IMG/VR virus record: IMGVR_UViG_3300043219_000165
Location: 1 to 41,959 of that record
Source of the DNA: a virus
Length of the DNA stretch: 41,959 nt
Strand: one strand, 5' to 3'
Of this stretch, positions 1-41,959 are shown in pieces. The position numbers were made by a program, and so were the translations under genes. Below the pieces are notes generated by a model. The model did no database searches. It was not told the origin of the DNA and worked only from the letters and a program-made list of their open reading frames with translations. Numbering within the stretch: position 1 is the stretch's first letter; each line of letters starts with the position of its first letter.

Positions 1-1
1 T

Positions 2-214
2 GAAGATTTGAAACGTGTGGAAATTGAGCGTTTTTCTTCAAGAATAGAAGCTATGGATGCTGAAAAAAGAGCTTTAGAAACAGAACAACCGAAATACAAT
101 ATTCAATTGAAAGCAAAACGAAAAGCGAAACAACCACAAATTTGTCGGGAATATTTAACAGATCGTGATTTCAACCGATTTTTAACTCATCTTAGGTACG
201 GCGGAAATGAATGA
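2..214 (+). CDS. GIY-YIG endonuclease, C-terminal fragment (5' end outside window)
   Basis: The reading frame is open from the window edge, so the true start lies to the left; the in-frame TTG at 8 is not needed as a start. The visible 70 residues carry a block typical of the C-terminal part of GIY-YIG nuclease domains, in which an acidic residue near 'EAMDAEK' is followed by 'E..QPKYN'. In that family the glutamate binds the catalytic metal and the P-x-Y-N block closes the fold. The remaining tail is Lys/Arg-rich and could contact DNA. The catalytic GIY and YIG strands are not in the window, so activity cannot be judged. The gene is AT-rich (about 34% GC over the first 180 bases by hand count, against about 55% in the helicase). 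Its stop overlaps the next start by 8 bases. It could be a free-standing homing-type nuclease or a phage repair nuclease. Confidence 0.6.
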   Translation, partial: EDLKRVEIERFSSRIEAMDAEKRALETEQPKYNIQLKAKRKAKQPQICREYLTDRDFNRFLTHLRYGGNE

Positions 215-635
215 ATTATTATTGCAAAGCACTTTAGAGCTGGAAAAATGTCGGGAAGCAAGGATGAATCAAGGTTTGCTGCATTTACAGCTTCGACTAG
301 AAATGAAAGATCTGCAATGTCGTGTCGATTGGGTGACTGAAAAACTTTACAAATACGCGGAAGAAGTGCTACTTCGTGATGCGTTGATTGCCAAATTGGA
401 AGATCAAAACAAACAGTACGAACAAAAACTGTTCGATGCTGCCGGCTATATTACGGCTGTTAAAGAGCCAACAATGTGGGGATTGCAGTTTGCCGGCGAT
501 ATCTATCGAATCGTCAGTGAAAAGTATTTCCCGTCGCATGATTATCGGATGGCTGAACTCAGACGCCTGCATGATGAAGAAGATAAAATCGGATTAGCTG
601 CAACAGTTCTAGCGAGGAAAGGTGATGGGTGCTGA
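207..635 (+). CDS. Coiled-coil protein of unknown function
   Basis: A 142-residue protein starting at an ATG that overlaps the end of the GIY-YIG gene by 8 bases. Residues about 5-75 are rich in Leu, Glu, Lys and Gln with heptad-like spacing, which suggests a long helix or coiled coil. The C-terminal half is mixed and ends in a charged stretch. There is no signal peptide, membrane segment or catalytic motif that I recognise. Its end overlaps the VRR-NUC gene by 11 bases, so it belongs to the same operon of DNA-metabolism genes and may act as a partner or small DNA-associated protein. That role is inferred from position only. Base composition is intermediate between the AT-rich left edge and the helicase. 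Confidence 0.7.
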   Translation: MNELLLQSTLELEKCREARMNQGLLHLQLRLEMKDLQCRVDWVTEKLYKYAEEVLLRDALIAKLEDQNKQYEQKLFDAAGYITAVKEPTMWGLQFAGDIYRIVSEKYFPSHDYRMAELRRLHDEEDKIGLAATVLARKGDGC

Positions 636-900
636 AAAGAAACTGGAAAAGCGTTGTACGGATCTGGCGAAAGCAAACGGTTGGTACACACGGAAGTGGG
701 CGAGTCCGTCGCATCGCGGTGTCCCTGATCGCCTGTTCCTCAAAGACGGTCACTGGTTTGCTATCGAGTTCAAAGCGCCCGGTAACGAGCCGACGCCTTT
801 GCAGTATGACGAGATTGATCAGATTCAAACGCATGGCGGCGTAGCGATGTGGGTGGACGATGTTGAAGGCTTCAAGAAATTGTTGAAGATACACACATGA
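625..900 (+). CDS. VRR-NUC domain nuclease
   Basis: A 91-residue protein that is essentially one VRR-NUC domain, a PD-(D/E)xK-type nuclease fold found in phages and in FAN1. The motif GVPD ends with Asp35, Glu48 and Lys50 form the E-x-K pair ('AIEFKAPG'), and Gln60 follows in the next helix, so the expected metal-binding and catalytic residues are all present. The family cuts structured or recombination-intermediate DNA, and single-domain phage versions often sit beside a DEAD/SNF2 helicase, as here. ATG at 625 was preferred over the GTG at 622 because GAGG at 614-617 is spaced 7 bases from it. The gene overlaps its upstream neighbour by 11 bases and is joined to the next gene by an ATGA overlap. 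Confidence 0.85.
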   Translation: MGAEKKLEKRCTDLAKANGWYTRKWASPSHRGVPDRLFLKDGHWFAIEFKAPGNEPTPLQYDEIDQIQTHGGVAMWVDDVEGFKKLLKIHT

Positions 901-1046
901 TCGAATATATCGGTTATGGGATCGCGATTATTGCCGGTATTTCATGGTTACGCTGGTTCTGGCAAGGCTATGCGTATCGAGGTGGTTTTCGATCACCAAT
1001 CCTCGCAATCGCATGGACAGTGTTGGCGATAGTTATTTTGAAATGA
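897..1046 (+). CDS. Small membrane protein (49 aa)
   Basis: A short ORF whose ATG overlaps the TGA of the VRR-NUC gene (ATGA at 897-900) and whose own TGA overlaps the ATG of the next gene (ATGA at 1043-1046). The product has two hydrophobic stretches, residues about 4-22 and 32-48, separated by a short aromatic and basic loop, so it is probably a two-pass inner-membrane peptide. I do not recognise a family. The perfect double ATGA linkage is the main reason to believe it is translated. Its position inside a nuclease/helicase operon gives no clear clue to function. Confidence 0.55.
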   Translation: MIEYIGYGIAIIAGISWLRWFWQGYAYRGGFRSPILAIAWTVLAIVILK

Positions 1047-1222
1047 CCATTCACTACAATTTTCGGAAGGGCCAGCGGGTCCGGATCATTCTCAGGCGCA
1101 AAAACGAGCCGCACGTTGTCGGCAAATTTGAGGAAAGAAAAAGTGGAGCTGTCGTCGTCGGCGGCATTCGATATCCGATCACCGAAATAAGGTCGATAAC
1201 CATTGATCGAGACACTCGGTAA
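1043..1222 (+). CDS. Small basic beta-rich protein (59 aa)
   Basis: The frame is open from further upstream, but the ATG at 1043 is the best start because it overlaps the stop of the preceding gene (ATGA) and because upstream in-frame starts would lie deep inside that gene. The 59-residue product is basic, with alternating hydrophobic residues such as 'QRVRIILRR' and 'AVVVGGIRYPI'. This suggests a small beta-barrel, possibly nucleic-acid binding; that is an inference from composition. It overlaps the helicase start by 20 bases and is part of the same coupled operon. Confidence 0.6.
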   Translation: MTIHYNFRKGQRVRIILRRKNEPHVVGKFEERKSGAVVVGGIRYPITEIRSITIDRDTR

Positions 1223-2615
1223 AGAGCTAATCCTGCCCTTCCAGTTCCGTATGTCGGAACACCAGCAGGAGCATCCGAACTGTGCCTGTTGGGTCGGCAT
1301 GGGCCTCGGCAAGACGGTCAGTTCGCTGATGGCCCTGCAACAGCTCATCGACGATTACATGGTCTGTCATACCCTGATCATCGCGCCCAAGCGCGTAGCC
1401 CGGAAAGTCTGGACGGACGAGATTGCCAGGTGGGACCACATTCGCGATTTTGAAGTCCAGAAGATCATGGGAACCGAGAAGCAGCGGATCAAGGCAATGA
1501 ATACGCCGGCCGAGATCCACCTGATCAATCGGGAAAACGTCAGCTGGCTGGTCGATCAGATGATCCATGAGAAACGGTGGGTCAAGAAGTGGCATTGGGA
1601 CAACTGCATCGTGGACGAGTGTGCGAGCTTCAGCTACCAATCCTCGGCCCGCTGGAAGCAGCTGCGGCGCGTTCGGAAAAAGATCGACCGCATGGTTCAC
1701 CTGTCCGGCTCGCCCGATACACGCTCTCTGAGGGGCTTGTGGGCGCAGTTCTTCCTGCTGGATTGGGGCAAGCGCCTCGGAACGTCTGAGAAGGCATTCA
1801 ATGACCGCTGGTTCATTGCTCCGACCCGGCACGACCCGAGCAACACCTACCGGGCGCAGCCCTATGCCAAGAGGCAGATCCGCTCGCGGATCCGCGATAT
1901 CACCATATCCATGCGGGCCGAAGATTACATCGAGGGGTTCGAGGAACCTCGCATCAACACCGTCCGGGTCGATCTGACCAAGAATCAGCGCAAGGCGTAT
2001 CAGGAGCTTGAGCGCAACTACATTCTGCGCTTTGCCGGCGATATCATCCGGGCCGTGAACAACGGGGTGCTGGCAAACAAGCTGCTGCAGCTCGCCAACG
2101 GGTTCGTGTACAGCGAACACCCGAAGTGGCACTCATTCCACGACGCCAAGATCGAAGCCCTGATGGAGCTGCTGGAAGGTCTGAGCGGGCCTGTGATCAT
2201 CGTCTATCACTACATTCCTGACCGGCTCCGCATCCAGAAGGCACTCACCAGGGCGAACGAAAATTGGCGTCTGCTGAAAACGGAGCAGGACGAGAATGAC
2301 TGGAATGCCGGCAAGTTCGACAGGCTGATCATCAGCCCGAAATCGGCCGGCGAAGGCACGAATATCCACTACTCGGGATCTGAAAACCTGATCTTCTTCG
2401 GCCTGCTATGGAGCCTGTACGATTACCAGCAGACATGCGCTCGCCTCTCCGGGGGCTTGCGGGCAGTCGGCAAGCGGATCGTCCTGCACCATATCGTCAC
2501 CGAGAATACCTACGAAGCTCGGGTCAGCAGCAAACTCACCCAAAATGCCCGAAACCAAGAAGAAATGCTGATCGGCTTGCGTGAATACATCAAGCCTGTG
2601 CTAAAGTGCGCCTAA
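1203..2615 (+). CDS. SNF2-like superfamily 2 DNA helicase/translocase
   Basis: A 470-residue superfamily 2 ATPase. Walker A is GMGLGKT at residues 32-38, motif II is V-D-E-C at 137-140, and motif III is L-S-G-S-P at 167-171. A C-terminal RecA lobe carries S-A-G-E-G at 381-385 and a motif VI-like segment near 409-420. 'LPFQ' at 11-14 resembles the Q-motif that precedes Walker A in SNF2 proteins. For this reason I chose the TTG at 1203, the first codon or so after an in-frame stop, over the ATG at 1251, which would remove that motif and has no Shine-Dalgarno site. Motif VI is unusual: Arg414 is present, but the common H-R-x-G-Q ending is replaced by S-G-G-L-R. Phage members are thought to act in replication or recombination, often with a VRR-NUC nuclease such as the one 300 bases upstream. 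Confidence 0.88.
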   Translation: MIETLGKELILPFQFRMSEHQQEHPNCACWVGMGLGKTVSSLMALQQLIDDYMVCHTLIIAPKRVARKVWTDEIARWDHIRDFEVQKIMGTEKQRIKAMNTPAEIHLINRENVSWLVDQMIHEKRWVKKWHWDNCIVDECASFSYQSSARWKQLRRVRKKIDRMVHLSGSPDTRSLRGLWAQFFLLDWGKRLGTSEKAFNDRWFIAPTRHDPSNTYRAQPYAKRQIRSRIRDITISMRAEDYIEGFEEPRINTVRVDLTKNQRKAYQELERNYILRFAGDIIRAVNNGVLANKLLQLANGFVYSEHPKWHSFHDAKIEALMELLEGLSGPVIIVYHYIPDRLRIQKALTRANENWRLLKTEQDENDWNAGKFDRLIISPKSAGEGTNIHYSGSENLIFFGLLWSLYDYQQTCARLSGGLRAVGKRIVLHHIVTENTYEARVSSKLTQNARNQEEMLIGLREYIKPVLKCA

Positions 2616-2647
2616 CAACTTTTGACACTTTCAGGCAAATCCCGACA

Positions 2648-2878
2648 ATGGAAACCCAAAATTTACTCCCCATCCTTGAACTCGATGAGCTGATCGAGAT
2701 CTTTGAATACGTGAACGTCCGGGCCGCAAAGCGAGCCATCCGGCTAGGCAAGTTCCCGGTCCCTACCTTCGATCTGGCAGGGCGCACCGTCGCTCATGTA
2801 GATGCCGTGGGTAAGTTTTTCGAGCAGAAGAAGAAGGAAGCTATTCGGCAGATGGAAGATTGGGATGATGCAGCCTGA
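2648..2878 (+). CDS. PrtN-like (pyocin activator family) DNA-binding regulator
   Basis: A 76-residue protein resembling PrtN, the small activator of pyocin genes in Pseudomonas. The shared pattern is a helical N-terminus, a helix with 'AAKRAIRLGK', then 'PVPTFD' followed by 'AHVDAVGKFFEQ', which in PrtN corresponds to a winged-helix/MerR-like DNA-binding fold. The frame extends back to 2606, but the ATG at 2648 was chosen because similarity begins there and the upstream stretch falls in the short gap after the helicase. It is the last gene of the plus-strand operon and faces the late genes, a plausible place for a regulator of the early-late switch. That role is inferred. An excisionase-like role is an alternative. 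Confidence 0.6.
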   Translation: METQNLLPILELDELIEIFEYVNVRAAKRAIRLGKFPVPTFDLAGRTVAHVDAVGKFFEQKKKEAIRQMEDWDDAA

Positions 2879-2879
2879 T

Positions 2880-3167
2880 TCACTCTGATGCCAGCGCAAG
2901 CACGGCAACTTCCAAATCATCGACTTCCTTAGTCAATTCTTTGACGGTAGTGTCCAACACGATTGATGTGTTATTCAACGAATTCAGTGCTTGTGCAAAA
3001 GTCTGACCTGAATCCGTCACCATTACCCGCGCAATAACGGCTTCGATCTGCTGCTCATCGAGGGCAGTAGATCCAGCCTCGAACACCCCGCCAGCCCAAC
3101 CGAGAACGCCGAGAACGCCGGCAGTCACCACTGCCGTGATCACGTTATGTTGTATTGCTTTATCCAT
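2880..3167 (-). CDS. Small membrane-anchored protein, last gene of the late block
   Basis: A 95-residue product with one hydrophobic segment at residues about 9-31, followed by a helical acidic region with heptad-like leucines (60-95), so it looks like a membrane-anchored coiled coil. The start is backed by a G-rich Shine-Dalgarno site, and the ATG overlaps the TAA of the upstream gene (TAATG). It lies directly after the lysis genes and could be an accessory lysis or membrane protein. No family is recognised. Its stop lies one base from the stop of the convergent PrtN-like gene. Confidence 0.6.
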   Translation of the reverse strand: MDKAIQHNVITAVVTAGVLGVLGWAGGVFEAGSTALDEQQIEAVIARVMVTDSGQTFAQALNSLNNTSIVLDTTVKELTKEVDDLEVAVLALASE

Positions 3168-4057
3168 TACGATTCCCCCTCATCTTCCAATACGGCTCGG
3201 GCCGCTGCGCGTCGGGCATCATCCTTCTTTAGCTCCGCTTCCCGCGCAGCTGCTTCTTCCTGCAATCGTGCGATTTCCGCATCATCAAGTTCGTGTTCCT
3301 TTTGCCGTTCTTCAATCAGGTTGTCGTACTGAGCAAATTTGTCCGCGATCATTTGCTGTTGTTCGATATATTCTTCTTCGGTGACTTCGGCCAGCATCCA
3401 GCCGGATTGCGCGGCCTGATCGTATAGCCCACCGAGATCCGGTGCTTCCGTGACGATCCCCATTTCGACCAGCGCCAGCGATTCAAATTCACTGCACAAT
3501 TCATCCCCCATTACATTCCGTACAGCATTGATGCTGCACTGGAACATATAGCTGAGATAGACGAATTGATTTTGCTGCGCTTCCTCGGCCGCTTTCCACA
3601 AATCGCAAGTCGGCGTCCAGCTGCGTGGGATCGGGATCCCGAAGGCCCATCCCCCGGACGTATTCGATCCACTAAAGCCGAACGTGCGCCCGCAAGCCTC
3701 CACCTGGTTCTGCATATAAAGGAAATTAGTCGGCGCCCGCTTGCCGAAAACGACTGACGCATCACCGCCGCCGCCAGCTCCACCAGCACCACCTTCCGCA
3801 TTGGCTATCGCTTCCGCGTTTGCATCAGCCTCGCCACCGTCACCACCAGTGCCACCAGACCCGCCATCACCACCATCACCACCAGCACCGCCAGCACCAC
3901 CGTCGTTGCCATCGTCGTGACCGCATTGGAAATGTCCGTTTCTGCAACCATCGTCGTCCTCGGATGCGAACACTACCGGCACAAGCATGGACAACACCCA
4001 AAGCGTCAGAAGTATTCCTACAGTAAGCCAGAAAATGTTCTTAGTCCGTTTCTTCAT
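3167..4057 (-). CDS. Membrane-anchored glycine-rich protein with C-terminal coiled coil
   Basis: A 296-residue protein in four parts. Residues 1-6 are basic, 8-31 form a hydrophobic signal or anchor segment, and about 50-100 are a Gly/Asp/Ala low-complexity tract made of G-G-A, G-G-D and G-G-S units. A middle region (about 115-215) has several cysteines and aromatic residues, and about 225-290 form a charged Glu/Lys/Ala coiled coil. It is likely exported or membrane-bound with most of the chain in the periplasm. It follows the lysis lipoprotein gene by an ATGA overlap and has a GGAG Shine-Dalgarno site. I recognise no family. A role in lysis, in the envelope during infection, or as a virion protein is possible. 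Confidence 0.65.
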   Translation of the reverse strand: MKKRTKNIFWLTVGILLTLWVLSMLVPVVFASEDDDGCRNGHFQCGHDDGNDGGAGGAGGDGGDGGSGGTGGDGGEADANAEAIANAEGGAGGAGGGGDASVVFGKRAPTNFLYMQNQVEACGRTFGFSGSNTSGGWAFGIPIPRSWTPTCDLWKAAEEAQQNQFVYLSYMFQCSINAVRNVMGDELCSEFESLALVEMGIVTEAPDLGGLYDQAAQSGWMLAEVTEEEYIEQQQMIADKFAQYDNLIEERQKEHELDDAEIARLQEEAAAREAELKKDDARRAAARAVLEDEGES

Positions 4058-4461
4058 AGCGCCACTCCTAAAATGCCGACGCCGATAATGGCAAGGTATT
4101 TAACATTGTCGAACAGATGATCCCGGCGCTCTTGTTCGAGCATTTCCTCCCGAATCTTGGAAATTTCTTGTTGCGCTTTCGCGGCGTTGAGAATGTGGTC
4201 GTAAGCTGCATCGGAATCTCTCGCAATGTCGGCGTTTAGTTGGGCCAATTCAAGATTATCCACGGCAATTTCCTCGAACACCGTGAACGCTTGCCAGCAC
4301 TGTACGTCCCAATTAGGGATCTCGCACAGCACCGGATAGCCAGTCGGGTCGGTTACTTCTTTGCCCGATCGCTCGGCTTCCTCGAAGTCAGGGAGCTGCA
4401 TCCTTTCGACGGCGCACCCTTGAGCCGTTAAAGCGAGCAGCAATATCAGCCATAGTTTCAT
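4054..4461 (-). CDS. Spanin-type lipoprotein (o-spanin or u-spanin candidate)
   Basis: A 135-residue protein with a lipoprotein-like signal. A hydrophobic core at residues 3-13 ends in A-Q-G-C with Cys16 as the possible lipidation site; the -2 Gln is unusual for a lipobox. The rest is helical and charged, and residues about 118-135 are a second hydrophobic segment at the extreme C-terminus. A lipidated N-terminus plus a C-terminal membrane segment is the layout of unimolecular spanins, which join outer and inner membranes at the end of lysis. However, the gene start overlaps the end of an i-spanin-like gene by 74 bases, which is the Rz/Rz1 arrangement, so it may instead be the outer partner of a two-component spanin. 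Either way it belongs to the lysis cassette. Confidence 0.6.
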   Translation of the reverse strand: MKLWLILLLALTAQGCAVERMQLPDFEEAERSGKEVTDPTGYPVLCEIPNWDVQCWQAFTVFEEIAVDNLELAQLNADIARDSDAAYDHILNAAKAQQEISKIREEMLEQERRDHLFDNVKYLAIIGVGILGVAL

Positions 4462-4732
4462 CTTGACCTAGCCTCTCTAAACTAGCCTCGGATTTCTTGC
4501 GCACCAAACGTGCATCTATCTTTTTCGCGTCGATCTGACTTTGCAGTTTTCTCGCCGCGTGAATGTCAGCTGCAGATCCCTTGTTAAGCTCTTTGATCTG
4601 CGATTCGCCATGCGCAACCGTTACTTCCAATGCGCCGGCCCGGCGAGCGTTGATGATCATCAATGCTGCCGTGCCAATCGCTCCTGCAATCGCGATCCAA
4701 CTAAGTGATTTGAGCCAAGTCCAGATCTTCAT
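4388..4732 (-). CDS. i-spanin-like (Rz-type) membrane protein
   Basis: A 114-residue product. Residues about 9-25 form a single transmembrane segment and the remainder is a charged helix rich in Ala, Lys, Glu and Arg. This is the layout of inner-membrane spanins: an N-in anchor with a periplasmic coiled coil that contacts the outer-membrane spanin. The frame is open further upstream, but the ATG at 4732 overlaps the stop of the holin-like gene and has a purine-rich GAAGAA site. Its 3' end overlaps the lipoprotein gene by 74 bases in a different frame, as in classical spanin pairs. No sequence family was recognised, so the call rests on topology and gene order. Confidence 0.55.
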   Translation of the reverse strand: MKIWTWLKSLSWIAIAGAIGTAALMIINARRAGALEVTVAHGESQIKELNKGSAADIHAARKLQSQIDAKKIDARLVRKKSEASLERLGQDETMADIAARFNGSRVRRRKDAAP

Positions 4733-4932
4733 TTCTTCAACGGCAGTACGTTTTCTTTCTTGAAGTAGCCAAAGCCGATCATAATTGCAGTGACCAGATA
4801 GCCCTGATATTCGGGCGGGATCTGCACATAGATCTGCGGCCATGCGAGCTTAACTACCAACAGCAAAGACGCCGCAATAAATCCAGCAATGCCGGCTGCT
4901 TGGATCGTACTTGATGGTTTGCTTAATGCCAT
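4729..4932 (-). CDS. Holin-like two-pass membrane protein
   Basis: A 67-residue protein with two hydrophobic segments, residues about 11-30 and 44-57, separated by a short loop with Pro and Gln. It ends in a positively charged tail (KK...LKK), which is the usual holin pattern of two helices and a basic C-terminus. It has an AGGAG Shine-Dalgarno site 8 bases before the ATG. It lies between the endolysin and spanin-like genes and overlaps the latter by ATGA. Holins form lesions in the inner membrane that trigger lysis. The family assignment rests on size, topology and neighbours. Confidence 0.65.
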   Translation of the reverse strand: MALSKPSSTIQAAGIAGFIAASLLLVVKLAWPQIYVQIPPEYQGYLVTAIMIGFGYFKKENVLPLKK

Positions 4933-4947
4933 GATTTAACTCCTATC

Positions 4948-5367
4948 CTATTGAACACCCAGACCTGCCGGGGGGCGGGGCTTTCCCGTGTACTTTTTGA
5001 CCGCCGCTGCGCTGGCGTCCGAACTAATATCGTCAACAGTAATGCTGTACCCGAGGAATGTGTATGTGCCGGGCTGCGGGATCGCACCGACAAAAGTTTT
5101 GCATTGGGCGCTACCTGGCACTCCGGTTACGGGAACCAGTTCATCAATGATCACTATCCCGCTCTGGCGCTCGGCCGTAATGCGTGTGTTGGCGAGATCT
5201 CCGTCAAGGATCGGATCGGCAACGGTCTGACCCGGCAACAGTTCGTACTCAGTCGGGTGAGTCCAGCAAACAATCGCATCCCGAGGGTAGGTCGGGGATT
5301 GTGCCGATGTGATCGTGAGCGATCCGAGCAGTAGTGCGGCGATAAAGAATTGAAACAGCTTTCTCAT
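4948..5367 (-). CDS. Secreted protein of unknown function in the lysis cassette
   Basis: A 139-residue protein with a clear Sec-type signal peptide: basic residues 2-3, a hydrophobic core at about 5-20 and an Ala-rich cleavage region near residue 22 ('ITSAQS'). The mature part is beta-rich, has two Cys that could form a disulfide, and a pattern (C-W-T-H-P-T then L-P-G-Q then P-G-T-Y-T-F) that resembles fibronectin type III-like or Ig-like sandwich domains. Its ATG overlaps the endolysin stop (ATGA) and has a GGAG site. It probably acts in the periplasm. Function is unknown; a binding protein or an accessory to lysis are options. Confidence 0.6.
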   Translation of the reverse strand: MRKLFQFFIAALLLGSLTITSAQSPTYPRDAIVCWTHPTEYELLPGQTVADPILDGDLANTRITAERQSGIVIIDELVPVTGVPGSAQCKTFVGAIPQPGTYTFLGYSITVDDISSDASAAAVKKYTGKPRPPAGLGVQ

Positions 5368-5819
5368 GTCAGTCTCCTAACACCCAATAGCCGCTTTGTC
5401 GGGTATCGGGATACTTTCACAGTGTCGGATTGATTGCCACCGAGCACTTCGATGAATTCGCCAAAACGGCCAGCATAAAAGCCTACATGCCCCGGAGCTT
5501 TGAGAACTTCCGGGCCGGGCTGGTCGCCAGATCCGCGTTTTAGGATGATGATATCGCCGGGTTCGGCGTTGTCCAGGTTGATGCCTTTTCCGATTATCAG
5601 CCATGACCGGGCGCGGAGATTCTTCGAGCGCGGCATACGCGCCAGCCAGCAGATGTAATTTACGAATGCGCTGCACCACGGCACTTCGTCATTTTCCGGC
5701 CAGCTCATATCGAGATTGAGCATTGACATGATCTGAGGGTTATCTACAGATCCACCGACTTCTTTCATGCCGGCGTATCGTTGCGCAAGATCGAAAGCGT
5801 GTTCCTTTGTAAAATTCAT
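5364..5819 (-). CDS. Endolysin: NlpC/P60-CHAP-like cell-wall hydrolase (TIGR02594-type)
   Basis: A 151-residue protein matching the small TIGR02594-type peptidoglycan hydrolases of phages. The catalytic Cys49 lies in W-C-S-A-F, the His111 block is G-H-V-G-F-Y, and the family signature L-G-G-N-Q-S-D is at 126-132. The segment with 'PGDIIIL' is the strand before the histidine, as in NlpC/P60 folds. Such enzymes cleave peptide or amide bonds in peptidoglycan. There is no signal peptide, so export would need the holin encoded 430 bases downstream. The ATG overlaps the stop of the PLxRFG gene (ATGA) and has a GAGG Shine-Dalgarno site. I am confident in the enzyme class, less so in the exact bond cut. 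Confidence 0.85.
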   Translation of the reverse strand: MNFTKEHAFDLAQRYAGMKEVGGSVDNPQIMSMLNLDMSWPENDEVPWCSAFVNYICWLARMPRSKNLRARSWLIIGKGINLDNAEPGDIIILKRGSGDQPGPEVLKAPGHVGFYAGRFGEFIEVLGGNQSDTVKVSRYPTKRLLGVRRLT

Positions 5820-8800
5820 CGGTTCGGCCTCTCAGTGAATCGCAGTTCTTGTTGGAGATATTGCAGTCGTCTATCGACAGCTATGCCGCCGACTGTTCGC
5901 ATATCGTAATCAGCTCGGGTTTGTGCGGACCGCAGAATCGTGTTCGGGTTAATCGGAAATCGAGGATTGGCCTTGTTCCAAGCAAGTACCCATTGCATCG
6001 CTTCACGCGCACCGCTTCGATCTCCCATTTTGTAGGCATTAAACAGGGTATTGAGAATGTGAGTGCGACGCGTTTTTAGCTTCGCTTCCATATCCTTGAT
6101 CGCCCGGTTTTGCTCGTAACGAAGGGTCAGATTGGCAGGCGTAAAACCCATGAATTGAACAGCGAGATCCCAACTGTTGAATTCCTCCGGCGTCATAATC
6201 AGATCTTTTTGATAGGTCTGCGCGCCCTGCGTCATAAAGCGAAATCCTTTCATAACGTCAGAAGCAGCCTTCGGCACGATTCGTTCCCACATTCGACCAG
6301 TATGTCCACCTTGAAAATCCGAAAAGCCTTGTGCCATATTCAAACCGATACCCATGATCGGCCCGAGTCCTTCGCCGGCCAGATGCAACAACAGATCTTT
6401 GCCACGAAGATTTTGCGGCATTTCCCGAATCCAGAGATTGTTCAGGCTGGCGCGACTCGATAGCGTTGCCTGAGTCATGGTGTCCCACGGTCCCTTCCAG
6501 ATCGCCTCGGATGCTGTTTCACCCCATGCCTCTGTCATCCACTTACGCAGCTCGGTGCGGGAGTCAAATGGTTCGTCGTCGTCGCCAAGCATTGTGTCGA
6601 GCAGAAATCTGACGCCGGCAACCAGCGGCCAGCCAGATAGGCCGGCAAATAAACTGGTCATTCCAATGATGCCGATGAATCGTTGTCTCGCTTCTATACG
6701 ATCCTGCTTTGGAATATCTTTGTTCTTCCAAATCCCGTCCTTGAAATCACGGATCAGCCTGTACTGCATATTCAGACTGTAATTGCGGAACAGGAATACC
6801 ACTCGACCCATATCGCCTTGCATCAGGCGAGGTCGGTTCGTATTGGTGTAATCGTAATGCGACATTTCGACCAGTTCTTCGGCCAATTCGACAGCCCTTT
6901 CATGCTTGTCCTGCTCTGTTCCTGTGTCGCCGGCAAACTTTCTGCGAGCAAGCCGGTACGCGGCCATAGCGGTAACGACGCGATTCATTTCTTCGGACTT
7001 GTGGAAAATCCATCCGGTCATTTTCATTATCCGCTCGCGAGTGTCACCGAATTCCGCACCTCGCTCGGCAAAACCCATCATTTCCCGAACTCGGGTTTTG
7101 GCAAACATGCCGATCTCATCGAAGTATTGCAGCGCAGCTTTTTCCCCACGATCCGGCGCTTCCAGCTGTGTCCCTGGCTGTGTCGGATCGTCAAACATAT
7201 CGTTGTGCAGCTTGCTCATATACTTTTCGATGGTGGGAGCTGTGGAGTATTCCTTCGACGCTTTCAACAAAGCCATGCCAGCGCCAGCACCCATGAATTT
7301 GGCGCGTAAGATCGGGTACGCTGAAATCGCGGTTTGTGTCAGGTTCAAAACGCCAGCTGCCGGCGACGTACTCAGGAACCACAGGAAACCGAACGCAGTC
7401 AGATTCGTAGCCCATGCCGCTGATTTCGGATTCATTGTGTATTCGTGTCGCTTCGCCAACTCTCTGGCAACCGGAACAGCCCAATCACCGTCATGCTCTG
7501 ATTCAGCTTTGATTTTTGCTCGCGCTCGATCAGCTGCATCCTGATCGAGTAAGGCATTATCTTGAGTGCCGTTTTCCTTTTGATATTTGTGATACAACCC
7601 TCGATATTCCGGTGCTGCCATCTCCCACAAAACATCGTGCATTGACATACCTTCGTATCCTTCCGGGCGGTAGTCGAGTTTTTCCATGTTGTCAATCAAG
7701 GCCGCTCGTTGCAGCAAAACTTCCGCTTCTACACCAGCGTCACGGAGTTTTCTGTTCAATTCATAACCGTGTTTGAGTTTTGCCAACTGGTGAGTGCTGT
7801 GAAATGTGTTATCTCCAAAGGCCCGCAAAGCATCATGCGTAAATCCAAGTCGGCCTTTACGATGAATGTAGGCTTTTCGGGCAGACATTTCCGGAAGTGA
7901 TCGGAGATACAACTGCCAGATCTCATCTTGAATCGCTGTGCCTGGTTGAGTCGTTTTCTCTCCTGTCTCCGGATCTGTAAAAACAACATCCGCTTCTTTG
8001 AGCATACCCGTTACCTTAGTAACGAAAGTCGGATCTATCTTATTGACCGCAGCAAAGTCAGTCGCCATTTCTTCTGCCGGGAATGCGACAAATTTCTGCT
8101 CGCGCAGCTCTGCGACCAACTTGTTACGCTCACTGCGTTTTTCTCGTTTGAAGAATCCGACGATTTCGCCAGTATCCGGATCTTGTGCAATAACCCAATA
8201 TCTGCCGAAACGCTGCAGCGGGAAATACGGCACGATCTTGCCGACTTCAAACTGTCTGCGTAGCTGCGTGATCAATTTCACTTTCAATGCTTGGTCAGCT
8301 TCGGTTTCCATGATGCGTTCTTCAAGACCGTGAATTACTCGAGTGCGTTGATCGGCATATGTATCCCGCACTTCCAGATAGATCGCCTGCGCTTCGGACA
8401 CCTTCATCGAATACGTTTCAACGTATTTGTCGGTGACCGGATCTAATTCTTTATGCGTGTAATCGACTTGTTCACCCATGCCGCCGAGCTTTTCCCAAAA
8501 CGGCATTAAAACCTTGTGATCTATCGCACGTTTGCGCCAAATCTTGCGTTGTGTCTTGTTCATCTTTTTGAACGTAGCAGCGTCCGGGGCTTGATACGCA
8601 ATCGGATCGACGCCTGCCAGTGTCGATGCGTGTATAAACTCACCGAGCAGCTTGGCCCCATCTTTGTTCTTGTTATTAAAAGCCAGCCATTTCTTTCCAA
8701 GAATGGCGTGACCTTCCATGAGCCGATTCATATACGCGTCCATGAGCTTCACTTCATTGACGTAATCTTTGACCGAAACCATGCCGTAACGAATAAAGTC

Positions 8801-9973
8801 TTTTAATTTCGACTGTGGTACGGCCATCAAAATACCTTCGATTTTCATATCGCCAGATTTGAGAATACTGTCGATCAGTCCGCGAAAGCCGCCCCTTTTT
8901 GTCGGGGTTGATTCTTGGGCAAGTTGCATTGCCGCGCCGTGTTTCGTTAAAACAGCCATTGGGTTGTCTGGATTGGCATCTACGTTGTCACGCTCGAATA
9001 TGTCGTCCACTTTGTATCTGAGATTCTTGCCGCTCCTTAACGCATTGTCGATAGCGTCACTTATTTCTTGATCCGTAGCTGTGTTGGTCAATCTGTCAAC
9101 TTCTGCTTGCGCGGCCTCGCGCGTCGGAAACCAAGTTCGCAACAGCTTGTTGCTTTTCAAACGAACCATGAAACCACCTTGCATTTCATTTGGGATGATT
9201 TCGTAATCTGGTCTTTTGCCTGTCACATCTTCAATATCTACCTGTTCGCGAGCTTCACTGAACAAGTCGCTAACGTCACCCGTTTCCAAATCTTCCTGCC
9301 CAATATTGCGCTCACGATCCCTTTTGCGTTGGAGGTCCGAGAGTTTTTGCGCTGCCAGATCAGCTCCAAACATATCGTCCTGCAGTTCTTCACGCTTCGG
9401 TGCTTTTTCTTTCCGCTCGGGGATCTCCTTGCCGAACAGATCCTTCATGTAGCGAAGCGCCGGCTCGTCGGAAAGAAACGGCTCGATATTCTCGATGTAA
9501 ATTTCCATTGCGTTTATTCGCTCGACACCTTCCAATGCTTGCAGAGCATTTAAGCCGCCATGTTCCTGCAACATCGTCAGGGCCAGCTCCGGGTCGAACT
9601 GTTTCAAAATCTCATGCAGATCTGCCGGCGGCATATCGAGCATGTCGAGGCGGTGATCCTTGTCGCGTTGCATACCGAGCCTCGGAAATACTCGCGCTTC
9701 TTCTTCCATCTTTACCGCAGTTTCCTTTGCGAATTCAGACGGTGACAATCTCCGGTCAGCCATTACGCCGCCACGTTCTTCCACCTGGTTGACTATGGTG
9801 TCACGTTCCTCGTCAAGGATCTGAACATACTCATCGACAGCATTTTGGTTCGCTGCATCCCGAGATACATCACCGACTCCGTAAATGTCGTCACGAATTT
9901 TGCGGATTGCGTCGGCATCATCTTTGCGAAGTAGCTTACCGGCTTTTCTGATACACGCTTCGAGTGAACTCAT
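5816..9973 (-). CDS. PLxRFG-domain polyvalent/ejection protein (1385 aa)
   Basis: A very large soluble protein carrying the block 'YFPLQRFGRYW' at residues about 578-588. This is the PLxRFG motif that names a domain common in giant phage polyvalent and internal virion proteins. The region after about 850 has hydrophobic patches mixed with long helices; around residues 1045-1070 the 'RNYSLNMQYRL' type segment resembles the large-polyvalent-protein LPD38 region. The N-terminal 300 residues are charged and helical. In podophages such proteins are packaged in the capsid and ejected with the DNA, where they may form a channel or act on the host; that role is inferred. The start overlaps the stop of the repeat protein (ATGA), and the stop overlaps the endolysin start. 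The length is in the range of T7 gp16-like ejection proteins. Confidence 0.75.
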   Translation of the reverse strand: MSSLEACIRKAGKLLRKDDADAIRKIRDDIYGVGDVSRDAANQNAVDEYVQILDEERDTIVNQVEERGGVMADRRLSPSEFAKETAVKMEEEARVFPRLGMQRDKDHRLDMLDMPPADLHEILKQFDPELALTMLQEHGGLNALQALEGVERINAMEIYIENIEPFLSDEPALRYMKDLFGKEIPERKEKAPKREELQDDMFGADLAAQKLSDLQRKRDRERNIGQEDLETGDVSDLFSEAREQVDIEDVTGKRPDYEIIPNEMQGGFMVRLKSNKLLRTWFPTREAAQAEVDRLTNTATDQEISDAIDNALRSGKNLRYKVDDIFERDNVDANPDNPMAVLTKHGAAMQLAQESTPTKRGGFRGLIDSILKSGDMKIEGILMAVPQSKLKDFIRYGMVSVKDYVNEVKLMDAYMNRLMEGHAILGKKWLAFNNKNKDGAKLLGEFIHASTLAGVDPIAYQAPDAATFKKMNKTQRKIWRKRAIDHKVLMPFWEKLGGMGEQVDYTHKELDPVTDKYVETYSMKVSEAQAIYLEVRDTYADQRTRVIHGLEERIMETEADQALKVKLITQLRRQFEVGKIVPYFPLQRFGRYWVIAQDPDTGEIVGFFKREKRSERNKLVAELREQKFVAFPAEEMATDFAAVNKIDPTFVTKVTGMLKEADVVFTDPETGEKTTQPGTAIQDEIWQLYLRSLPEMSARKAYIHRKGRLGFTHDALRAFGDNTFHSTHQLAKLKHGYELNRKLRDAGVEAEVLLQRAALIDNMEKLDYRPEGYEGMSMHDVLWEMAAPEYRGLYHKYQKENGTQDNALLDQDAADRARAKIKAESEHDGDWAVPVARELAKRHEYTMNPKSAAWATNLTAFGFLWFLSTSPAAGVLNLTQTAISAYPILRAKFMGAGAGMALLKASKEYSTAPTIEKYMSKLHNDMFDDPTQPGTQLEAPDRGEKAALQYFDEIGMFAKTRVREMMGFAERGAEFGDTRERIMKMTGWIFHKSEEMNRVVTAMAAYRLARRKFAGDTGTEQDKHERAVELAEELVEMSHYDYTNTNRPRLMQGDMGRVVFLFRNYSLNMQYRLIRDFKDGIWKNKDIPKQDRIEARQRFIGIIGMTSLFAGLSGWPLVAGVRFLLDTMLGDDDEPFDSRTELRKWMTEAWGETASEAIWKGPWDTMTQATLSSRASLNNLWIREMPQNLRGKDLLLHLAGEGLGPIMGIGLNMAQGFSDFQGGHTGRMWERIVPKAASDVMKGFRFMTQGAQTYQKDLIMTPEEFNSWDLAVQFMGFTPANLTLRYEQNRAIKDMEAKLKTRRTHILNTLFNAYKMGDRSGAREAMQWVLAWNKANPRFPINPNTILRSAQTRADYDMRTVGGIAVDRRLQYLQQELRFTERPNR

Positions 9974-12900
9974 TTGCTGATTATCCCTAGTGCAGTGAGC
10001 ACGACTGACATTGCTTCGTCGTCCTCGCGTTGGAGCTGACGTTGAACGACTTGCTGTTCTGTCAAAGCTATGGTCGGCGGCGGTCCTGGTGGTGGTGCAG
10101 CCGCGCCGGCTATGACCGGTGGTGGTGGTGGTGTCTCTTGGAGATCCGCGTTGACAGTCAGACTGATAAGTAGTGAGGCAGCTAAATTGCCTACGACTGA
10201 CAGCGCCGCAGCAATAGTCAGCACAAGCCCCATTGCCGCTCGAAGGTCGCCAGCCGCTTTAAGATCAGCAGCCATTGACAACACGATCTGCATATTCGCA
10301 TCGAGCTGTCCTGCGGCGTTGAGATCGGCCGCTACCGTCAGAGCGATATCGAGTGCAGCATTGAGATCGCCCGGAGATTCAAGATCCGCGACAATCGACA
10401 ATATGATGTTTGCCGCAGCATCCAGCCTGCCGGCCGCAGTGAGATCGGCCGCAACCGTCAGAGCGATCCCTAAATCAGCATTGAGATCGCCCGGAGATTT
10501 AAGATCCGCGATAACCAACAATATGATGTTTGCTGCAGCTTCCAGCTCGCCGGCTGCAGTGAGATCGGCCGCAACCGATAACACGATATCGAGTGCAGCA
10601 TTCAGATCGCCAGCCGCACGTAGATCGGCCGCTACCGATAACACGATATTGAGTGCAGTATCCAGTTCGCCAGCTGCAGTGAGATCGGCCGCTACAGTCA
10701 ATATGATGTTTGCCGCAGCATCGAGCTGGCCTTGCGCTTTCAAATCCGCAATGACTGAAAGAATAATCGGCAATGCGGCGTCGAGCTGGCCGGCTGCAGT
10801 CAGATCCGCTGCCTGAGTGAGAACCAAATCCAAAGCGGCATCGAGCTGGCCTTTCGCTTTCAACTCGGCGGCGACGGAGAGAACAATCGAAAGAGCGGCG
10901 TCGAGCTGGCCGGCTGCAGTCAGATCCGCTGCCTGAGTGAGAACCAAATCCAAAGCGGCATCGAGCTTGCCGGGCGCAGTCAGATCGGCCGCAACCGCCA
11001 ATATGATGTTTATCGCAGCTCGCAGCTCGCCGGCCGCGGTCAGATCGGCCGCAACCGCCAGAACGATATTGAGTGCAGCATTCAGATCGTCTGCTTCTGC
11101 TTCTGTAACATCCGCGACAACTGTCAATATGATGTTTGCCGCAGCATCCAGCTCGCCGGCTGCAGTCAGATCGGCTGCAACCGTCGCAACGATATCCAGA
11201 GCAGCATCGAGCGAACCCGGAGCATCAAGTTCGGCCACTACCGATAGCACTATTGCCAGGGCGGCTTGTAATTCGCCTCCGGCATCGAGGTCGGCCGCAA
11301 CCGTCAGAGCGATAAGTGCAGCTGTGCTTAATTCACCAGTCGCAGTGAGATCGGCTGCAAGGGTCAAGATAATGGATTGAACGGCGCTCAGTTCTCCTGT
11401 GCCTTTCAAATCCGCAATGACCGAAAGAATAATCGGCAATGCCGCTCGAAGCTCGCCGGCTGCAGTTAAATCCGCTGCTTGAGCGAGAACCAAAGCCAAA
11501 GCGGCATTGAGCTGGCCTTGTGCTTTCAACTCGGCGGCGACGGAGAGAACAATCGGCAATGCCGCTCGAAGCTCGCCGGCTGCAGTCAGATCTGCTGCTT
11601 GGGTGAGAACTATGTTCAAGGCGGCATCGAGCTGGCCTTGCGCTTTCAAATCCGCAATGACCGAAAGAACAATCGGCAATGCGGCATCCAGTCGGCCAGC
11701 TGCTGCAGTCAGATCTGCTGCCTGAGTGAGAACTATGTTCAAGGCGGCATCGAGCTGGCCTTGTGCTTTCAAATCCGCAACGACTGAAAGAACAATCGGC
11801 AATGCGGCATCGAGCTGGCCGGTTGCAGTCAGATCTGCTGCCTGAGTGAGAACCAAATCCAAAGCGGCATCGAGCTTGCCTTGTGCTTTCAAATCCGCAA
11901 TGACCGAAAGAACAATCGGCAATGCGGCTTGAATATCACCAGCTGCAGTCAGATCCGCTGCCTGAGTCAGAACCAAATTCAAAGCGGCATCGAGCTTGCC
12001 TTGTGCATCCAGATCGGCGGCGACGGCGACGACTATCGAAAGAGCAGCGGCGATATCTCCGACAGGCACCACTGCTGTCAGATCTATGACTTGGAAGGTC
12101 CGCTCCCTATCTGTATCGGCAGTCGGTGAGTCTTTGCCGATCTGCCATTGCATCGACATTGAAGTGACACCTGACTCACCAGTCACAGCTCTCGCCATCA
12201 CGGTCGGTGCAGTTAAATCAGTGTTGTCCTTGAGGCTCGCCATTTCTGCGCCTTCAAGCCCACCAGAACCGATAGAAAACTGACTCTCGACTCTTTCATC
12301 TTGTAAGGTGCTTGCATCCTGAACGTAGTTCGCCAAGACCAACACAATGCTGTCAGTGCTGTCGATATCAGGACTACCGGACATATCAACCATGTTGGCG
12401 TAACTGGCCGGTGCGGTATCCGAATCAACCGATGAATTATCAACTTCCAGCGAGAAATCATCGGTGATCTCGACCACCTGGAATGTTCGTTGCCTGCCAG
12501 TGTCCATGATCGGACTGCCATTGCGATCTTGCCACTGAATTGAGAACGTATGCGATGCCGCTGATACGCCGGTCTCTGCCCAAACCATTGATAAGCCATC
12601 TACTTCATTGGTTTGATCGCCACGATCAGAAAGGAACGGACCATCACGACTTCCATCAATCGCAAAGCGATACTCAGCAGCGGGATCTCCTACAGCGCCT
12701 AATACCTGCACACCAGCAATAAACAACAACAGCGAACCTGTCTGTGGAGTTTGCGCTTGCGATAGGTTAGCCATGTTGGACCAAGACGCGCTCGCGTTAT
12801 CGGCCGCGCTGGTCGCTAGGTCAACAAGTATCGACGCATTGTCTTCGATCTCGACCACTTGGAAAGTGCGAGTGAAATCGGTGTCCATTGTCGCAACGCC

Positions 12901-13227
12901 AGATCTGTTCTGCGCCTGAACAGCAAACGTATGCGAGCCGGCGCTGAGTCCGGTAAGCGCGAACATCATCGTGAGACCACTAAACTCGTCCGACGCATCA
13001 GCAAAAGCTGACACTACCGGGCCGACAGGCGAGCCGCCGCTTGTGAACCGATACTCGGCACAAGCGTCACTAGAGGCATTCTGAATATGCACCAGCGACA
13101 TCATCAGGAGCACAACGCTGTCAGTACCGGCAACCGTCACGGTGGACGACATGCCTGTAATATCAGCGAACGATCCAGTGACTACGTAAGTCGAGGTCAG
13201 GGATAGATCGGTGAGCAGATTAGCCAT
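9970..13227 (-). CDS. Giant repeat protein: three beta modules plus 32 x 20-residue repeats
   Basis: A 1085-residue protein of unusual design. Residues 1-386 are three related modules of about 127 residues, each ending in R-T-F-Q-V and containing 'EYRF' or 'ESQF' and 'SHTF' or 'SMSM' strands, so they look like beta-sandwich domains. Residues 387-1029 are 32 tandem copies of a 20-residue unit close to T-A-A-G-x-L-D-A-A-L-x-I-V-L-S-V-A-A-D-L. The C-terminus has a Pro/Gly-rich linker and a short charged helix. It has no signal peptide. It lies among virion genes, so a fibre, appendage or long structural shaft is plausible, but I do not recognise the family. Its ATG is 2 bases after the upstream stop. 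Long open frames on the plus strand here are a by-product of the repeats. Confidence 0.75.
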   Translation of the reverse strand: MANLLTDLSLTSTYVVTGSFADITGMSSTVTVAGTDSVVLLMMSLVHIQNASSDACAEYRFTSGGSPVGPVVSAFADASDEFSGLTMMFALTGLSAGSHTFAVQAQNRSGVATMDTDFTRTFQVVEIEDNASILVDLATSAADNASASWSNMANLSQAQTPQTGSLLLFIAGVQVLGAVGDPAAEYRFAIDGSRDGPFLSDRGDQTNEVDGLSMVWAETGVSAASHTFSIQWQDRNGSPIMDTGRQRTFQVVEITDDFSLEVDNSSVDSDTAPASYANMVDMSGSPDIDSTDSIVLVLANYVQDASTLQDERVESQFSIGSGGLEGAEMASLKDNTDLTAPTVMARAVTGESGVTSMSMQWQIGKDSPTADTDRERTFQVIDLTAVVPVGDIAAALSIVVAVAADLDAQGKLDAALNLVLTQAADLTAAGDIQAALPIVLSVIADLKAQGKLDAALDLVLTQAADLTATGQLDAALPIVLSVVADLKAQGQLDAALNIVLTQAADLTAAAGRLDAALPIVLSVIADLKAQGQLDAALNIVLTQAADLTAAGELRAALPIVLSVAAELKAQGQLNAALALVLAQAADLTAAGELRAALPIILSVIADLKGTGELSAVQSIILTLAADLTATGELSTAALIALTVAADLDAGGELQAALAIVLSVVAELDAPGSLDAALDIVATVAADLTAAGELDAAANIILTVVADVTEAEADDLNAALNIVLAVAADLTAAGELRAAINIILAVAADLTAPGKLDAALDLVLTQAADLTAAGQLDAALSIVLSVAAELKAKGQLDAALDLVLTQAADLTAAGQLDAALPIILSVIADLKAQGQLDAAANIILTVAADLTAAGELDTALNIVLSVAADLRAAGDLNAALDIVLSVAADLTAAGELEAAANIILLVIADLKSPGDLNADLGIALTVAADLTAAGRLDAAANIILSIVADLESPGDLNAALDIALTVAADLNAAGQLDANMQIVLSMAADLKAAGDLRAAMGLVLTIAAALSVVGNLAASLLISLTVNADLQETPPPPPVIAGAAAPPPGPPPTIALTEQQVVQRQLQREDDEAMSVVLTALGIISK
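10141..12069 (-). repeat. 32 tandem 60-bp coding repeats
   Basis: The stretch is 1929 bases long and encodes 32 in-frame units. All are 20 codons except one with 21 codons (an extra Ala near 11700) and one with 22 codons (an insert near 11100 reading T-E-A-E-A). Adjacent units alternate in parts, with K-A-Q-G-Q-L units followed by T-A-A-G-E-L units, so a 120-bp super-repeat of two units is visible between about 11400 and 12000. Copies near the 5' end of the gene are more alike than those near the 3' end, which fits recent duplication there. Such arrays can change copy number by recombination or slippage. Confidence 0.9.
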
Positions 13228-13229
13228 CT

Positions 13230-13688
13230 TTAGATGGGCGCATTCCGATTGTCACGAATGATTACTCTTGCCAATTTGCTGATGTAAAGCCTCAGATCTG
13301 CATTCGTCATGGTGCCGATATTCGGCCATTGCGTTTCCAGTGCAATGTAATCAAGCGTATCCTGATTGGCTCGATCCTGATCAGCTGTGTGCTGTGTAGC
13401 ATCGTGACTGTTCAAAATACCACTGAGTATCGAGCCTTGCGGCACTGTCAGGGCAGTCGTAAAAACGAATCGAATCTCGCCGGGATCAGCAAAGTCTTCA
13501 ACACCAGATACACCATCCCTCGAAATCAGTTTCGGTGCTGCAGTCGGTTCACCAACAAATCGTGAATTACCTTTCCTTTGGAAACCGGCTAAGAATACCG
13601 ACTCAAAAGGCAACACTGACGCTACCAATTCCTCGGTTAGCAAATCTCGGTTGAAATCCTTTAATAGAGTGCGAATTTCGTCTGCCAT
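13230..13688 (-). CDS. Hypothetical virion-region protein (152 aa)
   Basis: A soluble 152-residue protein with no recognised motif. It is mixed alpha/beta; the N-terminal 25 residues form a helix with acidic and basic residues, the middle contains beta-like stretches ('IRFVFTTALTVPQ') and the end is a basic helix. Start ATG has a GGAGG Shine-Dalgarno site 7 bases upstream. The next gene follows after 2 bases. Position between the tail-fibre-like Gp80 gene and the repeat protein suggests an assembly or structural role with the repeat protein, but nothing in the sequence proves it. Confidence 0.6.
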   Translation of the reverse strand: MADEIRTLLKDFNRDLLTEELVASVLPFESVFLAGFQRKGNSRFVGEPTAAPKLISRDGVSGVEDFADPGEIRFVFTTALTVPQGSILSGILNSHDATQHTADQDRANQDTLDYIALETQWPNIGTMTNADLRLYISKLARVIIRDNRNAPI

Positions 13689-13690
13689 GT

Positions 13691-14173
13691 TTAGCCTCCA
13701 AGTCCTAGTCGATGATCGTCTTCTGCATCAGTCAAATTCCCAAGCAAACGACTATCCCTGCTGATATCTCCTGCCCACGCTTTTGCTCGCCGGCCGGCTC
13801 GCCGTATCATCTGGTGGAGCCGGATACCGTCTTCATAAGTCACTTCCTTGCCCACTCCGTCAAAAAATAAACCGACCAACGGAGGGTTTACTCTCACTTC
13901 GTAATCCTTGACGTTCGGGACCAGTGTTGACCGACGAAAACCTTTATGCGGTCGTGGAGAATCATTGAGATCTTCGATATCCACATCACGCCAGAACGTA
14001 GCGGGCGCACGATCATACCGGGCTGCTTGCTTGCAGCCCATTCGAAGTGCCGCCGCGATTTTGAGCGCGGTTTGGTAGGGAACTGTGGGTCTTAGATCAC
14101 CCAAGCGAATGACAACCAAATCCTGATTGTCATCCGCTCCCATCTGCGTGCGTTTTAGCAATGTTTCTTTCAT
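13691..14173 (-). CDS. Hypothetical virion-region protein (160 aa)
   Basis: A 160-residue soluble basic protein with no recognised family. It has a helix with 'TALKIAAALRMGCKQAARY' in the first half, a central segment with 'VKDYEVRVNPP' of beta character, and a C-terminal Arg-rich region followed by an acidic end. The start has an AAGGAA site about 9 bases upstream. It is 2 bases from the following gene, so the pair is likely co-translated. The first half resembles a small DNA- or protein-binding helix bundle, but this is only a composition-based guess. Confidence 0.6.
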   Translation of the reverse strand: MKETLLKRTQMGADDNQDLVVIRLGDLRPTVPYQTALKIAAALRMGCKQAARYDRAPATFWRDVDIEDLNDSPRPHKGFRRSTLVPNVKDYEVRVNPPLVGLFFDGVGKEVTYEDGIRLHQMIRRAGRRAKAWAGDISRDSRLLGNLTDAEDDHRLGLGG

Positions 14174-14197
14174 TGTCGGGATTCCTTATGTGAAACA

Positions 14198-14650
14198 TTA
14201 GTCTATCGACACATCGAGTGCGCCGATTGCAAACTGCGGATTGACACCGTTGTTGACGATCAGATCTACAGTCACTTGACCCCAAATCTGCGCTACACCA
14301 GCACCAGACGACGCAAAACCGAGAATAACATCAGTGATCGTAACCGGACCACCAGCTGTCATTTCACCGAATTGATTCAACACATCGTTATCAACCGTGC
14401 CGGTAAGAACTGTCCAGCCGGCCGTTGATCGCGCATTGGCTACGCGAGCATAACCTGTGTAGGTCGTTTCGCTGTCGGTTTGCAGAGTCGTCGTGTCACT
14501 GACCGCATCACCCGTATGCAACGAGGCGAATAAATCGCCCGGTGCTGCAGAAGGCAATAAACCGGCCGCATCACCGACATTCGGAAAAGTCGTATTGGTG
14601 AAAAAGTGATCGAGGAAATCGTCTTCCGCGAGATTAGTGAAAGCACTCAT
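14198..14650 (-). CDS. Gp80-like phage tail-fibre-associated protein
   Basis: A 150-residue beta-rich protein. The N-terminus follows the pattern of the small phage structural proteins often annotated as tail fibre or Gp80-like: a helix ending in 'DHFF', then 'LFASLHTGDAVSD', then 'ETTYTGYARVA', and a C-terminal half of beta strands with 'PVTITDVILGFA'. Homologues in siphophages and podophages are virion components found near fibre genes. The start has GGAGG 7 bases upstream and overlaps the stop of the upstream gene (ATGA). Confidence 0.6.
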   Translation of the reverse strand: MSAFTNLAEDDFLDHFFTNTTFPNVGDAAGLLPSAAPGDLFASLHTGDAVSDTTTLQTDSETTYTGYARVANARSTAGWTVLTGTVDNDVLNQFGEMTAGGPVTITDVILGFASSGAGVAQIWGQVTVDLIVNNGVNPQFAIGALDVSID

Positions 14651-14985
14651 GCCTCACCTCCTGCTGATAATGCCATTGTGGTAGATGGCTTGAACCGTGC
14701 TTTCTTGAGCGTTTGTAGCCCGCTCAATGTCAAAGCACCATTACGGACCGCAGCTTCGGCAATTTCGAGATTGACACCAGTTGCCTGGGCGATCTCCAAA
14801 TCTTTGACAGCCTGCCGCTGCGCTTGGCGAGCTACGGTGATTCGTTGGTTCATCTCCGCTCTCGCCAGCTGCAACGGCTGGTTGGCATAGAAGTCAGGGT
14901 AATCAATACCCTTCTTCTTCTTCGCTGCTATTCTTGCGAGCTGTGCATCTTTACGCGCCGCTCGCGCTTCACTGCTGATTCTCAT
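14647..14985 (-). CDS. Hypothetical basic helical protein (112 aa)
   Basis: A 112-residue, mostly helical, very basic protein. Residues 1-30 are rich in Ala, Arg and Lys, residues 40-80 form a long helix with heptad-like leucines, and the end is mixed. It is possibly nucleic-acid or capsid binding; no family was recognised. It has a strong AAAGGAG Shine-Dalgarno site. Its stop overlaps the Gp80-like start, and the short palindromic hairpin at 15002-15015 lies just before its ribosome-binding site. Confidence 0.6.
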   Translation of the reverse strand: MRISSEARAARKDAQLARIAAKKKKGIDYPDFYANQPLQLARAEMNQRITVARQAQRQAVKDLEIAQATGVNLEIAEAAVRNGALTLSGLQTLKKARFKPSTTMALSAGGEA

Positions 14986-15001
14986 TTCTTACTCCTTTAA
15001 C

Positions 15002-15015
15002 GCGCAAGATTGCGC
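15002..15015 (-). other. Short palindromic hairpin before a ribosome-binding site
   Basis: The 50-base gap between two late genes (14986-15035) contains the inverted repeat GCGCAA-GA-TTGCGC (5 bp stem with a 4-base loop, or 6 with 2). On the minus strand it is followed after 4 bases by the AAAGGAG site of the downstream gene. There is no T-tract, so it is not a good intrinsic terminator. It could influence translation or mRNA processing. Nothing else is seen in the gap. Confidence 0.35.
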
Positions 15016-15035
15016 AACACATACACTCTTTTCGC

Positions 15036-15656
15036 TCATGCTTCGGCTCGCGTCGTAGCGGTGTCGATCAATTTAGTCTCGTCGTTACGATGGAACTTGT
15101 GCATGAACCTTAAACCTGTGTTCGATTTCGATAAAATTTCGATAATGAATTTTGTTCCAGCTCGCGCAAAATCGTGCGTCCACTGATTTCCTGTTTTGTC
15201 GATTGAAACTATTTGCTGCACAAGGCCAGTTCCGTCCCGACGCAAAACATGATCCCAATTACTAGACTGTTTCGGCGTTTCCGTTACATCGGCTTTCGGT
15301 TTTGATACAACGAGCTGCGGCGGCGGTAATTCGTCCGCATCCTGCATTTCCTTGAGCAGTTGAAACGGCCTTAATACTTCTTCCGGTTTCGTTTCTTGTG
15401 TTCCTTCTTCTTTCGGTTTTTCTTCATTTTCAACTCCGCTCAGTCGTTCCATAATCTCCGTCATTTTCCCCATGAGCGAATAAAACTCAGAGGCCGGAGC
15501 CGGTACTACATCGGCTCGAGTAGTTTCTCCCGACAAAGATTGGCTACCGTTTACCTCCGGCTCCGGCTTTTCCGGTTGTGAACCGAGCTTACGTATGACG
15601 CTTACGCCCTTACGCTTTTTCTCTCGATTCAAATCTTTTTGGCTAATCGTTCTCAT
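15036..15656 (-). CDS. Hypothetical protein with low-complexity N-terminus (206 aa)
   Basis: A 206-residue protein. Residues 1-25 are basic, and about 25-115 are Glu/Pro/Lys-rich and probably disordered, with a short helix at 'LMGKMTEIMERL'. The last 75 residues are a folded basic region with repeated 'V..I.K.GN.W.H.F.R.G.KFI.EI..K' and 'TGLRFMHKFHR' elements. These look like two copies of a short beta motif. The ATG overlaps the TGA of the giant polyvalent gene (ATGA). No family was recognised. It may be a DNA- or virion-binding protein made together with the polyvalent protein. Confidence 0.6.
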   Translation of the reverse strand: MRTISQKDLNREKKRKGVSVIRKLGSQPEKPEPEVNGSQSLSGETTRADVVPAPASEFYSLMGKMTEIMERLSGVENEEKPKEEGTQETKPEEVLRPFQLLKEMQDADELPPPQLVVSKPKADVTETPKQSSNWDHVLRRDGTGLVQQIVSIDKTGNQWTHDFARAGTKFIIEILSKSNTGLRFMHKFHRNDETKLIDTATTRAEA

Positions 15657-18600
15657 AGACAGCTCTTTATGCGTTCGCAGGCTTGTTTACGTTTTTCGTT
15701 TTGCGTCAGCAATTCCTGTGCATCCCGTTCGATGGTGAAAACCTCACCGGTTTCTTCGACTTCAACTTCTTCCTCAAGGGAGATCCCTGCGAGCGAACGG
15801 CCGCGACGTTTGATGGCTCCCTGTGCTTCCATCATCAAGCCGATAACATCGTTTTCAGTCCACTGTTCAACAAAGCCCATTTTGCGAAGTATTTTCCGAA
15901 TCCTGGCAACAAACTTTTTAATGATGGGAAGATTCGGAAAATGCTCTGCTCCGTGCGCGACCAACTCGTCGGCCATTTCGATTTTGTCTGCATCCTTGCC
16001 TACGTCCAGACCGTAAACATCGACAATTTCATCAGCCCGCTCCTGCAGCTGCGTCGGCACGTTGTTGGCGAGATCCAGAAGCATCGGATTCAACTCATCA
16101 CCGAATGCGAGTTGCAATCCCGCATGTGTTACTTCATGGATGGTCACCCGGTTTGCATGAGGCGCATCCACCATTTTGTCAGAGAATAAATAAATGTCGC
16201 CGTTTTCAGGATTGGTGACGCCGGCCACATCTGTCTGACCTTCTCTTTCCATTTCAGCGACGATTTCAGCTGGCGCTTGCGTGTAATCATCGAGAACAGA
16301 AATATTAGCGCCCTCCACTGCATCACGCAGCCTCTTAGTATCCCGTTCTACCTGTGGCCGATCATAAGCGCGAGTTACCGCTTCTCGTTCTTCTACTACG
16401 TCGAGAGCTTCGTCTAAAGTTTCCAATTCCCTAGTAAATCTATCCAGATATTCGTCGGCCGTTTCTGCCTGTTCCGGCAACTTCCTGAGTGTTTCGGCTA
16501 CCCATTTTTTATTGGGCGCATTGACTGATTCTTTTGCATCTTCGACGCGAGCATCAGTCCGAATTTTCTTGCTGTAACGGATTCCGCGTTTTGTTCGGCG
16601 TTTTATCTGCTCTTGCTTGCGTGTCGGTCTTACTGCTACTGCTTCACTTGCCGGACGTTTGGTCGCCGCTTTGTCGTAAACCCATTTCTTGAACCTCGCT
16701 ATCGGCATTGTCGTGACCACACCGACCTTCCAGCCTTTCTCGTAATTGCGCTTGTATGCTTTTACCGCGTCCAGCTCGCTCGCGTACCCGAGCATGACCT
16801 TGTGCTCGTCAAAATTACCGTTCTCATCGACCTGATCAACGATGTAAACCTGATTATTAAAATCAGTCTGAATATCTGGATTGACGTTTACATCTACCTC
16901 ATCACCATCGACACCTTCAGTGCCTTCAAATTCTCCGTAATGGCCCCACTGCCGCATACCGTTGCGTGACGTACCGTGAGGATTCTCGATCCTAATCGGC
17001 ATAGTTTTGATTGTGATTGGTACTTTTTTGTATTCGCCAGTTCTCTGCTGCTCTTTTGACGGATACGGAAGATCACTCTCTGGCGACGTAGCCGCTTCCT
17101 CCCCCATCGTGTCCAGTTCTTCACGACTCGGCAGATCTTCAAACCCCGGGATTTCACCGAGTTCTTCGTCTTCGGTAAGTCCTTCGGCCTGTATCGCTTC
17201 ACGTTCTTCGCGATCTTCGATCTGAGCTTCGGTTTCCGGCGTTGCACCTGGTTGGCGTATGTAGAAACCCGCAATTTCTCTGTCAGCAGTAAACCCGAGG
17301 CGACTATAGAAGCGATCCAGACCTTCACGCGGCGTCAGCTCATCTTCTCTGAGGCCCGGCTCAAGTCGGATCAGCAAACTGTTTTCATCAGCAAACTCGG
17401 ACAGATCGCGTATGGCCTGAGATCCCTTTCGCTGATTCTGCATACCCACCGGCACTTCAATGTCGTAAAGCTCGATCTCGCCTTCGTTGTTGATCGCTAC
17501 CTCAAAACTTTCCAGACCGTACTTCTTTCTGATCTTTTCTCCGAGCCTGAATAGCCGTTGTCCGATGGTGCCTTCGGCTTCCCCTGGTACTGCTGGCGCA
17601 GCTGGCGCAGCTGGCGCAACTGGCACAGCTGGCGCAGCTGGCGCAGCCTCGGGTTTCGGCATGTATTTGACTGTGTACTTCGCGCCTGTCTCGTAAAATC
17701 CAACACCTTCAATTATTTCTATCGTGCCTTTGTCCACCAATCCTTGTAGAGCTTGCCCGCCGACATTTCGCGCACTGAGATCGTTTACAAGCACTTCACC
17801 GTTTGGCGATATCTGTGCCAGTGCGACTGCCTTTACCAGTGCTTCTTTTTGGAGCTTGGTGAGTTTTTTCTTAGTCGCGTATTTCGCCTTGCGCTCGACC
17901 ATATCCGCGACAGGCTGCGCAGCTGCTTCGTCAATTTCTGTTGTCGGAAGCGTGGCAACTGCATCCTTGATGCGTTGCGCGATTTCGATCTTCGTGCCTT
18001 GATCCGATATGCCTATGCGTATCGCGTAGGCTTGCAGACTGGTTTTATCCATCCTTGAAAATGACTCTGCCGAATCACCCAATATCCTGACGCGCAAAGT
18101 AGCCGGCATCCAATCCAGCTTAAATCGTTGATCTGGTGCTGCTGGTGCTAGTGCTGCTACTGCCGCTGTTACTGCCGTTGCTTCTTCGGCTGGTGTTGGT
18201 GCTGGTTCTGCTTGGCGTCGCGCCTTTACCGTTCCTTCTGCTGTGAGATCCCATTCTTTCCCGAGCACGAAATCCTTGCCGCGATACTTGACCCGGATTC
18301 CGTCATAGCCTTCTCTCGCTAGACGACCAACAGGCGTCGTCTTTTCATTGTATGTAGTGGTTTCGCCTTCGTATTCGTCTGCCGGGATTACTTCGGCAAA
18401 TGAAAATCTTCCCATCCCGTACCCGGTAACAACGAATTGTCTGCCGCCCAGGACAACTGGTTTCTTGATCCTGCCCTCTGGGATAGTTGCTGCGGCAGAT
18501 GTGTCGCTGGCTATTTGATCGAGATCGAGTTCCTGTATTTCTTCGGCCGACAATGGGAATTGGGCTTGTGGTTCAAGTGCGTCCTTGAGTCGTTGTGCCA

Positions 18601-21439
18601 GATCGTCAGCGCGAGGATGCTTTGCTCTTTTAAGCCGCCCAAGATCCGCGACTGCTATGTTGCGGTCCGTCGAATTTGATTCAGGCGTCAGTCTGCTGAT
18701 TTGATCGCCCAGATCGTCAGCAACATCGTCCAGCTCCGGAACGTCGAACATATCGGCGGCTTCCGGTTCCATTTCCGGAGCGCCCTCAGTCTCCCAGACT
18801 ATTTGCCAGCGACCTTCCTCGATCTCCGTCAATACCGCGACACGGTTGTCTTTTCGATAGGTCTGTTCGGCCGCATCGAATTTCCAGCCATCGGCAAAGA
18901 AAGCGTCTTCGAGATCGTTGACCTTTTCTTCAGTCGTTTCGACCATGCCGGTGTCGCCGGGAATCATTTCATCGACAATTCTCTTGCCTTCTGCCCGTTC
19001 AAATGCGATCTGTTCTTCTTCGGTTTGTGGTGCGCCTTCGACAGGTTTTTCTCGGATAACACCATCGCCTGCCGCTTCACTCTGCAGTATGGCCCGGACG
19101 AGATCTCGATTAGATTCGCCCTCCATGCGCTCCGTGATTGTTTCGTTATCCCCGTATGTCACCGTGACATTGCCGATGGTGTCCTCGGTGATGTGAGCTT
19201 CAACCCCATCGACTTCGATATCCCACTCACCAGCAATGCCTTCCTGTCGCTGAGTTTTTTGCGCGAGTTCGTCCAGGGCAGCTTGATATCGGTCCTGCTC
19301 GGCTCCGAACTGTGCGCCCTCGGCCGTGTACACCGGATTGCCGCCTAAAGTCTCCATGATGGCGTCAAGGGCCGCGTGAGGCTCCCCCTTGCCATGCTCA
19401 TCAACTGCGACGAATCCAAGCTCTGCGGCCCACTCAGTAGCCTCATCAGGCGTCATGCCGCCCCTGCGGAATGCTCGTCTGCTGCCGTAGGCGTTTTCTG
19501 GCTCCGCAAATTCAGCCGGATCGACGCCTTCTGCCGCCCACGCGTCCTTATCCAGCCCGCGGCCCTTCGCCGCAGCGACGATGATGTTGTCTCGCCGCGG
19601 ATTGAATGCTTTGGTGGTCGGCGGGATATCAGGCTTCGGTGGCTCGACCAGTTCATCTGGCATAACCGGTTCGCCCATCTTGCTCTTTTTGCGATCCGCA
19701 ACTGTCGGTATGGGTTTCAGTAGATCTTCGGCCGCGCGCGTCTTTTGTTTTTCTCGCGCTTCCTCCATAGCTATGCCAAGCGTCGTAGTTGCACGACCCG
19801 CAGTCGGGACCGGCAAGCCGGCGACGATCTCACCTTCAGCCAGCTGTGTGCCTGACAGGAATAGCTCTGTTTCTTCCTGCCGCTGACCCTTCGGCGTCAA
19901 TCGCTCGGCAAGTGATAAACCCCTCAAATGTGGTAATCGGCCTTTATCGAATTCTTGCTGCAGTGCTTCCAATCGCTGCATACGTTCTTCTTCGGCGTCG
20001 ATATCCCAAATTTCCCGAAGCTCGTCTTCGTATTCTCGTTGCTGTTGCTGCGCAATGGTTTCCGGTTCGCCTGGCAACGAACCGCGATCCGCAGCTTCCC
20101 GCGCACTCCGCCTGCGGAATTCTTCATCTATCTGAGATTGCCGTTGCGCTTCGAGCGCCTGCCCACGTTCTTCTTCCATGATGGTCATGTCTTTGGCGCG
20201 CATGAAATCTGCTTCTTCGTCCATGTAATCTCGAAGCGCTTGGTCTTCTTCTTCTCGTTCGATCCGTTCCAGTTCGGCCAGTTCGGCATCGACGGCCGCA
20301 TCGAGTTCGTCCTGCTCTGCCAGCGCGATTGCAGCTAACGGCGATTCTGCATCCGGTAATACTTGGCCTGTCGCATCGAGCGGCGTGACTATCCCTGCCG
20401 CCCCACCCATCATGCCGCCAGCCATCGCGCCGCCTACCGCTTCTTCGAGTACGCCTTCGTAAGTCGGCCTATCAAAGCCGGCTCGCTGCATGGCGATGTT
20501 CTCACCCCTTTTCTCAGCACCAGACTGCAGGAATTCCTGAGTGGCTTCGCCACCAGCTCCAATACCGATAGATTTGAATCTGGTTGTGCCGCCCAATAAC
20601 GGATATTTACGAGCGTACCCGCCGACGATTGCGCCTAATGGTGCTGAGAGAATGAATGTCGAAACCATGTTCCGATAGAAAGTGTCGCCGGCGGCTGCTT
20701 TCGCCAAGATCTCTTTGGCCCTTCTGGCGCGTTCGGCCGGATCGGCATTTTCGAGTGCCAGGTAAACAGCCCGGAAATCGGCGTTTCCCATCAGATCTAC
20801 ATGGCTCATTGCCATGATTTCTTCTTCGACGCCTGCTGCGGATCCCGGCGCGGCTACCCCAGACTCACCGAGGCCGTATCCGATCGCACCGGCTGTTCTG
20901 GTCGGAACCTGAACCGTTGTTCCGGCTGCTGTTTGCACGGCCTTCGTCATGCCTGCTGCCGCCAGCCCGCGCGTGAGTATAGATCCGACACCCATGCCGG
21001 CCGCTGTGCCGAGCAGCGATTGAGCGGCGATCAGCTTGGCCTTGCTCCACTTATTGTTTGTCCAGAGCTGGCCTTCGTCGCGGGAAGTGAACTCCGTGGA
21101 CATTGCCCGTTTGGCTTGCGGCGACAGATCGTCCATGAATGACTGAGACAGATCCATAGCGCCTGCCTGTAGCGATTCGCCCCACTCGAAGTTATTGAAT
21201 AGCCAGCCAACTCCCGCGCCGATCTGAATACCACCGGACGCGACCATCTTTCCGTAGTCGCTCCACAACGGATCTTCTTCTTCCAGAATCGAAGTTAGAA
21301 ATTCTCGCTGTGTACCCGGATATTGAGTGAAGACGTTGCGACGTTCGCCCGGCCGAAGCTCATCGTCAGGAACATCGAATTCGCCTGCCGCATAACGGTC
21401 GTCATATTCCTTCTCAAGTTGTTCATATCGGGAAGCCAT
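15653..21439 (-). CDS. Giant polyvalent protein: SAP-like, GNAT-like, pyrophosphatase-like and HExxH domains
   Basis: A 1928-residue multi-domain protein of the large polyvalent type described for phages. In order there is an N-terminal region with hydrophobic helices (about 140-190 and 255-285) that could insert in a membrane, then long charged coils (350-650) and a beta-rich middle. A SAP-like helix-loop-helix lies near 1105-1158 and a GNAT-like acetyltransferase near 1290-1400. An inorganic-pyrophosphatase-like domain spans about 1455-1595, with D-G-D-E-V-D-V at 1511-1517. A metallopeptidase-like domain carries H-E-V-T-H at 1768-1772. Such proteins are thought to be packaged and injected with the DNA to act early on the host; that is known for the class and inferred here. 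The start overlaps the upstream stop (TAATG) and has a poor Shine-Dalgarno site, so coupling is likely. Confidence 0.82.
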   Translation of the reverse strand: MASRYEQLEKEYDDRYAAGEFDVPDDELRPGERRNVFTQYPGTQREFLTSILEEEDPLWSDYGKMVASGGIQIGAGVGWLFNNFEWGESLQAGAMDLSQSFMDDLSPQAKRAMSTEFTSRDEGQLWTNNKWSKAKLIAAQSLLGTAAGMGVGSILTRGLAAAGMTKAVQTAAGTTVQVPTRTAGAIGYGLGESGVAAPGSAAGVEEEIMAMSHVDLMGNADFRAVYLALENADPAERARRAKEILAKAAAGDTFYRNMVSTFILSAPLGAIVGGYARKYPLLGGTTRFKSIGIGAGGEATQEFLQSGAEKRGENIAMQRAGFDRPTYEGVLEEAVGGAMAGGMMGGAAGIVTPLDATGQVLPDAESPLAAIALAEQDELDAAVDAELAELERIEREEEDQALRDYMDEEADFMRAKDMTIMEEERGQALEAQRQSQIDEEFRRRSAREAADRGSLPGEPETIAQQQQREYEDELREIWDIDAEEERMQRLEALQQEFDKGRLPHLRGLSLAERLTPKGQRQEETELFLSGTQLAEGEIVAGLPVPTAGRATTTLGIAMEEAREKQKTRAAEDLLKPIPTVADRKKSKMGEPVMPDELVEPPKPDIPPTTKAFNPRRDNIIVAAAKGRGLDKDAWAAEGVDPAEFAEPENAYGSRRAFRRGGMTPDEATEWAAELGFVAVDEHGKGEPHAALDAIMETLGGNPVYTAEGAQFGAEQDRYQAALDELAQKTQRQEGIAGEWDIEVDGVEAHITEDTIGNVTVTYGDNETITERMEGESNRDLVRAILQSEAAGDGVIREKPVEGAPQTEEEQIAFERAEGKRIVDEMIPGDTGMVETTEEKVNDLEDAFFADGWKFDAAEQTYRKDNRVAVLTEIEEGRWQIVWETEGAPEMEPEAADMFDVPELDDVADDLGDQISRLTPESNSTDRNIAVADLGRLKRAKHPRADDLAQRLKDALEPQAQFPLSAEEIQELDLDQIASDTSAAATIPEGRIKKPVVLGGRQFVVTGYGMGRFSFAEVIPADEYEGETTTYNEKTTPVGRLAREGYDGIRVKYRGKDFVLGKEWDLTAEGTVKARRQAEPAPTPAEEATAVTAAVAALAPAAPDQRFKLDWMPATLRVRILGDSAESFSRMDKTSLQAYAIRIGISDQGTKIEIAQRIKDAVATLPTTEIDEAAAQPVADMVERKAKYATKKKLTKLQKEALVKAVALAQISPNGEVLVNDLSARNVGGQALQGLVDKGTIEIIEGVGFYETGAKYTVKYMPKPEAAPAAPAVPVAPAAPAAPAVPGEAEGTIGQRLFRLGEKIRKKYGLESFEVAINNEGEIELYDIEVPVGMQNQRKGSQAIRDLSEFADENSLLIRLEPGLREDELTPREGLDRFYSRLGFTADREIAGFYIRQPGATPETEAQIEDREEREAIQAEGLTEDEELGEIPGFEDLPSREELDTMGEEAATSPESDLPYPSKEQQRTGEYKKVPITIKTMPIRIENPHGTSRNGMRQWGHYGEFEGTEGVDGDEVDVNVNPDIQTDFNNQVYIVDQVDENGNFDEHKVMLGYASELDAVKAYKRNYEKGWKVGVVTTMPIARFKKWVYDKAATKRPASEAVAVRPTRKQEQIKRRTKRGIRYSKKIRTDARVEDAKESVNAPNKKWVAETLRKLPEQAETADEYLDRFTRELETLDEALDVVEEREAVTRAYDRPQVERDTKRLRDAVEGANISVLDDYTQAPAEIVAEMEREGQTDVAGVTNPENGDIYLFSDKMVDAPHANRVTIHEVTHAGLQLAFGDELNPMLLDLANNVPTQLQERADEIVDVYGLDVGKDADKIEMADELVAHGAEHFPNLPIIKKFVARIRKILRKMGFVEQWTENDVIGLMMEAQGAIKRRGRSLAGISLEEEVEVEETGEVFTIERDAQELLTQNEKRKQACERIKSCL

Positions 21440-22599
21440 TATTGTAGTTCGGGGGGAACTTCCTCATATTGTGCCGGCGCGAACAAATCCGAAACCGCTC
21501 GCGAGCCTCTGGATATCGCTCCACCAACTGCTTGCGCACCTTCTGTTGCCAGATCAAGGCCCGCTGCACCAAGCTCACCTACCGCTTGCGCACCTTGACG
21601 CACTATGCCGGCCTCTTTAGTCATTCGCATTTCGGGTGGACTCACAGGTCTTCTGGCGATATCTGGCACTTCTATTTCTTCCAGCTTTTCACCTGGCACA
21701 GTGACTTTGCGCTCTGCTCGATCCCCTCGCGATCCGGGTCGAGTGTACGAAATGCCCGCGCCACCACCTCCGGCTCCGGGTCGCGCCCACGGATCCGATT
21801 TAACGCCAAGACGTTTTTGCACTGCTTCTGAGTAGTAGGGATAACTGCCTCTGCGATCCATTACCCAAGTCGCCAGATCTTCATTGGCGTCGAGCGTCAT
21901 TTCCGTCATGTAGCGAACCGGCAAATATCCGTAAGTAAAAATGAAATCATCTTCCTGATTCGTGTCGCCAAGACCTTCTTTAATGAAAGTGTCTTCCACA
22001 AAACGACGTTTTTCCGGATCTGCAATCGGCTTGATATCTTCTGGCTTCGTACCGGCCCGGATCATCATATTGCCGTCCATCATCCACACATTCGGGTCGT
22101 TTCCTCGATAAGCCCATACCGGGCCGGGTTGTAATACACCGTCTGGACCCATCGTCGCTTCGCCAAACGTAACGTCCCAACCATGTGCGCTATATTGGCC
22201 TGCGCCAGCACCAAAACCGCCGCCTTTCGCGCCTGCGACAATGAGAGCCTTGTCAATTTCGGTTTCGTTATCCAGCCAGTTTCGATGTTCCAAAGAAGCC
22301 AATTCAGCCGTTTGCAAAGACTCATCCTGCGTATATCGGAGCTTCGCAGCTTCGATTGCTTCTCTGGATGCAATTTCAGATTGACCAGTTTCGTACTCAC
22401 TTCGAGTTGTAGCCATGCCAACATCGAATTCCTCACGACTTGTCGCCCGTGTCTCCGCAGCTTTGTCACGTTGCAGCTGCAGCTGCAGTTGATGAGCTTG
22501 CTCGTCGTCCTGCAAACGGGTTTCGCGCTCGCCTGCGGCGTGTCTTTGCATTCCTTCGCCAGCACCACCGATTGCGCCTGCTAAAGCTAGACTACCCAT
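21439..22599 (-). CDS. Virion-region protein, gp14-like position (386 aa)
   Basis: The N-terminus is short, Gly/Ala-rich and hydrophobic ('LALAGAIGGAGEG'), followed by a Gln/Arg/Glu-rich coil to about residue 110, then a mixed region and a C-terminal Pro/Glu-rich part ending with hydrophobic helices. The glycine-rich start plus coil resembles T7 gp14-like internal virion proteins that form a channel in the outer membrane; this comparison is by layout and position only. I place the start at 22599 because GAGG at 22608-22611 has normal spacing to it and the ATG overlaps the upstream TAG; the alternative ATG at 22614 has no such site and adds five residues. Confidence 0.6.
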   Translation of the reverse strand: MGSLALAGAIGGAGEGMQRHAAGERETRLQDDEQAHQLQLQLQRDKAAETRATSREEFDVGMATTRSEYETGQSEIASREAIEAAKLRYTQDESLQTAELASLEHRNWLDNETEIDKALIVAGAKGGGFGAGAGQYSAHGWDVTFGEATMGPDGVLQPGPVWAYRGNDPNVWMMDGNMMIRAGTKPEDIKPIADPEKRRFVEDTFIKEGLGDTNQEDDFIFTYGYLPVRYMTEMTLDANEDLATWVMDRRGSYPYYSEAVQKRLGVKSDPWARPGAGGGGAGISYTRPGSRGDRAERKVTVPGEKLEEIEVPDIARRPVSPPEMRMTKEAGIVRQGAQAVGELGAAGLDLATEGAQAVGGAISRGSRAVSDLFAPAQYEEVPPELQ

Positions 22600-23359
22600 T
22601 GTAGAAAGCCTCATGTTGTTGTTTCAGATCGGCAATACCTTCGCCGCCTATGCCGGCAATAAGAGCTTCGGCTTCTTGTTGCTCCATACCGAACATCGCC
22701 TGCACACCTTCCCAGACAGCCCCCATGATCACCTGTAATTCCCGATCACCGTACTGCATGTTGTGACGAGCTTCGGCCAGCTCCGTTAGCCGCTCGACCA
22801 CTTCTACTGAGAACTGAGCAACGACACTTTCATCCATCTGCAGTTTTTCATCCATCTGCTGAATCAGCATAAGGCTGGCCTTCGTGGTCGAACCGATCTT
22901 ATCGTCAGGAACGATCTGATCGACCATTGCAGATGCCATCTTGTCGTTCTGATATAGCACTTGCGCCAATGCTTTCATCGCACGTTCGTACTCGGCCTGC
23001 TGTCCCGGTGTCGCTTCTACTTCGTTCATACCGGGTGGCATGTGGCCTTCGATAGCAGGAGCATTCGGATCAACCTGTTGCACACCTCCGGTAGGTCTGC
23101 CGCGACGTCCACCTGGCATTGTGCCTGCGGCTTGTTGACCACCCTGTTCCGGCGCTATCTGTCGTGGCGGTGGTGTTGCGCCTGCTCCGGGCGGTGCTAC
23201 TGGTGCTGCTCCGGGCGGTCCCGCGCCCGCTCCTGGTGGCGGTCCCGCGCCCGCGCCCGGAGCTGGTGCGCCGGCCTGTGCTGCTGCTTGTGCCAGTTGC
23301 GGAGCTACCGGAGCCGGTGCGCCACCCTGTTGTGCTGCTGCTTGACTTAGTGCGGGCAT
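22592..23359 (-). CDS. Pro/Ala/Gly-rich virion-region protein (255 aa)
   Basis: Residues 1-100 are low complexity, with repeated A-P-A-P, G-A-G-A-G-P-P and P-P-G-A units, then a linker. Residues about 110-255 are a helical domain with many Met, Gln and Glu ('QVLYQNDKMASAMVDQI', 'EVVERLTELAEARH'). The layout (disordered N-terminus, helical C-terminus) is common in phage internal virion proteins. Start has a strong GGGAGG site 8 bases upstream, and the ATG overlaps the upstream TAA (TAATG). No family was recognised with confidence. Confidence 0.6.
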   Translation of the reverse strand: MPALSQAAAQQGGAPAPVAPQLAQAAAQAGAPAPGAGAGPPPGAGAGPPGAAPVAPPGAGATPPPRQIAPEQGGQQAAGTMPGGRRGRPTGGVQQVDPNAPAIEGHMPPGMNEVEATPGQQAEYERAMKALAQVLYQNDKMASAMVDQIVPDDKIGSTTKASLMLIQQMDEKLQMDESVVAQFSVEVVERLTELAEARHNMQYGDRELQVIMGAVWEGVQAMFGMEQQEAEALIAGIGGEGIADLKQQHEAFYNG

Positions 23360-24384
23360 TATTGTCCTCCCCCGCCGATGAACGGCACTGACGGTGCGTA
23401 ATTTTCAATGGCCCCTTGAGAAAGGCGATTCGCGTATATGGCAGGCGCACCCGCTAGACCTCGCGGAGGACTGTATCGCTCTGTGCGCTGTCGGCTTGAC
23501 TCGATACCGATCATCCCCGGATCGTTCGGGTTGCGCCACATATCATCAATGCGTCGTTGTTCGGCGTAATACGCATCGTCGCGTTTGCCTTGATAGTAAC
23601 CTTGCATCGCGCCTCCAATTATTTCTGTTCCGAGATCTGTATTGGCCCATTCCCATGCTTTGTTCGCGGCCTTCGATAACCAATTACCGCCTTCTTTTAT
23701 CGGAGTGCCAAAACCCTGCGGTGCGGCTGCTGTCGGTTTTGCCGCCATTCCCGTCATTGCTTTGGTAGATGTTCCTGCCGGATCAATCCCGCCCGGAAGC
23801 ACGCTCGGAGTGGGTGGAGGTGTAGTACCCGGTAGAGGTGTACCCGGTGCGCCCGGAGTCATGCCGGGAATTGCGCCCGATCCTGCGCCCGGACCGCCAG
23901 CTGTCGTAGCCTGTCGCATTATGTCGCCAGTCGGACCCGGACCCATCGCCATCGAGCCGCGAGCAACTTCGCCGCCGCCCGGAACATTAGCAGCAAGCAG
24001 ATCACCCGGATTAACCGCCCCTCCTGCCTGCAGCTGCGCCGCTGCGCCACCTGATCCAGCTTGCACTCCCGCTTCAACTCCCGTACCCGCTGCTAACTGT
24101 TCACCACCTTTAGGCTTAATTCCGAGTGCTGATGAAAGAAACGCTTTGCCGCCTGCAACGAATTTGCCCATAAAACTAGCGCCTTCGCCTGCCGCTACGC
24201 CCCAAGCAGAAGCACCAGCCATCAAGGAAGTACCCAAAGTAAACACCGACATTGCAAGCATTAACGCCTTGCCCCAACCTGTATTGAGGATCTTGCCGAG
24301 CGGTTTTAATATCGGCGAAAAGATCGTCATAATGCCGGTGAAGACACTCGTTATTCCTGACCAAATACTGCTAAAAAATCCCAT
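23359..24384 (-). CDS. Virion-region protein with hydrophobic N-terminus (341 aa)
   Basis: Residues 1-75 contain three hydrophobic or amphipathic stretches (about 3-32, 39-58 and 60-72) with the look of membrane-active helices. Residues 95-230 are Gly/Pro/Ala-rich low complexity, and the C-terminal 120 residues are more ordered and contain 'YYQGKRDDAYYAEQRRIDD'. The hydrophobic start suits an ejection-type protein that enters the host envelope. It lies two genes before the giant polyvalent protein. Start has an AGGTGG site close to the ATG. Function is inferred from composition and position. Confidence 0.6.
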   Translation of the reverse strand: MGFFSSIWSGITSVFTGIMTIFSPILKPLGKILNTGWGKALMLAMSVFTLGTSLMAGASAWGVAAGEGASFMGKFVAGGKAFLSSALGIKPKGGEQLAAGTGVEAGVQAGSGGAAAQLQAGGAVNPGDLLAANVPGGGEVARGSMAMGPGPTGDIMRQATTAGGPGAGSGAIPGMTPGAPGTPLPGTTPPPTPSVLPGGIDPAGTSTKAMTGMAAKPTAAAPQGFGTPIKEGGNWLSKAANKAWEWANTDLGTEIIGGAMQGYYQGKRDDAYYAEQRRIDDMWRNPNDPGMIGIESSRQRTERYSPPRGLAGAPAIYANRLSQGAIENYAPSVPFIGGGGQ

Positions 24385-24396
24385 TTCACCACCTAC

Positions 24397-24831
24397 TTAG
24401 TTATACAAAAGATATGCACCGACGCATCTCTTAAAGCCAATACGCTCGGCGAGCAACCACGCTCGCGAATCAACGTATTTAGAATCAGCAACAAACCCGG
24501 CAACTTGAATCGCTCGTCGGGATTGCACCCATATTTTGAAAGCTCGCAACAACTTCGCTCCGTCGCCGCGTCGTTCCGAATACCACAAAGGCACAAAGCA
24601 ATTCTTGCGTTGCGCCCACAGGTTTTCACTGGTCAAACCGATCAGCACACCCTTCAAGCCTTCGTGAGGACTTTCACTTATCCAGGCGAAGTGTTTTGCC
24701 GAACTTATCGCCTGAATGATGCCTTTGCGGATCTTTACGAGATCAGGCTTTAGCTGCGGATATTGCGAAGATAAAGCTATCGCGAGATCGAAGATCGCGT
24801 CAACATCAGCCAATATTGCTGGTCTGATCAT
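24397..24831 (-). CDS. GNAT family N-acetyltransferase
   Basis: A 144-residue protein starting 'MIRPAILADVDAIFDLA', the typical first strand and helix of GNAT enzymes. A central strand reads 'FAWISE', and the C-terminal 'VDSRAWLLAERIGFKR' is the usual final part. The ATG overlaps the TGA of the Hint-protein gene (ATGA), so I use it rather than the longer frame that starts at 24903. The acetyl-CoA loop (usually R/Q-x-x-G-x-G/A) appears as 'ERRGDGAKLLRA', which fits. GNAT proteins at this place in podophages are of unknown substrate. The cargo could be a host or virion protein; nothing here decides it. Confidence 0.75.
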   Translation of the reverse strand: MIRPAILADVDAIFDLAIALSSQYPQLKPDLVKIRKGIIQAISSAKHFAWISESPHEGLKGVLIGLTSENLWAQRKNCFVPLWYSERRGDGAKLLRAFKIWVQSRRAIQVAGFVADSKYVDSRAWLLAERIGFKRCVGAYLLYN

Positions 24832-26576
24832 GCTGCTACCCGGTCCTTTTCCCACTCGACAAATGTTATGTCTGTCTTGCCGTTCAAAGAGTCGATCAAC
24901 CACTCATCCCATTCAGTGCCGCCAAAGGCGTCGTAAGCCTCGTCACCAAAATCTAGGAAGATTTGCCCGTTCTCACCAATCAGCCTGTGACCTTCATTTA
25001 TCACGGAGTACAGAGTGTCAATCGTTTCGATTCGCGGATATCCGGCATCCTTAATGAACATCCATTCCTCATTGTCCTTCTTCATTACATGCGAACCGGT
25101 CACATGAACGCCATCTACATCGAACCATTCTTCTGACAGACCATCGCCAACCATAAGCGCATTAACCGTACCGCCGACTGCCATTTCATCGCGAAGTTTG
25201 ATTTCTTCGACCTTCTTGAGTGAACCGTCAGCCATGCGGAAGCACGTTCCGGCTTCGAAACACATAGCACCAGTGCCATCGCCGCCAGTGCTAGTGTCGC
25301 TTACGGAAAAATCCCAATCGAAATCATTTATTTCAGCGATCATTCGCATTGACGCTTCCAACTGCGTCTGTATGTGTTCCAATGCCGTGGAGACCTGAGC
25401 AGGCGTCATATCCGGATCGTCCATGACCGCTGCCATCGCATTCAAAGCCCCTTCGTATATCTGACCGGCCGTTGCATTCGTCTGAATCAGCACGTTGTAC
25501 GTTCCGTTGATGTTCGCAATATCAGCCGCACCCATGTTCACAAGGAACTGCTTATTGATCTGCGTGATGTTATCCATGATCTGCGCGTTGAGCGCATTCC
25601 GGGCATCTGCCACAGCCTGATTTTGCTGGTAATCAATATCGGCCTGCTGTGCTTCCGCATCCCGCTGCAACTGTGCCAGCTGCATATTGACTTCATTTAT
25701 CGCTTGCTGATTTCCCTGCTCGATTGCAGTTTGCAATTCTGCTGTTAATCGTATGGCCTGATTCAGCTGATCGGTATTGAAGATGTTCAGATCTTGTCCG
25801 AGTGTCGCTTCGATCTCCATCAACTGATTTTGCTGCTCGGCCGTGAACTTGGACGCATCCTGCCGCATTAACGTGTTGTCCAAGTCACGTTGTAACGCCT
25901 GCTGCGCATTCTGTAAGGCCATTGGCAGTGCGCGATCTACCAGCGCACCTTGCGCCGCGCCGACTGCCATCGAGGTGTTCTGCAGGCCGCGCGCATTCGC
26001 TGTCCGCATTGCTTCCTGACGGGCGCGTTGCATGAGCGGACTGTCTTGCTCGAGTATCCTGGCAAGCTCCATATCAGCTCTCTGCTCGTCCGTGAGTTCA
26101 GTTTGCTCGGCATCAATGCCGCCCCCGCCAACATCGAGTGTTTCCTCGATCCGCCCCGTACTGGTATCGGCCTCGACAGTACCCTCGACAGCACCCACAT
26201 CAGGATCGACCAGAGCGGTGTCTGCACCGGTTGGATCGGGAACGTCAATCGGATCCGCGGCGACAACGCCGGGATCTTCCGGATACAAATCCTGCACTGT
26301 CGTGTCGTCCGCTACAGTGCCGCCGCCCATTCCTCCACCACCGCCGCCACCGCCGCCGCCGCCTTCGTCAAAAGGAATTGTCGGATCATTTGGATCGTCT
26401 ATACCTACTGGATCTGGCACTGGTACATCTCCTGTGTCTGTCGGTGGCGGCTCGACTGGCGGAATCGGATCAACCGGTTCGGTTTCCCCATTCAGATCGG
26501 GTATAACCGTTGAACCGGTGTCACCGCCCATGCCGCCCATGCCGCCCATCCCGCCCATGCCGCCGTATCGTGGCAT
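24828..26576 (-). CDS. Virion protein with C-terminal Hint (Hedgehog/intein-type) domain
   Basis: A 582-residue protein. Residues 1-30 are G-G-M repeats, about 70-90 a poly-Gly tract, and about 170-435 a long Gln/Ala/Asn-rich helix bundle. The segment near 190-225 ('ARGLQNTSMAVGAAQGALV') is typical of podophage internal or tail proteins. From Cys439 to about 550 the sequence matches a Hint domain: C-F-x-A-G-T at the start, M-A-D-G-S at 448-452, V-T-G-S-H with Thr493 and His496 (the T-x-x-H block), and a final block around His530. The usual terminal His-Asn is replaced by L-D-F near 541-543, and 39 more residues follow. The Shine-Dalgarno site is AGGAGA. It may self-process or ligate during virion assembly, but this is inference. 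Confidence 0.78.
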   Translation of the reverse strand: MPRYGGMGGMGGMGGMGGDTGSTVIPDLNGETEPVDPIPPVEPPPTDTGDVPVPDPVGIDDPNDPTIPFDEGGGGGGGGGGGMGGGTVADDTTVQDLYPEDPGVVAADPIDVPDPTGADTALVDPDVGAVEGTVEADTSTGRIEETLDVGGGGIDAEQTELTDEQRADMELARILEQDSPLMQRARQEAMRTANARGLQNTSMAVGAAQGALVDRALPMALQNAQQALQRDLDNTLMRQDASKFTAEQQNQLMEIEATLGQDLNIFNTDQLNQAIRLTAELQTAIEQGNQQAINEVNMQLAQLQRDAEAQQADIDYQQNQAVADARNALNAQIMDNITQINKQFLVNMGAADIANINGTYNVLIQTNATAGQIYEGALNAMAAVMDDPDMTPAQVSTALEHIQTQLEASMRMIAEINDFDWDFSVSDTSTGGDGTGAMCFEAGTCFRMADGSLKKVEEIKLRDEMAVGGTVNALMVGDGLSEEWFDVDGVHVTGSHVMKKDNEEWMFIKDAGYPRIETIDTLYSVINEGHRLIGENGQIFLDFGDEAYDAFGGTEWDEWLIDSLNGKTDITFVEWEKDRVAA

Positions 26577-26597
26577 TATGGATTCTCCTGCTTCATG

Positions 26598-29500
26598 TTA
26601 GAAATCCCCAACTTTTTGAACTGTCATCCAAGAACCTTCTTTAAGTACCACGGCCGTAGCATTGGAAATATTCTGCGCCCATGTGAATTCGATAGTGCGA
26701 GCGCCAGCGCCACCAGTGGAGAAGTAAACATATCCCGTATAAGTGAAGGAATATTGAAACACCCCATCCAAATCCATCGTGCCGCCATTGCCTTGATCGG
26801 TGGACTCACCAAATATCGCCACGCCACCAATAGTCGATGTTTCTGGTGCATACGTGAATAACGCTTGAATTATCCTGCCTGTTGCGCCATCCAGCGCGTA
26901 TTTCATGTCGATGCCGGCAGCTGCACAAGTAACGTGTCCGTGAATCGTGACAGCGTAGTAGGCAGTGCCATCGACTGTAATCGCAAGGTCTGGATCGTCA
27001 GCAAGTGTTGTGGTGGTGTCGCGGGAAGTGTCTGCCTTCTTCACCGCTACTTGCAGGCCGGGAAGATCCGATTCAGTCAGCACCCGCTCTAGTCCGCCGC
27101 CAGTCAGCAGATTGCTGACCGTGACGCCCCCAAGCGCGGAAGTTGTGGTCCGAAGAACTACAGTATTATTGTGAGCAACATCGGCAAAACTGTTGACTTG
27201 CGCCCGGAATGCCTGCTCGCCATTAGTGAATCCCAATCGCACCACGTTCGCAGCATTGAGTTCGACCTGTCCGCTGCTGGCGTCGTAACTGAATGCAATC
27301 ACATCAGCGCCGGTCCCATCCTCTTGGACTATATTGATCTCGCCCAGGTGATCCTCATTACGGATCGTTAAAATATCGCTCGCTTCGTGTCCTATGCGAC
27401 CGCGAACTGTGCCGTCTTGATGTGAGAAATGTATTTGTCGAACTTCGGCATCAGTGTTGCCATCGGCATACAAAACAGCTACACCACCGGCAGCTGTGGC
27501 GAATCGTTTTATGTCGTTGTAATAGGTCTGAACCGCGCCGCTTCCTATTGCCTGTATCGCGTTTGCCGCACCTGCGTTGACCAAAAGTCTGAGACTTGTT
27601 ACTGCGGATATATCGGTAACGCTGTTTGGATCGCCAACGAAAAATGTTCGAAGTGTGCCGCCCGTACCTTCACCAGTTAATCGGACTTCGCCGCCGTGCA
27701 TTCGATTGCTAAGTACGAGGTCGTTCGAAGCGAAATAACCTAGCCGGCCGAGCAGATCAGTTTCATCGGCATCCCAAATCTCATACGCGCCCGTAACGGC
27801 TTCTGCCGCTGGCGGCGTCGCCGTATTGATATCAGCCAGGGCGATAACAGGAGCAGTGAGTGATCCACTGCCGCCGCCACCTGTGCCACCGAACAGTAAG
27901 AGAATGTGACACTTGGCATTGTTGCCGAAGATCGTGCCGCTCGCGTTCACCGTGCCGGCTACTGAGTACCAGCCGGTGTTGTCCACGTTCGCCGTGACAT
28001 CAAACAGAATGAACTTCGTAGCGTCGTCGTCCTGCTGAATGTAGATCTGATCGCCGGCACTGAGGAAGCCGAGCATGTTGTCGAAGTCGTTGTTGTTGTC
28101 GGTCGTGCTTGAGATAAACAACTCGGTGACGGACGCCGGCGTAGCGTTGTCCATGCGGAAGTCGCCGTTACCGGGATCTGCTTCTGCAGTTGCATTATCG
28201 AACCTGTATTGAGCAACAACAGCCGCGCCGCCACTACTGATATCCGAATCAGTCAGAACACGCTCCATGCCCACGCCTGTGAGCGTGTTGTTGACTTCAA
28301 GTCCACCCAATGCAGCTGTGATTGTCTGAGCTGCATCGCCGCCAGATCCGCGAATAATTGTTTGAATCGTTGAATTGCCTACTTTGAATCCTGTGCTCGG
28401 GCCGCTGGTTGGGAAGGGCGTACTGTCTGGTGTGATGCTGCCAGTTCCGGTGTACCTGGCAGTGCCAATCGTCAAGCGAACATCGTCAATCCAACCGTCA
28501 AAGAAGTCGGTTCTTCCAATGCCATCCGATTGACCAATACGAAGCGGCGCTGCTGAACCGCCCATGTCGGTAGCAGCAGCCCCGAAATCGCTAGTCTCTT
28601 GGTTGCCATTCCAGTACGCATTGATAGTGCCGCCCGTTCGAGTAATCGCCCAGTGAAACCAAGTGTTGAGCGCGACACCGCCGCTGATCGTGCCTAATTC
28701 TCCCCATCCATCACCCGAGAGGCTTAATCGCGTACCAAAGACGTCACGAATGATCTCAAGTCGGATCTGTTCAACAAGGCCGTCATCCCAAATTGAAACC
28801 ATGCAATAACCGGGATCATTGGAAGAACCGACTGCTGGCAACGAAGCTAATCTCGCATATCCTTCCAAAGTCCAATCGCCAGTGCCAAAATCGAATGCGG
28901 GAATATCAGGGAAACTAATGAAGCTATCGAGTGATCTGTCGAGAAACAATGAAGATGTGCCGGACTGGAATTGTGCTGTATCAAGCTCCGCGCCACCCTC
29001 AAAAGTCGCGACTGCAAGATTAAGTGAAACTTCAGTGTACGAAGTCGCACCATCAGAACCCTCCATATCTGCTGACGCTTCAACCTCAGTCCAAAATGTA
29101 TCGCCACCCCCTAGATCTGCTGTTTCGATCAATGTTTGCTCTGTGCCGGTATCGTCTTCGATAGCTACTAGAAAACCGCCACCGTGCATGAAGTTTTTTA
29201 GAACAAGCGTATTGCTGCCTTCAAATCCTAATCGTTGCAAAATGTCGGTTTGATCCGCATCCCAGATTTCATGCGCGCCCGTAACGCCTTCTGTTGTCGG
29301 TGGCGTTGCGGTATTGATATCGGTGAGTACCCGGCCGCTTACCGCTGTCGCCAATGCTTTTTGCGCCCAATGGAATGCTGAGAAATCCGTAGTGCCATTG
29401 CCGCCAGCTGCGGTAGAAACCGGAACATCTTCCGCTTTGATCGCCCATTCTTCGGCATAGCCGACTTGAATAGCACCCTCGGTTGACGCGGATATTACGT

Positions 29501-29900
29501 ACTGCACATTTGTGGCGTCGTACCGGATTTCGTAGAGCCGGCCCGATACGATCTCGCCGCCGCCCAAAACTGTGCCAGTCCAATTCACCAGAGCGAGTGC
29601 GCCGATGCCGTCAATGTTCAGTGAGGCCGAACCAGTGTTTGTGTGAGTCGCAAAGAAGCGAACACCGTCGCCATCCTGATTCGAGGTCCGCGTATCAGGC
29701 ATGGTCACGATATAGGAATTACCCGATCCGGACTCAGGTGCAAAGATCGCCGTGTCTGTCGTCAGCGCATCCGAATCACCTGGCAAAAGGTCAAACGCGT
29801 TTTGGAGCGACTGAAACTGAATATTGTTGTCGCCAGCGCGAGCCTTCGTGAACGGCGTGAAGTTGGGATCAAACTCGTAATAAGGATTGGTGACAGTCAA
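26598..29900 (-). CDS. Tail fibre / receptor-binding protein with LamG-like domain (TTG start)
   Basis: An 1100-residue beta-rich protein. The N-terminal pattern with 'NNIQFQSLQNAFDLL' is typical of phage fibres that attach to the tail. Residues about 280-495 form a LamG/concanavalin-like jelly roll ('GDWTLEGYARL', 'HWAITRTGG', 'DGWIDDVRLTIG'). A module of about 45 residues with 'EIWDADETDLLGRLG' and 'LVL.N.MHGG' occurs near 29185-29325 and 27690-27840, with a weaker copy near 27330-27465. A 'TG.G.ERVLT.SD' block occurs twice. The start is TTG, which overlaps the upstream TGA (TTGA) and has AGGAGA spaced 8 bases away; no nearby ATG fits. It probably binds host surface glycans or proteins. Confidence 0.78.
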   Translation of the reverse strand: MTVTNPYYEFDPNFTPFTKARAGDNNIQFQSLQNAFDLLPGDSDALTTDTAIFAPESGSGNSYIVTMPDTRTSNQDGDGVRFFATHTNTGSASLNIDGIGALALVNWTGTVLGGGEIVSGRLYEIRYDATNVQYVISASTEGAIQVGYAEEWAIKAEDVPVSTAAGGNGTTDFSAFHWAQKALATAVSGRVLTDINTATPPTTEGVTGAHEIWDADQTDILQRLGFEGSNTLVLKNFMHGGGFLVAIEDDTGTEQTLIETADLGGGDTFWTEVEASADMEGSDGATSYTEVSLNLAVATFEGGAELDTAQFQSGTSSLFLDRSLDSFISFPDIPAFDFGTGDWTLEGYARLASLPAVGSSNDPGYCMVSIWDDGLVEQIRLEIIRDVFGTRLSLSGDGWGELGTISGGVALNTWFHWAITRTGGTINAYWNGNQETSDFGAAATDMGGSAAPLRIGQSDGIGRTDFFDGWIDDVRLTIGTARYTGTGSITPDSTPFPTSGPSTGFKVGNSTIQTIIRGSGGDAAQTITAALGGLEVNNTLTGVGMERVLTDSDISSGGAAVVAQYRFDNATAEADPGNGDFRMDNATPASVTELFISSTTDNNNDFDNMLGFLSAGDQIYIQQDDDATKFILFDVTANVDNTGWYSVAGTVNASGTIFGNNAKCHILLLFGGTGGGGSGSLTAPVIALADINTATPPAAEAVTGAYEIWDADETDLLGRLGYFASNDLVLSNRMHGGEVRLTGEGTGGTLRTFFVGDPNSVTDISAVTSLRLLVNAGAANAIQAIGSGAVQTYYNDIKRFATAAGGVAVLYADGNTDAEVRQIHFSHQDGTVRGRIGHEASDILTIRNEDHLGEINIVQEDGTGADVIAFSYDASSGQVELNAANVVRLGFTNGEQAFRAQVNSFADVAHNNTVVLRTTTSALGGVTVSNLLTGGGLERVLTESDLPGLQVAVKKADTSRDTTTTLADDPDLAITVDGTAYYAVTIHGHVTCAAAGIDMKYALDGATGRIIQALFTYAPETSTIGGVAIFGESTDQGNGGTMDLDGVFQYSFTYTGYVYFSTGGAGARTIEFTWAQNISNATAVVLKEGSWMTVQKVGDF

Positions 29901-32116
29901 CGCTGCAATCTCCTACGGTCATAATGCACTGTGATGCCTTGCATTTCCCAAGCTGCTGCTTTCGCTGATTCATTGAATATTAGAAAGCTGACATTTTCGC
30001 CTGTGCCGGATAGATCTGCGCGGGCTGTAGCGATAGCAGTGCCATCCCACAGAAAATCGTCCCAATTTACGTCATTCCAGAAACCACCACCGCCGAAAAT
30101 ATCGACTTCCGCAATATCCACAGTCTCTAAATCTGTAATACCACTCGAAACTTCCGCAGTGCTGTAGCTCAAGTCTTCGGAAAATTGGAGTGACAAAGTT
30201 TGTGGCGCATTCAGTTCAAGGTCCGCTCGCCGGAATCGCTTGCGGAGCGTAGGCGTACCGAGGTGATTAAATGCTGTGCGAAGATATGATGAAATTTCTT
30301 CACCGTCGAAATTCTTGCCAATCTGATCCTCAAATACGAACCCTTCATTGATCGGATCGGTGGTGACAAAATAAGTACGCTCTTTACCTGTTTCGTCGTC
30401 AGAGTTGTAAATCATGGCGACTGTAAAGTCATACGATCCGAATCCGAATTCTGCCGGCGACTTCGCGGTACGCCTGCGAACCTGTGTCTCAGTTTGTGTG
30501 CCGGCCGGGATATACATGATCAGAAAACTATTGTCGTCAAAGTACAGCCGGAATTGATTTGATTCACGCACAATGCTTGAGTCGGTAAATCGCGGACGTT
30601 GCGCAGTGACGAGCGGCTGTACTTGCTGTGACACCGTAGCCGATATGAAATCACCGTACTGATCGGATCTGGCGACACTGGTAATGCCGAGATCATCGAG
30701 CGAATAAACCGTGTCGATCTTCTGAGATCCAAACAGCAGACTGCCGGATTGTTCTGCCACGATCCTGAGTTCCCAATCTGAGGACGATGTGCCATACAGG
30801 CCGCGAGTCTCACGCGTGGTCGAGAGCACCAGTACGTTACCGACAACACTGTTCATGCCCGTCAATTCATCACCCAAACCGAACTCGGCAGCCCCGAGAA
30901 AGCCGCTCCAAACGAGCGGTTCACCAACTACAGAGTGCTGTGCGGAGCCGCCTTCGAATGCCAAAAACAAATGATTTCGATGTTCTTCGATCAGGAACGG
31001 CGTGTTGTTGGTCGGGGGATCTCCGGTTGCCGGGTTTATCGGCATCAGGATCGGAGATACGATATCGGCATTATCAATCTCGAATGCTGGATCGACACCG
31101 TTGCAACCATAAACTCGATAGGTCGCCGAGCTGGCAAAGTAGTTATGATTGATGAATTGATAGACACCGCCCGGAGAAAAAGCAAATGTCGAATTCACAC
31201 CATCAGCATCAGCAACTTGTGTTAGCGCGGGAGACTCTAATGCTTCATTATCTGTAAATGGACCGCCAGCCACACCAGTCAGGACATAATATCCCTCACC
31301 AGACCCGTCATACGCGTTTGAACCACCATTCAATACAATCCGATGAATGGTCCCGGTTGCTCCACTGCTACCTCCGGTCAGAGTATCGCCTTCAACAACG
31401 TCTTGACCAGCTGCTAAAGCTGCATCGAAGCGGATTGTCTCGGCCATCGTGATCGGAGCGGTATCCCATCCCGATGTGGTGGCCTTGTGCAGGATTCCCG
31501 CAGTTACGCCTACATTGTCGCGAATCGCGTAAATATCGGCGAGGCGCTGCCACACTCCGCTGGACTGTCCGGCTCCTGGTACTTCTAAAATGTCGTCCCG
31601 ATATACATTCTCCGCTTCGAGCAGGAAGGTTTCTTCCGTATCAACGTCCGGCGCATACAGTGAGATCGGATCTGATTCAATAGTGAACGCGCCGACGTTG
31701 CACGTTTCAGTGTCCACAAACGTGCCGACGACTTTGGTCACACCGATGGTGTCAGATCCAAAAACACCGCCAGCAGCACTGTCATCGTAAATGCCACACA
31801 GAACCCCGGTGGCGCCAGAAGTATCGCCAGTGATTACATCACGCAACGTGAGGCCGGCTATATCATCTACATCGAATCCGTCGAATAACGCATCAGAAGG
31901 TTTGGGCCTGCCGTCGAATCGCTCATAGCCGGGAATGCGTCGATAGCCGCCCTGATACCACGGCTCGAAATTGACCATGCCGATAGCACGACCAGGAGGG
32001 ATGGAAAGTGCCGGCGTGACAATATCCAGTCCACCCTCAAGCGGATAGTAGCTCGTCTTGGTGACAGCCCTACGAGAGCGTAGTCTGTCTTTAACCGGGT
32101 AAATCAGATCGGCCAT
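29897..32116 (-). CDS. Tail nozzle / tubular-B-like protein (739 aa)
   Basis: A 739-residue beta-rich protein with no membrane segment. The N-terminus ('YPLEGGLDIVTPALSIPPG') is typical of phage proteins that follow the adaptor in podophage gene order, the counterpart of T7 gp12 or the nozzle of SU10-like phages. It has many Gly-Thr and Asp turns, as in beta-propeller or barrel tail proteins. It sits between the adaptor and the tail fibre, which is where a nozzle gene would be. The start is backed by GGAG 5 bases away. The family is inferred from position and general character, not from a unique motif. Confidence 0.6.
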   Translation of the reverse strand: MADLIYPVKDRLRSRRAVTKTSYYPLEGGLDIVTPALSIPPGRAIGMVNFEPWYQGGYRRIPGYERFDGRPKPSDALFDGFDVDDIAGLTLRDVITGDTSGATGVLCGIYDDSAAGGVFGSDTIGVTKVVGTFVDTETCNVGAFTIESDPISLYAPDVDTEETFLLEAENVYRDDILEVPGAGQSSGVWQRLADIYAIRDNVGVTAGILHKATTSGWDTAPITMAETIRFDAALAAGQDVVEGDTLTGGSSGATGTIHRIVLNGGSNAYDGSGEGYYVLTGVAGGPFTDNEALESPALTQVADADGVNSTFAFSPGGVYQFINHNYFASSATYRVYGCNGVDPAFEIDNADIVSPILMPINPATGDPPTNNTPFLIEEHRNHLFLAFEGGSAQHSVVGEPLVWSGFLGAAEFGLGDELTGMNSVVGNVLVLSTTRETRGLYGTSSSDWELRIVAEQSGSLLFGSQKIDTVYSLDDLGITSVARSDQYGDFISATVSQQVQPLVTAQRPRFTDSSIVRESNQFRLYFDDNSFLIMYIPAGTQTETQVRRRTAKSPAEFGFGSYDFTVAMIYNSDDETGKERTYFVTTDPINEGFVFEDQIGKNFDGEEISSYLRTAFNHLGTPTLRKRFRRADLELNAPQTLSLQFSEDLSYSTAEVSSGITDLETVDIAEVDIFGGGGFWNDVNWDDFLWDGTAIATARADLSGTGENVSFLIFNESAKAAAWEMQGITVHYDRRRLQR

Positions 32117-32118
32117 CG

Positions 32119-32802
32119 CTACTCCGCGATTACTTCGATCACTGCTCCCGTATTGAATCGTGAATGCTCTTGATTCGGCAGCTGATCGTTTTCCAAAAGG
32201 GCCAGCTGCTCGACGTAAATTTCTTCGCCCTGATCTTTGATCTCAGGTGCGCTCTCGAAATTCGCGTACAACATCATAGCCCGACCCAATATCGCCTTGT
32301 GATATTCCTCTGGAATAAGCGATACGTCCGAATTCGCCGCCAGTAAGGTGGGCTTGTCGTAGTAATCTGCTTCGATAGTGTAAGCATCGTCCGGCACTGG
32401 ATCGAATTGCAGATTGTTGTCGTTCAAAACAATGGCGCGACTCGGAATATCAGTCTCCGCTATCGGCGTCAAAATTTCGGTTTTAACCTTGTCGTATTCA
32501 ACCGCACTGAGCGGATTCTTTTCCGTAGCTCCCGGCTCAATGAGCTTGAATGTTTTGAAATCCCAATACTTCAATAGCGCCGGTTTGGTAGCAGTCGGCG
32601 TATCGGCAATGGTCGCAACACTGTACTGCTGATACAAATATTTCCAGTTGACATATTTCAGCTGAATATATTCGTCGGCTTCTTGAATCCAAAGAGCAAG
32701 CCGGCGAGCCTCGCCAGTCAGACCTGTCACGCCTGCGGGCGCAGTTCCAGCTGCACCCACTTTGTAGTGCAGATCATCGACCAATTCGAGGTACGTGCTC
32801 AT
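32119..32802 (-). CDS. Head-tail adaptor protein (SU10-adaptor-like / gp11-like)
   Basis: A 227-residue helical protein starting 'MSTYLELVDDLHYKVG' and containing 'AYTIEADYYDKPTLL', a pattern seen in podophage head-to-tail adaptors of the SU10 type. Helix at 150-205 ('IPEEYHKAILGRAMMLYANFES') is also typical of these adaptors. The start overlaps the upstream stop (ATGA). Adaptors sit below the portal and connect it to the nozzle, which matches the neighbouring gene. I am fairly sure of the class from sequence character plus order. Confidence 0.65.
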   Translation of the reverse strand: MSTYLELVDDLHYKVGAAGTAPAGVTGLTGEARRLALWIQEADEYIQLKYVNWKYLYQQYSVATIADTPTATKPALLKYWDFKTFKLIEPGATEKNPLSAVEYDKVKTEILTPIAETDIPSRAIVLNDNNLQFDPVPDDAYTIEADYYDKPTLLAANSDVSLIPEEYHKAILGRAMMLYANFESAPEIKDQGEEIYVEQLALLENDQLPNQEHSRFNTGAVIEVIAE

Positions 32803-33095
32803 TCCGCGTGTTCCTCCGCTGCTAATGCCTCTTTGTTTTCTGCCAGAGCATCCTTCACTTCACCTGGCATTTCCGGTTCCTTGAATCCTTTCAGTTTTTC
32901 GCTGGCGCGATCCTTCGCGCTTTTCTGCTCTGCCGTTTGTTCCTTTTGCCGAACTGGTTTGCTGGCATTGGATTTTGCGGCTTTACCTATGTACTCATGG
33001 CCTACCGAAAATATATCGCCATTCTGCACAAAATGAACATTGCCTTTTATGTCTCGGTGCTTTTCGTAATCGCTGTCGGGGTCGAATACTTTCAT
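32799..33095 (-). CDS. Small charged protein before the adaptor (98 aa)
   Basis: A 98-residue protein starting 'MKVFDPDSDYEKH'. The frame extends upstream to 33134, but the ATG at 33095 overlaps the stop of the preceding gene (ATGA) and has AAGGA about 9 bases away. The first 55 residues form a compact beta-like part with aromatic residues ('VHFVQNGDIFSVGHEYIG'). The rest is a long Lys/Glu/Ala helix, probably disordered or coiled. No family was recognised; a capsid-associated or head-completion protein is possible. Confidence 0.55.
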   Translation of the reverse strand: MKVFDPDSDYEKHRDIKGNVHFVQNGDIFSVGHEYIGKAAKSNASKPVRQKEQTAEQKSAKDRASEKLKGFKEPEMPGEVKDALAENKEALAAEEHAE

Positions 33096-33232
33096 CGTCG
33101 TTTTCCTTTGGCTTGTGCTTTTTCTTTCTTCCAATCAGAAAGTTTGATCATGCGGAATCCCTTCGCGCCCCCACGGACGCGAACGAGCGGATCCGCTACC
33201 GGTGGTTTACTTTTTCGCTTTCTTTTTGCCAT
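33092..33232 (-). CDS. Small basic protein (46 aa)
   Basis: A short frame starting at the ATG at 33232, inside the 3' end of the previous gene in another frame. Its stop overlaps the next start (ATGA at 33092-33095). The product is very basic (Lys/Arg at both ends) with a central 'PVADPLVRVRGG' block. A weak AAGAAG site precedes the start. The ATGA link and the tight fit to both neighbours make it likely to be real, but the Lys-rich composition alone could occur by chance in this area. It may be a DNA-binding or head protein. Confidence 0.5.
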   Translation of the reverse strand: MAKRKRKSKPPVADPLVRVRGGAKGFRMIKLSDWKKEKAQAKGKRR

Positions 33233-33434
33233 ACTTCTTGTCGTATTCTGATTTGGTCAGAAGCTCGACAAAGCCGCCCTTGCCTACGGTTTTCATCGTA
33301 GGTTCGGCTTGAATGGCTGGTTTCGGTGTTGGCTCGGGATCTGATTCAGTCACACTGACACTGACTTCCTTTGTGACGTTTTCTTCACCCTTCGTATGCG
33401 AAACATTTTTCGCCTTCACTTTCTTCTTTGCCAT
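33207..33434 (-). CDS. Lys-rich small protein (75 aa)
   Basis: A 75-residue protein with Lys-rich ends ('MAKKKVKAKN' and 'KKYGKKKAKK') and an acidic/Thr/Pro central part, so mostly disordered. The ATG at 33434 has GGAG 9 bases upstream; an in-frame TTG at 33440 is the other option. The 3' end overlaps the next small gene. Basic tails of this sort are common in capsid-associated proteins that touch DNA. No family was recognised. Confidence 0.6.
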   Translation of the reverse strand: MAKKKVKAKNVSHTKGEENVTKEVSVSVTESDPEPTPKPAIQAEPTMKTVGKGGFVELLTKSEYDKKYGKKKAKK

Positions 33435-33436
33435 TT

Positions 33437-33763
33437 TCAATATCTCCTGTGCGGATAGTTATGAAGATCCGTGCAAAGCGGCGCGGGATTATTCGTGCCT
33501 TCGTGATTCGGCACACCTGATCGTCCCACGGCAAGTTCGGGGATGGTGCTTCGCGGCACATCAACAATGTCCTGGCTGAAATTCTCATACAAGGTGTCGA
33601 TTGACTTCTGACCAGAGCATCCGTCTTCGATGCAGGCTTGAGCAGTAAATTGAGCTTCGACACCATCTGCCATGTTGTCCTCATCGACCATGTTCGGGCC
33701 AATGATCAGATTGTCGTTCGTGTACTCGCTCATTTTCGGAACGGGAACTCTATATTTCGGCAT
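33437..33763 (-). CDS. Small structural-region protein (108 aa)
   Basis: A 108-residue protein. The frame extends back to 34000, but the start is the ATG at 33763 ('MPKYRVPVP'), which has GGAG 8 bases upstream; the upstream part reads in another frame of the neighbouring gene. It contains 'TNDNLIIGPNMVDEDNMADG', an acidic centre with two Cys and a His/Arg-rich C-terminus. It is the first gene after the terminator at 33784-33811. No family was recognised; a small virion protein or zinc-site protein is possible. Confidence 0.6.
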   Translation of the reverse strand: MPKYRVPVPKMSEYTNDNLIIGPNMVDEDNMADGVEAQFTAQACIEDGCSGQKSIDTLYENFSQDIVDVPRSTIPELAVGRSGVPNHEGTNNPAPLCTDLHNYPHRRY

Positions 33764-33783
33764 TACATTTCTCCGGTTAAAGA

Positions 33784-33811
33784 GATCCGGGGGGAAAGGC
33801 CCCCCCGGATC
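33784..33811 (-). terminator. Hairpin terminator after the capsid genes
   Basis: A perfect 11-base-pair inverted repeat GATCCGGGGGG / CCCCCCGGATC (33784-33794 and 33801-33811) with a 6-base loop. On the minus strand the stem is followed by TCTTT, a weak T-tract. It lies in the only gap of more than 50 bases that separates the capsid and decoration genes from the tail genes. A strong GC stem with a short T-run suggests partial termination, so that capsid genes are expressed more than the genes below. The T-run is short, so read-through is expected. Confidence 0.7.
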
Positions 33812-33818
33812 ACTGCGA

Positions 33819-34091
33819 TCAGCACATCGTGAACGTGTGACCTTTTTCCTGCACCGACTTAGTGCCTCTCGGACCCACGATGCTAGACCGTGGATTACCC
33901 GAGTTAGACACTTGGTTGTTGATCTCGAAGTCGAAGATAGATTCGCTGTCGAAATCCGCTCTGGCTCCCAAGCCATCACGAACTCCAACGGAATCATCAC
34001 TCATAAACGAGCCTCGAACCGTTGATGCCTTGTGCGCGGGCGCTACATACTCGCCCTTAAAACCACCACCGTGGCCTGCTTGTACTCTCAT
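33819..34091 (-). CDS. Small virion-region protein (90 aa)
   Basis: The frame extends upstream to 34121, but the start is the ATG at 34091 ('MRVQAGHGGGF'), backed by GGGAGGT 7 bases away. The 90-residue product is Gly/Ser/Asp-rich with 'DSESIFDFEINNQVSNSG' in the centre and one Cys at the C-terminus. It lies directly downstream of the probable decoration protein and ends 8 bases before the hairpin terminator. It may be a head-decoration or head-completion protein. No family was recognised. Confidence 0.55.
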   Translation of the reverse strand: MRVQAGHGGGFKGEYVAPAHKASTVRGSFMSDDSVGVRDGLGARADFDSESIFDFEINNQVSNSGNPRSSIVGPRGTKSVQEKGHTFTMC

Positions 34092-34107
34092 GGCATCTAC
34101 CTCCCGG

Positions 34108-34512
34108 TTAGAACCAGTCAACTTTAACGATCAAATCCACCGCACCGGCTGTTGCACCGCCGTCACTCGCGACTTCAATCGTCGTGTCTGCCGTCAGCTC
34201 GACGTCATTGACTCCTGCGACTTCCTCCGCACCAGCCGCCTTAATTTCGGCGTCGGTCTGACCGCCACCGAGATTGGCTGCTAATATGGGAATGGAAACC
34301 GACGCCGGCAGGGTTGCCCCATTGACGCCAACAGATACCAATGCTGCCGCAACTGTCACACCGGTTGTAACCAGATATTCGATTCCTCGAACTCGTCCGG
34401 TCTTACCAGCTGGTCCGGCAATGCGACCAATGACTGCTGCTGCTGACACAGTTACAGCGGGAAACCGATAAGTTCGGCTGTCCGCATTGTCATAGAAATT
34501 TTGATTCCGCAT
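34108..34512 (-). CDS. Probable head decoration protein (134 aa)
   Basis: A 134-residue beta-rich, Gly/Ala/Val-rich protein, with long runs of alternating hydrophobic residues ('VTVAAALVSVGVNG') and no membrane anchor. Placed directly after the major capsid protein gene, which is the usual place for small capsid-stabilising or decoration proteins. The start has GGGAGG 8 bases upstream. The function is inferred from position and composition; I do not identify a family. Confidence 0.55.
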   Translation of the reverse strand: MRNQNFYDNADSRTYRFPAVTVSAAAVIGRIAGPAGKTGRVRGIEYLVTTGVTVAAALVSVGVNGATLPASVSIPILAANLGGGQTDAEIKAAGAEEVAGVNDVELTADTTIEVASDGGATAGAVDLIVKVDWF

Positions 34513-34524
34513 GATTAAGCCTCC

Positions 34525-35448
34525 CTATTCAGTTGAGTCCCATTTGATGATGCGCGCTTGCACAGCATCAGTGTGGACAATCCCGTAACCCAAGAGTGCG
34601 TACCAGGCGATGCCCCGAGAACGACCGTAGTCGGTGGGGATCTTGCCTCGAATTTCCTCTTGAATCGAAAACGCCTCGACGACAGTATCGGAGCCGAAGA
34701 AGAAAATGCCATCGGATAAAGCCCAACCTTCCGATGCAATATTCGTCTGCTCGCAATACCTTATGCCTTCGTGGCGACCCTTTTCGCCGTTCATAATGAC
34801 ATGCCAACCTTCAGTGACAAACTGATGGATAGCTTCGAGCGAATCCTTCAACGGGCGAAGGGTAGTCGGTCGAGCGATAGCCATATAGTTGTTACCGTCG
34901 AATGTTGGAATATCCCGCTCGGTCAGCTCATCGGCGAAAATCTTGCTGTGGTCGTCATTGAACGCGTTCGTTGGCGCTCCCGAGGGAACTCCATTGGTCG
35001 TGAACGTGACGGCCGTAGCCGATGTACTAACTCCGCGTAATGGCGTCAACTCGAACTGCGCATTTGCAGCTGAATCGAGCGCCTTCCGGGCGTCGTTCTT
35101 CAGGACTTTGTGAATGATTTCCGTTACCGGATGCTCACTCAAATCGTCCAGTTTCTTCGTGTATGGAACACTGTTGCCGAATTCCGTCACCGTCAAACTC
35201 GACTGCGTGATTGTGAAATTCGATTCAGGCATTACATCAGTTTCGTTCAGGGTTCCACCCTGGTCAGCAACGTCTGAATAAATGTTCCAGTTGAACACAT
35301 CGCCTTTGCCTTTTCCGAATGCCTCTCGGGCATCACAAAACTGACGAAAGCGCACCATTGGCTGTAAAGCCGTTCTGAGCTTGCGGCTCAGATTGGGTGA
35401 CCACATGAAGCCACCCAAAGCGTTTGTCTGCCAAACTTGTCCGGCCAT
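34525..35448 (-). CDS. Major capsid protein (HK97-fold type)
   Basis: A 307-residue protein with the layout of an HK97-like coat protein: an N-terminal arm ('NLSRKLRTALQPMVRFRQFCD'-like helix), a central part with 'KGDVFNWNIYSDV', a long beta-rich domain and a C-terminal 'GIAWYALLGYGIVH' strand. It follows the scaffold-like gene by 28 bases and has the strongest Shine-Dalgarno site here (AAGGAGGAATTGTC before ATG), as expected for an abundant product. Terminator and decoration genes follow. It resembles the N4-gp56/P22-type coat proteins of podophages. Confidence 0.8.
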   Translation of the reverse strand: MAGQVWQTNALGGFMWSPNLSRKLRTALQPMVRFRQFCDAREAFGKGKGDVFNWNIYSDVADQGGTLNETDVMPESNFTITQSSLTVTEFGNSVPYTKKLDDLSEHPVTEIIHKVLKNDARKALDSAANAQFELTPLRGVSTSATAVTFTTNGVPSGAPTNAFNDDHSKIFADELTERDIPTFDGNNYMAIARPTTLRPLKDSLEAIHQFVTEGWHVIMNGEKGRHEGIRYCEQTNIASEGWALSDGIFFFGSDTVVEAFSIQEEIRGKIPTDYGRSRGIAWYALLGYGIVHTDAVQARIIKWDSTE

Positions 35449-35476
35449 GACAATTCCTCCTTAGCTTCAAAAAATG

Positions 35477-36742
35477 CTAGGTAGGTTGCCCCCTCGATGC
35501 CTTCAGTTGTGCAAAGGCTTCCTGCGGTGACTGTTCAGTTTCAACATCATCTACAGGTTGCTCATGCACAGCTGCACTGGCGACTGTGGGGATCCTGACT
35601 AGCTCCGATTTACGATCTTGACGATGGTCTTGGGTGGGAGGTTGCGGTAGCACACCGATGTTTTGACTGCCGGGTGGTAGCGGATCCGGGGGATCTGGCT
35701 CAACACCCTTCAGTTTATTCACCCATGCGCGTGTTCGCTTTCCTGCTTCGTCCATGACTTGAGAGATCGGCCACGTTGGGTTTTCTCGCTCAATTTCGTC
35801 TGTCATGTTGTCGGCCATCTTGTACAACGCAGGGTCGCCCATAACGTCCGGGTAGTCCTCCTGAAATTTCACATATCCAGTTCGAACATCCTTCGTTTTT
35901 TCGACATTCTGAATTGCACCTACGGCTGCTTGCGCTGCCTTTCTAACGATAGCCCGCTCGTCCACTCGGGGTTGCATCTGTGCCGTAGGGGTAACAGATC
36001 CACGAAGTTTGACTAGGGTTTTCGCCAGCTTTCTAGCAGCATCTTCCTCAGTGCCGGTAAAAGCAGTGCTGAAGATTTCTTTCGCCTCATCGTAGAGGTC
36101 TTCCTCCGTCAGATCCGTTTGAGCGGGTACTGACGATATTACTGCTGGTGCTGTTGCCACGCGTTGTGCCAGGGCGGCTTCATTTGCCGACATAGCCACT
36201 TCACGTTCGCTCACTTGTTGATGCAAACGTGTAGCTTCATTCATACGAATGGCAGCAGCAGTTCCTATCTGCAGTTCGCGTCGCGCATCTTCGAGCGGGA
36301 TAAGCCGAAGCTGTCCGTTCACTTTGGTGGAAAACATCGGTTTTCCATCCTGCATGACGATGTACTCAGATAGCGGATCCGCTGCCACATCTGCGGGTAG
36401 CGGAGCCGGTTTTGGTTCGGTTGGCGTGTGCATCGGTTGTCGTGATGCAGCGCCATCGGGATCGGGGGCCGGTAACAGGCCAGCTTCAATAGCTTCCTGA
36501 TTAGCGGCCTTAATTTGATTGTCGATCCGGGCTTGATTTGCGGCCAACCCCGGATCAGCCTCAATGGATTCTTGTATTTCCTCGATACGATTTGCTTCCA
36601 TGCGCTCAGACATAGCGGCAATCGAAATGTCGCGTGGACTTTCTTTGACAATGACTTCGTTGATAGCGAGATCTGGATTAGGCTGCTGCGTCGGCTTCGC
36701 TACTAGCGGTGACTGCGCGCCCTGTTGGGTAGCTGTGTTCAT
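35477..36742 (-). CDS. Scaffold-like protein (421 aa)
   Basis: A 421-residue, mostly helical and charged protein with low-complexity Pro/Gln/Ala parts, just before the capsid gene. Residues 1-120 are Ala/Gln/Glu-rich, about 120-160 contain an ordered 'SEYIVMQDGKPMFSTKVNGQ' block, 160-330 are long helices ('DARRELQIGTAAAIRMNEA'), and the last 90 are Pro/Asp-rich. This layout and place fit scaffolding proteins that guide procapsid assembly. It has an AGGAGA site. No cysteine-rich or enzymatic motif was seen. The identity is inferred from position and layout. Confidence 0.65.
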   Translation of the reverse strand: MNTATQQGAQSPLVAKPTQQPNPDLAINEVIVKESPRDISIAAMSERMEANRIEEIQESIEADPGLAANQARIDNQIKAANQEAIEAGLLPAPDPDGAASRQPMHTPTEPKPAPLPADVAADPLSEYIVMQDGKPMFSTKVNGQLRLIPLEDARRELQIGTAAAIRMNEATRLHQQVSEREVAMSANEAALAQRVATAPAVISSVPAQTDLTEEDLYDEAKEIFSTAFTGTEEDAARKLAKTLVKLRGSVTPTAQMQPRVDERAIVRKAAQAAVGAIQNVEKTKDVRTGYVKFQEDYPDVMGDPALYKMADNMTDEIERENPTWPISQVMDEAGKRTRAWVNKLKGVEPDPPDPLPPGSQNIGVLPQPPTQDHRQDRKSELVRIPTVASAAVHEQPVDDVETEQSPQEAFAQLKASRGQPT

Positions 36743-36743
36743 G

Positions 36744-37076
36744 TCATTCTCCTACTTCTCGATAACCTTCCAGTTGCGTTGCCGCATTCTGGCCGTTTTG
36801 TACCGCCTCGACGCACCACTGCATAAAGTGTACTGCCGCCCAAGCGTTCGCCTTTAATCTCATGTACTCTTTTTTGCCTTCGTAGCTGTACGGGTCGATA
36901 TCGAACATTTCATCCCGACATTTATCGTATTCAGCATGAGCACACCCGTGTAAAAATTTGCCAACAGAAGAAACCAAAAACTGCCTGACTTCTTCCCCAA
37001 TAACGGCTTCCGCAAAATATTGCCGTTCCTGATCATTTATAAAATTTATTCCGTCTAGCTGTGTCGGGTCAGCCAT
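36744..37076 (-). CDS. Hypothetical protein (110 aa)
   Basis: A 110-residue helical protein with the core 'EEVRQFLVSSVGKFLHGCAHAEYDKC' and 'EYMRLKANAWAAVHFMQWCVEA', with Cys and His at intervals. It has an AGGAG-like Shine-Dalgarno site 6 bases from ATG and its stop is 1 base before the scaffold gene's start context. Phage proteins of this size before the scaffold often assist head assembly; this is inferred. No family was recognised. Confidence 0.6.
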   Translation of the reverse strand: MADPTQLDGINFINDQERQYFAEAVIGEEVRQFLVSSVGKFLHGCAHAEYDKCRDEMFDIDPYSYEGKKEYMRLKANAWAAVHFMQWCVEAVQNGQNAATQLEGYREVGE

Positions 37077-37087
37077 TTCACTTTCTC

Positions 37088-37333
37088 CTAGTAAAGTTCT
37101 TTCAGTTGCTTCATCCGTTTGGTCAATTCATTGGCCGTTTTCATCTGGCCGGCGTCGAATGCTCTTTTGTGATCGAGTTTGGCTTGCTTTCCTGCCCGTC
37201 GCGCTTCACGTTTGGTCATTCGCTCACCCATTGCCGGCAATGCTCCACCTATCGGCTGGAATATTTCAGGTTTTCGATTACCAAATGTAGTCGGTGCTGT
37301 CACACCGCCGCCGCTTTTAATTTTCCGCGCCAT
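37088..37333 (-). CDS. Small basic protein (81 aa)
   Basis: An 81-residue protein with a basic start ('MARKIKSGGG'), a middle part ('EIFQPIGG') and a C-terminal Lys/Arg-rich helix ('MTKREARRAGKQAKLDHKRA' type). Probably a small nucleic-acid or capsid-associated protein. Start has GGGAG about 8 bases upstream. It lies in the row of small genes between portal and scaffold. No family was recognised. Confidence 0.6.
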   Translation of the reverse strand: MARKIKSGGGVTAPTTFGNRKPEIFQPIGGALPAMGERMTKREARRAGKQAKLDHKRAFDAGQMKTANELTKRMKQLKELY

Positions 37334-37376
37334 TTTCTTTCTCCCGTACTGTTGCTTCTTCGAGTGCGCCCATCAT

Positions 37377-37595
37377 TTAGTAACCTCCTCCACCGCCGCC
37401 GCCACGACCACCACCAGTTGTTTTTGGTTTCGGGCCTACGTGACGCCTGCCAGCTTCATCTGTCCAAACCGGGGATCCCATATATTCTGTTGCTCCACCG
37501 TGATAGATAGTCACTTGACTTATCTTGATTCGCGGCTCTTTCGGTGATGCAACTTTGCTCTCGCCGGTTCGGCCTGTTGGAATTTTGTCAGCCAT
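37377..37595 (-). CDS. Small protein with poly-Gly C-terminus (72 aa)
   Basis: A 72-residue protein starting 'MADKIPTGRTGE'. Residues 15-60 contain a beta-like stretch 'RIKISQVTIYHGG' and 'SPVWTDEAGRRHV'. The last 12 residues are G-G-G-R-G7-Y. The ATG at 37595 overlaps the TGA of the upstream gene (TGATG); the in-frame TTG at 37598 is less likely. It shares the ending G-G-G-Y with the next gene upstream, so both may bind the same partner or arise by duplication of the C-terminal tail. Confidence 0.6.
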   Translation of the reverse strand: MADKIPTGRTGESKVASPKEPRIKISQVTIYHGGATEYMGSPVWTDEAGRRHVGPKPKTTGGGRGGGGGGGY

Positions 37596-38083
37596 CAATA
37601 GCCTCCACCGGGATTGCCGCTACGAGGACCGCCCGGACGACCCGGACCACCGCCGCCACCACCGCCGCCACCACCGCCAGTCGAAGCTGGACGAGCACTA
37701 CCCTGACGACCCGGCCCGCCACCGCCGCCACCGCCGCCCGGAGGAACACCGCCACTACGACCACCCGGAGGACGACCCGGACCGCCACCACCGCCACCGC
37801 CGCCACCAGGGGGAGGACCGCCACCACCGCCACGACCACCGGGACCGCCACCGCCACCACCGCCACCACCGCTCGGTGGTGTGGGTGGAGGACCGCCTGA
37901 CGCTCCTTCCGGAAACGCTTGGCCTCGCGCACTACCCGAACGACCCGGACCACCACCAGGGCGACCAGCTACTCGGGCTGCTAACTCAGTAGCGCCTGCG
38001 CTGCGACCAGTTTGACGATTCGCCCAAAGACCACCACCGTTTTGACGACCAGCCCATCCACCACCTGTTGCGATTCTTGGCAT
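37595..38083 (-). CDS. Glycine-rich protein with four poly-Gly tracts (162 aa)
   Basis: The start is the ATG at 38083 ('MPRIATGGGW'), backed by GGAG; the frame is open upstream but the earlier codons lie in the neighbouring gene. Of the 162 residues more than half are Gly. Tracts of 8 to 11 Gly alternate with P-P-G, G-R-P-G-G and short Arg/Ser parts; the C-terminus is G-N-P-G-G-G-Y. There is no signal peptide. Such a chain is disordered, or it may form poly-Gly type structure. It lies between portal and scaffold genes, so a virion role is plausible. No function is claimed. The tracts are encoded by mixed GGC/GGT/GGA codons, not a simple single-codon run. Confidence 0.65.
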   Translation of the reverse strand: MPRIATGGGWAGRQNGGGLWANRQTGRSAGATELAARVAGRPGGGPGRSGSARGQAFPEGASGGPPPTPPSGGGGGGGGGPGGRGGGGGPPPGGGGGGGGGPGRPPGGRSGGVPPGGGGGGGGPGRQGSARPASTGGGGGGGGGGGPGRPGGPRSGNPGGGY

Positions 38084-38093
38084 AAGATTTCTC

Positions 38094-38417
38094 CTAAACG
38101 TCCACTTCTGCCGAACCGACGACATTGCCGCCAGATTCGACTTCAACAATTTCCCGGCCAGTACCCGGCGCTCGCGCGCCACCCTTGACGGTCACTGGTT
38201 GAATTGATGCGTTCAGATCCGGCCCGTTAAAACTCAGGTGATACGCGTCCATATTCGGCACAGGCAATTCCAGATTGATAGCAACCTGTGTTGACGAATC
38301 TTCGATGTAAGCCTGTACGACTTCAAAATGCGAAACTTCGATCACTGGCGGTGGCCCCGGACTTGCCGGCGTGTCGATCACCTTGCGTTTGGTAATAATC
38401 AAAAAACGATCAGCCAT
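38094..38417 (-). CDS. Hypothetical protein (107 aa)
   Basis: A 107-residue protein with an N-terminal beta strand and basic segment ('DRFLIITKRKVI'), a Pro-rich stretch, then a beta-rich fold ('VIEVSHFEVVQAYIED', 'TQVAINLELPV', 'REIVEVESGGNVVG'). It has an AGGAGA site and lies 9 bases after the portal gene. It may be a small virion or assembly protein. No family was recognised. Confidence 0.6.
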   Translation of the reverse strand: MADRFLIITKRKVIDTPASPGPPPVIEVSHFEVVQAYIEDSSTQVAINLELPVPNMDAYHLSFNGPDLNASIQPVTVKGGARAPGTGREIVEVESGGNVVGSAEVDV

Positions 38418-38426
38418 TTTGTTCTC

Positions 38427-40859
38427 CTAAACTCCCGCCCCGGTATCGCGGCGTAATTGCATTTCTTTCAGGTGGACTACGTTGTCCAATGCCCTGCCCT
38501 GCCGATCGGTCCTGTCTTTTCTAAAGGCGATTTCGGCCGCAGTAGCATCCTTCCGTTCGGACATAGCATCTTTCCGTGCGGCTTGTTCAGCGGCAACAGC
38601 ATCCTTCTTCTGAGCGAGGCCAAGTTGCTGCATCATTTCATTGAACTTCATATTTTTCTCGAGCGCCAGTTTGGCAAAGCGTGTCTGAGCTTCCATTTCG
38701 AGCTTCATCACCTCACGCTGATGCCGCGCTTCGTTGTCCTTCGTGTGCATCTTGAGTTCTTCCTGCTGCAACTTGATCTCAGGCGGCGGCTGCGGCGGGT
38801 TTTCCTGCTCGTAGGCTTTCTGCTCCTGATCGTTACGGAAGAATCGAACTGCATTTTTGTATCCGAGAGTACCGAAAATCTCGTCGGCAATATCTTCGGA
38901 CTTCATGCGCTCGGCCATCTTCGGCAGGCCGGCAGCATTCTTCACGGCGAACATGAGTTTTTCAACCCGGCGCTGCGGATCGGTGTTGCCCATACCTACA
39001 TTGACGCGCACGGTCAGCTCTTGCCGCAGCAATTCGTCAGTCACCTGGTCAATGCCAAATTTTTGCCAGAGTTCGGCCTTCTTTTGCGCCAGCGCGAGAA
39101 TGGTCTGATCAGTCTCGTAATACTGGATCAAGCGGACGAGCTGGCGCAGGGTCGGTTCAGCCCAAGTCTCGAAGAAGATTCGCAGACCGTAATCCTGCAC
39201 AGCGCCAGCACCAGATTGCATGGCCTCCATGCCGCCAACGGTTTCATTAAGATTCTGGTTGGACTGAACCGACGTTTGCGAGAACGTGCCGGTCAGTTCA
39301 TCGAGTTCGACGGACAGCCGGTCCTGCTCTTGATAAGACGATCCGGTCACATCGCGGGTGTCGATAGTTTTAACGTCCTTCTCAGGATCGTTCATCATCA
39401 CGCCGCCACCAGAGACATTGCGAATCAACGCATCGAGATCCACTTGAGATCCGCGCTTGACGTAATACCGCTTGTTCAGAACCAACTTCACGTTATCGAG
39501 GCGTTGATTCGCAACAAGGTTGATCTCTTGCTGCAGCCCGCTGGCTTGTTCTACGTCGCCGGCGGGGTAGTTTCGGAATGCTTCGATGGTTGAGAAACCA
39601 ACCGTGAACGGCCGCTCACCGCGCTGTAGATGCGGGAATGCCTGATTGAGCGGGACCGGATCGGTGAGCAACAACTCCGTTCCCATCGTCCAGTACAGCA
39701 TGTCCTCGCCATTGATGTTGACGATGTTCATGTGCGCCCACAGCATCGTGTACGAATTGCCGTGCTGCTCATCTGCCGGGTCGATCCGCTCGCGGCCCTC
39801 ACGCGCCTGACGCGTCCGGTCGTAATTCTTACGCCGGGTCGCTAAGAGATCGCCCAGGGCGTGTTGTTTCCAGACCGGTTGCCCGGTCTTGTTGTCGATC
39901 TTCTCCATGTTTTCCAGTGCAGTAACGGCATACACCGGCATCATGTAGAGAAGGTAAGGCGATGTAGTCGCGGGATCGCGCCAGTCGCACATCGGATCGA
40001 ATCTGAAATTCTCTGGCGCCACCAGATCGCAACGCAAGTCGTCGCGCCGGACCATAGTCTGCTCACGGCCGAGCGCAAAACCTTCCTCATCCATGAGTAT
40101 CCCGCCATCGAGGCCAATCTCCGGCACGATATCGGTGTCTTCGTGATAATCCCAATACTGGAATGAGATCGTCAGGCCATAGACCTTCGTTGATTGAAAC
40201 GCGCCGACAACGGTCTGATACCAGGGCATTTTCCGATCAAGTCGATATTGTAGGATTTCCTTGTTGACTGCTGCCGACGCGATTTGTTTAGGATCTATTT
40301 CGTCTTCTGGCTGAATGTCCACCACATCGGTGGTCGAGAACATCGCATTGGTGAGCGCGGCCTCCGACGATTTTGTCATAGATCGAGTTTTAGGACGAAA
40401 AACCTTTGAGCGTTTCCAATTTTGCGTCCTAAACTTCGTCGCTGGCGCGTGTTCGTTATTGAAATGCGCCAGATTGACTTCCCAAATATTCGTGATGTTG
40501 GCATCGAGGTAGTCTGTCGATGTGGTGTAGATCTCATGCGCTTTCGAGATCAGCCAGCCTTCCGTACCGACAAACGACATTGTTTCGCCTTCGGCATCGG
40601 AAGAATCCGGACCGCCACTGCCATCCAGCATTTCCCGCGAGCCGGCGCTGGAACTTGACGGGGTTTCGCCTGGTGGTAGATCCTGTGGCAATCGGGAGTA
40701 GGGATCACCACGATCTTGAGGGCGGGGAGGGGCTGAAGGAGAAGTCGGGTGCGCGGGATCTTCCTCAAACTCGAAATCGCGATTGCCTTCGCGATTGTCT
40801 GCCGGCGCAGTTTCCATATACTCCGGGTTGTAATTGCCTTGATTTTGGTCGCTAGGCAT
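38427..40859 (-). CDS. Portal protein (810 aa)
   Basis: An 810-residue podophage-type portal. Residues 1-95 are acidic and Pro/Ser-rich, probably disordered. From about 100 on there are helices and strands that fit a portal: 'ITNIWEVNLAHFNNE', 'AFQSTKVYGLTISFQYWDY' and 'AVTALENMEKID'. The stem and crown region has long helices ('NLVANQRLDNVKLVLNKRYY'). The C-terminal 150 residues are a highly charged barrel helix rich in Gln/Lys/Glu. Portal proteins form the 12-mer ring through which DNA is packaged and ejected. The ATG overlaps the upstream gene's end and has no strong Shine-Dalgarno site, so it is probably coupled. Confidence 0.8.
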   Translation of the reverse strand: MPSDQNQGNYNPEYMETAPADNREGNRDFEFEEDPAHPTSPSAPPRPQDRGDPYSRLPQDLPPGETPSSSSAGSREMLDGSGGPDSSDAEGETMSFVGTEGWLISKAHEIYTTSTDYLDANITNIWEVNLAHFNNEHAPATKFRTQNWKRSKVFRPKTRSMTKSSEAALTNAMFSTTDVVDIQPEDEIDPKQIASAAVNKEILQYRLDRKMPWYQTVVGAFQSTKVYGLTISFQYWDYHEDTDIVPEIGLDGGILMDEEGFALGREQTMVRRDDLRCDLVAPENFRFDPMCDWRDPATTSPYLLYMMPVYAVTALENMEKIDNKTGQPVWKQHALGDLLATRRKNYDRTRQAREGRERIDPADEQHGNSYTMLWAHMNIVNINGEDMLYWTMGTELLLTDPVPLNQAFPHLQRGERPFTVGFSTIEAFRNYPAGDVEQASGLQQEINLVANQRLDNVKLVLNKRYYVKRGSQVDLDALIRNVSGGGVMMNDPEKDVKTIDTRDVTGSSYQEQDRLSVELDELTGTFSQTSVQSNQNLNETVGGMEAMQSGAGAVQDYGLRIFFETWAEPTLRQLVRLIQYYETDQTILALAQKKAELWQKFGIDQVTDELLRQELTVRVNVGMGNTDPQRRVEKLMFAVKNAAGLPKMAERMKSEDIADEIFGTLGYKNAVRFFRNDQEQKAYEQENPPQPPPEIKLQQEELKMHTKDNEARHQREVMKLEMEAQTRFAKLALEKNMKFNEMMQQLGLAQKKDAVAAEQAARKDAMSERKDATAAEIAFRKDRTDRQGRALDNVVHLKEMQLRRDTGAGV

Positions 40860-41286
40860 TGCTTGGCACCGCTCTGCTGTCAGTCGCGATTACGTTGTCG
40901 AAGCGATCACGCGGTAAATCCTCGAATTTGTCAGGATTGAAATGCTTGCTACGCGCCAGATTATGCCGCTCAAGAATTTCGCCTGCTCCCTTAATTCCTT
41001 CCTCTTGCAGATCGTGAATCGTGCGGCCAGCCATGTGGATGTGGTAGCCCTTGTAATTGGAAATCGAATCGCAGGCAACGATCAGCATTTGCCCTTCGAG
41101 ATTGACCATCACTTTCCACTGCCGGCTACGATATTTTTCGTGGATCGCCGTGCCGACCTTCTTCGCCATCCACATTTCCAGCTTGGCTTTACGCGTGTCC
41201 TGGTCGTCGTAATCCTCGATCTCGTTGTAATCCTCAGTGACCTGATCCATGTGCCGGCCGCTGCCTTTTTGCGTCAGGATCCTCAT
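40852..41286 (-). CDS. Hypothetical protein between TerL and portal (144 aa)
   Basis: A 144-residue protein starting 'MRILTQKGSGRHMDQ'. An upstream frame is open to 41409, but the ATG at 41286 overlaps the stop of the small gene before it (ATGA). The central part is a compact fold ('IHEKYRSRQWKVMVNLEGQML' type strands, then 'YKGYHIHMAGRTIHDL'). The C-terminus is basic and acidic mixed. Its position is often occupied by a small structural or terminase-associated gene. No family was recognised. Confidence 0.6.
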   Translation of the reverse strand: MRILTQKGSGRHMDQVTEDYNEIEDYDDQDTRKAKLEMWMAKKVGTAIHEKYRSRQWKVMVNLEGQMLIVACDSISNYKGYHIHMAGRTIHDLQEEGIKGAGEILERHNLARSKHFNPDKFEDLPRDRFDNVIATDSRAVPSNA

Positions 41287-41435
41287 TTCTTTTTCTTCCA
41301 TTCGCCGTGAGTACGTTTGCCGGTCTGCAACGATTGCCCGGTTGACGACTGACAGATCCGTGCGGCCTTGCCGGCGCTCGCACCTTTCGCCTTCATCTTC
41401 TCGAAACAACGATGAACTTTGCTACCCTTCGGCAC
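41283..41435 (-). CDS. Small basic protein (50 aa, GTG start)
   Basis: A 50-residue, very basic protein with 'KGSKVHRCFEKMKAKG' and 'GKAARICQSSTGQSLQTGK', a pattern common among very short phage proteins found near terminase genes. The start is GTG at 41435, inside the last codons of the LAGLIDADG gene, so the two overlap by 14 bases. The stop overlaps the next start (ATGA). It is too basic to be accidental and the family-like pattern is clear, but the function is unknown; DNA or capsid binding is possible. Confidence 0.65.
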   Translation of the reverse strand: MPKGSKVHRCFEKMKAKGASAGKAARICQSSTGQSLQTGKRTHGEWKKKK

Positions 41436-41856
41436 GTTTCAACCCCTGCATTGACTTCACCAAATAAAGTCGTTTTTCGGTTATTTCTTGCGGGACTTTC
41501 ATTCCACGACCTTTACGATTGTGTCCGGTAAATGTCTCATTGAACTGTTGAAAAATTTCAAACTGTGCCGTTTTAATGCGGCAGTACGGTCCTACTGCAT
41601 CAATGAATCTGCAGATCTCTGGACGAGTAGTGATATTCCAAACCCATTGATCACGACCTTTTTTGATTTTCTGCAAGCGCACTCGACCACCAAACAATCG
41701 GTGCGCAAGATCAATTCCTTGCTTGTCACACATTTTGATAGTGATGCGAGCTTGCGCGAGCTGATAATTTTCTTTCGTCCACAACTGCGTAATGCTGATG
41801 CAGCCTTCACCATCGAAAAGGCCAGCAAGATAAGCGAGTTCTTCTTTGTTAGGCAT
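41422..41856 (-). CDS. LAGLIDADG homing endonuclease (single motif)
   Basis: A 144-residue protein. 'Y-L-A-G-L-F-D-G-E-G' at residues 9-18 is the LAGLIDADG motif with its catalytic Asp/Glu, followed by 'CISI' and beta strands ('YQLAQARITIKMC', 'QWVWNITTRPE') that fit the DNA-binding saddle. One motif means it would act as a homodimer. Homing endonucleases cut an allele lacking them and spread by repair. The ATG lies within the last codons of the probable TerL gene, so it is a free-standing gene placed right after the terminase, not an intein or intron-borne one as far as visible. Its 3' end overlaps the small basic gene. GC content by hand count of two rows is about 47%, lower than in the portal gene (about 55% in one row). 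Confidence 0.82.
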   Translation of the reverse strand: MPNKEELAYLAGLFDGEGCISITQLWTKENYQLAQARITIKMCDKQGIDLAHRLFGGRVRLQKIKKGRDQWVWNITTRPEICRFIDAVGPYCRIKTAQFEIFQQFNETFTGHNRKGRGMKVPQEITEKRLYLVKSMQGLKRAEG

Positions 41857-41959
41857 TGACCGCCTCCGGTTCGAACATATCCTCCGGCTCAAAGTAATTG
41901 TGCGTCATATCGCCCATGTGCTCGGCGTAGGTGTATGCAATCGCGTCGCCATCATCAGG
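41849..41959 (-). CDS. Probable terminase large subunit, C-terminal end (5' part outside window)
   Basis: The last 36 codons of a gene that begins beyond the right edge, read on the minus strand to the TAA at 41849. The block 'DDGDAIAYTYAEHM' resembles the C-terminal nuclease end of phage TerL proteins, in which Asp-x-x-D-A is common before the tail. The rest is acidic. It is in the expected place before the portal. The assignment rests on only 36 residues plus gene order, so it is tentative. Confidence 0.5.
   Translation of the reverse strand, partial: PDDGDAIAYTYAEHMGDMTHNYFEPEDMFEPEAVNA

Follow-up and report, generated by a model that had tools for sequence, protein, structure and literature searches.

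The window, i.e. the whole stretch of 41,959 bases analysed here, is in itself an entire virus record. It contains on the minus strand a gene coding for a putative adhesin of 1085 aa, which is located in a cassette with several smaller genes and flanked by two genes for very large polyvalent-type proteins. The features are as follows.

5816-9973, minus strand: very large polyvalent-type protein of 1385 aa with LPD39 and a DarB-like C-terminus, flanking the cassette
9970-13227, minus strand: whole gene of the putative adhesin (ORF, 1085 aa, ATG start), consisting of a three-module head, a stalk of 32 units and a C-terminal piece
9973-10140, minus strand: C-terminal piece, residues 1030-1085, a proline-rich linker followed by the charged stretch QREDDEAMSVVL; proposed virion-docking end, judging by its sequence and the C-termini of relatives
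10141-12072, minus strand: stalk, residues 386-1029, 32 tandem units (29 of 20 aa, two of 21 aa and one of 22 aa) with the consensus TAAGQLDAALNIVLTVAADL, delimited by unit counting and period statistics
12082-12471, minus strand: module 3, residues 253-382, predicted C1q/TNF-like jelly roll (module alignment, AlphaFold2, Foldseek)
12472-12852, minus strand: module 2, residues 126-252, predicted C1q/TNF-like jelly roll (module alignment, AlphaFold2, Foldseek)
12853-13227, minus strand: module 1, residues 1-125, predicted C1q/TNF-like jelly roll (module alignment, AlphaFold2 with pLDDT mostly 70-90, Foldseek)
13230-13688, minus strand: 152-aa protein directly upstream of the adhesin, with homologues in all 8 of the related records, the sister contig counted among them
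13691-14173, minus strand: 160-aa cassette protein, found in 7 of 8 records, with 27-35% identity outside the sister contig
14198-14650, minus strand: 150-aa protein of Pfam family PF23140 (Podophage GP4 fiber I protein gp80), found in 7 of 8 records, with 58-61% identity outside the sister contig
15653-21439, minus strand: very large polyvalent-type protein of 1928 aa with an InPase domain, flanking the cassette
34525-35448, minus strand: major head protein
38427-40859, minus strand: portal

The same strand also contains genes coding for tail and LamG-bearing structural proteins. The PF23140 homologue, located three genes upstream in the same cassette, is a neighbour of the adhesin and not the adhesin itself. 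With this fibre-family gene nearby and the portal and major head genes present in the window, the placement of the gene among virion genes, proposed in an earlier note made from the letters of the DNA alone, holds good. The protein was called giant in that note, and 1085 aa is indeed a considerable length, but the neighbouring ORFs of 1385 and 1928 aa make this size a relative one. Large proteins, of phrog_9880, are also encoded near the adhesin gene in the phage of relative L010. Other genes on the minus strand of the window include one at 5364-5819 coding for a CHAP-type, tail lysozyme-like protein (phrog_1259, E 5.5e-24) and one at 24828-26576 coding for a 582-aa Gly-rich structural-type protein, the C-terminal part of which resembles a Hint (intein-like) domain, with Pfam Vint (PF14623) matching the protein at E 1.8e-4, under the cut-off of the family. 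An acetyltransferase-like gene at 24397-24903 in the window is similar to those located after the adhesin gene in L011 (6203-6748) and L015 (9474-10058; phrog_1249). The adhesin itself recurs with 100% identity over 1085 aa in a separate 61,701-bp sister contig (L002 or G001), the portal and head proteins of which are also identical to those of the window and which may supply the missing parts of the window's phage.

The three N-terminal modules share 31-39% identity with one another (blastp E 1e-13 to 1e-26), and the module-end motif is found at residues 120, 247 and 376. The three related modules of about 127 residues reported earlier are therefore real, with the correction that RTFQV is spelled in the last two. 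The count of 32 tandem units was reproduced as well, though extra residues occur in three units, falling around Gly4 of the unit, while the description of the units as near-identical was overstated, the mean pairwise identity being 60%. These counts of modules and units can be read directly from the translated gene. The autocorrelation of unit identity reaches 0.53, 0.59 and 0.46 at lags of 20, 40 and 60 residues versus 0.04-0.23 at other lags. Between units, DNA identity at codon positions 1, 2 and 3 is 63, 79 and 37%, respectively, which indicates that the gene is coding and that selection acts on the protein rather than on the DNA. Tandem arrays with periods of 60, 120 and 243 bp detected by TRF in the stalk DNA, together with unit pairs reaching 95% DNA identity, point to block duplications of one, two and about four units.

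No Pfam family, including those of C1q and TNF, matches the adhesin at E≤1. Sequence searches of the PDB gave chance-level matches only, to designed helical proteins at E 0.06-0.8, which were rejected as relatives and put down to chance of composition, and no structures were found when the PDB was searched with module and repeat profiles. Among 50,697 phage records there was one weak match to the repeats, gp27 of Microbacterium phage Magritte (OR553905; E 2e-9, 31% identity over 250 aa), and the claim that no described phage family has this combination agrees with these results. The C-terminal peptide had no match in the phage records, nor did the L010 and L011 proteins when these records were searched by tblastn, and in the loci examined the C-terminal motif was not seen at the end of any other protein. 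In IMG/VR, whole-protein and repeat-profile searches retrieved the identical sister contig only; eight relatives, all in uncultivated phage contigs, were recovered by the module profiles only, and a scan of one genome collection yielded no relatives. Nor did the literature searched, most subscription journals being outside its coverage, contain a description of three head modules in a single chain joined to a stalk with a variable number of repeats.

The AlphaFold2 model of residues 1-506, built from an alignment of eight sequences, contains three all-beta modules with pLDDT mostly 70-90, each predicted to be a jelly-roll beta-sandwich of about 130 residues. Its best PDB matches found with Foldseek are the single-chain C1q globular heads 5hkj and 5hzf (E 3e-11 and 6e-11; TM 0.64 and 0.63 by target), and the single-chain APRIL-BAFF-BAFF 4zch is matched as well; more than 400 columns are aligned with the single-chain trimers, at a sequence identity of 7-10% between the head and C1q/TNF structures. 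Single modules match the TNF-like lectins 2wq4 and 9ib9, the C1q and TNF-like lectin matches have a probability of 1.00, and one of the viral predicted structures matched is named C1q domain-containing. The tandem modules look like a covalent pseudo-trimer head in this model, the packing of which resembles 5hkj and 4zch but comes from a shallow alignment (eight sequences) and may echo the network's memory of C1q. In the C1q/TNF superfamily three jelly rolls form one trimer, which the predicted packing resembles (5hkj, 4zch; Foldseek E 3e-11), and the A, B and C chains of C1q evolve separately, as do the adhesin modules of 125-130 aa, each position on its own. However, in C1q the modules are on separate chains, 5hkj and 4zch being engineered fusions, whereas the three modules of the adhesin are naturally arranged in tandem in one chain.

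The eight relatives are L010, L011, L012 (truncated at the contig end), L014, L015, L017, L018 and L031, and all nine proteins, the window's included, possess exactly three modules. In a tree of the modules from eight proteins, modules 1, 2 and 3 form three separate clades (support 100/98, 96/94 and 100/99, respectively), so the triplication predates these phages; one clade per module position is as expected for fixed places in a covalent heterotrimer. Module 3 of the window clusters with those of L015, L017 and L018, and module 1, with weaker support, with those of L010, L011 and L014, which suggests exchange within the head too. The number of stalk units of the 20-residue kind is four in L014, L015, L017 and L031, five in L018, 22 in L011 and 32 in the window, the window's units being matched by hhalign to those of the other relatives of this kind with a probability of 97 (E 3e-11). 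L010 has a stalk of an unrelated kind with 18 units (ASGAPSITKPTSTG...), mostly 21 or 23 residues long, which have no detectable relation to the other repeats.

Around the gene, L017 and L018 share 93-97% DNA identity; the two adhesins, 484 and 504 aa in length, are exactly one unit apart. Between L010 and L014 the DNA match (82.5%) begins at the start codon and stops where module 3 ends, covering nothing but the three modules: the heads share 84-85% protein identity versus 41-44% for the adjacent gene, and the stalk, C-terminus and flanks are not common to the two. Taken together, these two pairs indicate that the length and type of the stalk change independently of the head, and both the gain or loss of units and the swapping are evident from the aligned genes themselves. 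It had been suggested that the protein is an appendage whose length could vary by repeat number; the range of 4-32 units and the near-identical pair bear this out for the length, and a structural appendage is probable. In the same L017/L018 pair, the 152-aa neighbour gene has a replaced middle part (L017 7545-7876, L018 5202-5527), with 93-97% DNA identity on both sides; the two neighbour proteins are 58% identical overall, and this middle part appears to be a separate hypervariable site of exchange.

The portal and major head proteins of the window match the sister contig only and not the 40.5-kb and 69.3-kb relatives. The latter relative contains terminase, portal and head proteins of its own, and its terminase was not found in the window's sister contig. 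The portals of this relative and of the window fall in one PHROG, so the two phages should be regarded as distant rather than proven unrelated. Most of the related records are fragments, which makes any single absence weak evidence. No P22-type portal was found in the records. The phage carrying the adhesin is probably short-tailed.

We consider the chances to be about even that the protein is a virion-borne adhesin with a distal C1q-like head, a variable stalk and a C-terminus by which it docks on the virion. Modules 1-3 are predicted to pack in one polypeptide as a pseudo-trimeric globular head, which would be the part binding a surface ligand, perhaps a glycan. The stalk of 32 units would be rigid and of beta type, most likely a monomeric beta-solenoid like that of filamentous haemagglutinin with one coil per unit, setting the distance which the head reaches, and this reach would be tuned by gain or loss of whole units. 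The short C-terminus would dock the adhesin on the virion, possibly via the 152-aa neighbour, and head, stalk and docking end would be swapped separately between phages, giving new combinations. The full reading, namely a C1q-like heterotrimer head formed by one natural chain and carried by a monomeric beta-solenoid stalk, with reach tuned by whole 20-residue coils of a one-polypeptide fibre and with the three parts separately exchanged between phages with distant capsids, is put forward tentatively, as somewhat less than an even proposition.

The receptor-binding parts of phage fibres are usually C-terminal and fast-evolving, and the N-terminal position of the head and its 51-63% identity to the window's across the relatives count against the proposed polarity. 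The protein could be oriented the other way, with the conserved head attached to the virion and either the variable stalk or its C-terminus exposed and contacting the receptor, as in most tail fibres. This arrangement fits the usual polarity of an N-terminal virion anchor and an exposed C-terminal part (PMC13082707), and the complete divergence of the stalk beside a conserved head. It is, nevertheless, rather less probable, since the heads of L010 and L014 are 85% alike though their neighbours and C-termini differ, the C-terminus of only 20-56 residues is small for a receptor-binding domain, and the fold matches of the modules include TNF-like lectins. Moreover, the window and L010 are alike in their charged type of C-terminus and have the most similar 152-aa neighbours (64% identity), and the SRHIxxFIN type goes with the other neighbours, L014 bearing SRHIEKFIN despite sharing its head with L010. 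The C-terminus, unlike the head, therefore follows the cassette around it, suggesting, from few sequences, that the C-terminus docks and the head is distal.

As regards the stalk, conserved residues that are hydrophobic or small occupy the even positions of the unit, and more polar, variable ones the odd positions; the hydrophobic moment is 1.65 at 180 degrees and 1.05 at 100, and conservation is periodic at two residues only (0.59 versus ≤0.16 elsewhere; permutation p 0.001). The alternation of hydrophobic residues mentioned in the earlier note is therefore present in both hydrophobicity and conservation. From this pattern the stalk is very likely to be of beta type, and a monomeric solenoid is fairly probable, about 15 nm long and thus probably modest if each unit makes up one solenoid coil of 0.48 nm. 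The two AlphaFold2 runs disagree: with residues 1-506 the stalk strands form a beta-solenoid-like chain (pLDDT about 50), and with the last nine units there is one helix per unit (pLDDT about 60-70, pTM 0.39). Since AlphaFold2 has a known tendency to produce spurious beta-solenoids from repeats (PMC11795689), the fold was assigned from periodicity and not from the models, the helical run being set aside as proof for its pTM and the beta run equally for this tendency. Of the beta-solenoid, trimeric fibre shaft and helical rod all left possible at first, the periodicity favours the beta forms.

Filamentous-haemagglutinin beta-solenoids (PF05594) also have alternating repeats of about 20 residues, and this family matches the whole protein of L011 at 22.1 bits (cut-off 21.5) and 10 of 14 repeat segments at E<1. 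The window's own repeats are under the cut-off (12.0 bits versus 21.5), and no other filamentous-haemagglutinin or two-partner-secretion region is present. Pfam TPR and DsrH matches to single repeat segments were discarded as composition-driven, and a match of the repeats to PHROG 27049 was weak and uninformative.

Phage fibres are usually homotrimers, and trimeric shafts are the norm for them. Three chains might be wound together through their repeats as a triple beta shaft, one end of which would bear nine modules; the alternating beta pattern would fit such a structure. It is nonetheless unlikely, as every relative already has its modules in threes in a fixed order and the modules are modelled as one jelly-roll trimer with no need for the chains to trimerise; the predicted single-chain pseudo-trimer argues for a monomeric over a trimeric shaft. 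Still less probable is an alpha-rod stacked from one helix per 20-residue unit, for which the Ala-rich composition, the helices modelled in the last nine units and the N, D or P at unit position 11, which could cap helices, may be adduced. The low pTM of that model, the strict two-residue alternation of hydrophobicity and conservation, the homologous L015 and L031 units reading MAFTLTADL with Thr at alternate places, and the swapped-in stalk of L010 (GAPSITKPTSTG), rich in Pro, Gly, Ser and Thr and unlikely to be helical, all speak against it. That the protein is not part of the virion but a secreted or cell-surface phage product, e.g. an exclusion or host-interaction factor, is very improbable given the position of the gene inside a structural block beside fibre-like and virion-associated genes, even though the cassette is common to phages with distant head genes.

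Host recognition is the role attributed to the C1q-domain proteins of other phages (PMC3909814, PMC7468147, PMC5773508), and the preferred reading, a virion adhesin with a distal C1q-like head, is in line with this role, with a predicted C1q-like domain found here within a virion structural block. The marine and cryoconite examples (PMC3909814, PMC7468147) and gp30 of tectivirus Toil (PMC5773508) are of the same fold class, located near fibre genes and highly exchangeable. The likeness is at the level of fold class: in Toil gp30 and the marine examples the C1q-like domain comes after an N-terminal part, whereas the adhesin has three N-terminal modules followed by the repeat stalk. Receptor-binding proteins of the C1q type are therefore already known as a kind, and what appears to be new is the combination of a triple head in one chain with a stalk of variable repeat number. 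Magritte gp27 (OR553905) is likewise a structural-region protein and possesses AxFxGxGxLxA repeats of 20-22 residues, but a GDPD domain occupies its upstream part instead of C1q-like modules; profile comparison of its repeats with the L011-type ones is weak (probability 36), and the resemblance could be convergent. In the Alteromonas phage host-recognition modules, an attachment cassette is likewise exchanged between distant phage backbones, although the proteins are different (fibre and chaperone) and no comparable variation in repeat number appears in the abstract of that study (PMC10579305).

The family is unannotated and is missed by standard databases, since most of the sequence consists of repeats that diverge completely, whereas the head is retained. 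If the proposed structure is true, a fibre made of one chain, its trimeric head held together covalently, would do the work of a homotrimer in another way and would be easy to express and study. The naturally occurring related heads on stalks of 4-32 units, together with the pair one unit apart, make the effect of stalk length on adsorption directly testable, and the family may represent a natural length-adjustable attachment device.
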